Source: Candidatus Rokuibacteriota bacterium (GTDB lineage: Bacteria; Methylomirabilota; Methylomirabilia; Rokubacteriales; CSP1-6). Taken from it: a stretch of DNA of 44,584 nucleotides. Shown here piece after piece: positions 1-44,584 of the stretch. The stretch's first letter is position 1. The number at the start of each line of letters is the position of its first letter. The stretch is taken from NCBI GenBank assembly GCA_003221515.1, contig QHSI01000018.1, forward strand, positions 1 to 44,584, read 5' to 3'. The position numbers and the translations under genes are program-made. A model generated the notes under the pieces. That model did no database searches and was not told the origin of the DNA. It saw only the letters and a program-made list of their open reading frames with translations.

Positions 1-462
1 GCCCCGCACGATCTGGCCAAGCTGGTGTTGGTGAGGCCCGCGGGTCTGTGGATGGACGAGCAGCCGGTCCCGGACATCTTCGCGCTGCTTCCGTATCAGA
101 TCGCCGAAGTGCTCTTTCACGATCCGCAGCAGGGGCAGGCGTTGCTCACCGGCGGCGCCGACCTCTCGGACATGGAGGCGCTCAAGGAGTTCTACATCGG
201 GAGTCAACGGCGGCTCTCGATGGCGGGCAAGATCCTGTTTCCGATCCCGAACCGGCGCCTCTCGAAGCGCCTGTATCGCCTCACCGCGGAGAGCCTCGTC
301 CTGTGGGGGGCGTCCGACCGACTGCTCGTGCCGGCTTACGCCGAGCGCTGGAAGACGCTGATCCCCCAGGCGCGCGTCGAGCTGATCGGCGACGCCGGCC
401 ACATGTTGCCCTACGAGCAGTCCGACCAGCTCGTCCGTTCGGTGACGGGCTTCCTCCGCTGA
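1..462 (+). CDS. Alpha/beta hydrolase, C-terminal part (5' end outside window)
   Basis: The reading frame is already open at base 1, so the gene begins before the window; about 153 C-terminal residues are present. The acid and histidine regions of an alpha/beta-hydrolase triad are visible: GASDRLLVP, with the acid Asp, and GDAGHMLPYEQ, with the catalytic His, near the C-terminus. The nucleophile elbow lies upstream of the window and cannot be checked. The segment before the Asp has the cap-domain position expected for this fold. It is followed closely by a small membrane protein and a keto-pentenoate hydratase-family gene. A hydrolase/hydratase pair would fit meta-cleavage aromatic degradation, but no dioxygenase is visible, so the substrate is unknown. 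Confidence 0.85.
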   Translation, partial: APHDLAKLVLVRPAGLWMDEQPVPDIFALLPYQIAEVLFHDPQQGQALLTGGADLSDMEALKEFYIGSQRRLSMAGKILFPIPNRRLSKRLYRLTAESLVLWGASDRLLVPAYAERWKTLIPQARVELIGDAGHMLPYEQSDQLVRSVTGFLR

Positions 463-488
463 GCCCCATCACGGAGCCCGACCGCTCG

Positions 489-848
489 GTGATCACGGTG
501 ACGCACGTGATCTACGCCCTTCACGCCTTCAGCCTGATCACGGGGATCGTCACCGCCGCGAGCATCGTGTTCGCGTTCCTCACGGGCTGGCCTTCGATCA
601 TCGCCGTCATCTTGAACTACCTGAACCGGGGCGATGCGCGCGGGACCTGGCTCGAGTCGCATTTCCGATGGCAGCTCCGCACATTTTGGTGGGGGCTCCT
701 GTGGGTCGCCCTCTGCCTGGCCTTCGTGGTGGCCACGCTCGGCGTCGGCTTGCTCGTCGCGTGGCTGCCTCTCATGGTCGTCGGTCTCTGGTTCATCTAT
801 CGGGTGGCGAGGGGCTGGCTCCGGCTTGTCGATCGTCGGCCGATCTAG
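489..848 (+). CDS. Small integral membrane protein, DUF4870-like
   Basis: This 119-residue protein is almost entirely hydrophobic, with about three membrane segments: near residues 5-35 and two between 60 and 110. Between them is a polar stretch containing YLNRGDARGTWLESHFRWQ. The pattern of a RxDARGTWLxSHFxWQxRTFW segment followed by two helices is typical of the DUF4870/Tic20-like small membrane proteins. The GTG at 489 was chosen because a GGAG-like site lies about 12 bases upstream; GTG codons at 498 and 507 are alternatives. It starts 27 bases after the hydrolase stop, so the two are probably co-transcribed. The function of this family is not known. Confidence 0.72.
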   Translation: MITVTHVIYALHAFSLITGIVTAASIVFAFLTGWPSIIAVILNYLNRGDARGTWLESHFRWQLRTFWWGLLWVALCLAFVVATLGVGLLVAWLPLMVVGLWFIYRVARGWLRLVDRRPI

Positions 849-893
849 CTCGACGATCATCATCACGGCGCAAGGGGAATAGGAGGAGCGTTG

Positions 894-1694
894 ATGCTGA
901 CACCGGAGACGATCGGCGCCACGGCTCGTGCCGTCTTCAATACCTACACGACGCGCGCCCGTTATGGTCCGCTCGACGCCGCGCTGCGGGCGGCGCCGCT
1001 CGAAGACGCCTATCGCATCCAGGACGCATTGCATCAGGTGATGGTCGAGGCTGGGCGCGGCGAGATCGCCGGCTGGAAGATCGCGCTCACCTCCAAGGCG
1101 ATGCAGCAGATGACCGGAGTCGACCAGCCCGCCGCGGGGGCCATCTTCTCGAAGGTCGTCCACGCCTCGCCGGCGCGCGTCGATCTGGCCGCCTATCATC
1201 ACCTGGGCGTCGAGTTCGAGGTGGCGGTACGGCTCGGCGACGATCTGCCGGCGACCGGCGGGCCGTGGACGCGCGCGTCGATCGCCGGCCGCGTCGCCGC
1301 GTGCCTGCCCGCCTTCGAGCTCGTCGAGGACGGCGACGCCGACTACAAGACGCTCGACGCCTTCACCCTCGTCGCGCAGAACACGTGGAACGGCGGCGTG
1401 GTTCTCGGTCCGGCGGTCACGGAGTGGCGGGGCGTCGATCTCGAGCGCGCGGTGACGCGCTGCTGGGTGAACGATCAGCCCGGAGGCCAGGGCAAGACCG
1501 GCGACGCCATGGGCCATCCGCTCGAAGCCGTGGCCTGGCTCGCGAACCTCCTCAACGGCCGCGGCCGCCGCCTCGAGCGTGGCATGATCGTGATGACCGG
1601 GAGCAGTATCGCCACCAAATTCCCGGCGCCGGGCGATCGCGTGCGGTTCGCCATCGACGGCCTCGGCGAGGCCGTGCTGCAGGCCGCGCGCTAG
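894..1694 (+). CDS. 2-keto-4-pentenoate hydratase / fumarylacetoacetate hydrolase-family protein
   Basis: The 266-residue product matches the MhpD branch of the fumarylacetoacetate hydrolase superfamily in length and layout. An N-terminal helical region (DAYRIQDALHQVM) leads to AGWKIALTS, then the LGVEFEVAVRL strand carrying the metal-binding acidic residues, and a later MTGSSIATKFP segment. Such enzymes hydrate 2-hydroxypenta-2,4-dienoate, or decarboxylate 4-oxalocrotonate, in the cytoplasm using a divalent metal. A strong AGGAGG at 881-886 sits 7 bases before the ATG at 894; a TTG three bases earlier is less likely. It may form an operon with the hydrolase upstream. Which member of the hydratase/decarboxylase family it is cannot be told from sequence alone. 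Confidence 0.85.
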   Translation: MLTPETIGATARAVFNTYTTRARYGPLDAALRAAPLEDAYRIQDALHQVMVEAGRGEIAGWKIALTSKAMQQMTGVDQPAAGAIFSKVVHASPARVDLAAYHHLGVEFEVAVRLGDDLPATGGPWTRASIAGRVAACLPAFELVEDGDADYKTLDAFTLVAQNTWNGGVVLGPAVTEWRGVDLERAVTRCWVNDQPGGQGKTGDAMGHPLEAVAWLANLLNGRGRRLERGMIVMTGSSIATKFPAPGDRVRFAIDGLGEAVLQAAR

Positions 1695-1706
1695 CGGCGT
1701 CATCGA

Positions 1707-1738
1707 GGCCGGCCTCCCCGAGGGCGAGGAGGCCGGCC
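1707..1738. terminator. 11-bp perfect hairpin between convergent genes, likely bidirectional terminator
   Basis: GGCCGGCCTCC (1707-1717) and GGAGGCCGGCC (1728-1738) are perfectly complementary around a 10-base loop. The hairpin lies between the stop codons of the hydratase (1694, plus strand) and the PQQ dehydrogenase (1750, minus strand). There is no U-run on either side, so if it terminates transcription it is not a canonical intrinsic terminator. Confidence 0.55.
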
Positions 1739-1749
1739 AGTCCCTGAGA

Positions 1750-3349
1750 CTAGTCCCTGAGCGCGAACACCCAGATCACCCCGCCCTGAGGCACCTCGGT
1801 CTTCGTCCCGCGGAACGTGTCGAGCCGGGCCTGCATCCGCTGGGCGTCGATGCCCCAGCCCGATTGCACGGCGACGTACTGCACGCCGTCGACGGCGAAC
1901 GAGCTCGGCACGCCGGTGATCCCGGAGTTGGTCTTGAACTTCCACCCGCTGACCGGTCGTCATGTCCCAGGCCTGGAGCTCGCCGATGTGACTGGCGCCC
2001 TGGCGCCAGCTCATCGTGGTCTTCGGGCGGTCGATACCCAGGTAGAGCTTCCCGGGCTCGTAGGGATCGGGCTTCGGCTGGCCCACCAGCGTGGAGCAGA
2101 GATTCTCGTTGGCCGGGATGTAGAGGTACTGCGTTTTCGGGTTGTAGCCGGCCGGCGTCCAGTCCTTGCCGCCCCAGAGCCCCGGGCAGAAGGTCACCGT
2201 GGCGCCCGCGCGCGGCTTGCGCTCCTCGTTGTAGCTCGGCCGCCCGGTCACCGGGTCGAGCTTGGTGAAGACTTCCTGGGTGACGAATGGGCGCGCGTCC
2301 ACGAACTTGATGCTGTCGGCGCCGCGCTCCAGCCGCCAGAGATAGCCGTTGCGGCCCGGGTGCACCAGGCCCTTCACGGTGCGCCCGTCCTTGGGGAAGT
2401 CGATCAGGAGCGGCGTGGAGACCTCGTCCCAGTCCCAGGAGTCGTTCCAGTGATACTGGTGATGGGCGCGGATCTTGCCGGTGTCGACGTCCAGCGCGAG
2501 CACAGAGGAGGAGTACAGGTTGTCGCCCGGCCGCATATCGCCCATCCACGGCGCCGCATTGCCCGTCCCCCAGTAGCTCAGGTTGAGCTGGGGATCATAG
2601 TGCGCGGTGAGCCAGACCGACACGCCGCCCGTCTTCCAGGTCTCTCCGGGCCAGGTGTTGTGACCGGGCTCACCCGGCCCCGGGATCGTGTGCGTCTTCC
2701 ACACCGGCTTCCCGTCGCGCGCGTCGAAGGCGGCGACGTACCCGCGGATGCCGAGCTCGCCGCCGGAAGTGCCGATCATGACCTTGCCCTTGGCGACGAG
2801 CGGCGCCAGGGTGAAGTAGTAGCCGTTCTTGTAGTTGTCGACGGTCGTGTCCCACAGGACCGCGCCCGTCTTGGCGTCGAGCGCGATGAGATGCGCGTCG
2901 ACGGTCGCCAGGAAGAGTCGGTCCTCCCAGAGCGCCACGCCGCGGTTCGTGGGATGGAGCTGGAGCAGGTCCTCCGGCAGCTCCTTTTTGTAACGCCAGA
3001 GCAGGTCACCGGTCTTCGCGTTGAGCGCCAACACCTGCTGCTGCGGCGTCGTGACGAACATGACGCCGTTGTTGACGATCGGCGGCGACTGGTGACCTTC
3101 GTTCACGCCGGTGGAGAAGGTCCACACCGGGACGAGCTTCTTCACGTTGGCCGGCGTGACCTGGTCGAGCGGGCTGTATCCCCAGCCGTTGAGCGTACCG
3201 CGGTACATCAACCAGTTGTGCGGCTCCGGGTTGAGGAGCCGTTGCTCGGTCACCGTGCTGTAGCTCACCGTGCTCTGCGCGGTGAGCATCGCGGGTTCGA
3301 GCGCTACCAGGACCGCGAAACTCAGGATCGCTAGCCTTCTCACCGACAT
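1750..3349 (-). pseudogene. PQQ-dependent alcohol dehydrogenase (XoxF-like), frameshifted near its C-terminus
   Basis: An eight-bladed quinoprotein of the methanol/ethanol dehydrogenase family, about 533 residues, with a Sec signal peptide ending ...AMLTA-QS. Visible ligands are the Glu of GGELGIRG, the Asn of GTGNAAPW, the catalytic Asp306 and a second Asp308 (WDWDE). Asp at +2 from the catalytic Asp is the lanthanide-type signature. The vicinal Cys-Cys pair of classical methanol dehydrogenases is absent. The frame breaks at about 1941-1947, after ...AWDMTTGQRV. Shifting frame restores KFKTNSGITGVPSSFAVDG and the end GGVIWVFALRD before the TAG at 1750-1752. Loss of two bases from an ancestral V-W-K reading explains it best, since it restores the blade Trp. 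It follows the Rieske gene on the same strand, 64 bases apart. The frameshift may be real or a sequence error. Confidence 0.88.
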
Positions 3350-3413
3350 CGTCTTCGTCTCCCTCGTCTTGGCGTGTCGACTTCGCTGCGGCGCGCCACC
3401 GTCTCGATCCTTA

Positions 3414-4013
3414 TCAGCCTCCCGTCTCGAAGCCTGGCCGCCCGACGAAACTGCCCGCCACTGTCGGCGCGCCGTCGACGACCTTCAGCGGCAGGGCCGG
3501 CAACCGTCGGGGCGCCGGACCATTCAGGACCCGCGCGCTCTCCTTGAGATCGAACTCCGAGAAGTGGCACGGGCATTTGATCGTGCTCGACGCCGGCTGC
3601 CAATCCCAGACGTCACACCCGGTATGCGTGCACACGGCAGAATACGCGACGATACCGTCCGCGGCCCGCGCGCGCGTATCGCCGTCGAGCCGGCTCGGGT
3701 CGAGGCGGACCACCAGGATCTGGTTGAGCCGCGAATCGTCTCGGATCACCCTCGCGGTCGGGTCCATCGGATAGGCCGTGAGGGGCGGCCCGCCGGCGGG
3801 AAGGTCCGCGAGCGTGATGGGCTGCCCCTTGCGATCGCCGCCGGCGAATACGAGGCGATCGTTGGTCTGCGGTCGCGCCTTCCGCCGGTCGTCCTGGGCG
3901 CCGACGAGGTCCGCGACCGGCAACGTCAATCCGACAGCCAACGCCAGCTTCAGCACCGCACGGCGCGCGGGCTGCGGGATGGGCGCGCTGCGTCGTCGTG
4001 GCGTCTCGTTCAT
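3414..4013 (-). CDS. Exported Rieske [2Fe-2S] protein
   Basis: The 199-residue protein has an Arg-rich N-terminus and a hydrophobic stretch (ARRAVLKLALAVGLTLPVA) resembling a Tat signal or anchor. The C-terminal Rieske fold has all four cluster ligands: Cys128 and His130 in CTHTGC, and Cys147 and His150 in CPCH. Cys133 and Cys149 are placed to form the disulfide seen in high-potential Rieske proteins such as those of bc1 and arsenite oxidase. No molybdenum large subunit or cytochrome b lies next to it. Instead it precedes the frameshifted PQQ dehydrogenase by 64 bases on the same strand. I infer a role as periplasmic electron carrier or oxidase partner for that enzyme. The cluster assignment is firm; the partner is not. 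Confidence 0.88.
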   Translation of the reverse strand: MNETPRRRSAPIPQPARRAVLKLALAVGLTLPVADLVGAQDDRRKARPQTNDRLVFAGGDRKGQPITLADLPAGGPPLTAYPMDPTARVIRDDSRLNQILVVRLDPSRLDGDTRARAADGIVAYSAVCTHTGCDVWDWQPASSTIKCPCHFSEFDLKESARVLNGPAPRRLPALPLKVVDGAPTVAGSFVGRPGFETGG

Positions 4014-4031
4014 CGCGGGTTGCCCGCGGCA

Positions 4032-4060
4032 GAATTGTTCGGCAACCCACTCGATGTCAA
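4032..4060 (-). promoter_or_regulatory. Possible sigma70-type promoter for the Rieske-PQQ dehydrogenase pair
   Basis: On the minus strand a perfect TTGACA (4060-4055) lies upstream of the Rieske ATG at 4013. The hexamer 17 bases further on, CAATTC (4037-4032), is a poor -10 match. The position is right for the two-gene unit, but the weak -10 keeps this tentative. Confidence 0.3.
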
Positions 4061-4086
4061 GCCCGACGTTATTGCCCGACGTTATT
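4061..4086. repeat. 13-base perfect tandem duplication at the hydrolase stop codon
   Basis: GCCCGACGTTATT occurs twice back to back, at 4061-4073 and 4074-4086. The copy nearer the gene supplies the TAA stop (4082-4084) of the minus-strand exported hydrolase, and the second copy carries the same TAA just beyond it. It looks like a local replication slippage with no coding effect. Confidence 0.8.
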
Positions 4087-6091
4087 GCCTCGCCGGCCGG
4101 GGCGGCGGCATCCGCCGGTCCCAGCCGATCTCGGCCTGCGCCACGACGTGAGGCACGTCCTCGGCGAGGAGAAAGCCCGAGCGCGCGAGCGTCTCGGCCT
4201 CACGTTTGACGAGCTCCACGTACTGCGTTCGGTCGCCATAGCGCTCGATCACGCTCGCGCGCGGATCGCCACTGCGCTCGCGCTCCGCCCGGTCGCGCGC
4301 AAACGGGATGAAGGTTCCGTAGAAGTCCACGAGCTCACCCGGGTTGACCGCGCCGCGACGGAGGCTCCACGGAGTGTAGGTCGCCAGCGGGGCCAGGAGC
4401 TCCAGGCTCCGGACACCGCCCACCTCGTTGCCGTCGGCGTCTACTTGAGGCACGCGAACGGGGAACGCCCGGCCGAGCCGCGGCGGCTCCAGCGTGATGA
4501 TACCGTTCGCCCATCGCGGCCCGTAGTCGACCCGGTACGCCTCGTGCGCCGCGCGCGGCCATCCGACTCCGGGAATCGCTGGAGCTTGCACGCGATCCAC
4601 CGCGACGAGCGTGGCGTTGTCGAGGCGAGGGTGCCGGCTCGGGGGCGGCTCGCGTCCGTCCCGCACCCACTCGACCAGCCGCGTCAACAGCGACCTCAAC
4701 GTGGGATGAAAGTCGAGCGGGCTGCCTCGATACGTCGCGACGGGGTCGGTCCGCTCCGGGACGGCCGGCGTGCCCACCACGAAATGCTGGGCGCCGGCGA
4801 GATGGTAGATGCGCTCGCTGGCGAGCAGCTCCACGTCGGCGTCGGCGCCCGGTGTCGTGTGGATCAGCGAGGCGGCGCGGCCCCAGTACTCGTAGCCGGT
4901 GTTGGTGAAGAAGATCTTCGGCACGTGCGCCTCGTGGGCGAACAGCCCGTCGGTCATGCCCGTCTCCGGATCGCGTTGACTTCGGCCGCTGAACGGAAAG
5001 AGGTCCGTCGGATAGAAGAACGCGGAGAACCGATGCGCGTCGCGTGACGGCTGCGCGAACCGATGGTTGAAGCTCCCGCGCCCGGCGCCGGCCGTGTGCA
5101 CGAACAGGCCGTCGAACACCTGGCGTCGCGCCTCGTCGGTGTTGAAGCCCTGATAGACCAGATGCCGCAGGAACCGGCCGGTTTGCGAGATCCCGAGGCC
5201 GAGGGCCCAGCGGACCCCAAAGGGACTGGCCTTGTCGTACTTGGCGTACGAGATCATGTCCCGCACCGCGGCGAGACCCATGCCGACGACCACCGGGTCG
5301 CGCGCACGGTAGACGAGCTCGTAGATCTTGCCTGGCTCGAAGCCTCCGGTGCGCGCGATCCGCGTCTCGTCCACGAAGCGCCACTGGTCCCGCGGCACGA
5401 CGCGGCGAGCCGCCAGCCGGCCGTCGCGCTCGGTCAGCACGTTGTCGGCGTGCTCCGTGTCGGCGATGGGATACGGCCGGTGGTTGCGGTGGCCGAGCGG
5501 CAGGGTCGCGACGCGCTCGTCCACGGTCCAGTCGCAGCGCACCGGGCCCTCGATCGGGCGGGCGCCGTCGGTCGCGATCGGCACATCGAGGCGCATGGCG
5601 CCGTCGCGGAGCGGCACGTCGAACTGCCAGCCCACCCAGATGAGCGTCAGCCCGAGGCGTAACGGAAGCGCGTCGCCGAAGTCATCCGCGGTCGTCGGGT
5701 TCGCTCTCCACGCCGCGCGCGCGAAGTACGGCAACACGGCCTTGCCCCCACGGTTGGAGACCTCGAGAAGCGCGACCGCGCGGTCACGCGGCATCGCCTT
5801 CGGGCGCAGGACCATGAAGTTCGCGGATGCGGTGACGCGGCCGCTCGCGTCCTTCGGCGCGCGCGTGAGGTCCACGATGGCCGCGTTGGCGGTGTTGGCC
5901 GTGTCGAGCGCGAACTCGACCACACCGGCCAGCTTCTCGTAGCCGCCCGCCGTCCCGAAGGATCGCCCGCCGAGGACGTCCTCACGCGATTCGACGGTGA
6001 CGCGACTCACGACCGCCGCGGCGGGGCGTGCGACGACGAAAGACAGAAGCGCGAGGCCCAGCAGGGCGGGAGCCAGACGACGCGCCGTCAT
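4082..6091 (-). CDS. Exported alpha/beta hydrolase domain-containing protein (Abhydrolase_10-like)
   Basis: This 669-residue protein starts with a Sec signal peptide (MTARRLAPALLGLALLSFVVARPAAA). It matches the large hydrolase-like family often annotated 'alpha/beta hydrolase domain-containing protein'. The nucleophile elbow is visible as GISQTGRF with Ser302, followed by the RHLVYQGFN helix typical of this family. A C-terminal His candidate is in LAGAQHFVVGTP. Substrates of this family are poorly known. The open frame continues upstream to 6634, but the signal peptide and the divergent SoxC gene make the ATG at 6091 the sensible start. It is on the same strand as the Rieske and PQQ dehydrogenase genes, 68 bases upstream, so it could head that unit. 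Confidence 0.85.
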   Translation of the reverse strand: MTARRLAPALLGLALLSFVVARPAAAVVSRVTVESREDVLGGRSFGTAGGYEKLAGVVEFALDTANTANAAIVDLTRAPKDASGRVTASANFMVLRPKAMPRDRAVALLEVSNRGGKAVLPYFARAAWRANPTTADDFGDALPLRLGLTLIWVGWQFDVPLRDGAMRLDVPIATDGARPIEGPVRCDWTVDERVATLPLGHRNHRPYPIADTEHADNVLTERDGRLAARRVVPRDQWRFVDETRIARTGGFEPGKIYELVYRARDPVVVGMGLAAVRDMISYAKYDKASPFGVRWALGLGISQTGRFLRHLVYQGFNTDEARRQVFDGLFVHTAGAGRGSFNHRFAQPSRDAHRFSAFFYPTDLFPFSGRSQRDPETGMTDGLFAHEAHVPKIFFTNTGYEYWGRAASLIHTTPGADADVELLASERIYHLAGAQHFVVGTPAVPERTDPVATYRGSPLDFHPTLRSLLTRLVEWVRDGREPPPSRHPRLDNATLVAVDRVQAPAIPGVGWPRAAHEAYRVDYGPRWANGIITLEPPRLGRAFPVRVPQVDADGNEVGGVRSLELLAPLATYTPWSLRRGAVNPGELVDFYGTFIPFARDRAERERSGDPRASVIERYGDRTQYVELVKREAETLARSGFLLAEDVPHVVAQAEIGWDRRMPPPRPARQ

Positions 6092-6110
6092 GATCGTCGG
6101 AGTATACGTC

Positions 6111-6139
6111 TTGACCCTTGGGGACCGCACGGCTACCCT
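6111..6139 (+). promoter_or_regulatory. Candidate sigma70-type promoter for the soxC-soxD-like operon
   Basis: TTGACC (6111-6116) and TACCCT (6134-6139) are separated by 17 bases. They lie between the divergent hydrolase start and the soxC-like ATG at 6201, leaving a leader of about 55 bases. The -10 match is partial. Confidence 0.4.
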
Positions 6140-6200
6140 CGACGCATTCTCGGCGACCGCGCAGGACTTCGCGAGGACCGCTTCGACGGGGAGGACAGCG

Positions 6201-7499
6201 ATGCGTCCACGACGCCGTGACCGCCGTTTCGACGATGCCCGCGATGCTGCCGGGAACGGGGTGCTCGATCGCCGAGCGTTCTTGAGGGGCGGCGCCGGCG
6301 CCGTGGCGACCGGAGCGTTCATGGCGTACGCCCCGAGCGACGCGAGCGCGGCCTCGCCGCCGGAGACTCCGTCGGGAATGACGACACCCGGCGCTCCCTT
6401 GAGCCCGTACGGATCGCCGGCCACGTTCGAGCGTGAGGTGACGCGCACCCTCATCCGCTCCCAGCCCGGCACGACGGGCGCCGGCGCGTCGCGCACCCCG
6501 CTCGAGGCGCTGGAGGGCATGATCACGCCGAGTGGGCTGCACTTCGAGCGCCACCACAACGGTGTACCCACGATCGACCCGGCGCAGCACCAGCTCCTCA
6601 TCCATGGCATGGTCGCGCGCCCGCTGATCTTCACGGTGGCGTCGCTGCAGCGCTACCCGATGGAGTCGCGGATCCACTTCCTGGAGTGCTCGGGTAACAG
6701 CGCGCTGATGTATGGGGCGACGCCGCCCACGCTCACGTGCGGACAGACGCATGGCCTGGTGTCCTGCAGCGAGTGGACGGGCGTCCCGCTGCGGCTACTG
6801 CTGGAGGAGGCGGGCGTCGATCCGCGGGCCGACTGGGTCCTGGCCGAAGGCGCGGACGCGGCGGCGATGAGTCGCAGTGTGCCGATGGCGAAGGCCATGG
6901 ATGACGCGATGCTGGCGTTGTACCAGAACGGTGAGCGCCTGCGCCCGGAGAACGGCTATCCAGTGCGACTGTTTCTTCCGGGCTACGAAGGCAACATGAG
7001 CGTGAAATGGCTCAGGCGGATCAAGGTGACGGACACCCCGACGATGACGAAGGACGAGACGTCGAAGTACACCGATCTCCGGGCCGACGGCACGTCGCTG
7101 ATGTTCACCTATCCGATGGAGGTGAAATCGGTCATCACCCGCCCCGCGCCGGGACTGAAGATGACGGGGCCGGGTCTCTACGAGCTGTCCGGAATCGCGT
7201 GGTCCGGCCGGGGAAAGATCCGCAAGGTCGAAGTCTCGGCGGACGGCGGGCAGACGTGGGCGGAGGCGGTCCTTGCAGCGCCGGTGCTCGCGTACGCGCT
7301 GACCCGCTTCCGGATCGCCTGGAAGTGGAACGGCGCCCCGACGGTGCTCAAGAGTCGCGCGACGGATGACGCCGGCCGCGTCCAGCCGACGCGCGACGAG
7401 TTGATCGCCCAGCAGGGCGCCAACGTCGTCTACCACTACCATGCGATCCAGGCCTGGCGCGTCGAGTCGACTGGCGAGGTCAAGAATGTCTACGCGTGA
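6201..7499 (+). CDS. soxC: Sulfite dehydrogenase molybdopterin subunit, SoxC-like
   Basis: A 432-residue molybdopterin oxidoreductase of the sulfite oxidase family. It has a Tat signal (DRRAFLRGGAGAVATG), the SoxC-type opening GMITPSGLHFERHHNGVP, and the molybdenum-ligating Cys163 in FLECSGN. The C-terminal dimerisation domain contains the ATDDAGRVQP motif. In the Sox system SoxC works with the cytochrome SoxD in the periplasm, oxidising sulfane sulfur or sulfite. The ATG at 6201 has GGGAGGA about 6 bases upstream. It overlaps the cytochrome gene by 14 bases, which supports a SoxCD-type pair. No soxA, X, Y, Z or B is in the window, so this may be a stand-alone sulfite dehydrogenase and not part of a thiosulfate pathway. 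Confidence 0.9.
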   Translation: MRPRRRDRRFDDARDAAGNGVLDRRAFLRGGAGAVATGAFMAYAPSDASAASPPETPSGMTTPGAPLSPYGSPATFEREVTRTLIRSQPGTTGAGASRTPLEALEGMITPSGLHFERHHNGVPTIDPAQHQLLIHGMVARPLIFTVASLQRYPMESRIHFLECSGNSALMYGATPPTLTCGQTHGLVSCSEWTGVPLRLLLEEAGVDPRADWVLAEGADAAAMSRSVPMAKAMDDAMLALYQNGERLRPENGYPVRLFLPGYEGNMSVKWLRRIKVTDTPTMTKDETSKYTDLRADGTSLMFTYPMEVKSVITRPAPGLKMTGPGLYELSGIAWSGRGKIRKVEVSADGGQTWAEAVLAAPVLAYALTRFRIAWKWNGAPTVLKSRATDDAGRVQPTRDELIAQQGANVVYHYHAIQAWRVESTGEVKNVYA

Positions 7500-8031
7500 G
7501 GCGCTCGCGGTCGCCACGTGCGTCATCGTCTTCGGCGGCTGTGCGGGCACGGCCCCTCGCGAAACGCCGAACCTTGGGCGCGCGGCAACGCAAGCCGAGA
7601 TCGCGGGATGGGACATCAGCATCGCTCCCGACGGCCGGGGATTGCCGCGGGGCGCCGGGACGCCGGCCGACGGCGCACTGGTCTATGCCCAGAAGTGCCA
7701 GGTTTGCCATGGGGACAAGGGCGTGGGCGGGCCAAACGACCGGCTCGTCGGAGGGCAGGGGACCCTGGCGAGCAAGACGCCGGTGCGCACGATCGGCAGC
7801 TACTGGCCCTACGCGACGACCGTGTTCGACTACGTCCGGCGATCGATGCCGTTCTTCCAGCCGCACTCGCTGACGGACAGCGAGGTCTACGCGGTCACCG
7901 CCTATCTGCTCAGCCTGAACGGAATCATCGGGGAGCAGGACGTGATGAATGCCGAGACGCTTCCCAAAGTGAAGATGCCCAACCGCGACAACTTCATTCT
8001 GGTCCAGCCCTGGAAGCCCCGGGTGCAGTGA
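7486..8031 (+). CDS. soxD: SoxD-like class I c-type cytochrome
   Basis: The 181-residue exported protein has an N-terminal hydrophobic stretch ending FGGCAGTAP, which could be a lipoprotein or Sec signal. It carries one haem site, Cys71-Gln-Val-Cys74-His75, and a likely axial Met in RRSMPFFQPHSL. The spacing and the conserved YWPYATTVFDYVRRSMPF segment are characteristic of SoxD-type cytochromes. It is shorter than diheme SoxD and corresponds to one haem domain. The ATG at 7486 lies inside the end of soxC, so translation is probably coupled. It should accept electrons from the SoxC molybdenum centre. The convergent thioredoxin-like gene overlaps its last 38 bases. Confidence 0.87.
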   Translation: MSTREALAVATCVIVFGGCAGTAPRETPNLGRAATQAEIAGWDISIAPDGRGLPRGAGTPADGALVYAQKCQVCHGDKGVGGPNDRLVGGQGTLASKTPVRTIGSYWPYATTVFDYVRRSMPFFQPHSLTDSEVYAVTAYLLSLNGIIGEQDVMNAETLPKVKMPNRDNFILVQPWKPRVQ

Positions 8032-8980
8032 CGGGCTTCAGGGCCCCCTCGAGCTCGCGCCGCGTGGTCAATCCCTCGAACCTCGCGCGGACGATCCCTT
8101 TGCCGTCCACGACGAAGATCCACGGCTCGGAGCGGAGGTTCCACTCCTCGACCGTGGGCGAGAACTTCTGGAGGGACTCGCTCTCCCAGATCTCCTCGTG
8201 GATGAAGACGACGCGATCCCCATAGGCCGGGATCAGCGTCCGCACGACGTCGACGACCGGGCCGCACACCCGGCTGGTGCAGTACCTCGGCGTCGCGAAC
8301 ACGATCACCTGCGGCTTGCCCTGGGCGATCGCGTCCGCGATCCGCGTCCGATGTAACCGCGGATCCGGCGGCTCGCTGGAATCGATCTGCTTCAGCTCGC
8401 TGACGTCGCTGGCGATGCGGTTCCGACTGCGCGGGGCCGGCGTCCCGACCGTCGGCGCGGGCGACGTCGCGAGGGCGCTGACGCTCAAGCGCGCCGACTC
8501 GAGGGCGCCGCTGCCCACCTGCGCGAGGACCTCGAGGCCCCACGTGCCGGAGTGCTCGAAGGCCACCTGCGCCACGTAGATGCCCTGCACGTCGGTCGCG
8601 TCGCCGTGGACGTGACGCGCGCCGTCCGGATGGATGTGGATCCGCTTGCCCCGTTCGATGACCTCCAGCCGATGGTAGCGCGCCGGCGTTTCGGCGATGA
8701 GACGCGCGTCCTCGCCTTCGATCGCATAGACACGCACCGCGACCCTGGCGTCGGCGAGCAGCTTTCCGTCCTTCAGGAGGCCGAAGGCCAGTCGATTCTG
8801 GCCGACGAGCAGCTCGGACGTCGTGAGCAGGACTTGAAGGCGGTCTGTTCCCGTCGGGGCGAGCTGCGCCGCCGGCCGGTCGCGCTGGGCGAAGCAGACG
8901 GCCAGGAGTCCCAGCGTGACCGCGCCGGAGATGAGGGACGGACGCAGGCGCGCCCGTCCCTGCCGTTCGCTATTCCACAA
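7994..8980 (-). CDS. Exported thioredoxin-fold protein with N-terminal FixH/YtkA-like region
   Basis: The 328-residue product has an N-terminal membrane/signal segment (SLISGAVTLGLLAVCFA). A beta-rich region of about residues 45-170 resembles YtkA/FixH-type domains, with a His-rich patch HIHPDGARHVHGD that could bind metal. The C-terminal thioredoxin fold has a CTSRVC motif (Cys234, Cys239). Four residues between the cysteines is not the usual CxxC of thioredoxins and resembles peroxiredoxin-like or SCO-like proteins. The TTG at 8980 is the first in-frame start and overlaps the end of the PQQ-cupredoxin gene by 11 bases; an internal start is possible. Co-transcription suggests a role in copper or thiol handling for that enzyme, which is inference. 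Confidence 0.7.
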   Translation of the reverse strand: MWNSERQGRARLRPSLISGAVTLGLLAVCFAQRDRPAAQLAPTGTDRLQVLLTTSELLVGQNRLAFGLLKDGKLLADARVAVRVYAIEGEDARLIAETPARYHRLEVIERGKRIHIHPDGARHVHGDATDVQGIYVAQVAFEHSGTWGLEVLAQVGSGALESARLSVSALATSPAPTVGTPAPRSRNRIASDVSELKQIDSSEPPDPRLHRTRIADAIAQGKPQVIVFATPRYCTSRVCGPVVDVVRTLIPAYGDRVVFIHEEIWESESLQKFSPTVEEWNLRSEPWIFVVDGKGIVRARFEGLTTRRELEGALKPVTAPGASRAGPE

Positions 8981-11036
8981 TGACCTGGCCGTACTGCCAG
9001 GGGTGGGGCAGACAGATGTAGTAGTAGTTGCCGGGCTGCGCGAAGGTGACGGCCTTCGACTGGCCTTTGACCAGCACGCCCGTGTCCCACTTGCCCCGGT
9101 CCATCGACGTCGCCGAGTGCGGCAGGTCGCCGACGTTGGTGAAGGTCACGGTGGTCCCGGCCTTGATCCGCACCCGGGCCGGCGCGAAGCTGTACTCCAC
9201 GTTGTTCGCGCCGATCCTGACCGCGTCGGCTCCGGCGGCGATCGGTCCGGTGGGCCCCGCGACGGTTTGCGGCGGTGGCGGCGGCCACAGCGGACCCAGC
9301 TGGCCCTTCAACGAGAACGCCCACACCGCGTCGCCGTACGCGCTGCCCGTGAGCTGGTTGCCACCCGTCGCGATCGCGACGAACTGCTCGCCGTCCACTT
9401 CGTAGATCACGGGCGGCGCATCGGCGCCGAAACCGGTCTGGAACCGCCACAGCTCCTTGCCCGACTTGGCGTCGATCGCGAGGAAGTTGCCGTCGGGATC
9501 GCCGCGGAACACGAGGCCGCCCGCCGTGACCGACGAGCCACCGCCGCCGCCGATGCGATACGGGGTCTTGTTCTGCCAGGCGATCTTGTTCGTCTTGCCG
9601 TCGATCGCCGTGAACGTGCCGCTCATCGGTGAGTTGATGGGCGCCGACTGGCTTCCGCCGGTGTAGCGCAGCCCGAGCACGTACTTGTCGCCGAAGCGCG
9701 TGAACGCGCTCGTGCGCACCGTGCCGGGCACGTAGAAGTAGCCCGTGTCGGGGCTGTACGGCATCGGCGACCAGTTCGTGCCGCCGATCCCCGACGGCTG
9801 CATGAGCACCGGGGTCTCCCAGAAGGTGTCGAAGATGCAGCCGGCTTTCTCATAGCCCGTCAGCAGCTCGGCACACTGCGGCACGGTCGCGTCGCCGCGG
9901 GGGATCGGCTGGGTCTTGGCCGTCTTCTGCCGCGGGTCCTGAGGTACCGGCTTCTCGTCGATTCCGATCAGGGGCTTGCCGTCCGTCCGATCGAGGATGT
10001 ACACCCAGCCCGTGCGCCCGGCCTCGGCGATGCCCTTGCGGGGCTTGCCGTCGATGACGGTGTCGAAGAGGACCACCGGGCTGGCCGCGTCGTAGTCCCA
10101 GATGTCGTGGTGCACTTGCTGGAAATGCCAGACGTACTCGCCGGTCTTGGCCTTCAGGGCCATCATCGAGGCGCAATAGAGGTTGTCGCCCTCGCGCATC
10201 GAGCCGTCGTAGTCCGGTCCGCAGTTGCCGGTGACGAAGTAGACGAGCCCGAGGTCGGGATCGAGGGCCGGCGTGTTCCAGATCGTCGCGCCGCCGCGCA
10301 TCGAGTGATCTGTGCCGGGCGGCCAGGTCTCGCTGCCGCGCTCGCCGGGCGCCGGGAGCGTGTACGAGCGCCACAGGATTGCGCCGGACTTGGCGTCGAG
10401 CGCGGTCAGCCGGCCCCGCACGCCGAACTCGCCGCCGGAGATGCCGCTGTAGATGATTCCGTCGTAGTAGAGAGGCGCGCTCGTGATGGTGTAGCCGTTC
10501 TCCCACTTCTCGAGGGGCGTCTTCCACTTCACCTCGCCGGTCTTCATGTCCAGGGCCACCATGTTGGCGTCGAGCTGGCCGGAGAAGAGCAGACCCTCGC
10601 CCATGGCGAGCCCCCGGTTCACCCAGCCGCAGCACACGGTCGAGATCTTCTGGTCGATGCCGGACCAGTATTCCCAGATGATCGCGCCCGTTTTCGCGTT
10701 GAGCGCGAAGACGTCGTCGTTGCCCGTGACGACGTACATGATCCCGTCCTTGACAAGCGGCGACCCCTCGAAGGAATACTTGCCGCCGGCGCCGGAGCCC
10801 TTGAGACGGGTCATCCAGGCTCCCTTGAGCTGGGCGACGTTGGTGGTGTCGATCTGCTTCAGCGTGGAGTACCGCTGGTTGGTCAGGTTGCCGCCGTTCG
10901 TGACCCAGTCCTTCCCGGCCGGGCCCCGGATCAGACGATCCATGTCCGGGTCGGCGGCCAGGGCTGGCTGGACCATCAGGAACAAGAAGCTCAGCGTCGT
11001 CACCACCGCGATCACTTGCTGCCCCAGACGTCGCAT
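8970..11036 (-). CDS. PQQ-dependent alcohol dehydrogenase fused to a C-terminal cupredoxin
   Basis: A 688-residue exported quinoprotein with signal peptide ending VQPALA-AD. Residues about 30-570 form the PQQ propeller, with the vicinal disulfide Cys135-Cys136, the Glu of GGEFGVRG, the Asn of TGNCGPDYDG, catalytic Asp314 and the lanthanide-type Asp316 (WDYD). After a Pro-rich linker (PLWPPPPPQ), residues about 595-688 are a cupredoxin of the amicyanin/plastocyanin type. Its copper ligands are His640, Cys675 and His678, but the axial Met position holds Gln681 (C-LP-H-PW-Q). Known two-domain PQQ alcohol dehydrogenases carry cytochrome c here, so copper probably replaces haem as internal electron acceptor. 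The start at 11036 has AGGGAG upstream. It is followed by the overlapping thioredoxin-like gene. Confidence 0.9.
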   Translation of the reverse strand: MRRLGQQVIAVVTTLSFLFLMVQPALAADPDMDRLIRGPAGKDWVTNGGNLTNQRYSTLKQIDTTNVAQLKGAWMTRLKGSGAGGKYSFEGSPLVKDGIMYVVTGNDDVFALNAKTGAIIWEYWSGIDQKISTVCCGWVNRGLAMGEGLLFSGQLDANMVALDMKTGEVKWKTPLEKWENGYTITSAPLYYDGIIYSGISGGEFGVRGRLTALDAKSGAILWRSYTLPAPGERGSETWPPGTDHSMRGGATIWNTPALDPDLGLVYFVTGNCGPDYDGSMREGDNLYCASMMALKAKTGEYVWHFQQVHHDIWDYDAASPVVLFDTVIDGKPRKGIAEAGRTGWVYILDRTDGKPLIGIDEKPVPQDPRQKTAKTQPIPRGDATVPQCAELLTGYEKAGCIFDTFWETPVLMQPSGIGGTNWSPMPYSPDTGYFYVPGTVRTSAFTRFGDKYVLGLRYTGGSQSAPINSPMSGTFTAIDGKTNKIAWQNKTPYRIGGGGGSSVTAGGLVFRGDPDGNFLAIDAKSGKELWRFQTGFGADAPPVIYEVDGEQFVAIATGGNQLTGSAYGDAVWAFSLKGQLGPLWPPPPPQTVAGPTGPIAAGADAVRIGANNVEYSFAPARVRIKAGTTVTFTNVGDLPHSATSMDRGKWDTGVLVKGQSKAVTFAQPGNYYYICLPHPWQYGQVIVE

Positions 11037-11148
11037 GTCGTTCTCCCTTACTTCCGGCGGCCGTGAGCGCGCTTCTTCCCGTAGCGGGACGCCCCCGCTT
11101 GCCGTCGCGCCGCCTCGCGCGATCGGACTCCAGTCGGGGCGCGGCCGA

Positions 11149-11177
11149 GAAATACCGCCGCCTATCATCCATGTCAA
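11149..11177 (-). promoter_or_regulatory. Candidate sigma70-type promoter for the PQQ-cupredoxin gene
   Basis: On the minus strand a perfect TTGACA (11177-11172) is followed after 17 bases by TATTTC (11154-11149). This is about 110 bases before the ATG at 11036, in the gap shared with the divergent YVTN propeller gene. Confidence 0.45.
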
Positions 11178-11223
11178 GGAACTCTCTTGACTATGGAATG
11201 CCCCTGGAGGAGTCTCGTCGGCG

Positions 11224-12183
11224 ATGCGCCGATCAGCTCTCGCCGGCGTGGTCCTGCTCGTCCTCGCGTTCGGCTCCACTCGGGCCGGCGCCGAGCTACG
11301 CGTCTTCGTCACCAACGAAAAGTCCGATGACGTGACGGTCATCGATGCGGCGACCCGAGCCGTCGTCGGAACGATCAAAGTGGGCAAGCGCCCGCGGGGC
11401 GTCGCGGTGAGCCCCGACGGCCGGAAGGTCTACGTGAGCAACAGCAACTCGGACAGCTTGAGCGTCATCGACGCGAAGACGCTCGAGGTGCTGAAGACGG
11501 TTCCGGCGGGCATCGACCCGGAGGGACTGACCCTGAACCGGGCGGGCACCGCGCTCTACGTCGTCAACGAGAACGAGCTCTCGGTGACGGTCCTGGATGT
11601 CGCGTCACTGACGGTCCGCAAGAAGATCGCCGTCGGCAAGGAGCCCGAGACGGCGGTGGCCTCGCCGGACGGGCGGTGGATCGCCGTCTCCAACGAGACC
11701 TCCGACGACATCCACGTCATCGCCGTGGCGAGCGACACGGTCGTCAAGCAGATTCCCGCGCCCAAAAACCCGCGCGGCATGCGCTTCTCGGCCGACTCGC
11801 GCCAGCTCTTCGTCGCCAGCGAGCAGGCCCACGTCGTCTCCGTGATCGACATGGCGGACATGAAGGTCGTCAAGTCGGCGCCGACCGGCGGCGGGCGCCC
11901 CGTCGACGTCGTGCTGACGCCGGATGGCTCGCGCCTGTACGTGTCCCACGGTCAGACCGGAGACGTCCGGGTGCTGGACAGCGCCTCGCTCAAGGTGCTC
12001 GCGGTGATCCCGACCGGTCCCCGCACCTGGTGGACCGCGCTCAGCCCGGACGCGCGATTCCTCTACGCGACCGTCGGGCGCGCCAACGAGCTGGCCGTGA
12101 TCGACACGAGCTCGAACACGGTGGTCGCACGCGTTCCCTGCGGCACGCTGCCCTGGGGCGTGGCGATCGCTGACACGCCCTGA
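11224..12183 (+). CDS. PQQ-associated YVTN beta-propeller protein
   Basis: The 319-residue exported protein has a signal peptide (LVLAFGSTRAGA) followed by about seven repeats with the pattern VxVIDxxTxxVxxTIxVGxxPxGxxxSPDGxxxYV. The first blade, VFVTNEKSDDVTVID, closely resembles the family 'PQQ-dependent catabolism-associated beta-propeller protein', which is usually encoded near quinoprotein dehydrogenases. Its role is unknown; a periplasmic scaffold or ligand-binding function is assumed. GGAGGAG at 11206-11212 is 11 bases before the ATG. It is divergent from the PQQ-cupredoxin gene, consistent with the family association. Confidence 0.88.
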   Translation: MRRSALAGVVLLVLAFGSTRAGAELRVFVTNEKSDDVTVIDAATRAVVGTIKVGKRPRGVAVSPDGRKVYVSNSNSDSLSVIDAKTLEVLKTVPAGIDPEGLTLNRAGTALYVVNENELSVTVLDVASLTVRKKIAVGKEPETAVASPDGRWIAVSNETSDDIHVIAVASDTVVKQIPAPKNPRGMRFSADSRQLFVASEQAHVVSVIDMADMKVVKSAPTGGGRPVDVVLTPDGSRLYVSHGQTGDVRVLDSASLKVLAVIPTGPRTWWTALSPDARFLYATVGRANELAVIDTSSNTVVARVPCGTLPWGVAIADTP

Positions 12184-12199
12184 GCCGGTGCTGCCGGTG

Positions 12200-12712
12200 T
12201 CAGACGATGAGGCGGAGCCAGCGCGGACCGCTTCTCGCGAAGATCTGGTCGACTCCCCACGTTCGTCCCGCGCGCGCGAAGAGAAAGATGATCATCGAGG
12301 TCACCAGAAGGACGTGGAAGCCCTGCTGTCCGAAGCTCATCCACTGGCTGGCCAGACCGTAGTTCAGGCACAGAAACAGCCCGACCAGCGCGGTAAGGCC
12401 GGTCACCAGTCCGAGGATCAGCCCGAGGCCGACCGCCGCCTCGCCGAAGGTCTGAAGCGTCGCGAACACCTTGCTGTTCGGCAGGACCGTCCCCTCGAGG
12501 AAGTTCTTGTACCATTCGACGGGGTTCCCGGCGGCGAACTCGGCGATCCGCTTGGGGTGGAAGGCGACGAAGCGCGGGGAGACCGCCGGGTACGGGATCA
12601 GGTCCCCGAGGAACGCGAGGGTGAACTTGGTCCACACCGCTTTCACGAACCACACACCGACGACGACCCGCAGCAGAACGACCCAGCGGTCCGCGTGGAC
12701 CATGGGCGGCAT
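12200..12712 (-). CDS. DoxX-like integral membrane protein
   Basis: About 170 residues with four predicted membrane helices: WVVLLRVVVGVWFVKAVW near the N-terminus, two in the FGEAAVGLGLILGLVTGL to LFLCLNYGLA region, and FHVLLVTSMIIFLFA near the C-terminus. The helix 1 pattern and the FGE motif preceding helix 2 are typical of the DoxX family, whose founding member is the quinone-binding small subunit of thiosulfate:quinone oxidoreductase. Such a protein could pass electrons from periplasmic oxidation to the quinone pool, which is inference. The start is uncertain: ATG 12712 or 12703, or TTG 12739. It converges with the YVTN gene, with only 16 bases between stop codons. Confidence 0.75.
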   Translation of the reverse strand: MPPMVHADRWVVLLRVVVGVWFVKAVWTKFTLAFLGDLIPYPAVSPRFVAFHPKRIAEFAAGNPVEWYKNFLEGTVLPNSKVFATLQTFGEAAVGLGLILGLVTGLTALVGLFLCLNYGLASQWMSFGQQGFHVLLVTSMIIFLFARAGRTWGVDQIFARSGPRWLRLIV

Positions 12713-12781
12713 GCTAAGGGACGTCGCGAGCGCGGTCAATTGTTTCTAGGCGGGCCTCGTCCCCTGCGACCCGCGGAGGCG

Positions 12782-12811
12782 TTGACAGTACCGACGACGG
12801 CCCTCTAATAT
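12782..12811 (+). promoter_or_regulatory. Strong sigma70-type promoter for the third PQQ dehydrogenase operon
   Basis: A perfect TTGACA (12782-12787) is followed after 18 bases by TAATAT (12806-12811), the best promoter match in the window. It lies about 125 bases before the dehydrogenase start, leaving a leader of roughly 120 bases that could hold regulatory structure. Confidence 0.68.
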
Positions 12812-12937
12812 CGGGCCACTTCAACGACGAAGGGGGTGAGCCCGGCCAAGCTCTGCCTTCGCGGAAACGGGATCAGCGGCGTACTCGCGTTTCGCTCCTG
12901 CGTTCAACAGATCCCACGGGAGATCGGGAGAATGGTC

Positions 12938-14668
12938 ATGAGGACAGCATGCACGCTCGCCCTGGCCGCGCTGATCGCGTGGTCGTCACTGCTGACGCCG
13001 GCGCCAGCGGCGGCCCAATGGACCGACGTGACGGACCAGCGATTGGCCGACCCGGACAAGGAGCCGCAGAACTGGCTCACCTACTACCGGAGCTACGGCG
13101 GCTGGCGCTACAGCCCGCTCACCCAGATCAATGTACAGAACGTCAAGCGCCTGTCGCCGCGGTGGATGCTCTCGTTGGGCGAGGCCGGCAACCAGCAGGC
13201 GACGCCGCTCGTGAACAACGGCGTGATGATCGTGACGTCGCCGTTCGGGCAAGAGCTCAATCGCGTCTACGCGGTGGACGCCACGACCGGCAAGGTCCTC
13301 TGGAAGCACGAGACGAAGCTTCCTGAAGACCTCACCGGCCTGGTCAAGATCCTGTCGATGAACCGCGGCGCCGCGCTCTACGGGGACCGCGTCTACTTCG
13401 GCACCATGGACGCGCGCGTGGTCGCGCTCAACGGCAAGACCGGCTCCGTGGTCTGGCAGAAGACGCTGGCCGACTACAAGGACGGGTACTTCTTCACGAT
13501 GGCGCCGCTCGCCGCCGACGGCAAGATCATCGTCGGCTCCAGCGGCCCCGGCGAGATGGGCAGTCGTGGATTCATCGCCGCCCTCGACGCCGACAGCGGT
13601 CGTGAGCTGTGGCGAACCTACACCATCCCGTCCGCCGGCGAGCCCGGTGTCGATACGTGGCCGGGCGAAACGTGGAAACACGGCGGCGGCGCCGTGTGGC
13701 TCACCGGCACGTACGATCCGGGGTCGAAGCTGGCCTTCTTCGGTGTCGGCAACCCGGCGCCGTGGGACGCCAACCTCCGGAAGGGCAAGAACCTCTACAC
13801 CAACTCGGTGCTCGCCCTCGACGTCAAGAGCGGCGCCATCAAGTGGTTCCGGCAGTACCACCCGAACGACACCTGGGACCTGGACACGCCGCACGAGCAT
13901 CTGCTCATCACCATCACCCGCGGCGGCCAGCCGCAGCAGGTGACGTTCCAGCCGCAGAAGACCGGCTTCTACTTCACGCTGGATCGGACCAGCGGCAAGT
14001 TCGTCTCGGCCAAGAAGTTCGCCCGCAACATCACGGTGTGGTCGGACGTGAACGCCGAGACCGGCGAGCTCATGGAGAACCCAGGCATGCGGCCGGAGGC
14101 CGGGGCGCCGCCGATGAACATCTGCCCGGCGATCTTCGGTGCGCGCAACTGGGCGCACGCCTCCTTCAATCCCAAGACCGGGCTCGTGTTCCTGCCGGGC
14201 ATGGAGCTCTGCAACAAGTACTCGATCGCGAAGGAGATCGAGTACAAGCGCGGCGCCCTCTACATCGGCGCCGACTTCACGGCATACGCGCCCGAGGAGA
14301 ACGCGGGCGTCGTGCGGGCCATCGACCCGGCCAACCAGAAGACGACGTGGGAATGGTGGACCAAGGCCCCACTCCAGGCTGGGGGCACAGTGGCCACCGG
14401 CGGCGGCCTCGTCTTCGTCGGGACTCAGGACGGTCGGCTGGTTGCCCTCAACCAGGCCAACGGCAAGCAGGCCTGGGAATTCAACCTGGGCGCGCCGGTG
14501 ACCGGGCCGCCGATCAGCTTCGCCGTCGGTGCCAAGCAGTACATCGCCGTCGTCACCGGCGGCGGCAAGGTCACCGGCGATCTGCTCGTCGGGGACGACC
14601 CGAAGCTGCAATACCTCAAGTCGATCCCGGTCGGAGGGACGCTGACGGTCTTCGGACTCTTCGAGTGA
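12938..14668 (+). CDS. PQQ-dependent alcohol dehydrogenase (XoxF-like)
   Basis: A 576-residue exported quinoprotein with signal peptide ending TPAPAAA-QW and the usual propeller blades. Visible ligands are the Glu in GPGEMGSRG, the Asn in GVGNPAPW, catalytic Asp314 and a second Asp316 (WDLD), the lanthanide-type pattern. Like the frameshifted paralogue, and unlike the cupredoxin fusion, it has no vicinal Cys pair. The two also share NWLxYxRxxxGWxYSPLxQ and PGETWKxGG, so they are closer to each other. The ATG at 12938 was chosen because GGGA lies about 8 bases before it and it directly precedes the signal peptide; ATG 12932 and GTG 12836 are less likely. The binding protein-cytochrome fusion follows with a TGATG overlap, as in xoxF-J-G clusters. 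Confidence 0.92.
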   Translation: MRTACTLALAALIAWSSLLTPAPAAAQWTDVTDQRLADPDKEPQNWLTYYRSYGGWRYSPLTQINVQNVKRLSPRWMLSLGEAGNQQATPLVNNGVMIVTSPFGQELNRVYAVDATTGKVLWKHETKLPEDLTGLVKILSMNRGAALYGDRVYFGTMDARVVALNGKTGSVVWQKTLADYKDGYFFTMAPLAADGKIIVGSSGPGEMGSRGFIAALDADSGRELWRTYTIPSAGEPGVDTWPGETWKHGGGAVWLTGTYDPGSKLAFFGVGNPAPWDANLRKGKNLYTNSVLALDVKSGAIKWFRQYHPNDTWDLDTPHEHLLITITRGGQPQQVTFQPQKTGFYFTLDRTSGKFVSAKKFARNITVWSDVNAETGELMENPGMRPEAGAPPMNICPAIFGARNWAHASFNPKTGLVFLPGMELCNKYSIAKEIEYKRGALYIGADFTAYAPEENAGVVRAIDPANQKTTWEWWTKAPLQAGGTVATGGGLVFVGTQDGRLVALNQANGKQAWEFNLGAPVTGPPISFAVGAKQYIAVVTGGGKVTGDLLVGDDPKLQYLKSIPVGGTLTVFGLFE

Positions 14669-15729
14669 TGTGGCTCCGCGGCCTCGCCCTCGCCGCGCTC
14701 GCATGGGCGGCGGGGGCCGAGGCCGCCCAACACGAAGGGCTGGAGTCGATCCGGCAGCGCGGCTACCTGCGAATCTGCGCCGACCCCTCGAACCTTCCGT
14801 ACTCGAGCAACGACCCGGCCGCACCCGGCTTCGAGGTCGAGCTGGCCCGGCTCATCGCCGCCGAGCTCGGCGTGACGGCACGCCTGGAATGGCGCGCGAC
14901 GTACGTGCGCGCGATCAAGCCTCTGCGCGACGGCGCCTGCGAGCTGTTCATGGGGCTCCCCGTGGACCGCCGCTTCCGCGAGGGCAACCCCTGGATCGCG
15001 GTCAGCCGACCGTACTACACGATGACGCACGGGCTGGTGACGCGCGCCGACGCGGGCTCGCTCACGATCGCCGACCTCAAGGGCCAGCGCGTCGCCGTCG
15101 AGCTGGCGAGCATCGCCGAGTTCTACGTCGCGTACCGCGATGTGGTGCGCGGGCTCTACAAGACGCAGGAGCAGGCGTTTCAGGCCGCGGCTCGCGACGA
15201 GGCCGTCGCCGCGTTTCTCTGGTTTCCGCTGGCGGCGTGGCTCGCCCGCGGGCGCGCCGACCTGAAGGTCGTCGCCGTCTCGGACGAGGGCCTGGCGTTT
15301 CCGATCGGGGCCGGGGTACGCAAGCGGGATCCGGGCCTCGCCGAGGCGATCGACGCGGCCGTCGAGCGAGTGCTCGCCTCTGGCCAAGCGCAGGAGGTCC
15401 TCGCGCGCTACGGCATCGAATCGGCCAGGCGGACGTCGCGCGAGCCATCGTGCTCACCGTTCGTGCTGGTGCAGGAGAAGGACCCCCGCGAGACGGGCCG
15501 CGCGCTGTTCTCCACCGCGTGCTCGCGCTGTCACGGTGCCGAGGGCGTGGGGGGCGGCACGGGCGGCGCGCTGCCGAAGCTGCGCAATTACGACGGTGGC
15601 TACGACAAGTTCTATCGCCTGGTATGGGAAGGTCGGAAGAACACGGCGATGGCCGCGTTCAAGGGCATCCTGAGCCCCGACGAGGTCCGCGCGCTCTACG
15701 AGTATCTGACCTCGCTTCCCAGGCAGTGA
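14668..15729 (+). CDS. MoxJ/XoxJ-like binding protein fused to cytochrome c
   Basis: 353 residues with a signal peptide (LALAALAWAAGAEA). Residues about 25-255 are a periplasmic binding-protein domain of the quinoprotein dehydrogenase-associated (MoxJ/XoxJ) type: GYLRICADPSNLPYSS, then PGFEVELARLIAAELG and GACELFMGLPVDRRF. Residues about 265-353 are a class I cytochrome c with haem site Cys285-Ser-Arg-Cys288-His289 and a likely axial Met in RKNTAMAAF. In methanol dehydrogenase clusters XoxJ and the cytochrome XoxG are separate proteins; here they are one chain. It would both assist the preceding dehydrogenase and accept its electrons, which is inference. Start overlaps the dehydrogenase stop (TGATG), and its stop overlaps the next start (GTGA). 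Confidence 0.88.
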   Translation: MWLRGLALAALAWAAGAEAAQHEGLESIRQRGYLRICADPSNLPYSSNDPAAPGFEVELARLIAAELGVTARLEWRATYVRAIKPLRDGACELFMGLPVDRRFREGNPWIAVSRPYYTMTHGLVTRADAGSLTIADLKGQRVAVELASIAEFYVAYRDVVRGLYKTQEQAFQAAARDEAVAAFLWFPLAAWLARGRADLKVVAVSDEGLAFPIGAGVRKRDPGLAEAIDAAVERVLASGQAQEVLARYGIESARRTSREPSCSPFVLVQEKDPRETGRALFSTACSRCHGAEGVGGGTGGALPKLRNYDGGYDKFYRLVWEGRKNTAMAAFKGILSPDEVRALYEYLTSLPRQ

Positions 15730-16817
15730 CTCCGGCGCCGCTCGTCGCCGCGCTGCTCGGCACGCTGGGCGCGGTGGGAGCCGCGGCCGCCGAGCCGCCG
15801 CCGATCGTCGTTCCCTCGGGCTTCCGCGTCGAGATCGTGGCGGACGGCCTCGGCGCGCCACGCATGCTCGCGCAAGATGCGTCCGGAACGCTGCTGGTGT
15901 CGATCCCGAGCGAGGGACGTGTCGTCGCTCTGCCCGCGAGCCCGCGACCTCGAACGCCCGTCACGGTCGCCGCGGGGCTACAGCTTCCTCACGGGCTCAT
16001 CGTGCGTGACGGACACCTCTGGGTGGGCGAGACGGGGCGCGTGCTGCGGTTCCGCTACGACGTCGCCACCCACCGCGCGACCGAGCCGGTCGTGATCGTC
16101 CCCGATCTGCCGCCGGGCGCGCACCACTGGACCCGGTCGATCGCCTTCGGCCCCGACGGCCGGCTGTTCGTGGCGATCGGCTCCTCGTGCGACATCTGCC
16201 GCGAAGGGGATCGCCGCCGCGCCACGATCGTCAGCTACGCACCGGACGGATCGAACGAGCGCCTCGTCGCGAGCGGGCTGCGCAATCCCGTCGGGCTCGC
16301 GTTCGACCCGAAGACCGGCGCGTTGTGGACGACAGTCAACGAGCGCGATTGGCGCGACGGTCGCGCCCCGCCGGACTTCTTCACGCTGGTGCGCCCCGGC
16401 GCCAACTACGGCTGGCCTGACTGCTACGTCCAGGGCGGCGCGGTCACGCCCGATCCCCAGTTTCGCGGCGCGCGCGACTGTCGTGACATCACGCTGCCTT
16501 CCGTCGAGCTTGCTCCGCACGCGGCGCCGCTCGGAATCGCCTTCTATAGCGGGACGCAGTTTCCGGCGGCGTATCGCGGAAACCTCTTCGTCGCGCTCCA
16601 TGGCTCCCGTGCTGAGCTTCCGCCGGCCGGCTACAGGATCGTGCGGGTCGCTTTCCCGGCCGGCGGACGACCGCGCGTCGAGGACTTCGCGACCGATTGG
16701 CGCGCGGGTGGTCGCGTGTGGGGCCGCCCGGTCGACGTGCTCGTGGGGCGCGACGGCGCGCTCTACGTCTCGGACGATCATGGCGGGCGTGTGCTCCGCA
16801 TCACCTTCGTGCCATGA
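15726..16817 (+). CDS. PQQ-dependent sugar (sorbosone/glucose-type) dehydrogenase-like propeller
   Basis: A 363-residue exported six-bladed propeller of the soluble glucose/sorbosone dehydrogenase fold. The signal peptide ends VGAAAA-EP. Family features include VPSGFRVEIVADGLGAPR at the N-terminus, HHWTRSIAFGPDGRLFVAIG with the likely catalytic His, GLRNPVGLAFDP, and GANYGWPDCY. A Cys pair in SSCDIC is notable. The fold uses PQQ in sugar dehydrogenases, but many members have other or unknown substrates. The GTG at 15726 overlaps the previous stop as GTGA, so translation is coupled to the XoxJ-cytochrome fusion. It is probably the last gene of the operon starting at 12938. Confidence 0.85.
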   Translation: MTPAPLVAALLGTLGAVGAAAAEPPPIVVPSGFRVEIVADGLGAPRMLAQDASGTLLVSIPSEGRVVALPASPRPRTPVTVAAGLQLPHGLIVRDGHLWVGETGRVLRFRYDVATHRATEPVVIVPDLPPGAHHWTRSIAFGPDGRLFVAIGSSCDICREGDRRRATIVSYAPDGSNERLVASGLRNPVGLAFDPKTGALWTTVNERDWRDGRAPPDFFTLVRPGANYGWPDCYVQGGAVTPDPQFRGARDCRDITLPSVELAPHAAPLGIAFYSGTQFPAAYRGNLFVALHGSRAELPPAGYRIVRVAFPAGGRPRVEDFATDWRAGGRVWGRPVDVLVGRDGALYVSDDHGGRVLRITFVP

Positions 16818-16883
16818 TCGACCGCCTGAGCGACGGGCCTCGGCCCGAACCGCTCGGATGCCCCAAGGGCCTAGAATAGGGCG

Positions 16884-17189
16884 ATGGGTACTGACGGCGA
16901 ACTGCGCCTGCACATGTCGGAAGTCCGGAAATGGCTGACGGGGGAGTACGGACCGCTTCCGTCCGGAGTCACCCTGCTGATCAAGCCGTCGGACTTTGAC
17001 CACGCCGTGCTCAGGGAGCTCTCGGAGAGCGACTTGATCATTCGCGCGCGCGCGCTCCTGCGTGACGCCCAACGAGTCGTCGACCAGCTCGCGCTCGGCC
17101 AGCCGAACGAGACCCGCTTCATCAACAACCTCACCTTCCATGCCTCGGCTCTCGCGGATGCGCTCCGCGGCCTGCAGAAGGGCGGCTGA
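16884..17189 (+). CDS. Hypothetical protein, 101 residues
   Basis: I do not recognise this protein. It is soluble and mostly helical, with the sequence WLTGEYGPLPSGVTLLIKPS near the N-terminus and a helical C-terminal half, RARALLRDAQRVVDQLALG. There are no cysteines, signal peptide or membrane segments. It starts 66 bases after the sorbosone-type gene on the same strand; the ATG at 16884 has a weak TAGGG about 5 bases upstream. Codon use resembles its neighbours, so I regard it as a real but uncharacterised gene. Confidence 0.6.
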   Translation: MGTDGELRLHMSEVRKWLTGEYGPLPSGVTLLIKPSDFDHAVLRELSESDLIIRARALLRDAQRVVDQLALGQPNETRFINNLTFHASALADALRGLQKGG

Positions 17190-17475
17190 ATGGTCGAGGT
17201 CGGCCGCTAGACCAAGAGCTCCGTCACGGACGACAGTCCCGCGGTGGCCGATTCCGGAGACTAGGGGTTGAGGTCGGCCGCTCGGTGGACGGGGATCACT
17301 CACTGCGGCGGCGAATGTCCACCCGTGCGGGTTCCGGAAATGGCCGTATCGGCGTCTCGGCGGTCTTGACAGCCGGAGAACCATGTAAATAGGTCTTGCA
17401 GGCGGTCTCGACGTCTGCTATCGGGTCTCCTGACTCTGGTACGTGTCCTTGAACTTCTTTCGGGAGGACAGGGTT
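17190..17475. other. Intergenic region before the sugar-type ABC importer, with short direct repeat
   Basis: No gene is supported here. A 13-base exact repeat, GAGGTCGGCCGCT, occurs at 17196-17208 and 17270-17282 and could be a regulator site or chance in GC-rich DNA. A perfect TTGACA at 17366-17371 is followed by TAAATA at 17386-17391, but the 14-base spacing is short for a sigma70 promoter. The importer's first ATG at 17476 has GGGAGG at 17462-17467. Confidence 0.4.
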
Positions 17476-18432
17476 ATGGGCACCTGGACGACAGTAAGTC
17501 TGCCCCTCCCATCGTCTCGGCGCGGGCTGCGCTGGCGGGGCGACAGGATCCTGAGATTCGTGATGCACGACCGGATCCTGGGCTATCTGTTCCTGTTCCC
17601 GGCGCTGCTCGTCATCGTGGGCCTGGTCGCCTACCCCTTCGCCAGCGCCATCGTGATGACCTTCCAGGCGAAAACCGCGGGGGCGCCGGGTCGCTTCATC
17701 GGGCTGGACAACTACCGTGAGTTGTTGCGCAGTGAGCAGTTCCTGCGTGCGGTCGTCAACACCGTCTCCTATACCGCGATCGGAGTGGGGTTCAAATTTC
17801 TCCTCGGGCTCAGCATGGCGTTGGTGCTCAATCAAGAGCGCTTCGGCAACAATCTGTTTCGCTCCTTTCTGCTGATTCCCTGGGCCATTCCGACGGTCAT
17901 GTCGGCCCTCAACTGGCGCTGGATCTTCGACGATGCCAGCGGGCTCATCAACAACGTCCTGGTGCGTCTGGAGCTGATCGAGGAAACCATCTCCTGGCTC
18001 TCCAACCCACACCTCGCCATGCTCTCGGTGATCACGGTGGTGATCTGGCAGGGCACGCCGTTCTTCACCATGAGCTTTCTCGCCGGCCTGCAGGCCATTC
18101 CCAAGGAGCTCTACGAAGCGGCCGAGATCGACGGGGCGTCCGTGCTCCAGCAGTTCTCCTACATCACGCTGCCCCGGCTGCGGCCGATCTTCATCACTGC
18201 GGTGATGCTCTCGGCCATCTTGACCTCGGCGGGCATCCAATTCGTCTTGATCCTGACGAACGGTGGACCATCCGATCGCACCATGATCTTCCCGGTACTG
18301 GCGTATCACCTGGCACTGGGCGGCGCCCAGCGTTTAGGGATGGGAGCCGCCGTGTCGCTGATCTTCTTCCCCATCCTCGTCGTCTTCATCGTGTTCCTGA
18401 CGCGCCGCATGCTTCGCGAGAAGGGGGAGTAG
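17476..18432 (+). CDS. Sugar-type ABC transporter permease (MalF/UgpA family)
   Basis: A 318-residue inner-membrane permease with about six helices, beginning with GYLFLFPALLVIVGLVAYPF. The cytoplasmic EAA loop, YEAAEIDGASVLQQFSYITLP, docks the ATPase in this family. The C-terminus ends with a short basic tail after ILVVFIVFLTRR. It belongs to the carbohydrate uptake (CUT1) group on the basis of the NY-R-L-L segment and EAA motif. GGGAGG lies 8 bases before the ATG. The second permease starts 3 bases after its stop, followed by a binding protein. No ATPase gene is next to it, so a shared ATPase from elsewhere is needed. Confidence 0.92.
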   Translation: MGTWTTVSLPLPSSRRGLRWRGDRILRFVMHDRILGYLFLFPALLVIVGLVAYPFASAIVMTFQAKTAGAPGRFIGLDNYRELLRSEQFLRAVVNTVSYTAIGVGFKFLLGLSMALVLNQERFGNNLFRSFLLIPWAIPTVMSALNWRWIFDDASGLINNVLVRLELIEETISWLSNPHLAMLSVITVVIWQGTPFFTMSFLAGLQAIPKELYEAAEIDGASVLQQFSYITLPRLRPIFITAVMLSAILTSAGIQFVLILTNGGPSDRTMIFPVLAYHLALGGAQRLGMGAAVSLIFFPILVVFIVFLTRRMLREKGE

Positions 18433-18435
18433 GCC

Positions 18436-19281
18436 ATGGCGCTCCGCGTGACGACCCAGCGTCGCGTGCTCCAGGGCGTGGGAAATGGCGCGCTGGTGCT
18501 GATGCTCCTGTGGACCGCGATTCCCTTCTACTGGATGATCGCCACCTCGCTGAAGCACGACAAGGAAATCTACGGGTACGAAGCCACGCTGATCCCGCAG
18601 CGGCCGACGCTCGAGAACTATGCCACCGTGTTTCGCGAGACCCCCTATCTGCTCTTCCTGCGCAACAGCCTCGCGGTCGCGGCGGGCTCCACGCTGCTGT
18701 CCATGGTCATCGCGTGTCTGGGGGCGTACGCCATTGCCCGGCTCAATTTTCCCGGTCGAGCTTTCCTGGCGCGCAGTCTCGTGTTCACGTACCTCGTGCC
18801 CACCTCGCTGCTCTTCATCCCCATGTTCGCCATGATGAGTGTCCTCCGCCTCACCGATAGCCTGCACGGGCTCATCATCGCGTACCTGGGATTCGACGTG
18901 CCGTTCTGCACCTGGCTGCTCATGGGCTACTTCAAGTCCGTCCCCGTCGATCTCGAGGAAGCGGCCCGAGTGGACGGGTGTAACCGCGTCGGCGCCCTCC
19001 TGCGTATCGTGCTGCCGATGTCGCTCCCGGCCCTCGTGGTCGTGACGTTCTTCTCGTTCACGCACGCCTGGAACGAATTTCTGTACGCGCACGTGTTCAC
19101 CAGCACCACCAGTGCCCGGACGGTGACGACGGGCCTGGTGAACTTCATGTCGCAGGACGTGTTCTTCTGGGGACCGCTGATGGCCTCGACCGTCATGAGC
19201 GCGCTGCCCCCGGTGCTGATGTTCCTCGTCTTCCAGCGGTGGGTGGTCAAGGGGCTGACGCTCGGCGGAGTGAAGGGATAG
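18436..19281 (+). CDS. Sugar-type ABC transporter permease (MalG/UgpE family)
   Basis: A 281-residue permease with six membrane helices and the EAA motif EEAARVDGCNRVGALLRIVLP. The opening TAIPFYWMIATSLKHDKEI and the ending QRWVVKGLTLGGVKG are standard for the MalG-type partner in CUT1 importers. It pairs with the permease just upstream to form the membrane channel. It is separated from that gene by 3 bases and from the binding protein by 10 bases, so all three are probably one transcript. Confidence 0.92.
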   Translation: MALRVTTQRRVLQGVGNGALVLMLLWTAIPFYWMIATSLKHDKEIYGYEATLIPQRPTLENYATVFRETPYLLFLRNSLAVAAGSTLLSMVIACLGAYAIARLNFPGRAFLARSLVFTYLVPTSLLFIPMFAMMSVLRLTDSLHGLIIAYLGFDVPFCTWLLMGYFKSVPVDLEEAARVDGCNRVGALLRIVLPMSLPALVVVTFFSFTHAWNEFLYAHVFTSTTSARTVTTGLVNFMSQDVFFWGPLMASTVMSALPPVLMFLVFQRWVVKGLTLGGVKG

Positions 19282-19291
19282 GGAGGCAACG

Positions 19292-20614
19292 ATGCCTACG
19301 ACACGACGCGAGATCTTGCAGCAGGCCGGGAAGACCGCCACCGTCCTGACCGCGACCGCACCCTGGTGGCTCGTGCGCCGAGCCCATGCGGCGCGCCAGG
19401 CGAAGCTGGTCGTTTGGAATCCCGCCGCTCTCGCCCCACAGGTCGACAAGATCATGCAGGAGCAGTGCTACGCGTACGCCAAGCAAGCGGGGATCAAGGA
19501 TAGCGAGATCGACTATCAGATCATCGGTGGTCCCCAGCTCCTTCCCAAGCTGGTGGCAGCGCTCGAGGCCGGGAACCCGCCGGACATCACGCGATTGGGT
19601 GGCGGATACGTGCAGCTCTACCGCTCGCAAGGCCACCTCCTGGAGGTGACCGACCTCGTCAACAAGATGCAGAAACTCCAAGGGGGACTCTTTCCGGTCT
19701 CGATGCCGAGCGTCATGCATCAAGGCAAGGCGTACGGGGTGCCGCAGTCCGTCAGTCCCTGGCCACTGGTCACCCGTCTGGATCTGCTCGAGGCGGCCAA
19801 GGTCGAGCCCCCCAAGACGTGGGACGAGTTCGTCGAGGTCTGCAAGAAGCTGCAAAAGCCGCCCAAGCTCACCGGCTTCGGTCTGTGTCTGGGCCTGCAG
19901 AACGATACCGACAACAACGTGATGAACATGATCTGGTGTTACGGCGGCAAGCTCGTCGAGGCCGACAACAAGACGGTGGCGCTGCACTCCAGGGGCACGA
20001 TCGCCGCCGTCCAGCTCATCGCGGACATGTTCGGCAAGCACAAGATCATCCCGAAGGGGGCGATCTCGTGGGACAACACCGGAAACAACAAAGCCTATCA
20101 GTCACGTCAGGTGATCTTCGTGCTGAATCCCACCAGCATCTATGCCCATCTGGCGGACTCCGACAAGGAGCTCTACAAGGTGACGGGACTGCTACCGATT
20201 CCCGCTGGGCCGGCGGGTGCCGTCGAGGAGCTCACGACCGCGGAATGGCTGCTCTTCAAGCACAACCCATATCCAGAAGTCGCCAAGGGGCTGGCCGAGT
20301 ACTGGATGGCCCCCGAGAACCTGCGCGTCATGATCGAGGAAGGTGATGGGCGCTGGGGGCCGCCCTACAAGAACATGTACGACTCCAAGTTCTGGAAGCG
20401 GCCGGTGTTTCAGCACTGGCGGGGCATGCTGGAGCGTGGGCGGCAGTTCCCGGCTCCCGGCACCGTGAATCCCGCCGCCGGTGAAGTGCTCGCCACCTAC
20501 ACCATCGGGCGCATGATGCACCGGGTGCTGGTCGAGAGCTGGAACGTCGAGAAAGCGGTCGTCGAGGCGCACAAGAAGGTCGCAGAGATCTACGCGCGAT
20601 ATCAGGGAGCGTAA
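19292..20614 (+). CDS. Extracellular solute-binding protein, family 1 (sugar-type)
   Basis: A 440-residue periplasmic binding protein with a Tat-like leader (TRREILQQAGKTATVL, then a cleavage region near RRAHAAR). The body has CUT1-type features: LPKLVAALEAGNPPDITRL, YGVPQSVSPWPLVTRLDLLE and PPKTWDEFVEVCKKLQ. These proteins capture sugars or polyols for the two permeases encoded just upstream. Placement of the binding protein last is less common than first. GGGAGG precedes the ATG by about 6 bases. The substrate cannot be told from sequence. Confidence 0.9.
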   Translation: MPTTRREILQQAGKTATVLTATAPWWLVRRAHAARQAKLVVWNPAALAPQVDKIMQEQCYAYAKQAGIKDSEIDYQIIGGPQLLPKLVAALEAGNPPDITRLGGGYVQLYRSQGHLLEVTDLVNKMQKLQGGLFPVSMPSVMHQGKAYGVPQSVSPWPLVTRLDLLEAAKVEPPKTWDEFVEVCKKLQKPPKLTGFGLCLGLQNDTDNNVMNMIWCYGGKLVEADNKTVALHSRGTIAAVQLIADMFGKHKIIPKGAISWDNTGNNKAYQSRQVIFVLNPTSIYAHLADSDKELYKVTGLLPIPAGPAGAVEELTTAEWLLFKHNPYPEVAKGLAEYWMAPENLRVMIEEGDGRWGPPYKNMYDSKFWKRPVFQHWRGMLERGRQFPAPGTVNPAAGEVLATYTIGRMMHRVLVESWNVEKAVVEAHKKVAEIYARYQGA

Positions 20615-20978
20615 CGGAGGGACCAGAACGCCGCGGGAAACGCGTTGTCGGCGCTCTTCATCAGCGCTTAATCCAGCGGCCGATCAGTCCTAGCAGGACG
20701 CCACCCGTCACGACCACGACTGGAGCGCTGATCAGAGCGAGGCCGAATCGGGTCAGGTCTTCCACGACGTCATCACCGTACGCCGCGCGGATGAGACGAC
20801 GATGAGATCGACATGAGAAGTCGAGGCGGCGCGCCGCGCGAGCTCGGCGATCAGCTTCTCGGAAGCGCGGTGGCATCGAACTCGTAGAGCCAGTAACACC
20901 AGGGCCGACCCACGCGGCGCGCTCCGCGACCTTCCTCTGCTAGACTCCCGTCAGCCATCCTCAACCGAGGTGTCATCC
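20615..20978. other. Intergenic region upstream of the CoA-transferase
   Basis: This 364-base gap contains only a doubtful small minus-strand ORF (20661-20876). No convincing intrinsic terminator follows the binding-protein gene, and no strong promoter hexamers were seen before the CoA-transferase. A GAGG at 20967-20970 serves as ribosome binding site for the ATG at 20979. Confidence 0.5.
20661..20876 (-). CDS. Possible small single-pass membrane protein
   Basis: Up to 71 residues, ending in a hydrophobic helix FGLALISAPVVVVTGGVLLG followed by a basic tail (RWIKR). The N-terminal half is Arg-rich and may not be translated; shorter starts inside the frame are possible. The membrane helix is the only support, with no recognisable family. 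Confidence 0.28.
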   Translation of the reverse strand: MPPRFREADRRARAARRLDFSCRSHRRLIRAAYGDDVVEDLTRFGLALISAPVVVVTGGVLLGLIGRWIKR

Positions 20979-23561
20979 ATGCAAGCCGAGGAGCAACGCC
21001 GCCGAGGTCCCCTCACAGGGATCCGCGTCATCGAGCTGGCCGACGAGCAGGCGGAATACTGCGGCCTGACTCTGGCCGGGTTGGGCGCCGACGTCGTCAA
21101 GGTAGAGCCGCCCGGCGGCAGCCCCACGCGCCGCATCGGTCCCTTTTACGAGGACCGAGAGGATCCGGAGCGCTCGCTGTTCTTCTGGCAGTACAACCGC
21201 GGGAAGCGGTCCATCGTGCTCGACCTGCGTCAGCCGCAAGGCCAGGATCAGTTCCGCTCGCTGGTCGCCACCGCCGACGTGCTGCTGGAGTCGACGCCGA
21301 AGGGCGAGCTCGATGCGCTCGGGCTCGGCGTGGCCGCGCTCCTGCGCGAGTTTCCCACGCTGATCGTCGCGCGGACGTCGCCGTTCGGCGACGACGGTCC
21401 GTGGGCCGCGTTCAAGGGCTCGGACCTGGTGCACCTGGCGCTCGGCGGCGTCATGATGAATTGCGGCTACGATCCGTCGCCGGGCGGCACCTACGATCTG
21501 CCCCCGATCGCGCCGCAGATGTGGCACGCCTTCCACATTGCCGGCGAGCAGCTCTCGGTGGCCATCATCGCCGCGCTGCTCTATCGCTGGCGCACCGGCA
21601 AGGGGCAGTCCCTGTCGTGCGCGGTCCACGAGGCGGTGGCGAAATCCACCGAGGTCGACCTCATGACGTGGGTGATGCGACGATCGCTCGTGCTGCGGCA
21701 GACCTGCCGTCACGCGCGCGAGAGCATCACGCCGCATCCATCCATCGTGCACACCAAGGACGGCCGCTGGGTCATGGCGAACCTCGGCACGCGCCCGGGC
21801 GAGACCGAGCAGCTCATCAAGCTGCTCGAGCGCTACGGCATGGACGCCGGCCTCGACCCAGAGAAACCCTCGTTGCCATCGAGCGGACGCTTCGTTCCGG
21901 GCACCGGGCCGAGCACGGCGAAGCGTGACCACGCCATGGAGGCCGTGCAGCGCTTCGTGCGCGCGTTCACCTACGAGAACGTGCCATGGCGCGAGGCCCA
22001 GGAGGCCGGCATGCTCTGGGCGCCGCTGCGGAAGCCGCACGAGAACGCGATGGATCCGCACTGGCTCGCGCGCCGGAGCTGTACGGACGTCGAGCACCCC
22101 GAGCTCGGCCGCTCGTTCCGCTACGCCACGAGCAAGTGGCTGGCGACGCGCACGTCCTGGTCCGTCGGCCGCCGTGCGCCGCTCTTGAACGAGGACGCGA
22201 AGACCGTGGCCCTTCCGCGCGAGCAGGATCTGCCGGTGATCGACGCGTCCGCGCGCGCGCCCCTCAACGAGGCCCTCTCGCCTCGGGGCAAGCCGTTCCC
22301 GCTGCACGGCATCCGCATCCTGGACTTCACGTGGTTCCTGGCCTCGGCGGGTGGCACGCGCTTTCTGAGCGCGTTCGGCGCCGAGAGCATCAAGGTGGAG
22401 TTGAAGAGTCACCCGGATACCCGCATGGCCGCGATGGCGCCGGTCGGCGGTCGCGCCGCGCGTGAGAAGGCCACGGGACCGCTGCCCGGCGTCACCGACC
22501 CGGACATGGGCGGCCAGTTCAACAACAAGAACCCGGGCAAGCGCGGGATCTCGCTGAACGTCAGGCATCCGAAAGGTCTGGAGATCGCCCGGCGGCTGGT
22601 CGCGATGTCCGACGTCGTCGCGGAGGGCTTCTCGCCGGGCGTGCTGGACAGCTGGGGGCTTGGATACGACGCGCTCCGGGCGATCAAGCCGGACATCATC
22701 TACGTTCAGCAGTCGGGCATGGGAGCGAAGGGCACCTACGGCCGCTTCCGCACCGTGGGCCCGATCGCGAATTCTTTCTCCGGCTTGTCGGAGATGTCCG
22801 GGCTCCCCGAGCCGGCGATGCCAGCCGGGTGGGGCTACTCGTACCTGGACTGGATGGGCGCGTACAGCTTCGCGCTGGCGATGCTCACGGCGCTCTTCCA
22901 TCGCGCGCGCACGGGCGAAGGGCAGTGGGTCGATGCCTCGCAGTCCGAGGTCGGGCTCATGATCAGCGGCACGACGATCCTGGACTGGTCGGCGAACGGC
23001 CGGATCTGGTCACGCTACGGCAACCGGTCTCCGTACAAGCCGGCGGCGCCTCACAACGTCTACCCGTGCGCCGGGCACGATCGCTGGCTCGCCATCGCGT
23101 GCTTCACCGAAGCGGAGTGGCGCGCGCTGGCCGAGGTCGCCGGACATCGGGAATGGGCGAGCGACCCCCGGTTCAAGGATCTCGCGTCGCGGCGCAGGCA
23201 TCAGGATGCGCTGGACGCGCTCGTCGGGAGCTGGACGAAATCCCAGGACGCCTCTCACGCGATGCTCGCGCTCCAGCGCGCCGGCGTGCCGGCCGGCGTG
23301 TGCCAGACCGCGGAAGACCGCTGTGACCACGATCCGCAGCTGGCGGCGCTCGAGTGGTTGACCGAGGTCACGGGCACGAAGATCGGCCGCTGGCCGCTCG
23401 CCGAGGTGCCCATCAAGATGAGCGAGAGCCCGGCCTACATCGGCGGCCGCCTCGACCGCGGCGCACCCTGCTACGGCGAGGACAACCAGTACGTGTACGG
23501 CGAGCTGCTGGGGATGTCGTCGCAGGAGATCAAAACCCTCACCGACGAGGGCGTGATCTGA
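20979..23561 (+). CDS. Tandem-fused class III (CaiB/BaiF) CoA-transferase
   Basis: 860 residues made of two consecutive class III CoA-transferase domains, about 10-410 and 430-850. Each begins with a similar strand, GIRVIELADEQAEYCG and GIRILDFTWFLASAGG, followed by GADVVKVEPPGG and GAESIKVELKSHP. Each has a ...NRGKRSIVLDLR / NPGKRGISLNVRHP segment typical of the family. Class III enzymes move CoA between carboxylic acids as interlocked dimers, so a fusion could form the pair within one chain. The ATG at 20979 has GAGG 8 bases upstream. The thiolase-fold gene converges from the other side, 12 bases away; the substrate acid is unknown. Confidence 0.88.
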   Translation: MQAEEQRRRGPLTGIRVIELADEQAEYCGLTLAGLGADVVKVEPPGGSPTRRIGPFYEDREDPERSLFFWQYNRGKRSIVLDLRQPQGQDQFRSLVATADVLLESTPKGELDALGLGVAALLREFPTLIVARTSPFGDDGPWAAFKGSDLVHLALGGVMMNCGYDPSPGGTYDLPPIAPQMWHAFHIAGEQLSVAIIAALLYRWRTGKGQSLSCAVHEAVAKSTEVDLMTWVMRRSLVLRQTCRHARESITPHPSIVHTKDGRWVMANLGTRPGETEQLIKLLERYGMDAGLDPEKPSLPSSGRFVPGTGPSTAKRDHAMEAVQRFVRAFTYENVPWREAQEAGMLWAPLRKPHENAMDPHWLARRSCTDVEHPELGRSFRYATSKWLATRTSWSVGRRAPLLNEDAKTVALPREQDLPVIDASARAPLNEALSPRGKPFPLHGIRILDFTWFLASAGGTRFLSAFGAESIKVELKSHPDTRMAAMAPVGGRAAREKATGPLPGVTDPDMGGQFNNKNPGKRGISLNVRHPKGLEIARRLVAMSDVVAEGFSPGVLDSWGLGYDALRAIKPDIIYVQQSGMGAKGTYGRFRTVGPIANSFSGLSEMSGLPEPAMPAGWGYSYLDWMGAYSFALAMLTALFHRARTGEGQWVDASQSEVGLMISGTTILDWSANGRIWSRYGNRSPYKPAAPHNVYPCAGHDRWLAIACFTEAEWRALAEVAGHREWASDPRFKDLASRRRHQDALDALVGSWTKSQDASHAMLALQRAGVPAGVCQTAEDRCDHDPQLAALEWLTEVTGTKIGRWPLAEVPIKMSESPAYIGGRLDRGAPCYGEDNQYVYGELLGMSSQEIKTLTDEGVI

Positions 23562-23573
23562 GCCAGGCGGTTC

Positions 23574-24758
23574 CTAGTACGGTTCGCGGACGAAGATGAA
23601 CGTGGTCCCCTGCACGATGGGGGCGCTGGCGCCGACGAACGAGACGTTGACGTCCTCGACCTGACGCTCCCCGGCGCGTCCCGACGCCTGGAGCGCCCCT
23701 TCGATGATGTGCCAGAGACCGTGAATGCGTCCCGTGCTCAGGCTCCCACCGAAGGTATTGAGGGGAAGCTCGCCGTCGAGCTCCATGCGTCCGTCCTGGA
23801 TGAAGTCCAGCGCCTCGCCCTCTTTGCAGAAGCCGTACGACTCCAGGCCGTAGATCACCGACGCGGAGAAGCCGTCGTAGATCTGCGCCACGTCGACGTC
23901 CTTGGGGGAGAAGCCCGAGCGCTCCCAGGTCAGGCGCGACGAGCTCCGGCCGCCCTCCATGTAGCTGCTCAGGCTGCCGATGCGTCCGGCCACCTCGAAG
24001 GCGAGCCGCTGGCCGTAGCCGGCGATGTACGCGGGGCGCGGCCGCAGATCGCGCGCGCGGGCGGCGGTGGTGAGGACGATGGCCACCGCGCCCTGCACGG
24101 GGATGTCGCAGTCGTAGAGGCAGAACGGGTAGGCGACCATCCGAGAATTGAGATAGTCCTCGCGCGTGAGCGGCTGCCCGCAGAAGTAGGCGTGCGGGTT
24201 CTTGTGCGAGTGACGGCGCTGGGTCACGGCGAGCGTGGCCATCTTCTCGCGGCTCTGGCCATGCCGCTCGAGCCAGCGCGTGTACGCGACGGCCATGCCC
24301 TGGCCCGGGCCGCCGAACCCGTACGGTGCGGTGAACTGCGCCGCGCCCTGCGCTTGGGCCCCCGGCAAGTTCTGATAGGTGCCCTTGGGGTTGTGCATCG
24401 CTCGCCAGACCACCGCGTACCGGCACACGCCGGCGAGCAGCGCGTTGACGGCTTGCTGGACGGCGCCGCCGATGTTCACCGTCTCCACCTGGACGTGCCA
24501 GGCGAGGTTCGGGAGCTTCAGCATCGCCATCATGCAGTTCACCGACACGATGGTGATGCCGTCGACCATCGCGTGCCCGGTCGCCGGCAGCTCCGGATAC
24601 GTCGCGAGCCCGTCGATGTCCGACAGGGCGAGCCCGGAGTCTTCCACGGCGCCCTTGACCGCCGCGAGCGCATGCGCGGCCAGCGGGATCTCGGCCGAGC
24701 GCGTCACGCGAGAGAAGCCCACGCCGCTCACCGCGACCTTGCACCGGTTCTCCCACAT
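23574..24758 (-). CDS. Thiolase-fold lipid-transfer/aldolase-like protein (SCP2-thiolase family)
   Basis: A 394-residue thiolase-fold protein of the SCP2/Ltp group: KVAVSGVGFSRVTRSAEIP at the N-terminus, an ETVNIGGAVQQAVNALLAG segment where the nucleophilic Cys would be, and NTFGGSLSTGRIHGLWHI with a conserved His. The usual thiolase Cys residues are absent both in the nucleophile region and near the C-terminus (VSFVGASAPIVQG). In this family such proteins pair with a DUF35 OB-fold protein and can act as side-chain aldol lyases (Ltp2-ChsH2 type). A DUF35 gene lies directly upstream, 30 bases away, supporting that pairing. It probably works on a CoA thioester. Confidence 0.85.
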   Translation of the reverse strand: MWENRCKVAVSGVGFSRVTRSAEIPLAAHALAAVKGAVEDSGLALSDIDGLATYPELPATGHAMVDGITIVSVNCMMAMLKLPNLAWHVQVETVNIGGAVQQAVNALLAGVCRYAVVWRAMHNPKGTYQNLPGAQAQGAAQFTAPYGFGGPGQGMAVAYTRWLERHGQSREKMATLAVTQRRHSHKNPHAYFCGQPLTREDYLNSRMVAYPFCLYDCDIPVQGAVAIVLTTAARARDLRPRPAYIAGYGQRLAFEVAGRIGSLSSYMEGGRSSSRLTWERSGFSPKDVDVAQIYDGFSASVIYGLESYGFCKEGEALDFIQDGRMELDGELPLNTFGGSLSTGRIHGLWHIIEGALQASGRAGERQVEDVNVSFVGASAPIVQGTTFIFVREPY

Positions 24759-24788
24759 GCGTCAGCTCTCCTCGCTGTGTGGCCGCGG

Positions 24789-25229
24789 CTACTGCTTGTC
24801 GCGCGCCAGCCGGAACTGCGGCAACGTGATGTCGTCGTTCAGCGGCTCGAAGACGACCTCCACGCGGCGCCCGACCTTCGCTTCAGTATACGGAGCCTCC
24901 AGCAGATTGGCGGCCAGCAGGGCGCCGGGCGCGTCGTCGAGCTCCACGATGATGCTCGCGTAGGGGATCGCCGCGGCGAAGCGCTTGTCACCGGCGTGGT
25001 ACATGATCGTGTACGCGTAGATGGCGCCCTTGCCGCTGACGGGCTCGAACGCGAGGTCGATCGCCATGCAGCGCACGCAGGTCGCGTACGGCGGATGCTG
25101 GAAGTGCTTGCACGCCTGGCAGCGCTGCAGCGCCAGCACCCCGCGCCTGGCCGATTCCCAGAAGGGCTTCGTCCACTCGTTCGGGACCGGGATCGGCCGG
25201 GTCACCCTGTTCCAGTCGCTCATCGTCAT
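24789..25229 (-). CDS. Zn-ribbon OB-fold (DUF35) protein, partner of the thiolase-fold protein
   Basis: A 146-residue protein with an N-terminal rubredoxin-like zinc ribbon (CQACKHFQHPPYATCVRC) followed by an OB fold (GAIYAYTIMYHAG, then a beta-barrel). DUF35 proteins bind acyl-CoA and form complexes with SCP2-type thiolase-fold proteins; one is encoded just downstream. The ATG at 25229 is preceded by GAGG at a spacing of 9; ATG 25223 is an alternative. Confidence 0.88.
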   Translation of the reverse strand: MTMSDWNRVTRPIPVPNEWTKPFWESARRGVLALQRCQACKHFQHPPYATCVRCMAIDLAFEPVSGKGAIYAYTIMYHAGDKRFAAAIPYASIIVELDDAPGALLAANLLEAPYTEAKVGRRVEVVFEPLNDDITLPQFRLARDKQ

Positions 25230-25513
25230 GGTCTGGACCTCGCCCTCCAACGAGGCGCGAGTATTCCACATCTTCACGGTTGTCCACACTGCGAAAATGT
25301 GACGGGCCAGCGCGGTCCGGGCGACGCCATGGCCCGTACGCCCTCGGGTTTCGTGGCGTCCGAAGACGCTCGACCTTGTTTCTCGCTGAACCGGCCGTCT
25401 TCCGCCATGCGACCACGCTAAAGCCGCTCAGGACGCGGTCGAACGCGTTGTTGACGCCGGCGCCATTCGCCGCCCACAGTCGGCGTGACCCATATTCCCT
25501 CAGGGGGTGCACG

Positions 25514-25948
25514 ATGAGACATCTGACCATCGAGGGACAGCTTCGCCGAGAGCTCGACCTGGTTCTCGTCCGTCTCGAGGAACGCGGCCGCGCGGCCTTG
25601 ATCGACGCGTGCTCGGAAGGGGCGCGGCTGGGCGGCGACATGTTCGCGGACGCTCAGGTCGTCGCATCGCGAAACCTCGACGAGCTGAGCTATGAGCGCC
25701 TGTCTCGACAGGCCAAGGTGCTGGCGAACGCGCTGGAGCGTGTGCGCGACGGGAGCTACGGGGTCTGCGAGGAATGCGGCGGCACCATCCCCCAGGCGCG
25801 GCGGCGAGCCTTGACCGGCGTCACGACGTGCCTGCAATGCCAGGAGCGCGGAGAGCGCCTCGGCGCCCGACCCCCGACAACCGATCGGATCCCTCGTCGA
25901 CCGCGCGTTCGAGACAAGACCGGCGGGCCAGACGAGGAAGAAATTTGA
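25514..25948 (+). CDS. DksA/TraR-family zinc-finger protein
   Basis: A 144-residue protein with a helical, coiled-coil-like N-terminal half (LRRELDLVLVRLEERGRAAL to LSRQAKVLANALERV) and a C-terminal C4 zinc finger: Cys85-Glu-Glu-Cys88-Gly, then TTCLQC. The typical YGVCEECGGTIPQARRRAL segment matches the DksA/TraR family. DksA binds RNA polymerase with ppGpp, but many homologues lack the acidic tip residues and have other roles. The acidic tip is not obvious here. AGGGGGTG at 25502-25509 lies about 5 bases before the ATG. It is divergent from the DUF35 gene and 29 bases ahead of the flavin oxidoreductase. Confidence 0.85.
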   Translation: MRHLTIEGQLRRELDLVLVRLEERGRAALIDACSEGARLGGDMFADAQVVASRNLDELSYERLSRQAKVLANALERVRDGSYGVCEECGGTIPQARRRALTGVTTCLQCQERGERLGARPPTTDRIPRRPRVRDKTGGPDEEEI

Positions 25949-25977
25949 TCAACGAGGAGTGGTAGCGTAGCGGCACG

Positions 25978-27945
25978 ATGGCCTCCGAGCTTCGCTCGCT
26001 GTTCTCGCCGACCCGGGTCGGCCGTCTCACGCTCAAGAATCGGATCTACTCCTCGGGCCATGCCGAGGCCATGGCCGAGGGCGGACGGCCGGGTGAGCGG
26101 CTGCGGCGATATCACGAAGCCAAGGCGCGCGGCGGCTGCGCGCTCACGATCTTCGGCGGCTCCTCGAGCGTGCACCCCTCGTCGCCCGCCGCCGCCTGGA
26201 AGCAGATCGCGAATCACGACGACTCGATCATCCCGGCCTATCGGGCGATCGCCGACGCCGTGCACCAGCACGGCTGCCTCGTGTTCACCCAGCTCACGCA
26301 CCTCGGTCGCCGGGCCCAGGCCGATGGCGAGGAGGCGAACGTCCTCCTGGCCCCGTCGCAGATCCCCGAGCGGGTTCATCGCGACGTCCCGCACGAGCTG
26401 GAGGGCGAGCAGATCGCCGAGCTCGTGCGCGCCTTCGGCGAGGCGGCGCGCCGCTGCCGCGACGGCGGTCTCGACGGGATCGAGATCTCGATGGCGCACA
26501 ACCATCTGATCGACCAGTTCTGGTCGCCCCTGTTCAACCAGCGGCTCGACGACTACGGCGGGAGCCTCGAGAACCGGCTGCGCTTCGGCGGCGACGTGCT
26601 GAGCGAGATCCGGCGTCGGGTGGGGGATGACTTCGTCGTGGGCGCCCGTATCTCCGGGGACGAGCTCACACGCGGCGGTCTCACGGCGGCCGACATGGCG
26701 GAGATCGCGCGACGTCTCGCCGCGTCAGGCCTGATCGACTTCCTGTCGATCATCGGGGGCGGTGCCCACACCTACGAGCTCCAGGCCGCCGCTGTGCCGA
26801 ACATGAGCTACGCCACCGGCGTCTACCTGCCGATGGCGGCCGCCATCAAGCGCGCCGCACCGGGGATGCCGATCTTTCACGCGAGCCGCATCGTCGATCC
26901 GCTTCACGCTGACCGCACCGTGGCGGCCGGGCAGATCGACGTGGTCGGCATGACCCGCGCGTTGATCGCCGATCCCGATCTCCCGCGGAAGGCACGCGCC
27001 GGTAGGCTCGACGACATCCGCGTGTGCGTGGGGGCGAACGAGGGGTGCATCGATCGGATCTACCAGGGCAAGCCGGTGACGTGCATCCAGAATCCCGCCA
27101 CCGGCCGCGAGGCTGAGCTCGCGGTCGTCCACACGGCGACGAAGCCCAAGAGGGTCGTGGTGGTCGGCGGCGGCGTCGCTGGGCTGGAGGCGGCGCGGAT
27201 GGCGGCGGTCCGTGGCCATCGCGTCGTGCTGTTCGAGAAGACGGCCGAGCTGGGCGGGCAGGTGTTGCTCGCCGCCCGCGCGCCGGCCCGCGCCGAGTAC
27301 GCCGGCATCGTCCGCTTCCTGGTCGCCCAGGTCGAGAAGCTCGGGGTGAGTGTCCGGCGGTCCACGGACGCCACACCGTCCGCGGTGTTGGACGAGCGCC
27401 CGGATGCCGTCGTCATCGCGACCGGGTCGCATCCTTATATCCCACCCGTGCCGGGCCACGACGGCAAGCACGTCGTGACGGATCGCGACGTGCTCTCGGG
27501 TGAGGCGACGGTGGGAGCGAGCGTGGTCGTGGTCGACGACGTGCACACCCAGGAGGCGCTCTCGACCGCCGAGCTGCTCCTCGAGCAGGGCAAGCGTGTC
27601 GAGGTGATTTCGCCGCTCTTCTACGTGGGCCAGGACATCGGGGTCACCTCCATCGCGCCGCTCTACGCGCGGCTTCACACCCGGGGCGTCGTTCTCACGC
27701 CGGGCACCGAGCTCCGCGCCGTCGAGGGCTCGACCGTGGTCGTCGCGAACGTCTATTCCGGCGTGGAGCGACGCATCGGGTCCGTCGACACGGTCGTGCT
27801 GGCGGCCGGGAGCCGCTCGACGGACAGCCTCTACCGCGCGCTCAAGGGCAAGGTCCCCGAGCTCTACGCGGCGGGCGACTGCGTCGCCCCGCGCGGCGTC
27901 CACCAGGCGATCCTCGACGGCACCCGCGTGGCGCGGGCGATCTGA
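25978..27945 (+). CDS. OYE-family NADH:flavin oxidoreductase, FadH/trimethylamine dehydrogenase-like
   Basis: A 655-residue enzyme with an FMN TIM barrel (about 1-340; IEISMAHNHLIDQFWSP and YGGSLENRLRF are typical), an iron-sulfur linker and a C-terminal FAD/NAD(P) domain (VVVVGGGVAGLEAARMAA; final TLYAAGDC-like segment). The 4Fe-4S motif normally reads CxxC-x3-C-x11-C. Here Cys350, Cys357 and Cys369 are present, but position 353 is Ala (CVGANEGC). Relatives include 2,4-dienoyl-CoA reductase and amine demethylases, so the substrate is uncertain. The ATG at 25978 lacks a close Shine-Dalgarno; GAGGAG is about 18 bases upstream. It stands next to the DksA-like gene. Confidence 0.87.
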   Translation: MASELRSLFSPTRVGRLTLKNRIYSSGHAEAMAEGGRPGERLRRYHEAKARGGCALTIFGGSSSVHPSSPAAAWKQIANHDDSIIPAYRAIADAVHQHGCLVFTQLTHLGRRAQADGEEANVLLAPSQIPERVHRDVPHELEGEQIAELVRAFGEAARRCRDGGLDGIEISMAHNHLIDQFWSPLFNQRLDDYGGSLENRLRFGGDVLSEIRRRVGDDFVVGARISGDELTRGGLTAADMAEIARRLAASGLIDFLSIIGGGAHTYELQAAAVPNMSYATGVYLPMAAAIKRAAPGMPIFHASRIVDPLHADRTVAAGQIDVVGMTRALIADPDLPRKARAGRLDDIRVCVGANEGCIDRIYQGKPVTCIQNPATGREAELAVVHTATKPKRVVVVGGGVAGLEAARMAAVRGHRVVLFEKTAELGGQVLLAARAPARAEYAGIVRFLVAQVEKLGVSVRRSTDATPSAVLDERPDAVVIATGSHPYIPPVPGHDGKHVVTDRDVLSGEATVGASVVVVDDVHTQEALSTAELLLEQGKRVEVISPLFYVGQDIGVTSIAPLYARLHTRGVVLTPGTELRAVEGSTVVVANVYSGVERRIGSVDTVVLAAGSRSTDSLYRALKGKVPELYAAGDCVAPRGVHQAILDGTRVARAI

Positions 27946-27975
27946 CCGTAGCGATCTGATCGACGACCTGCTCGC

Positions 27976-30237
27976 CTAGCGGTGGGCGTGCGCGATGACT
28001 TCGGTGAGCTTCTCCGGATCGACCGGCTTGACCATGTACGAATCGAATCCGGCCCGAAGCGCGTTGTCGACGTCCGCCGGCGCACTGAGCCCGGTGAGCG
28101 CCACGAGGTACACGCCGTCGCCACCGGGCTGGCTGCGGATGATCCGGCCGACCTCGTAGCCGTCGATGTCGGGAAGCCCGATGTCGACGAGCGCGATTTC
28201 GGGTGGGTGCGTGCGCATCTCTTCGATCGCGTCTCGCCCGGTCATCGTCGCCCGCACGTGATGACCCTTCAAGCTCAGAGCGATCCGTAGGCCGTCGCAG
28301 GCGTCCGGGTGGTCCTCGACGATCAGAATCGACCGCTCGACCGCCGCCGCCCGTGTGTTCTCGGAGCGAGGGGTGTCCGCGCCGCAGTCGAGCGGGAGAC
28401 GAACCGCGAACTCGCTTCCTCTGCCGACCCCCGGGCTGGTCGCCGAGACGCTTCCGCCATGCTTGGCGACCAGCTCTCGGACGACCGAGAGCCCGAGCCC
28501 CAGGCCCGGGCGGGACTGCCCGCCGGGGCTGCCGGCTCTCGAGAAGACGTCGAAGATGCGCGGGAGGAACTCCGGCGCGATGCCCGCGCCGGTGTCGCGC
28601 ACCCGCACCACCGCGTCGCCTTCTTCGACCGTGACCGCGACCGCGATCGATCCATCGGTCGGCGTGTATTTGACGGCGTTGTCGAGCAGGTTGGCGATCG
28701 TCTGCTGGAGACGATCGGCGTCGCCGACGACCGTCACGGGCGCCGGATCGGTACACAGCTCGATCGCCGGGCCGACGGCCGGCCGCGCCGTCCGCACCAC
28801 CTCGAGGGCGTCACGGGCCAGCTCGCGCAGATCGAGGCGTTGACGGTCGAGCACCAGCCGACCGAAGCGCACGCCGGAGACGTCGAGAAGGTCGTTGAGC
28901 AGCCGGTCCAGATGTCTCGACTGCCGGCTGAGGATCTCGACGAGACGGGCGCGGCTCGCGGGGTCCGCGTGCTCCAGAACCGCGAGGCCAGTGGTGACCG
29001 CCGACAGGGGATTTCGCAGCTCGTGGGCGAGCATGGCGAGGAACTCATCGCGATGATGCTGCTCGGCCTCGAGGTCGTGGAACAGCCGGGCGGTGTCGAG
29101 CGCCAGGGCGGTGCGCAGGCCGATGTCCCTCAGGGCCGCCAGGTCGGCGGGATCGTAGCGGCGCCCCGAGGGCCCGAAGCCGAACGTCAATGCGCCGTGC
29201 GTCTGCCGATGGGACGTGATGGGCACGATCACAACGGAGCTCAGCGGCATCTGCTCCCAGAGATCTTGCTCTTCCGGGGAGCCTGCCCAGTGCTCGCGCC
29301 ACGACGCCGGGACTTCGGACATCAGCGCGGCCTCTCCCGTCCGGATCACGCGAGCTATCGGGTGTTCACCCGAGGGGTCTGGGGGGCGACGCTTCCGCAG
29401 GCATTCGGCGGCGGGCGTCTCGACGCACGCCATCGCCGCCTGCTCCAGCGTCTGTCCGGCCAGAAGATCGGTGAGGAAGACGTCGGCAACGGCCGGCACG
29501 ACCCGGCTGGCCACGCGGCCGAGGGCAGCCGGATCGTCCAGCGTCGACCCCAGGACGCTGCTGACCTCGGCCAGGAGCTCCAGACGCAGTCGGGCGGCCT
29601 CGGCGTCCGCCCGCGCCGCCTGTTCGCTCTCCAGCATGCGATTGGTGAAGTCCTGGGCCGCCGCGAGCTCTTCGGCCCGCTGGCGTGCCGTGATATCCCG
29701 CAGGAACCACCGGAGGTCGCCCCGCTCGCCCTCGTAGCCCGGGAACGCCGTGACCGTGAGCCCGGCGGTGAACGGAATGCGATTCCGCGGTCGAATCCGC
29801 ATCGGCCATTCACCCTGGGTCCGGGAACGCGCGTTGTTCACGCGCCAGCGGAAGATGCGGAGATCGCTCTCGTCGATGAACCGCGAGAGCGGCTTGCGGA
29901 CGAGGAAGCGAAGCGGCACGCCGAGCATCTGAGCCGCCGCCCGGTTGGCGTGGGAGATGACGCCGGCGTCGTCGGTGACGATGTAGCCGTCCGGGCCGTC
30001 CTCCAGGACCTGGCGCGCTTCGGTCAGGTGGAACTTGTTGCGCGCGGCTTCGGTTCGAGCGTCGTCGCGCTCGGCTCGCAGGGTCGTCGCTTCGGACGTG
30101 ACGCGCTGGAGCGCCTGTTGGAGCGCGCGTTGCTCGGCAGGTATTTCCTTTAGTCTCTGCGTCGCCACGAGCCGACACAGCCGCTCGACGCTGACGCGGA
30201 GGGCCTCGGTGGAATCCGAGCGCGGTGACGTCATCAC
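27976..30237 (-). CDS. Hybrid sensor histidine kinase/response regulator (PAS-GAF-HK-REC)
   Basis: A 753-residue cytoplasmic-type sensor with no membrane helix. An N-terminal coiled coil leads to a PAS domain (about 75-190; DGYIVTDDAGVISHANRAA), then a GAF-like domain (about 220-385), HisKA with phospho-acceptor His405 in HELRNPLS, and an ATPase domain with N box NLLDNAVKY and G boxes DTGAGIA and GLGLGLS. The C-terminal receiver has Asp685 (LVDIGLPD) and Lys737. Such hybrids start phosphorelays, though no Hpt protein is next to it. The GTG at 30237 was taken because GGAGGAGGT lies about 12 bases upstream; an ATG follows immediately at 30234. It is divergent from the SdpI-like gene. Confidence 0.9.
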   Translation of the reverse strand: MMTSPRSDSTEALRVSVERLCRLVATQRLKEIPAEQRALQQALQRVTSEATTLRAERDDARTEAARNKFHLTEARQVLEDGPDGYIVTDDAGVISHANRAAAQMLGVPLRFLVRKPLSRFIDESDLRIFRWRVNNARSRTQGEWPMRIRPRNRIPFTAGLTVTAFPGYEGERGDLRWFLRDITARQRAEELAAAQDFTNRMLESEQAARADAEAARLRLELLAEVSSVLGSTLDDPAALGRVASRVVPAVADVFLTDLLAGQTLEQAAMACVETPAAECLRKRRPPDPSGEHPIARVIRTGEAALMSEVPASWREHWAGSPEEQDLWEQMPLSSVVIVPITSHRQTHGALTFGFGPSGRRYDPADLAALRDIGLRTALALDTARLFHDLEAEQHHRDEFLAMLAHELRNPLSAVTTGLAVLEHADPASRARLVEILSRQSRHLDRLLNDLLDVSGVRFGRLVLDRQRLDLRELARDALEVVRTARPAVGPAIELCTDPAPVTVVGDADRLQQTIANLLDNAVKYTPTDGSIAVAVTVEEGDAVVRVRDTGAGIAPEFLPRIFDVFSRAGSPGGQSRPGLGLGLSVVRELVAKHGGSVSATSPGVGRGSEFAVRLPLDCGADTPRSENTRAAAVERSILIVEDHPDACDGLRIALSLKGHHVRATMTGRDAIEEMRTHPPEIALVDIGLPDIDGYEVGRIIRSQPGGDGVYLVALTGLSAPADVDNALRAGFDSYMVKPVDPEKLTEVIAHAHR

Positions 30238-30252
30238 GACGAAACCGGTACC

Positions 30253-30268
30253 TCCTCCATCAGGAGGA
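30253..30268 (-). promoter_or_regulatory. Hairpin overlapping the hybrid kinase ribosome binding site
   Basis: On the minus strand TCCTCC (30268-30263) and GGAGGA (30258-30253) can form a 6-bp stem with a 4-base loop. The second arm is part of the GGAGGAGGT Shine-Dalgarno (30258-30250) of the kinase, so the fold could hide it. Confidence 0.35.
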
Positions 30269-30318
30269 TAGGATACAGGATTGCGTCGGGGACCTCACGG
30301 GGGCAGAGTTCTTGGGTG

Positions 30319-30645
30319 ATGACGAGCCAGCCCTTCACCGTCCCGGCGCTACTCCTGTTCTTCGTCGCCGTTCCGCTGGTCCTGGGCGTGATACCGCGAA
30401 ATCGCTTCTACGGCGTGCGAACGGCCAGGACGCTCTCGGACGACGGCCTCTGGTATCTGGCGAATCGGCTGGCCGGTGCGGCGATCATGGCCTCGAGCGG
30501 CGTGTACGGCGCGCTCGAGGCCATCGTCCCTTACGATCGCCTGGCGCCCGATGGCTTCTCGACCTGGTGCATTCATCTGGTGGGCTTCGTCGCGCCGGTC
30601 GTCCTCAGCCTCGTCGCGGCCCTCTGGTACGCGAAGCGCCTCTGA
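30319..30645 (+). CDS. SdpI-family small membrane protein
   Basis: A 108-residue protein with three membrane helices: PALLLFFVAVPLVLGV, an NRLAGAAIMASSGVYGAL region, and LVGFVAPVVLSLVAALW. The motif IPRNRFYGVRTARTLSDDGLWY, followed by ANRLAG, is the hallmark of the SdpI/YhfL family. In Bacillus SdpI gives immunity to a toxin, but most homologues have no known role. The ATG at 30319 is preceded by an in-frame GTG. The coiled-coil protein follows after 6 bases. Confidence 0.82.
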   Translation: MTSQPFTVPALLLFFVAVPLVLGVIPRNRFYGVRTARTLSDDGLWYLANRLAGAAIMASSGVYGALEAIVPYDRLAPDGFSTWCIHLVGFVAPVVLSLVAALWYAKRL

Positions 30646-30651
30646 GGCTTC

Positions 30652-31485
30652 ATGGTCGAAATCAGCCGCCTCCTCGACGAGCTGTACGCGGTCCCTCCAA
30701 AGGATTTCACCCGCGCGAGGAACGCGAAGGCGGCCGAGCTGACGGCGGCGGGCCACGCCGATGACGCCAAGGCCGTGCGGCAGCTCGGCAAGCCCTCCGC
30801 CTCTTTGTGGGCGACGAATCAGCTCGCGCGACTGGATCCCGAGCGAGTCGCCCACTTCGTCGATCTCGTGCAGCAGACGCGCCGTACGCAGCTCCGTGAC
30901 CCTCGCGCGGCCGCCGAGGCCATGCGAGCGCAACGAGTCGAGCTGGAGGCGCTGACGACCGCCGCCGCCGAGGCGATGACGAAGGCTGGCTATCCCGTGT
31001 CGCGCGCGGCGCGCGGCCGCGTGTCGGACACGCTCCTCGGAGCCGCGGTCGACGGCCGCCTGGCGGACGAGCTGCGCGGTGGCCGGCTCACCAGCGAGCT
31101 CTCGGCGCCCGGGTTCGAGATCTTCGCCGGCGCCACGGCGGGCGCCGAGCTGCGGCTCGTGCGCGGCGGCAAGTCCGCGGAGAGCCGGAGCGAGCGGGCG
31201 GCGGCGCAACGGGCTCGGGAGCAGAGCAAACAGGAGCGGCAGGACCGCGCGGCCGACGCTGAGCGCCAGGACGCCGTTCGGCGCGCCGAAGCGGCCGAGC
31301 GCGCCGCCCGCGAGGCGCGGGAAGCCGAGCACGCGCTGCGCGAGGCCGAGCGCACCGCGCACGACGCCGAGAACGCGGTGCACGAGCTCGAGCGCCAGCT
31401 GGCCGACGCGCGCCGGCGATGGAAGTCGGCTCAGCGGGAGGCGGTGGCGGCCGCCCGTCGAGCCCGGCCGCCCACCCGCCGATAG
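30652..31485 (+). CDS. Hypothetical charged coiled-coil protein
   Basis: A 277-residue protein with no signal peptide or membrane helix. The first half contains PPKDFTRARNAKAAEL and ASLWATNQLARLDP. From about residue 180 to the end it is an almost uninterrupted, Ala/Arg/Glu-rich coiled coil (AEAAERAAREAREAEHALR). I do not recognise the family; similar layouts occur in proteins of unknown function in soil bacteria. It begins 6 bases after the SdpI-like gene, with GAGG at 30644-30647 upstream, so the two are likely co-transcribed. Confidence 0.65.
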   Translation: MVEISRLLDELYAVPPKDFTRARNAKAAELTAAGHADDAKAVRQLGKPSASLWATNQLARLDPERVAHFVDLVQQTRRTQLRDPRAAAEAMRAQRVELEALTTAAAEAMTKAGYPVSRAARGRVSDTLLGAAVDGRLADELRGGRLTSELSAPGFEIFAGATAGAELRLVRGGKSAESRSERAAAQRAREQSKQERQDRAADAERQDAVRRAEAAERAAREAREAEHALREAERTAHDAENAVHELERQLADARRRWKSAQREAVAAARRARPPTRR

Positions 31486-31610
31486 GGCCCAGCGACCACT
31501 CACCGCAGGGCTCCGCGCTTCGACCGCCGGCGTCCTCGTCGCGCGAGGAGCACGTGACGTGCCATCACGGAGCGTCGCGAGCTGGTGACGGCGGCATCGA
31601 GCGCCGTGAG

Positions 31611-32519
31611 CTAACCGCGTTCGAGGCGGGGATCGAGGGCGTCACGTAGCCCGTCGCCGAGCAAGTTGAAGCCGAGCACCGAGAGCATGATGGCCGCGCC
31701 TGGAAAGCAGAAGACCCACCACGCGCCACTCGTGAAGTACTTGTAGGAGTCGGCGAGCATCGCGCCCCACTCGGGCGTCGGCGGCTGAGCCCCAAGCCCC
31801 AGGAAGCCGAGCGCCGCCGCTTCCAGGATCGCGAAGGCGACGGAGAGCGTCGTCTGCACGATCAGGGGCGGCAGGCTGTTCGGCACGATGTGGCTCACGA
31901 GGACGCGCCGGCCGCTGCAGCCGAGCCCCTGGGCGGCCAGCACGAATTCTTGCTCGCGCAGCGCGAGCACGGCACCGCGACTGAGGCGCGCGTAGGCGGG
32001 GATCGACACCAGGCTGATGGCGAACAGGGAGTTGCGCAGGCCCGGGCCGATCATCGCCACGATCGCGATGGCCAGCAGGGTCGCCGGAAACGCCAGCACG
32101 ATGTCCATGCAGAACATCACGACCAGGTCGACCTGGCGCCGGAAGTAGCCGGCCACGAATCCGAGCACCGAGCCGATCAGCGTCGCGACCGCGACGGCGC
32201 TGACCGCGAGCCCGAGCGACACGCGCGTCGCGTGCAGCACGCGCACGAGGATGTCGCGCCCGAGGCTGTCGGTTCCGAACGGGTGTCCGGCCATCGGCGG
32301 CTTCAGGCGGAGCGTGAGGTCGGCGTCCGTCCTCGCGTCGTAAACGTGCACGAACGGGGTGACGAGCGCGATGAGCGCGAAGGCGACGGCGATGACGAGC
32401 CCGGCGCGGGCCGCCGGGCTCGCCACGAGCCGGCGCCAGGCCGCGGCGGCCGGGCTCCGCCCGCGGCCGGTCTCCACCGACGCTCCGCGACTCGCCGCGG
32501 CTTCGAGCATCGCCGTCAT
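31611..32519 (-). CDS. Peptide/nickel-type ABC transporter permease (DppC family)
   Basis: A 302-residue inner-membrane permease. Family features are HPFGTDSLGRDILVRVLHATR near residue 80, the EAA-like loop EFVLAAQGLGCSGRRVLVSHI with the following IVPNSLPPLIV, and the ending LGDGLRDALDPRL. It pairs with the DppB-type permease upstream, sharing an ATGA stop/start overlap at 32516-32519. No ABC ATPase follows it; the minus-strand operon ends here. An N-terminal poly-Ala and Arg stretch extends it slightly beyond the usual start. Confidence 0.92.
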   Translation of the reverse strand: MTAMLEAAASRGASVETGRGRSPAAAAWRRLVASPAARAGLVIAVAFALIALVTPFVHVYDARTDADLTLRLKPPMAGHPFGTDSLGRDILVRVLHATRVSLGLAVSAVAVATLIGSVLGFVAGYFRRQVDLVVMFCMDIVLAFPATLLAIAIVAMIGPGLRNSLFAISLVSIPAYARLSRGAVLALREQEFVLAAQGLGCSGRRVLVSHIVPNSLPPLIVQTTLSVAFAILEAAALGFLGLGAQPPTPEWGAMLADSYKYFTSGAWWVFCFPGAAIMLSVLGFNLLGDGLRDALDPRLERG

Positions 32520-33520
32520 TCGTACTTGATGCGCGGGTCGACCGCGGCATACAGCACGTCGGTCAGGAGGTTGACGCCGACGACGATGACGGCGATGAAG
32601 AGCGTCACGCCCTGCACGATCGCGTAGTCGCGCGATTCGATCGACTCGTAGACCCAGAGGCCGATGCCCGGCCACGAGAAGATCGTCTCGGTGAGGATGG
32701 CGCCGGCGAGCAGGTGCCCGACCTGCAGCCCGATCACCGTGAGCACCGGCAGCAGGGCGTTCCGGAGCGCATGTCTCAAGATGACCGCGCGTCGCGACAA
32801 TCCCTTCGCCTCGGCGGTGCGCACGTACTCGCGCGACAGCACTTCCAGCATGCTTGCCCGCGTCATCCTGGCGATGATGGCCAGCGGGATGGTCGCCAGC
32901 GCCAGCGCCGGCAGGATCAGGTGGCGGAGAGCGTCGACCAGGGCCGGCCAGTCGCCCTGCAGCGCGGCGTCGAGCAGCGCGAAGTTCGTCCACTGGACGA
33001 GCGCGGTGCCGCTCCCGAGGCGGAAGCCGGTCGGCAGGACGCGGAGCTGCACGCCGAAGAACCACGCCAGCACGAGGCCGAGCCAGAAGATCGGCATCGA
33101 CACGCCGGTGAGCGCGCCGAGACGGGCGAGGCTGTCCAGCAGCGAGTTGCGCCAGACCGCCGACGCGACGCCGATCGGAATGCCGAACACGATGGCCACG
33201 ACGATGGCCGAGACCGCCAGCTCGACGGTCGCCGGAAAGCGCCGCAGCAGATCGGTGGCGACCGGATCGCCGCGGACGATCGACACGCCGAGATCGCCGT
33301 GGAGTACCTTGCCCATATACAGGACGTACTGCTGCCAGATCGGGCGATCGAGCCCGAGGCGGGCGCGCACCTCCGCCACCTTCTCGGGCGTCGCCCGCTC
33401 GCCGAGCATCGTCAGCGCCGGATCGCCGGGGATGAAGTGGATGAAGCTGAAGACGAGGACGGAGACGCCGAGGAGCACGGGGACGACCGTGAGGCTTCGC
33501 CGGATGGCGTAGCGCCTCAC
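32516..33520 (-). CDS. Peptide/nickel-type ABC transporter permease (DppB family)
   Basis: A 334-residue permease with the DppB opening RRSLTVVPVLLGVSVLVF, FIHFIPGDPALTMLG, the RLGLDRPIWQQYVLYM segment, and the cytoplasmic loop EYVRTAEAKGLSRRAVILRH. The C-terminus LTDVLYAAVDPRIKY is standard. The start is GTG at 33520. It overlaps the DppC-type permease by four bases and lies 87 bases downstream of the binding protein, across a copy of the 39-base repeat. Confidence 0.92.
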   Translation of the reverse strand: MRRYAIRRSLTVVPVLLGVSVLVFSFIHFIPGDPALTMLGERATPEKVAEVRARLGLDRPIWQQYVLYMGKVLHGDLGVSIVRGDPVATDLLRRFPATVELAVSAIVVAIVFGIPIGVASAVWRNSLLDSLARLGALTGVSMPIFWLGLVLAWFFGVQLRVLPTGFRLGSGTALVQWTNFALLDAALQGDWPALVDALRHLILPALALATIPLAIIARMTRASMLEVLSREYVRTAEAKGLSRRAVILRHALRNALLPVLTVIGLQVGHLLAGAILTETIFSWPGIGLWVYESIESRDYAIVQGVTLFIAVIVVGVNLLTDVLYAAVDPRIKYE

Positions 33521-33549
33521 GACCCGGTGCCCATCATAGGCGTACCTCA

Positions 33550-33588
33550 GCCGGCGGGGCCCCAGCCCCGCGACGGCTTGCGGCGCGC
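33550..33588. repeat. 39-base dispersed repeat, copy 1 (REP-like)
   Basis: This GC-rich 39-base element lies between the DppA- and DppB-type genes. It is identical at 38 of 39 positions to 35241-35279 (T versus C at 33578). Its centre, GCGGGGCCCCAGCCCCGC, can fold into a hairpin with a GCGGGG/CCCCGC stem. It could be a REP-like element or affect transcript stability within the operon. Confidence 0.8.
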
Positions 33589-33607
33589 ACGACCACCGCG
33601 CTCCTCG

Positions 33608-35209
33608 CTACTGCAGCTCGACCGTGTTGAAGTACTCCGAGCCCGTCGGGTGCGGTACGTAGCCCTTGGCGCGCTTCACGAACGCCAGCGGCGGTTGGTT
33701 GTTCGCGATGAAGAGCCGTCCCACGTCGTCGTGCAGCAGTTGCTCGGCCTGCCGGTAGAGCTTGGCGCGCTCGCCCTGATTCGTGAGCTTCTGGGCGCGC
33801 AGCAGGACGTCGGCCACGGGCTTGTTGGCGTAGAACCCCTCGCGCGAAGCGCCGGGCTGGCAGAAGAAATAGCAGAGGAAATTATCGGGATCGCCGTTGT
33901 CTCCGGTCCAGCCGAGCATGTAGAGCGGCATCTGCCCGTTCTTCCGCTTGTCCAGGTACACCGCCCACTCGGTCGTCTGCAGCTGGGTCTTGATGCCGAC
34001 CTTGGCGAGATCGGCGGCCATCGCCTCGGCGATCTCCTTGGGGTTGGGGAAGTACGGACGCGAGCGCGACATGTACCAGAAGACCAGCGGCTCCTTCTTG
34101 CCGTCGTCCCACGTGATGTCCGACAGGCCTTGCCGCAGGCCGGCGTCGCGGAGCATTGCCTGGGCCTGGCTCGGGTTGTACTCGTAGTCCTTCAGCTCGC
34201 GGTTGTAGCCCCAGAGCGCCGGCGGCTGGAACTGCGTGGCCACCAGTCCGGTCCCGCCGTAGAGCGCCTCGACGATGCCGCGCTTGTTGATCGCGTGGGC
34301 GAACGCCTGGCGCACGCGCTTGTCCTGGAACTCTTTCACCTTGTAGTTGAAGGCGATGTAGCCCGTCGTGTTCGTCGGGCGCAGGAGGAGCTGCAGGTTC
34401 GCATCGCTCTTCACCACCGAGACGTCGTCCGGGTTGAGCCCCTCCATGCCGTGGATCTCGCCCGCCTTGAGCGCGCCCAGCCGCTGCGAGTTGTCCTTGA
34501 TGTTGCGCACGACCACGCGCTTGATCTTGGGCTTGACCCCCCAGTAGTCGGCGTTCGCTTCCAGAACGACTTCCTGGTTCGGCTTCCATTCGACGAACTT
34601 GTAGGCGCCGGTGCCCACCGGGTGCTTGCCGAACTCCGTGCCCCAGCGCTCGACGGCCTTGGGGCTCGCGATGTCGACGACGAACATCGCCAGATTCGCG
34701 AGGAAGGGAGCCTGCGGCTCCTTGAGCGTGATGCGCACGGTGTGTGAGCCGACGGCCGCCACGGCGCTGACGACCGACTTGTCGTCGAAGCCGCCGAACT
34801 GCCCCTCCCAGTACTCGAACGTCTGGCCGGCCTTCACCTGGTTGTCGTGCTGGGGATGGGCCGCCTTCCACCACCGCTCGAAGTTCCACACGACCGCGGC
34901 GGCGTCGAGCGGGTTGCCGTCATGGAACTTCACGTTGCGGCGGAGCTGGAACGTCCACACGCGGCCGTCGCTGGACACCTCCCACTTCTCGGCCAGCGCG
35001 GGCTCGACCTCGGTGGTCGCGCCCTTGTACCGCACGAGGCCGTCGAAGACCTGCCGCGTGATGCGCGAGGAGATCCCGTCCGTGATCACCGCGGGGTCGA
35101 GCTGCACCGGCTCACCCTGGGCCCCGAAGACGAAGGTTTGAGCCGATGCCTGGAACGCGGGGACCAGCAGGGACAGCCCAATCAGGAGCGCGAGCGTCGC
35201 GAGCCGCAT
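33608..35209 (-). CDS. Peptide/nickel-type ABC solute-binding protein (SBP family 5)
   Basis: A 533-residue exported protein with a Sec signal peptide (LALLIGLSLLVPAFQASA-Q). Family 5 landmarks are QLDPAVITDGISSRITRQV, the WTFQLRRNVKFHDGNPLDA segment, GTGAYKFVEWKPNQEV and AFNYKVKEFQDKRVRQAF. These proteins bind peptides, nickel complexes or other small solutes for the permeases encoded just downstream. It is flanked on both sides by 39-base repeats. As with the other importer, no ATPase gene is present. Confidence 0.93.
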   Translation of the reverse strand: MRLATLALLIGLSLLVPAFQASAQTFVFGAQGEPVQLDPAVITDGISSRITRQVFDGLVRYKGATTEVEPALAEKWEVSSDGRVWTFQLRRNVKFHDGNPLDAAAVVWNFERWWKAAHPQHDNQVKAGQTFEYWEGQFGGFDDKSVVSAVAAVGSHTVRITLKEPQAPFLANLAMFVVDIASPKAVERWGTEFGKHPVGTGAYKFVEWKPNQEVVLEANADYWGVKPKIKRVVVRNIKDNSQRLGALKAGEIHGMEGLNPDDVSVVKSDANLQLLLRPTNTTGYIAFNYKVKEFQDKRVRQAFAHAINKRGIVEALYGGTGLVATQFQPPALWGYNRELKDYEYNPSQAQAMLRDAGLRQGLSDITWDDGKKEPLVFWYMSRSRPYFPNPKEIAEAMAADLAKVGIKTQLQTTEWAVYLDKRKNGQMPLYMLGWTGDNGDPDNFLCYFFCQPGASREGFYANKPVADVLLRAQKLTNQGERAKLYRQAEQLLHDDVGRLFIANNQPPLAFVKRAKGYVPHPTGSEYFNTVELQ

Positions 35210-35240
35210 GAGGACACCTCCTGTCCGTCGCCGCGCCTCG

Positions 35241-35279
35241 GCCGGCGGGGCCCCAGCCCCGCGACGGCCTGCGGCGCGC
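35241..35279. repeat. 39-base dispersed repeat, copy 2 (REP-like)
   Basis: Second copy of the 39-base hairpin-forming element, in the same orientation as the copy at 33550-33588 and differing at one base (C at 35269). It lies just upstream of the binding-protein start at 35209. The two copies bracket that gene. Confidence 0.8.
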
Positions 35280-35456
35280 TGTTCGAGCGGCCCATTATCG
35301 CACCGGGAATGCGGCGTCCCGCGAAGGAATCAGGCGGCGAGAAGAGGGGAGCGGCGAGCGTGGATTGACGGGCGAGTACTCGACTGTGTATTGGACGTGA
35401 CGGACGACAGGCGGGATTCCAACGTGGAGCGTACGTGGCGCGTATATTAGTGGGCC

Positions 35457-35717
35457 ATGGATTTCCACGCGCTCATGTACGTCACGATCGGCCGGCGCCA
35501 CGAGCTGGAGCGCGGCATGGCCGGCAAGGATCCGGTGCTGTACCAGCGGATGCTCGACGAGATCGCCGAGTACGCGCGCACGTGCGACCAGACGGGCTGG
35601 TCGGGCAGCCAGGGTATCCTCGATCGCGACCGCTGCCGGAAGACGCTCGAGCTGTGCGCGGAGAAGGTGATTCCGCGGTTTCGCGAGAGAGCATCATGGA
35701 TGCGCGCGACGAGCTGA
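35457..35717 (+). pseudogene. Luciferase-like monooxygenase remnant with internal deletion
   Basis: The 86-residue frame joins two distant parts of a luciferase-like flavin monooxygenase (LLM). Residues 1-50 (MDFHALMYVTIGRRHELERG, then YQRMLDEIAEYARTCDQTGW) match the N-terminus. Residues about 51-78 (SQGILDRDRCRKTLELCAEK, then VIPRFRE) match the extreme C-terminus. Full-length members are about 380-400 residues, so roughly 300 internal residues, including the flavin barrel, are gone. The junction is near 35604-35612. It cannot be an active monooxygenase. A TATATT at 35443-35448 may be a relic -10 element. The remnant of another exported protein overlaps its end. Confidence 0.68.
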
Positions 35718-35901
35718 CCCGCCGACGATTCCTGACGACTGGCGCTGCCGGAGCCGCGATCCTGGCCGCCCGAAGTGAGGCGGTGGCTCAGGCGCCGGGG
35801 GCGTGGACGACAAGGGTAATTCGCAACCGGCCAGCATTCCCTGGAATGCGCAGGGCTACGGCGACAACGTGCCGGTGCCTCATCCGGTGAAGGTCACCTG
35901 A
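35696..35901 (+). pseudogene. Tat-exported protein remnant, possibly of the sulfite oxidase family
   Basis: An ATG at 35696 starts a clear Tat signal (TRRRFLTTGAAGAAILAA, cleavage near EAVAQAP). Soon after, near 35800, the frame becomes meaningless, while the other frame gives DDKGNSQPASIPWNAQGYGD and ends PHPVKVT before the TGA at 35899-35901. The DxxGxxQPxxxPWNxxGYGxN pattern resembles the C-terminal dimerisation domain of sulfite oxidase-family molybdenum enzymes; the SoxC-like gene here has ATDDAGRVQP. So both ends seem present and the centre lost, with a frame change. Identification of the family is tentative. Confidence 0.5.
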
Positions 35902-35920
35902 GCTGACAAGGGAACACCCC

Positions 35921-37446
35921 GTGCGTCTCGCCGTCCGACACAAGCTCGCGTTGCTCGCCGCGCTGGTACTGGTCGGTGTGTCCTCCGGGTTCACCTGGCT
36001 GCACCTGACCCTGTCGGACCGGGCGCTCGAGGAAGACCTGCAGGCCCGAGCGGTCTTCTTCGCGCGGGAAATCGCGGCGTCGATCGGCGACCGCGAGCAG
36101 CTGTCGAACGAAGAGAAGCTCGTGCGCCAGATCGGCCGGCTACGCGCCGTCCGCCCGAGCGTTCTCCAGCTCGACGTGCTCGCCTTCGTGGACGGCGCCT
36201 CACGCGTGGTGGCGTCGAGCGAGCCGAGCGTCCGGCTGCCGTTCAGCCGGGAGGACGGGAACGAGGTGCGAGAGGGACGCACGGTCGCGCGCCTGATTGA
36301 GGGTGCCCGGGACCGTTACTGGGAGCTGATCGCCCCGATCACGTTCGACGGTACGGTCGCCGGCGCCATCGCGGTGAAGTTCTCGACCCGGCGGGGTGAC
36401 GAGCTGGCGTCGCGCATCCACTTCTGGGCGCTGTCCCTCGGCGCCGCGTCGGTGCTGGTCACGGCGGCCTTGATGAGCGTCGCCATCCGCTACGTCGTGG
36501 ACCGGCCGATTCGTCGGTTCATGGCGGCGATCGCGGGCACGGGCGACGGCACCGCGCCCGGCACCGTGGCGGTGACGACGACCGACGAGTTCGGCACGCT
36601 CGCGCACCACTTCAACGAGATGGTGGCGCGCATCGCCCGGTTCAACGACGAGCTGCTCACGCGGGTCCGCGAAGCGACCGGCGAGCTCGACCGGCGCTAC
36701 CGTGAGGTCGAGCATCTCAACAGCCAGCTCTACGAGACTCAGCGACGGCTCGGCCACGCGGAGCGGCTGGCGCTCTCCGGCCGCATCATGGCGGAGGTGG
36801 CCCACGAGGTCGGCACCCCGCTGCACTCCGTCGCCGGCCACCTCGAGCTGCTCCGCCGGGACATCCCACCGCGGGCGCAGACCGACGACGTCGTGCGGCG
36901 GCTGGCGGTGATCGAGGCGCAGGTGACGCGCGTGACGGACATCATCACCCGGCTCCTCGACGTGACGCGGCCGGCCCGCGCCGAGCCACGCCCGGTGGAC
37001 CTGGACCGGCTGATCCGCGACACGGTCGAGCTGATGCGGCCAGGCGTCAGCCGCGCCAAGCTCACGCTCGACGTGCGGGTCGACGGAGCACTGCCGGTCG
37101 TGCGCGGGCAGTCGGAGCAGCTCCAGCAGGTGATCTTGAATCTCCTCACCAACGCGATCGAGGCGACGCCTTCCGACGGCCGGATCGTGATCGCCGCGCG
37201 CGCGGCGCCCGCGGGCGCCGGCGTGCAGATCTCGGTCGCCGACACGGGCTCCGGCATCGCCGAGGACGCGCGCGGGCGGATCTTCGAGCCGTTCTTCTCG
37301 ACGAAGGCGTCGGGCAACGGGGTCGGCCTCGGGCTCTGGATCACCGCCGAGATCGTCCGGGAGCACGGCGGGCACATCGAGGTCGAGAGCGCGGAAGGGC
37401 GCGGCAGCACCTTCCGGGTGTCACTGCCGCCGGCGGAGGACGGCGC

Positions 37447-37450
<4 letters not shown>
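35921..37450 (+). CDS. Membrane sensor histidine kinase (NtrB-like)
   Basis: A 509-residue kinase with two membrane helices (LALLAALVLVGVSSGFTWL and FWALSLGAASVLVTAALMS) flanking a periplasmic sensor domain of about 160 residues. It continues with a HAMP linker, a coiled coil, HisKA with His295 in HEVGTPLH, and an ATPase domain with NLLTNAIEA, DTGSGIA and GVGLGLW. The HEVGTPL box and the downstream sigma54-type regulator suggest an NtrB/NtrC-style pair. The GTG start at 35921 has AAGGGA 7 bases upstream. Its stop overlaps the regulator start (GTGA at 37447-37450). Confidence 0.9.
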
Positions 37451-38707
<1,257 letters not shown>

Positions 38708-38711
<4 letters not shown>

Positions 38712-39460
38712 GACGGGCGCTGGCATTCGGGGCGCTCGCGCTGACCGCGGCGGGCTGCGCCTCGACGCCGCCGGTCCAGGGCACGCCACCGCCGCAGGCT
38801 AAGAGCGAGCTCGTCCGCCGGCTGGTCGAATCCACGGTGCAGCTCTGGTCCGAGCGTGCCGACGGCGGCCGCCGCGCCGCGTCGGCCGTGGTCGTCGCCG
38901 CCGACCCGGCCACCCACCGCGTCTGGGTCGTCACCGCGCTCCACTTCCTGGAGCCGCGGACGCAGCCGCAGGAGATCGTGGCGCGCCGGCCGGGCCAGCA
39001 GAGCACGGTTCCCGTCACGATCGCGCACGTCGATCCAGCGTCCGACCTCGCGATTCTCCAGGTCGCCGATGTCGACGTGGCGCCGGTGAAGCTGAAGCTC
39101 ACGGCCTCGCTCGGCGACGACATCCTTCTCGTCGCGTTCCCGTGGGGCCGACGGTTCACGGTCGTGCGCGGTATCGTGAGCCAGATCGTGCCGCTCGACG
39201 GAATACTGAGAATCGAAGGGCCCGCGCGGATGATCGACGCGTCGGTGACTCACGGCTCGAGCGGAGGCGGCGTGTTCGACGCGTACAGCGGGGAGCTGAT
39301 CGGGATCGTCGAGTCTTACCGGACGGCGAAGATCGACGTGCCCGGACGGACGGAGCGCCCGCTGGAGATTCCGGTCGCGGGCGAGACCACGATCATCCAC
39401 GCGCCCGCGATCATGGCGCTCCTGTCCGCCTCGGGCCTGGAGCCGTTCCTGCCGAAGTGA
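38708..39460 (+). CDS. Trypsin-like serine protease lipoprotein
   Basis: A 250-residue exported protein with a lipobox (LTAAGC, Cys near residue 17) after a short hydrophobic leader. The protease fold has a plausible triad: His79 (VVTALHFLE), Asp113 (DPASDLAILQV) and Ser185 (GSSGGGVFD). The His context differs from the usual TAAHC/V, so activity should not be assumed. No PDZ domain is present, unlike DegP/HtrA. The GTG at 38708 overlaps the stop of the regulator's original frame (GTGA). That implies the kinase, regulator and protease formed one operon, perhaps an envelope stress circuit. Confidence 0.82.
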
Positions 39461-39463
39461 CCG

Positions 39464-39718
39464 TTACGGGGCGACTTCGACCTTCGTGGCGACCTTCTTA
39501 CCCGCGCGCTCCTCGTAGGACGCCTTGATGTTCGCGCCCTCCTTGAGGTTGTCCATCGAGATCCCCTCGGCCACCGAGATCTCGGTGTTGTAGTCGAGCT
39601 GGATCGTCCGCGCGCTCGTGTCGACCGACGTGATCTTGCCGTCGATGTCCCCGGCCCAGGCGCCGCCCACCGCGACCACGAACACCAGTGCCAGCGCCAC
39701 TCCCAGTATCTTCTTCAT
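39464..39718 (-). CDS. DUF1344-like small periplasmic protein
   Basis: An 84-residue protein with a signal peptide (MKKILGVALALVFVVAVGGA, cleavage near AWA-GD) and a mature part of about 60 residues: GKITSVDTSARTIQLDYNTE, then a Lys/Glu-rich end. This matches the DUF1344 family of unknown function. GGGAGGGG is at a good distance before the ATG at 39718. It converges with the protease gene, with 3 bases between the stops. Confidence 0.85.
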   Translation of the reverse strand: MKKILGVALALVFVVAVGGAWAGDIDGKITSVDTSARTIQLDYNTEISVAEGISMDNLKEGANIKASYEERAGKKVATKVEVAP

Positions 39719-39952
39719 CGTGACCCCTCCCGACCGTCTGGTTTCTCGGCTCTCGCGCGCGTGCGCCGCCAATCGGCGCCGCGCAGACCGGTTCAACGGC
39801 AAGAGACGCGCCATCGCAGGACACTTGGGAGAGGCGAGGAAACTCACGCGGTTGTGTCGGGATTGGCGGTCAGGAAAGCGCCGACGTGGCAGTGTGCTAC
39901 AGACCGGTGTTGCGAATCGCGGCGAGCCCGGGGGCCTCGCGCTGGCTCCCTC

Positions 39953-40381
39953 CTAAAAAGGGGATTGCGGTTTCAGCGCCAGGAGCGCCACGACCCCGGC
40001 CAGCTGCTGCAGGGTGACCGGCTTCTCGACGTGGTACTGGAACCCGGCCCGCAAGATGCTAGCCCGGTGCTCGGGGCCGGTGAATCCGGTGAGCGCCGCG
40101 GCCGGTGTCGCGCCGCCGCGCTCTGGCGGCAGGGCGCGAACCTGGCTGATGAGCCAGTAGCCGCCCTTGCCGGGCATCGCCAGGTCGCTCACGAGGACGT
40201 CGGGGCGTTCGCGTTGCAAGGCCTCGAGCGCCTTGTCGGCCGAGGCGACAGCGGTCACCGCGGCTCCGTAGTGTTCGAGCATCGCGGTGACCGTGGCGCG
40301 CACGAGATGGCTGCCGTCGACCACGAGGACTCTGATGCCACCGAGATACACGTCACCGTCGTCCGCAGGAGGTACCTTCAT
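39953..40381 (-). CDS. Stand-alone response regulator receiver domain
   Basis: A 142-residue single-domain receiver. The phospho-acceptor Asp is in LVSDLAMPGKGG and the conserved Lys in VEKPVT. The acidic pair before it is altered: VVDGSH has Gly where most receivers have a second Asp/Glu. Such a change can affect Mg binding and phosphorylation. There is no output domain or adjacent kinase on this strand. It may work by protein contact or as a phosphate sink. The ATG at 40381 opens the frame; about 100 bases separate it from the divergent TIM-barrel gene. Confidence 0.85.
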   Translation of the reverse strand: MKVPPADDGDVYLGGIRVLVVDGSHLVRATVTAMLEHYGAAVTAVASADKALEALQRERPDVLVSDLAMPGKGGYWLISQVRALPPERGGATPAAALTGFTGPEHRASILRAGFQYHVEKPVTLQQLAGVVALLALKPQSPF

Positions 40382-40482
40382 ACGCCTCGCCTCTTCTTCC
40401 CATGGTCGGCGCCGAGCGAGCGCTGCTCGGCGCGGCTCGCCCTCGTGCCGAGGGGGCGAAATCGTAGTATGGTCGACGCACC

Positions 40483-41301
40483 ATGACGCTGCGCGAACGG
40501 ATCGGCGTGGATCTCGGAGGACGGCGGCGCCTGGAGGACGGTGTGGCCTGGGCTGCCACCCACGACATCCACTACGTCGACGCCTGCCTGGAGGGCGCGC
40601 CCGATCATCCCAATGCGCCGGCCACGTGGACGGCCGACCGCGTGGCGTCCCTGCGCGCGAGTTGCGAGCGCCACCGCATCCACCTGGGCCTGCACTCCGC
40701 CTCCGCGGTCAACGTGGCGGAGACCTCGCCGCTCCTGGCCGACGCCGCCGAGCAATATCTGCGGACCTACATCGATCTCGCGGTCCGTCTGGATGCCAGG
40801 TGGATCGTGGTCCACGGCGGCTATCACTTCACCGGCGACTACGCGGCGCGGCGCGCAGCCGGCATCGAGCGCCTGCAGCGCGCGGCCGCCCACGCCGAGC
40901 GATCGGGCGCACGGCTGCTCCTGGAGAACCTCAACCGGGAGCCGGAGCACGCCGAGGTCCGCTACCTCGCCCACAACCTCGAGGAGTGCCGTGAGTTCTT
41001 CGGGCTCATCCAGTCGCCGAGCCTGGGCTGGGCGTTCACCGTGAACCACGCGCACCTCGTCCCCGAGGGCATCGACGGGTTCCTCGACGCCATGGACCTC
41101 GGGCGTTGCGGCGAGGTCCGTGTGGCCGACAGCCACGGGCGCTACGAGGAGCACCTGCGCCCCGGCGAGGGCACGATCGATTTCAAGCGGATGTTCGCGC
41201 GCATCGAGGGCGGGGGCTATCGCGGACACTACATGCTGGCCTTCGGCACCCTCGACGACATGCTGAAGGGTCGCGAAACCCTGGCCCGCATCGGCGGCTG
41301 A
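40483..41301 (+). CDS. Sugar phosphate isomerase/epimerase-like TIM barrel (AP endonuclease 2 fold)
   Basis: A 272-residue protein of the xylose isomerase-like TIM-barrel superfamily. Metal-site candidates are the His of WIVVHGGYHF, the Glu of LLLENLNREPEH, the His of VNHAHL and the Asp/His of VADSHGRYEEHL, followed by GTIDFKRMFARIEGGGYRG. Substrates range from sugars to ketoacids, so the function is open. A VOC-fold gene follows after 17 bases and the two share a terminator. It may act on the same intermediate as its neighbour. Confidence 0.85.
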   Translation: MTLRERIGVDLGGRRRLEDGVAWAATHDIHYVDACLEGAPDHPNAPATWTADRVASLRASCERHRIHLGLHSASAVNVAETSPLLADAAEQYLRTYIDLAVRLDARWIVVHGGYHFTGDYAARRAAGIERLQRAAAHAERSGARLLLENLNREPEHAEVRYLAHNLEECREFFGLIQSPSLGWAFTVNHAHLVPEGIDGFLDAMDLGRCGEVRVADSHGRYEEHLRPGEGTIDFKRMFARIEGGGYRGHYMLAFGTLDDMLKGRETLARIGG

Positions 41302-41318
41302 TCGAAAAGGAGGTCATC

Positions 41319-41729
41319 ATGGTCAGGATCAAGCATATCGCCATCCGCACGCCGGACCCTGAGAAGACCGCGGCCTTCTACCGGGACGTGTTCGGCTTGA
41401 AGGAGGTCGGCCAGGCCAGGACGGGTTATTACCTGTCCGACGGCTACATCAACCTGGCGATCCTCAAGGCCAGGGACGAAGGGACGACCGAGAGTCCTCG
41501 CGACGCCGCGGGCTACGCGGGTGTCCACCACTTCGGCTTCATGGTGGACGACGTCGACGAGACCTGCCGCAAGCTGGACGAAGCGGGCGCCCGGCCCATG
41601 ACGAATCGCACCGACACGCGGCACGCTCCCGCCTCCGGCGCGCGCTCGTACTACGAGATCAAGTACCGCGGGCCGGACGGCCAAGAGCTCGACGTCACCG
41701 AGTCCGGCTGGATCACCGGCGAGCCATAA
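41319..41729 (+). CDS. VOC-family (glyoxalase/dioxygenase-like) protein
   Basis: A 136-residue VOC-fold protein with paired beta-alpha-beta-beta-beta modules. Likely metal ligands are the His of IKHIAIRTPDPEKTAAFYRD, the His of GVHHFGFMVDDVD, and the Glu near GQELDVTESG. Members include glyoxalase I, methylmalonyl-CoA epimerase and dioxygenases. A very strong AAGGAGGT (41307-41314) is 4 bases before the ATG at 41319. It is the last gene before a clear intrinsic terminator. Confidence 0.88.
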   Translation: MVRIKHIAIRTPDPEKTAAFYRDVFGLKEVGQARTGYYLSDGYINLAILKARDEGTTESPRDAAGYAGVHHFGFMVDDVDETCRKLDEAGARPMTNRTDTRHAPASGARSYYEIKYRGPDGQELDVTESGWITGEP

Positions 41730-41735
41730 CCGAGG

Positions 41736-41769
41736 GCGCGCCGGTGCCGTCGCCGGCGCGTTCTTTCTT
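41736..41769 (+). terminator. Rho-independent terminator after the VOC gene
   Basis: CGCGCCGG (41737-41744) and CCGGCGCG (41753-41760) form a perfect 8-bp GC stem with an 8-base loop. It is followed directly by TTCTTTCTT (41761-41769). The stem starts 7 bases after the VOC stop codon at 41729. Confidence 0.75.
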
Positions 41770-41783
41770 CGGCCCGCGGCGCG

Positions 41784-42707
41784 CTATTTCTTCGGCGTCG
41801 GCACCGGGATGCCCGGGATCTTCACGTTCACCGATCCCAGGTGATTACGGCTGGTGAAGTAGAGCGTCTTCCAGTCGTCGCCGCCGAACGCGATGTTCGT
41901 CGTGGCCGGCGCGCCATGGACGATGCGGCCGAGCTTCTTGCCGCGCGGATCCATGATCCAGATGCCGCCGGCGCCGCCGCAGTAGACGTTGCCCTCCACG
42001 TCCACCTTCATGCCGTCGGGCACGCCGGGCTCGTCGCCGCCGAGGTCGACGAAGACGCGGTCCGTCTGCTTGGCCAGCGTGCCGTTCGGCAGGAGCTCGA
42101 ACGCCCGGATGTGCTTGCGGCGCGTGTCGTTGATGTAGAGCACCGACTCGTCCGGCGAGAAGGCGAGGCCGTTGGGCAACACGAAGTCGGCGATCAGCAG
42201 GCTCATCGTCCCGAGATCGGGCGTGAGCCGATACACGCCGGCGAACGCGAGATCCCACTGCTCGGGCGCCGCGGGACTGGTCCAGGGATCCGTGAAGTAG
42301 ATGCACCCGTCGGACTTGACCACGACGTCGTTGGGGCGGTTGAGCCGCCGGCCCTGGAAGCTGTTGGCGATCACGGTGAGGCTGCCGTCGAGCTCGAGCC
42401 GCGTCACCCGCCGGCTGTCGTGCTCGCACGCGATCAGTCGGCCCTGGAGGTCGCGCGTCAGCCCGTTGGCGCGGTTCGTCGGCTCCAGGAAGACGGACGC
42501 GCTCCCGCCGGGCACGTACTTCATGCGCCTGTTGTTGTGGATGTCGCTGAACAGCAGATAGCGGCCTTCCTTCCACCAGAGCGGCCCTTCGGCCGGCCCC
42601 TGGGCCCCGCCGAACCCGTCGGCCAGATGGCGGATCGGTTCCGACGTGGCGATGATCTTCTCCAGCTCCGGAGCGAATTGCTCGATCCGCGTCGACACTT
42701 GAGACAT
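41784..42707 (-). CDS. SMP-30/gluconolactonase-family protein
   Basis: A 307-residue six-bladed propeller with SMP-30 features: EGPLWWKEGRYLLFSDI with the metal-binding Glu, NRPNDVVVKSDGCIYFTDP with the Asn/Asp pair, LPNGLAFSPDESVLYI and GVPDGMKVDVEGNVY. The family hydrolyses sugar lactones using a divalent metal. There is no clear signal peptide. It lies 12 bases after the PEP mutase-like gene in the same operon. Confidence 0.9.
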   Translation of the reverse strand: MSQVSTRIEQFAPELEKIIATSEPIRHLADGFGGAQGPAEGPLWWKEGRYLLFSDIHNNRRMKYVPGGSASVFLEPTNRANGLTRDLQGRLIACEHDSRRVTRLELDGSLTVIANSFQGRRLNRPNDVVVKSDGCIYFTDPWTSPAAPEQWDLAFAGVYRLTPDLGTMSLLIADFVLPNGLAFSPDESVLYINDTRRKHIRAFELLPNGTLAKQTDRVFVDLGGDEPGVPDGMKVDVEGNVYCGGAGGIWIMDPRGKKLGRIVHGAPATTNIAFGGDDWKTLYFTSRNHLGSVNVKIPGIPVPTPKK

Positions 42708-42719
42708 GACGGACCTCCT

Positions 42720-43583
42720 CTAACGCAGGTAGGCGCCTTGCCAGCGCTTGTAGTCGTTCTGCTTCAATGCAACGGCCAGCAGCTCCTCGGACGCGACGCA
42801 GTCCTTGAGCCCGGCGGGCGCGCCGCCCTCGCGCAGGTACTTGAGCGTGTCGTACACCGCCTTGGCCGCGGCGTAGAAGGGGTGATGGCCCTGGAGCGCG
42901 ATGCGCACGCCGTTGGCCGCGAGGAACGCGCGGTCGGCCAGCGCCGGCGGCGCGCCGCCGACGATCAACGGCAAGCGCGCGGCCCGATGCATCGCCTCGA
43001 CCTCCTCGCGCTTGCTGGCTCCGGCAAGGAAGATCGCGTCGACGCCGGTCTCCTGGTAGGCGCGCACGCGCTTCTCGGCCTCGGCGATGCCGCCGTCGCG
43101 CAAGGCTTGGGTCCGGCCGATGACGACCAGCGACGGATCTTGCCGCGCCGCCACCGCGGCGCGCAGCTTGCCCAGCATCTCCTCGAGCGACACCAGGCCT
43201 TCGCCCTGCTTCCCGAACGGCGCGGGCAGCACCGTGTCCTCGATCGTCAGCCCGGCCACGCCCGCCGACTCGAGCTCCTCCACGGTGCGCATGACGTTCA
43301 GCGCGTTGCCGTAGCCGTGGTCGGCGTCGACCATCAGCGGCACGTCGCTGCCGCGCGTGATGCGCCGGATCTGCGCGGCGAATTCCGTCAGCGTGAGCAC
43401 CACGAGATCGGGCGCCCCCAGGACGGTTCCGGAGGCGATCGATCCCGCGAACATCAAGACCTCGAAGCCGAGGGATTCGGCCATGCGGGCCGACATCGCG
43501 TCGAACACCGACGCGGGGTGAACGCAGACATTGCCTTCGAGCACGCGGCGATACTGTTTCCTCCGTTCGGAGAGCAGCGTCAT
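42720..43583 (-). CDS. Oxaloacetate decarboxylase / PEP mutase-isocitrate lyase family enzyme
   Basis: A 287-residue TIM-barrel enzyme of the isocitrate lyase/PEP mutase superfamily. The metal and substrate region shows VDADHGYGNALNVMRTVEEL, IEDTVLP and VIGRTQALR. The segment SGTVLGAPDLVVLTLTEF and the length match the Pseudomonas oxaloacetate decarboxylase-type branch better than methylisocitrate lyase. It would decarboxylate or cleave a small 2-ketoacid. Its ATG overlaps the CMD gene's stop (ATGA at 43580-43583), so translation is coupled. Confidence 0.87.
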   Translation of the reverse strand: MTLLSERRKQYRRVLEGNVCVHPASVFDAMSARMAESLGFEVLMFAGSIASGTVLGAPDLVVLTLTEFAAQIRRITRGSDVPLMVDADHGYGNALNVMRTVEELESAGVAGLTIEDTVLPAPFGKQGEGLVSLEEMLGKLRAAVAARQDPSLVVIGRTQALRDGGIAEAEKRVRAYQETGVDAIFLAGASKREEVEAMHRAARLPLIVGGAPPALADRAFLAANGVRIALQGHHPFYAAAKAVYDTLKYLREGGAPAGLKDCVASEELLAVALKQNDYKRWQGAYLR

Positions 43584-44584
43584 GGGTCGAGCCTCTCGGC
43601 GTCGGGTGCCGGAGCCACCTCGAACGCGTTCAGGATGGCGGAGACGATCCCGTAGTGGCCGGTGAGACAGGTGAGCTCCACGAGCCCCGTGACTCCGTGC
43701 TGCGCTCGCATCCGGTCGAACACGGGCTGCGCGACCTGGTTGGTCCGCGCGAGCTGCCGGACGTAGTCGATCACGTCACGCTCGGCGGCCGGCAGGCTCG
43801 TCAGATCCGCGCGGTCGCGCACCGCGATGACGGCGGCGTCGCTCACTTGCGCCTTGCGGGCCGCGGGCGCGTGCGCCGCCCACACGTAGGGGCAGTCCTT
43901 CTCGCGCGCCGTGGCGATGATGGTCAGCTCCTTCGACTCGAGCTTCACCTGGGACTTGAAGCGCAGATACGTGCTCACATCGAGGTGGCGCCGGCAGTAG
44001 GGCGGGCTGTGCAGGAGCATGCCGAAGGGCCCGCGCACGCTGCCGCGGCCCTCGGTGACCGCGTCGAAGATCTCCCGATGCGGCTCTGGGACCTGATCGC
44101 GCCGAGAAATCTGCGTGACGCGTGGCGCCGGAAGCGGGGGCCGCGCCTTGCCCGATGCCGCCCGTGGCGCGGCGGGCAGCACCTCGGCCGGAGCGTTGGG
44201 CGTGACCTCGAAGGCGTTCAAGATGCCCGCGAGCGCCTGGTAGCGACCGATCCAGCTCGTCAGCTCCACCAGCCACGCCGGGTTGTGCGCTTTCAGGAGC
44301 TCATCGAACACATCGCTCTCGACGCGATTGTTCTGTAGCAGCTGTCGCACATAGAGGATCACGGCTCGCTCGGCGCTCGGCAGCCCGTCGACCGAGCGGC
44401 GATCGCGGACCGCGTCGATGGTCGTCGCGCCCACGCCGGCTTTGCGGGCCAGCGGGACGTGGGCGTTCCAGATGTAGCCGCAGTCCTTCTCGCGAGCCGT
44501 GGCGCACACGGCCAGCTCGGCCTGCGGCGCCTCGACGAGGCTCTCCCGGTGGAGGTACTCGCTCACCTCGTTCCAGGGGCGGGC
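43580..44584 (-). CDS. Tandem carboxymuconolactone decarboxylase (CMD) protein, 5' end outside window
   Basis: At least 334 residues with two similar CMD domains, about 1-125 and 180-325 of the visible part. Each has AREKDC-x3-W-x2-H (EKDCGYIWNAH and EKDCPYVWAAH) and ends in a GxYxxxxxILNAFEV segment. The Cys and His are the expected active-site or redox residues of the CMD/AhpD fold. Two domains in one chain imitate a dimer. The frame stays open to 44584 (RPWNEVSEYL), so the GTG at 44566 is probably not the true start. It heads a coupled operon with the PEP mutase-like and SMP-30 genes, suggesting a catabolic role. Confidence 0.88.
   Translation of the reverse strand, partial: ARPWNEVSEYLHRESLVEAPQAELAVCATAREKDCGYIWNAHVPLARKAGVGATTIDAVRDRRSVDGLPSAERAVILYVRQLLQNNRVESDVFDELLKAHNPAWLVELTSWIGRYQALAGILNAFEVTPNAPAEVLPAAPRAASGKARPPLPAPRVTQISRRDQVPEPHREIFDAVTEGRGSVRGPFGMLLHSPPYCRRHLDVSTYLRFKSQVKLESKELTIIATAREKDCPYVWAAHAPAARKAQVSDAAVIAVRDRADLTSLPAAERDVIDYVRQLARTNQVAQPVFDRMRAQHGVTGLVELTCLTGHYGIVSAILNAFEVAPAPDAERLDP

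Follow-up and report, generated by a model that had tools for sequence, protein, structure and literature searches.

Cytochromes, quinones and separate copper proteins are the known electron acceptors of PQQ dehydrogenases, and a locus in which three such enzymes lie among carriers of several chemical kinds raises the question of which carrier serves which enzyme. Such a locus is present in a soil Rokubacteria MAG, within the stretch of 44,584 nucleotides analysed here (the window; GenBank assembly GCA_003221515.1, contig QHSI01000018.1), whose positions are used for all coordinates. The island is genuine: the three PQQ dehydrogenases reported in an earlier note on this DNA are encoded at positions 1700–3349 (minus strand, DH1), 8970–11036 (minus strand, DH2) and 12932–14668 (plus strand, DH3), and the Rieske protein, cupredoxin, SoxD-type cytochrome, DoxX-like protein and propeller that it listed as their neighbours were all located. 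The neighbourhood, on whose conservation the note had made its reading depend, is kept in relatives, but the gene order varies among them.

Metal Sites and Relationships of the Three Dehydrogenases

The Asp at +2 from which the earlier note, pointing to XoxF-type enzymes, argued for the lanthanide type is present in each protein (D306/D308 in DH1, D314/D316 in DH2, and D316/D318 in DH3, the last being numbered D314/D316 when the start is set two codons later). In the alignment this second Asp coincides with the lanthanide-binding Asp of PedH and three XoxF structures; in the Ca enzymes compared, Ala or Thr occupies the position. DxD alone is weak evidence for the lanthanide type, and not diagnostic, because glucose dehydrogenase-like relatives carry DxD too, with the ligand Glu and Asn absent. 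In our alignment DH1–3 hold all four ligands of lanthanide PedH and XoxF (E, N, D and the D at +2), along with the Gly that precedes the ligand Glu in both, at 34–43% identity to these enzymes. Against TIGR03075 (PQQ dehydrogenase, methanol/ethanol family; cut-off 480.05) DH3 and the intact DH1 of a relative score above the cut-off (539.7 and 579.7, respectively), and the DH1 of the window, which is broken (see below), and DH2 score just below it (478.3 and 455.3). DH1–3 are probably alcohol-oxidising enzymes of the type that uses rare-earth metals.

The metal-site part of the earlier reading is thus supported, but membership of the XoxF group is not: XoxF and MxaF form a clade with support of 100, and none of DH1–3 falls within it. 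The residues agree with the tree in ruling out XoxF. In XoxF, Thr259 stands three residues past the Asn ligand, according to PMC11845868; this Thr is absent from DH1–3, nearly all of whose types have Pro there, as does PedH. The vicinal Cys pair is present in DH2 and absent from DH1 and DH3. The best PDB match of all three enzymes is PedH/ExaF (6zcv, 6zcw), which shares the four ligands and the Gly but differs in that identity is 39–43%, the Cys pair is missing from DH1 and DH3, and DH2 bears a copper domain. PedH, a single long branch in the tree, does not join DH1–3 there. From grassland-soil Rokubacteria, PQQ-MDHs that carry the lanthanide Asp and branch separately have been described and detected in proteomes (PMC5103831, PMC6784897). 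These XoxF-type enzymes are from the same lineage and may or may not include DH1–3; the available portions of the two descriptions mention no Rieske protein, cupredoxin or J-G pairing.

Candidate Electron Carriers

The gene directly upstream of DH1 (3414–4013, minus strand) encodes a Thermus-type Rieske [2Fe-2S] protein with a Rieske fold, both cluster motifs and, as judged by eye, a twin-Arg N-terminus. Among 95 genomes of the phylum, a Rieske gene lies directly upstream in 23 of 27 DH1-type genes, and in the other four that position holds a Rieske fragment or is cut off by the end of the contig; G050:C344 has a Rieske fragment only. In a gene set enriched for Rieske loci, 23/24 DH1 genes have a Rieske neighbour vs. 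0/142 of the other PQQ enzymes examined. Conversely, DH1 is missing beside four of the 29 Rieske loci, one of which is near a contig end; at G044:C18, which lacks DH1, a cytochrome c gene adjoins the Rieske gene instead. Since all of the DH1–Rieske pairs stem from one bacterial family, the linkage may partly reflect shared descent. The earlier note treated DH1 as an intact enzyme, which it is not as assembled: a deletion of 128 nt and a frameshift near residue 469 (near position 1940) set it apart from three relatives in which DH1 is intact. The Rieske branch may therefore be dead or mis-assembled in this particular genome.

DH2 carries its candidate carrier in the same chain. Its C-terminus (residues about 606–688) matches PF00127 with 37.9 bits (cut-off 21.2) and has His-Cys-His ligands, read by eye, with an axial Gln, which bears out the fusion described in the earlier note and identifies the domain as a type-1-copper cupredoxin. 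All 12 full-length DH2 relatives with at least 77% identity have kept the cupredoxin, and a cytochrome c occupies the same slot in 53 of 91 clade members. The type II quinohaemoprotein alcohol dehydrogenases (PDB 1kv9, 1yiq) likewise have a C-terminal electron-acceptor domain on the PQQ propeller; however, that domain holds haem rather than copper, and Thr replaces the second Asp in these two structures.

What had been called a fused cytochrome c beside DH3 does contain a cytochrome, but one preceded by an XoxJ-like domain. This protein, JG (14668–15729, plus strand), consists of an XoxJ-like solute-binding domain (residues 34–250) and a cytochrome c domain (about 275–350), and a J-G gene lies downstream of 16 of 19 DH3-type genes. 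The haem domain matches those of CcoP and the quinohaemoproteins, with no XoxG among the matches listed. DH3 and JG thus recall XoxF with XoxG and XoxJ (PDB 6dam, 4mae; XoxJ, 6onp) in the Asp at +2 and in the XoxJ-like partner, and differ from that system in the separate clade, the missing Thr and the kind of haem domain. An XoxG-XoxJ fusion (cGJ), in which a cytochrome is joined to an XoxJ-type protein, has been described from Methylacidiphilum (PMC8498564); in JG, J comes first.

A Proposed Scheme of Electron Transfer

We lean toward the view that this is a periplasmic alcohol-oxidation island whose three lanthanide-type PQQ dehydrogenases each have their own carrier. DH1 would donate electrons to the Rieske protein encoded directly upstream, DH2 to the cupredoxin within its own chain, and DH3 to the XoxJ-like/cytochrome c fusion encoded directly downstream, and the three carriers would in turn feed a soluble carrier or a terminal oxidase. 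What was observed is the gene content, the metal-ligand alignment, the separate clades, the conserved and type-specific pairings, the cluster and copper ligand motifs, and the lack of a true pqqC throughout the nine genomes of the genus; lanthanide use, all of the electron-transfer steps, the alcohol substrates and the dependence on imported PQQ are inferences. More tentatively, three sister enzymes may have been wired to chemically different private carriers, the Rieske protein having been recruited from a bc-type complex, while one genus may have stopped producing PQQ and come to live on that of its neighbours.

If the scheme is correct, alcohols could be oxidised within one periplasm at different potentials or under different iron, copper or haem supplies, and the coupling of a PQQ dehydrogenase to a Rieske protein would add a new pair of electron-transfer partners. 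No Rieske- or cupredoxin-coupled PQQ dehydrogenase is evident from titles and the opening lines of abstracts among the open-access papers searched, and an earlier description in a subscription journal is possible. A conserved Rieske partner, together with copper and haem sharing one slot, would widen the links of PQQ enzymes to respiration and would provide gene-level markers for sorting soil lanthanide-type enzymes beyond XoxF and PedH.

PQQ Supply

The earlier statement that pqq biosynthesis genes are lacking is correct for the island, and neither pqqC nor pqqE has a match over the cut-off in the whole genome. A pqqC-like gene (G000:C10) was rejected as evidence of PQQ synthesis since it reaches 72 bits where the cut-off is 240; similar low-scoring paralogues occur alongside a true pqqC in some genomes. 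All nine genomes of the window's genus lack a pqqC that exceeds the cut-off, so the genus probably depends on outside PQQ, which would suggest a whole genus relying on a shared cofactor. In sister genera, a true pqqC is found on the island contig. Within the genus, disruptions were flagged in G000 (DH1 and a second gene of the DH3 type), G002 (DH2) and G008 (the Rieske gene). The counts of disruption flags, 5/27 within the genus vs. 3/57 outside it, probably include some query artefacts, and faster decay in the PQQ-lacking genus is unsupported by them; two or more of the stop flags probably fall within upstream sequence of the query.

Alternative Explanations

An ordinary expansion of PQQ alcohol dehydrogenases, in which general carriers are merely co-located under shared regulation and any enzyme may use any carrier, would fit the shifting gene order of the island among relatives and the Rieske genes that lack a DH1. 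We regard it as unlikely, given the enriched-set contrast between DH1 and the other PQQ enzymes as neighbours of Rieske genes and the covalent attachment of the cupredoxin to DH2. Still less probable, to the point of being very unlikely, is that the Rieske protein is a respiratory-complex subunit that simply rides along with DH1. The Rieske proteins of bc complexes are indeed its best matches in both structure and sequence; however, the cytochrome b N-domain PF13631, the sole cytochrome b form covered by our profile search, has no match in the whole genome (a control search was positive in 8 of 14 known genomes), so that membership of a classic bc1 complex of this cell is unlikely. There is no cytochrome b gene within the island, and several genomes have two or three Rieske copies, most of them adjoining a DH1.

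The remaining alternatives concern the enzymes rather than their carriers. It is rather unlikely that the metal sites hold Ca and that DxD was inherited without lanthanide use. Glucose dehydrogenase-like enzymes use Ca or Mg, and it is in such relatives that DxD occurs without the Glu and Asn. PedH itself appears capable of holding Ca, according to PMC11845868; against this, the four ligands and the Gly of DH1–3 match both structurally proven lanthanide groups. Decay or disuse of the PQQ enzymes of the window's genus, following loss of PQQ synthesis, would accord with the pqqC scores and the flagged disruptions described above, but we consider it improbable: most copies are intact, assembly error could also account for flags, and many bacteria import PQQ. 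In addition, DH1–3 score only 307–374 bits against the profile of Acido-empty-quinoprotein group A, which has no PQQ, far below its cut-off of 650.

SoxC, SoxD and Other Genes of the Island

The idea of alternative electron outlets, put forward in the earlier note, is thus supported by the type-specific pairing of carriers, but not in its inclusion of the SoxD-type cytochrome. The gene for this SoxD-like cytochrome c (7486–8031, plus strand) overlaps soxC (6201–7499, plus strand), which the note had not recorded and which encodes a SoxC-type molybdenum sulfite dehydrogenase well over the family cut-off (TIGR04555, 584.1 bits; cut-off 420). The cytochrome is probably the partner of SoxC in a separate molybdenum enzyme, and the view that SoxD accepts electrons from the PQQ enzymes is unsupported.

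Other members of the island are an Abhydrolase_10 protein (4082–6091, minus strand) and a DoxD/DoxX-type membrane protein (12200–12739, minus strand). The beta-propeller protein (11224–12183, plus strand) is near the "PQQ-dependent catabolism-associated" family but under its cut-off (PQQ_ABC_repeats profile, 252.8 bits; cut-off 287.3). A second propeller, of the glucose/sorbosone dehydrogenase type (GSDH), is encoded at 15726–16817 (plus strand). A thioredoxin-like protein (7994–8980, minus strand) contains a CxSRVC motif and His-rich motifs, and its gene adjoins DH2 in the islands of relatives as well; the structure predicted for it had a pLDDT of 50 and was set aside.

Organization of the PQQ dehydrogenase island

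The genome holding the window (G000; 5.1 Mb in 191 contigs, estimated 95% complete) carries, on contig C30, twelve genes between window positions 1700 and 16817, which were identified as open frames and assigned names via NCBIfam and Pfam. The earlier note had described this region as an oxidation island with three lanthanide-type PQQ dehydrogenases and several types of electron carrier, an observation that stands, with corrections. We refer to these enzymes as DH1 (1700-3349, reverse strand), DH2 (8970-11036, reverse strand) and DH3 (12932-14668, forward strand). Most of the twelve genes are kept in relatives, in varying order, and the islands of some relatives have extra PQQ dehydrogenases with a partner that is either a XoxJ-like solute-binding domain (J) or a fusion of J with cytochrome c (J-G). 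The island of G048 (L056), for example, has five PQQ dehydrogenases inside ~15 kb, and its contig also bears a true pqqC (17008-17697). The nearest named relatives of DH2 are from Candidatus Rokuibacteriota MAGs (94, 93, 89, and 83% identity). DH1 in the window is 128 nt short relative to three relatives, at the same place in each comparison, and its frame shifts there; this damage is a real deletion or an assembly fault, the two being indistinguishable here. Past the island, a pair of ABC permease genes and a binding protein of sugar type were read by eye (17443-20614, forward strand).

Type-specific pairing of dehydrogenases and electron carriers

The cited passages of two papers describe PQQ methanol dehydrogenases of Rokubacteria that have the lanthanide Asp, form a distinct branch and were detected in soil proteomes, and they report formaldehyde pathways to be lacking in these bacteria (PMC5103831, PMC6784897). 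A XoxG-XoxJ fusion in Methylacidiphilum (in the part cited of PMC8498564) and a YncE-type propeller near XoxF3 (likewise, PMC10875860) are also published. Foremost among the new results is that each of three sister enzymes is paired, according to its type, with a carrier of its own chemistry, most notably in the Rieske operon.

Across the 95 genomes of the phylum set, 27 genes have at least 59% identity to intact DH1 (next best 47%), and a Rieske homologue is located directly upstream of 23 of them, on the same strand and 30-201 bp away. The DH1-type genes at G050:C344 and G048:C150 directly follow a C-terminal Rieske fragment, which in the latter extends to the contig end, and those at G050:C526 and G045:C62 start at a contig end. 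Counting Rieske loci instead gives 29, of which 23 are paired upstream of DH1. In two others (G050:C169 and G045:C403) a DH1 gene starts next and is truncated where the contig ends, and four (G011:C55, G044:C18, G042:C57 and, near a contig end, G052:C97) are without DH1. Among 166 distinct PQQ proteins a same-strand Rieske neighbor was found for 23/24 DH1-type proteins vs. 0/142 others, a set enriched for Rieske loci by the fetching method, whereas the phylum count is not enriched.

The window's Rieske protein matches Thermus Rieske (E 7.4e-38), to which its structure model (pLDDT 77) has 43% identity and a TM-score of 0.86 on the target, and both cluster motifs are invariant in the five sequences aligned. 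There are 16 Rieske-domain places in the whole of G000, yet PF13631 cytochrome b had no match in this genome (the control was positive in 8 of 14 known genomes), and G000 may be without a classic bc1 complex. At G044:C18 (L187, 5-3007) the DH1-less Rieske homologue is preceded by a propeller gene, a cytochrome c gene and one of 3-keto-disaccharide hydrolase type.

DH3-type genes (19 in the 95 genomes, at least 47% identity) have the J-G fusion, located at 14668-15729 (forward strand) in the window, as their next downstream gene in 16 cases. The gene at G038:C4 has J alone, 1166 bp distant, that at G006:C123 ends with its contig, and no J-G partner was found for that at G050:C344. Structure comparison ranks XoxJ (6onp) first for the J domain; for the haem domain it gives the haem domains of CcoP and quinohaemoproteins, and XoxG is absent among the listed structure matches. 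Another DH3-type gene of the window's genome (L139, G000:C98, 3033-5781) also has a J-G partner and is flagged as frameshifted.

The cupredoxin of DH2 is spanned by all 12 full-length relatives of at least 77% identity; partial matches in G007:C144, G008:C319, G050 (two) and G004 (one) are outside these 12. Wider sampling of DH2-type proteins drew on one DH2-seeded scan, limited to its best 80. Of 91 distinct HHDxW-bearing proteins, 53 have a CxxCH haem motif in the C-terminal slot, 23 have a cupredoxin match there and 15 have neither; for labeling the tree, actinobacterial L125 and L126 were counted as cupredoxin by kinship, giving 25 and 13, and this label requires three changes. Pfam confirmed cytochrome c in the three proteins tested and a copper protein in L058, with L120 weak. 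The Cys and His copper ligands are lost in actinobacterial and Sphingobium relatives (L119, L120, L123, L124, L127, and L128), which retain a cupredoxin-like tail and carry Thr at the position of the Glu metal ligand. At the axial copper position DH2 and its nearest relatives have Gln, and most other proteins have Met; Gln here would lower the potential.

In 9 of 11 family copies DH2 adjoins a thioredoxin-like protein (7994-8980, reverse strand, in the window) that has CxSRVC and His-rich motifs and may, as a guess, be involved in copper handling. In many relatives soxC and soxD also adjoin DH2 (window 6201-8031, forward strand; L057, 8129-9902), as they do in a MAG from groundwater that is labeled Proteobacteria.

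Metal site and phylogenetic placement

The window plus 220 loci, 221 sequences in all, gave 237 candidates, which came down to 166 distinct PQQ enzymes once repeats were removed, matches spanning <380 residues being dropped. Their residues at the ligand positions were read with PedH as guide. The position two residues past the catalytic Asp is Asp in PedH and three XoxF structures, Ala in MxaF and Thr in two type II alcohol dehydrogenases. The Glu, Asn, Asp, and Asp ligands are present in DH1, DH2, and DH3 alike. In a second reading of 106 of the 166 proteins, all 24 DH1-type proteins have the four ligands and a Gly preceding the Glu, and those scoring best with DH3 have Glu in 21/24 and Asn in 22/24, the exceptions being marine or actinobacterial proteins distant from DH3 in the tree. 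The earlier note had relied on the second Asp; DxD alone is not diagnostic of lanthanide use because three glucose dehydrogenase-like relatives (388-399 bits against TIGR03074, cut-off 832.65) retain it and lack the Glu and Asn. Based on these residues, DH1-3 are likely lanthanide enzymes. Second DH2 copies in G005 (L051, 5566-7788) and G006 (L052, 8141-10291) have Asn for the catalytic Asp (WNYD), retain the second Asp and are without the thioredoxin-like neighbor.

A quick maximum-likelihood tree was built from 113 proteins, after the 102 DH2-type proteins had been thinned via a hand-made list. In it XoxF, MxaF and two genes of relatives form one clade (support 100), and DH1 (24 rows), DH3 (17 rows) and DH2 fall outside it in other clades. 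As judged from these sequences DH1-3 are not XoxF; the tree, in which the program flagged long branches including PedH, suffices for this assignment and is too weak to fix deep relations.

PQQ supply

pqqC (TIGR02111) scores over cut-off in 28 of the 95 phylum genomes, with none among the nine of the window's genus and 23 among the 48 of the family's other genera; pqqE in the window's genome is below cut-off. Among DH1-bearing genomes pqqC was found in 0/6 within the genus and 13/14 outside it (G044 being without), a difference (Fisher p ~0.0002) that probably represents one ancestral loss. In sister genomes pqqC is on the island contig itself (G025:C99, G034:C229, G048:C332, G050:C344, and G024:C58).

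Follow-up and report, generated by a model that had tools for sequence, protein, structure and literature searches.

The fusion of a PQQ dehydrogenase to a cupredoxin encoded in the 44,584-nucleotide stretch of DNA analysed here (the window; Table 1), from a soil bacterium of Candidatus Rokuibacteriota, is, with reasonable likelihood, a lanthanide-type enzyme that passes electrons to its own type 1 copper, with a Met-to-Gln switch made once in the window's genus predicted to lower the potential of that copper. The uninterrupted reading frame encodes 688 residues, arranged as a signal peptide, a PQQ alcohol dehydrogenase (PQQ-ADH) propeller, a proline-rich linker, and a C-terminal amicyanin-like cupredoxin. 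Both halves of the fusion, as named in the original prediction, score above their curated Pfam cut-offs (PF01011, E=3.9e-95 at residues 44–553; PF00127, E=2.4e-9 at residues 606–688), and an AlphaFold2 model of the full protein has a pLDDT of 84.9 and a pTM of 0.87. In NCBIfam the protein scores 46.3 bits against the amicyanin equivalog cut-off of 110.2 (TIGR02657, E=4.3e-12), and 455.3 bits, slightly under the cut-off of 480.05, against methanol/ethanol dehydrogenase (TIGR03075), and so lies beside, rather than within, both families. A member of the fusion family from Acidisphaera likewise falls under the TIGR03075 cut-off (442.9 bits), and on these scores the family is a neighbour of the TIGR03075 PQQ-ADHs, not a core member.

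Table 1. Features of the fusion gene and of the gene directly downstream, in window coordinates.
Feature	Position	Strand	Basis
PQQ dehydrogenase–cupredoxin fusion gene	8970..11036	-	Pfam/NCBIfam; orthologues in related genomes 81–93% identical
Predicted Sec signal peptide, residues 1–27 (ALA|AD)	10956..11036	-	Read from sequence: hydrophobic segment, AxA motif ahead of ADPD; cleavage site inferred
PQQ-ADH beta-propeller, residues 44–578	9303..10907	-	PF01011; top Foldseek match PedH 6zcv, E=6.4e-47
C135-C136, vicinal cysteines (disulphide ring of PQQ-ADHs)	10629..10634	-	Aligned with the CC of PedH; kept in all full-length copper-type fusions
E203, metal ligand equivalent	10428..10430	-	PedH and orthologue alignment
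N271, metal ligand equivalent	10224..10226	-	PedH and orthologue alignment
D314-Y315-D316, catalytic Asp and extra lanthanide-type Asp	10089..10097	-	Alignment onto DFD in PedH, a lanthanide-dependent enzyme
Pro-rich linker PLWPPPPPQTVAGPTGP, residues 579–598	9243..9302	-	Sequence; kept in orthologues
Amicyanin-like cupredoxin, residues 599–688	8973..9242	-	PF00127; AlphaFold2; Foldseek
H640, first copper His	9117..9119	-	Amicyanin alignment; invariant in fusions
C675, copper Cys	9012..9014	-	Amicyanin and fusion alignments
H678, second copper His	9003..9005	-	Amicyanin and fusion alignments
Q681 (CAG), axial-ligand position; Met (ATG) in sister genera	8994..8996	-	Amicyanin and orthologue alignments
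YtkA-like and thioredoxin-like gene, directly downstream, overlapping the end of the fusion	7994..8980	-	Start codon uncertain

Among solved structures, the propeller is most closely related to PedH, a lanthanide-dependent type I enzyme without a cytochrome (6zcv; E=9.4e-87 by sequence search), followed by the type II quinohaemoproteins and XoxF, with a Foldseek search using the full AlphaFold2 model returning a similar order. Alignment to solved relatives and orthologues reveals that the PQQ and metal residues are all present, R341 being retained in addition to E203, N271, and D314, and that a second Asp, D316, lies two residues past the catalytic D314, as in the lanthanide type. Judged by its sequence, the dehydrogenase half should be able to catalyse and should belong to the lanthanide type, and the fusion as a whole reads as a periplasmic, PQQ-dependent and probably lanthanide-type dehydrogenase, presumably of alcohols or aldehydes. 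PedH and XoxF (6zcv, 6dam) are the top sequence and fold matches of the propeller and share its E-N-D set, second Asp, and vicinal cysteines, however they carry no fused domain, and the TIGR03075 shortfall of the fusion family also sets it apart. These lanthanide-dependent PQQ-ADHs use separate cytochromes. The type II quinohaemoprotein alcohol dehydrogenases (1kv9, 1yiq, 1kb0) resemble the fusion in combining a soluble PQQ-ADH propeller, a linker, and a C-terminal one-electron carrier, but in the fusion the carrier is a predicted type 1 copper domain in place of a cytochrome c with its CxxCH motif, and the propeller has the extra lanthanide-type Asp. The original prediction that the copper domain takes the place of the C-terminal cytochrome c is apt as a positional analogy rather than as demonstrated descent, as PedH, which has no cytochrome, is the closest relative of the propeller.

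Searching PDB chains with the final 95 residues returned amicyanins and the cupredoxin domain fused to a Nitrosopumilus copper oxidase (9cck), and an AlphaFold2 model of the isolated domain (residues 599–688; pLDDT 94.1) matched 9cck, 5fc9, TsNirK (6hbe), amicyanins (2idt, 33% identity), and plastocyanins in Foldseek, both model and matches being those of a cupredoxin fold. By alignment, H640, C675, and H678 provide the equatorial His/Cys/His ligands, and this Cys/His2 site is complete and invariant across all copper-type fusions. The CLPHPWQ motif of the window protein aligns with CTPHPFQ of the engineered M98Q amicyanin (2idt), placing Q681 over Gln98, and the ligands, the CAG codon, and Gln at the axial Met position are all as originally predicted. 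By homology, then, Q681 occupies the axial position, the stellacyanin-type assignment coming from sequence alignment to M98Q amicyanin only, and we infer that the site is loaded with copper and that Gln681 coordinates it.

Amicyanin itself (1aac; M98Q, 2idt) shares the fold, the C-x2-H-P-aromatic-(M/Q) copper loop, and ~30% identity with the domain, but is a free-standing partner of methylamine dehydrogenase with a natural axial Met, and differs in the loop past the first His; with Met replaced by Gln681 and a score under the TIGR02657 cut-off, the window's domain falls outside the amicyanin equivalog. The copper oxidase and nitrite reductase that were its top fold matches (9cck, TsNirK) are likewise enzymes with a fused C-terminal cupredoxin, however their catalytic centre is copper rather than PQQ. 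TsNirK provides a natural bacterial example of Gln-coordinated type 1 copper (His2-Cys-Gln; PMC6400189), although its Gln lies in the N-terminal copper site and its fused C-terminal site has Met. The His2-Cys-Gln ligand set predicted for the fusion is also that of stellacyanin and the phytocyanins, which are plant proteins from another cupredoxin branch, Gln having been arrived at independently.

Gln681 is a fixed, clade-specific state, neither an isolated variant nor a feature of the whole family. Within the window's genus, the orthologue occurs in seven species (G000, G002, G003, G004, G006, G007, and G008), each with Gln encoded by CAG, and all 17 other copper-competent fusions with a readable end have Met, including a second copy in G006 and the sole copy found in G005. 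The original prediction had counted against itself the case in which most homologues carry Met and the Gln is an isolated variant; the first part of this holds and the second does not. An assembly error is ruled out as the origin of Gln681 by the identical codon in seven genomes. In a maximum-likelihood tree a supported clade (98/98) unites the Gln sequences and is nested inside Met branches, and a single Met-to-Gln change requiring two base substitutions therefore fits as the simplest history. Comparison of five full-length Gln sequences with five full-length Met orthologues reveals only three positions fixed differently (219, 644, and 681), with Met orthologues being 79–87% identical to the window's Gln enzyme. 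As the two other amicyanin-like domains of the window's genome retain Met, the Gln is specific to this enzyme. Within the Gln clade both halves are under purifying selection (dN/dS 0.06–0.15 for the propeller and 0.09–0.28 for the cupredoxin), and the cupredoxin evolves 2–4 times faster than the propeller. A first comparison hinted at accelerated change in the cupredoxin when Gln sequences were set against Met ones, however most Met–Met control pairs behave alike, with a cupredoxin/propeller ratio of ~2.5–3.3, and the idea was dropped. Nor does Gln track loss of PQQ synthesis cleanly, with the whole genus, including the Met-only G005, lacking pqqBCE.

The fusion is present in 13 of the 95 Methylomirabilota genomes searched (E<=1e-20), the window's own included, all within one family, with the matching named records titled Rokuibacteriota. 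Outside this phylum, 84,980 species genomes were scanned with the exact patterns GDAVWAFS and Y[IL]C[LT]PHPW, and plasmids with tblastn; neither pattern fixes the axial residue, and the short exact patterns make the finds lower bounds. The scan revealed the fusion in the named strain Acidisphaera sp. S103 (Acetobacteraceae) and a Rhodopila MAG, as two copies in one Acetobacteraceae MAG, and in soil Alphaproteobacteria MAGs, a groundwater proteobacterium, and a Chloroflexi MAG. The architecture is thus recurrent across phyla and no oddity, and since it is conserved together with its ligands in relatives down to 49–77% identity, both are far beyond chance. Copper-type fusions group apart from unfused PQQ-ADHs in the maximum-likelihood tree, although the Chloroflexi and copper-less sequences, both long-branched, are placed with uncertainty. 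One alphaproteobacterial MAG holds three tandem PQQ-ADH–cupredoxin genes (L075, 19-966, 959-3058, and 3078-4784), the first and last cut by contig ends, and a paralogue clade from G005 and G006 (L078, 5686-7788; L086, 7390-9456) has Asp314 replaced by Asn and Arg341 by His, with an intact Met copper site. Distant, copper-less PQQ-dehydrogenase-like relatives were observed in Variovorax (L104, 3276-5579; L107, 3330-5579), Nonomuraea (L105, 3372-5561), and Streptomyces (L106, 3396-5570), with a cupredoxin-like domain in the same place in which C675 is replaced by Asp and the second His is gone, and with E203 and the vicinal cysteines also missing. As these domains have lost the copper ligands, retention of the domain in those lineages can have a cause other than electron transfer.

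The product of the downstream gene matches PF13098 (E=6.9e-6) and PF13115 (E=0.002), both slightly under cut-off, and has a conserved H(I/V)HPD..RH.H motif in its YtkA-like part and an invariant CxxxxC in its thioredoxin-like part. At every Rokubacterial locus checked that encodes a Gln or Met orthologue, the fusion is directly followed by an orthologue of this gene, which was found neither at the paralogue loci checked nor at the Acetobacteraceae loci. The product is a plausible candidate helper for copper insertion or for cysteines/thiols. Convergent with this gene, a SoxC-like molybdopterin oxidoreductase gene followed by a cytochrome c gene lies at 5997-8031 (+ strand). Close by in the window, a second PQQ-ADH gene (1700-3349, - strand) leaves frame in its C-terminal part, being either a pseudogene or the product of a sequencing/assembly frameshift, and a PQQ-ADH gene at 12836-14668 adjoins one for a MoxJ-type periplasmic binding protein (TIGR03871) with a fused C-terminal cytochrome c (14668-15729, + strand).

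In the proposed path, PQQH2 would donate its two electrons singly, in succession, to the tethered type 1 copper, which would forward them to an external acceptor, the role that a fused cytochrome c plays in quinohaemoprotein alcohol dehydrogenases. The description of this path as self-contained in the original prediction is too strong, with the copper being only an exit port and an external acceptor still needed. In the window's genus, the prediction for Gln681 is a His2-Cys-Gln site resembling that of stellacyanin, with a lower potential. The M148Q variant of rusticyanin, in which the Met-to-Gln exchange takes the potential from 667 mV down to 563 mV (PMC11881046), suggests by analogy a drop of ~0.1 V. 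The lowered copper potential would still exceed the value commonly given for PQQ in enzymes of this kind, such that electrons would continue to flow downhill while losing less energy, and would suit an acceptor of lower potential.

That the cupredoxin is chiefly structural (a cap, a dimer contact, or a binding module), with an external cytochrome or copper protein receiving electrons straight from PQQ, is suggested by the Variovorax, Nonomuraea, and Streptomyces relatives, which retain the domain without its copper Cys and second His. However, these four sequences are a separate long-branched group that also lacks E203 and the cysteine pair, whilst all three copper ligands are invariant in the copper-type group across several phyla, and we consider a chiefly structural role improbable. 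A better case, although still one we think unlikely, can be made for a near-neutral Gln681 that does not coordinate copper, or is unimportant, in an otherwise normal electron-transfer domain; this concerns Gln alone and is compatible with electron transfer through the tethered copper. The majority of homologues carry Met, the cupredoxin is the faster-evolving part, and no clear acceleration separates Gln from Met sequences beyond the Met–Met controls, but the change required two bases, CAG has been retained in every one of the seven species, residue 681 is among so few fixed differences, and Gln is a known axial ligand.

The supply of PQQ bears on a further alternative. No PqqB, PqqC, or PqqE was found above noise in the nine genomes of the window's genus (G000–G008), and several sister genera have pqqBCE; the PQQ would therefore come from outside, or the enzyme would not be PQQ-loaded. 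The window's genome alone holds several PQQ-ADH genes despite the missing PqqB/C/E. An "empty" quinoprotein, lacking PQQ in vivo and with the propeller and copper domain serving another purpose, is consistent with this absence throughout the genus and with a weak-rank match to the acido-empty-quinoprotein model TIGR04528. However, that match reaches 368.9 bits against a cut-off of 650, less than the TIGR03075 score, the PQQ and metal residues are all intact, and the fusion-bearing genomes G023 and G025 have pqqC, in G025 on the same contig. We regard an empty quinoprotein as the least credible of these readings, and the enzyme, as a PQQ-dependent donor to its own copper, probably relies on scavenged PQQ.

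The open literature searched yielded no description of a PQQ-ADH–cupredoxin fusion, and the architecture is apparently two well-known modules combined anew and undescribed there. That it represents an undescribed quinoprotein–cupredoxin family, joining catalysis by a rare-earth ion and PQQ to a tethered copper exit, with natural Met-to-Gln retuning in one genus, is a tentative proposal to which we would give slightly less than even weight. For electrodes, a haem-free dehydrogenase that carries an electron-exit domain of its own has practical appeal, and the natural Met orthologues provide a ready series on axial-ligand tuning inside a working enzyme rather than an isolated carrier. If true, the axial swap would be the natural counterpart, in one genus, of one known from protein engineering. 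PQQ alcohol dehydrogenases are known to hand electrons to cytochromes c or quinones, and a fused blue-copper exit, if true, would be a third solution, uniting PQQ, copper, and a rare-earth site in a single polypeptide.

Follow-up and report, generated by a model that had tools for sequence, protein, structure and literature searches.

We found that a Rokubacterial genome carries, directly behind a PQQ-dependent dehydrogenase, a single protein chain in which a XoxJ/MxaJ-like binding (J) domain is joined to a class I c-type cytochrome, and that this J-cytochrome fusion is strongly tied to PQQ dehydrogenases across distant bacteria. The reading we favour, at a probability of roughly 0.6, is periplasmic alcohol oxidation by a PedH/ExaA-like dehydrogenase with a tethered J docking helper and electron acceptor, using PQQ from neighbouring organisms. 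The host DNA (the window, i.e. the whole stretch of 44,584 nucleotides analysed) forms contig C30 in a genome bin of 5.1 Mb and 95% completeness; the genomes analysed are metagenome bins. Open reading frame analysis placed three plus-strand genes end to end, encoding the dehydrogenase, the fusion and a glucose/sorbosone dehydrogenase-like (GSDH) propeller (Table 1), the first two overlapping by TGATG (14666-14670) and the last two by GTGA (15726-15729). These genes, their overlaps and the haem site C285-x2-C288-H289 are all present as the preliminary description had them. Its central observation, one 353-residue chain holding both a binding protein and a cytochrome, is supported by Pfam matches above cut-off for SBP_bac_3 (residues 34-249, 47.4 bits; cut-off 26.4) and Cytochrome_CBB3 (residues 275-347, 43.2 bits; cut-off 27). 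The fixed 1:1 stoichiometry of helper and acceptor that it proposed is a necessary consequence of having both on one chain.

Table 1. Coordinates in the window of the operon, the domains of the fusion and the adjacent genes
Feature	Position	Strand	Length and basis
PQQ-dependent alcohol dehydrogenase, PedH/ExaA-like 8-bladed propeller (predicted), signal peptide	12938..14668	+	576 aa; TIGR03075
J-cytochrome fusion: signal peptide, J domain ~22-255, linker 256-270, cytochrome 273-350	14668..15729	+	353 aa; Pfam and AF2
J domain in fusion, residues ~35-255	14770..15432	+	Conservation; fold match to MxaJ/XoxJ
Class I c-type cytochrome domain in fusion, residues ~273-350, CSRCH	15484..15717	+	Cytochrome_CBB3; PDB matches
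GSDH-family (glucose/sorbosone dehydrogenase-like) propeller, signal peptide, GTG start	15726..16817	+	363 aa; PF07995
Second PQQ dehydrogenase, C-terminal cupredoxin domain, vicinal CC present	8970..11387	-	PF01011, PF00127
ORF matching TIGR03866	11224..12183	+	252.8 bits, slightly below cut-off 287
DoxD/DoxX family membrane protein	12200..12739	-	PF04173, 46.1 bits

The exact start of the fusion deserves comment. In relatives it is mostly a GTG that overlaps the dehydrogenase stop by four bases (GTGA), with TTG in one, and a GTG is also present in the window at 14665, upstream of the ATG at 14668. The conserved start is therefore probably the GTG at 14665, in which case the ATG may encode an internal methionine. 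At the other end, fusion and propeller overlap by ATGA or GTGA in two congeneric genomes as well.

The fusion is far from confined to this genome. Matches to the fusion protein were found in 27 of 99 related genomes, many of them spanning both domains. In a wider scan of 84,980 species genomes, the best 80 of at least 545 relatives were examined; these included Rokubacteria, many Bradyrhizobium, Acetobacteraceae, Ramlibacter, Rhodoferax and Acidobacteria, and none of these 80 came from Methylacidiphilum. At least 92 open reading frames combine a J domain with CxxCH, on contigs of Rokubacteria, Bradyrhizobium, Acetobacteraceae, Ramlibacter and Acidobacteria, and among the matches listed a PQQ dehydrogenase lies directly upstream in 89 of 92, a count that pools all loci and includes some contigs twice, from two collections. 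The database check suggested in the preliminary description, for this architecture beside PQQ dehydrogenases, thus came out in its favour. Dehydrogenase and fusion trees agree closely (r = 0.98 over 76 distinct pairs; maximum of 0.23 in 500 permutations), a correlation that includes shared descent and so shows a stable pair rather than proving contact. The recurrence of the same full-length fusion in many independent genomes rules out an assembly error joining two genes, an alternative that the preliminary description had raised, and a chance open reading frame is excluded by the domains, their conservation and a dN/dS of 0.16-0.27.

The dehydrogenase passes the model for PQQ-dependent methanol/ethanol dehydrogenases (539.7 bits; cut-off 480.05), and both sequence and structure rank PedH above XoxF. 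By sequence, the best PDB match is PedH (6zcv, 390 bits) with XoxF at no more than 267 bits; the AF2 model (pLDDT 89) matches PedH with a Z of 53.3 at 41% identity, and XoxF with a Z of about 50 at 31-34%. These two rankings place the enzyme as PedH/ExaA-like and rule out XoxF as its identity. The metal ligands and catalytic aspartate are kept (E206, N272 and D314, corresponding to ExaA E179, N266 and D316), and an extra aspartate two residues past the catalytic one (WD314-L-D316) forms a lanthanide-type DxD motif that is invariant in 35 dehydrogenases and predicts a lanthanide as the metal of the enzyme. The vicinal cysteine pair is absent: where ExaA has CCDVVNRG, containing Cys105-Cys106, the operon enzyme has LVKILSMNRG.

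In the AF2 model of the fusion (pLDDT 87.7), a disordered linker (residues 256-270, pLDDT < 50) separates two folded domains. The J half has XoxJ (6onp, E = 1e-13) as its top PDB sequence match, and in the fold comparison, in which all rows align the J half, it matches MxaJ (5sv6, Z 21.5), XoxJ (6onp, Z 20.3) and the MxaJ of an MxaF/MxaJ complex (9ism, Z 18.8), with several amino-acid binding proteins equalling or exceeding MxaJ in Z. Although its score against the MoxJ_2 subfamily TIGR03871 is below cut-off (84 versus 212.15 bits), the relationship to XoxJ/MxaJ remains supported because of the 6onp match. A C37-ADP motif and C91 are invariant in this half in the relatives' alignment. In the haem half, the motif C285-S-R-C288-H289 and M328, the likely axial methionine, are invariant across 19 relatives. 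By sequence this domain is closest to CcoP (8snh) and to the haem domain of a type II quinohaemoprotein alcohol dehydrogenase (1yiq); no XoxG or cytochrome cL chain was among its 51 PDB matches at E ≤ 0.01, no MoxG-type NCBIfam model matched the fusion at E ≤ 0.001, and the score against cytochrome c550 PedF (TIGR04494) was 30.9 bits, under the cut-off of 122. The labels "XoxJ" and "XoxG" first given to the two halves are loose: the J half is XoxJ/MxaJ-like, but these searches gave no XoxG match for the cytochrome half. With a PedH/ExaA-like dehydrogenase and a cytochrome half not recognisably XoxG, the locus is not a xox locus in the strict sense, and a fusion specific to the xox operon was rejected.

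The same genome also encodes a stand-alone J protein (C107; L136, 18653-19483, minus strand) that is 45% identical to the fused J. No PQQ dehydrogenase was recognised within about 20 kb around it, so it is no replacement for the fused J in the operon; a nearby gene resembles, by eye only, a [2Fe-2S] molybdenum-hydroxylase.

Joining J to a haem protein is in general already known, and the family described here differs in detail. Cytochrome cGJ of Methylacidiphilum is a XoxG-XoxJ fusion encoded in the operon xoxFJG:J and is reported to be the acceptor of XoxF (PMC8498564; PMC6688271; title of a reference cited in PMC8546591). This published fusion, along with the many homologous fusions in public genomes, refutes the earlier premise that the two parts occur only as separate genes. 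The present protein resembles cGJ in uniting a J-type binding domain with a c-type cytochrome in a single polypeptide whose gene belongs to a PQQ dehydrogenase operon. As far as a comparison by description goes, it differs in that its J is full length and N-terminal, whereas the J part of cGJ, speculated to bind the cytochrome to the dehydrogenase (PMC6688271), is truncated and fused to XoxG; further, the haem domain here lacks a XoxG/cL match and the partner is PedH/ExaA-like instead of XoxF. In the kind of dehydrogenase, a c550-type cytochrome and a J protein, the operon resembles PedH/PedE-PedF-PedG of Pseudomonas putida and ExaF/G/J of Methylorubrum (PMC12997753; PMC7391723), but in those systems cytochrome and J are in separate genes and the dehydrogenases have the vicinal disulfide. 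In type II quinohaemoprotein alcohol dehydrogenases (1yiq, 1kv9), too, a related haem domain is tethered to the oxidising apparatus, but it is fused to the dehydrogenase itself and not to a J protein. The fusions of Bradyrhizobium, Acetobacteraceae and Ramlibacter share the architecture and the position behind a PQQ dehydrogenase; they are about 26-31% identical, and the CC pair is present in their dehydrogenases. The papers we found give these fusions no name, and none found describes this family, in a literature search that missed most subscription journals. Proteomics has already detected methanol-dehydrogenase proteins from soil Rokubacteria (PMC5103831).

We propose that the products of the operon oxidise alcohols in the periplasm: the XoxJ/MxaJ-like half would bind the dehydrogenase and the cytochrome half, with haem attached and held on the flexible linker, would take electrons from PQQ and pass them towards the respiratory chain. 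With J and cytochrome on one chain, a single docking event would bring helper and acceptor together. This bears on whether MxaJ and XoxJ act as maturation factors or as go-betweens for dehydrogenase and cytochrome. Should J act in maturation only, inserting PQQ or metal, the fusion would merely deliver the two proteins together, the haem half would serve as a freely diffusing acceptor and the tether would have no mechanistic role. XoxJ and MxaJ are indeed reported as maturation factors binding partly folded apo-enzyme, possibly for cofactor insertion (review, PMC12997753), and the disordered linker fits such a role. If J left after maturation, however, little would be gained by linking it covalently to the acceptor, yet the link is kept across distant phyla and co-evolves with the dehydrogenase; we regard this account as rather unlikely. 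With J covalently joined to an acceptor and the fusion co-evolving with its dehydrogenase in many genera, this family allows the docking role to be tested directly.

Among the 76 pairs, 15, all Rokubacterial, have a dehydrogenase lacking the vicinal cysteines, which are present in the other 61. In the dehydrogenase tree as in the fusion tree, the 15 group together in a single clade with full support, and their dehydrogenases keep the metal and catalytic residues. In ExaA, the Cys105-Cys106 disulfide has been connected with the passage of electrons to cytochrome c550 (PMC12997753), and in the CC-less clade tethering might partly take over this function of efficient transfer to a free cytochrome. 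Since CC-containing dehydrogenases of the Bradyrhizobium type are likewise paired with the fusion, CC loss does not account for the tether, which did not originate as compensation; instead, the tether may have allowed the loss in the Rokubacterial clade. The SoxYZ relay carrier of CC-type enzymes (TIGR04557) has only sub-cut-off matches in the genome (best 87 versus 140 bits). This clade provides a natural experiment on the purpose of the vicinal disulfide and, together with the missing PQQ synthesis described below, is the part of these findings most worth following.

None of the nine genomes from the window's genus (G000-G008), four of which carry the fusion, has PqqC or PqqE at scores over cut-off, despite the several PQQ dehydrogenases encoded in the genus. 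Among fusion-bearing genomes of other genera, PqqC is present in 9/9 (Fisher p = 0.0014 against the window's genus) and PqqE over cut-off in 8/9, the ninth having a split match; outside the window's genus, PqqC accompanies the fusion in 9/9 genomes as against 4/17 without it (p = 0.0005). At the same time, dN/dS values of 0.16-0.27 for dehydrogenase, fusion and propeller against two congeners show that the operon is under purifying selection within the genus. Missing PqqC and PqqE combined with purifying selection suggest scavenged PQQ, and imported cofactor is the simplest account for this genus, whose holoenzyme would need the PQQ of its neighbours. Escherichia coli provides a precedent, having PQQ enzymes without PQQ synthesis. 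That a genus has the enzymes but not the synthesis suggests that soil microbes share the cofactor. The most specific form of our proposal, a CC-free quinoprotein clade whose acceptor is kept tethered by a J domain serving as a permanent dock, in a genus living wholly on neighbours' PQQ, is one we advance only tentatively.

The same data could be read as decay. With PQQ synthesis lost, the dehydrogenase of this genus might be a vestigial or "empty" quinoprotein, the pair having another role or eroding. The absence of PqqC and PqqE in 9/9 genomes and the loss of the vicinal cysteines fit this, as does a match to the "acido-empty-quinoprotein" model TIGR04528, albeit below cut-off (374 versus 650 bits); frameshifts interrupt two further PQQ dehydrogenases of the genome, so that some decay is also under way and loss of function could reach the operon enzyme. 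Against it, every catalytic and metal residue tested is retained, the dN/dS of the dehydrogenase is 0.16-0.17, and members of the CC-less clade are also found in genera with PqqC and PqqE, in some cases with pqq genes close by (G024, G025, G034, G028). A vestigial enzyme is thus improbable. Finally, an independent ABC-type solute sensor with haem, unrelated to the dehydrogenase, would accord with the amino-acid binding protein fold and its Z scores, but is very hard to credit when XoxJ is the top PDB sequence match and nearly all fused copies stand behind a PQQ dehydrogenase.

The third gene has a narrower distribution. The propeller passes the GSDH model at 76.9 bits (cut-off 25) and may perhaps be a second PQQ enzyme. 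A GSDH gene follows the fusion immediately in three species of the window's genus and on one other Rokubacterial contig (L096); at other fusion loci it is kilobases distant or missing. The preliminary description was right that the propeller is coupled to the pair here, but it is a local partner, mainly in this genus, and not a general partner of the fusion.

Several further genes were noted. The cupredoxin-fused PQQ dehydrogenase represents another acceptor fused to a quinoprotein and is kept beside the operon in L032, L033 and L037, while a DoxD/DoxX gene lies close to the fusion in L032, L033, L035, L037, L038 and L042. At 3349-1759 (minus strand) in the window, a CC-less PQQ dehydrogenase is frameshifted and lacks about 65 residues near 446-513 in the numbering of the operon dehydrogenase (P0001); it is probably a pseudogene. 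The same genome's second pair of dehydrogenase and J-cytochrome (L044; G000 contig 98, 3021-5781, minus strand) has a fusion 34% identical to the first and a dehydrogenase whose reading frame is interrupted near residue 481. Elsewhere in the window, the gene of a SoxC-type sulfite dehydrogenase (TIGR04555, 583 bits) stands ahead of one for a small CBB3-type cytochrome (5997-8031, plus strand), a likely SoxCD-like pair, and an 863-residue protein (20970-23561, plus strand) contains a tandem pair of CaiB/Frc-type CoA-transferase domains.
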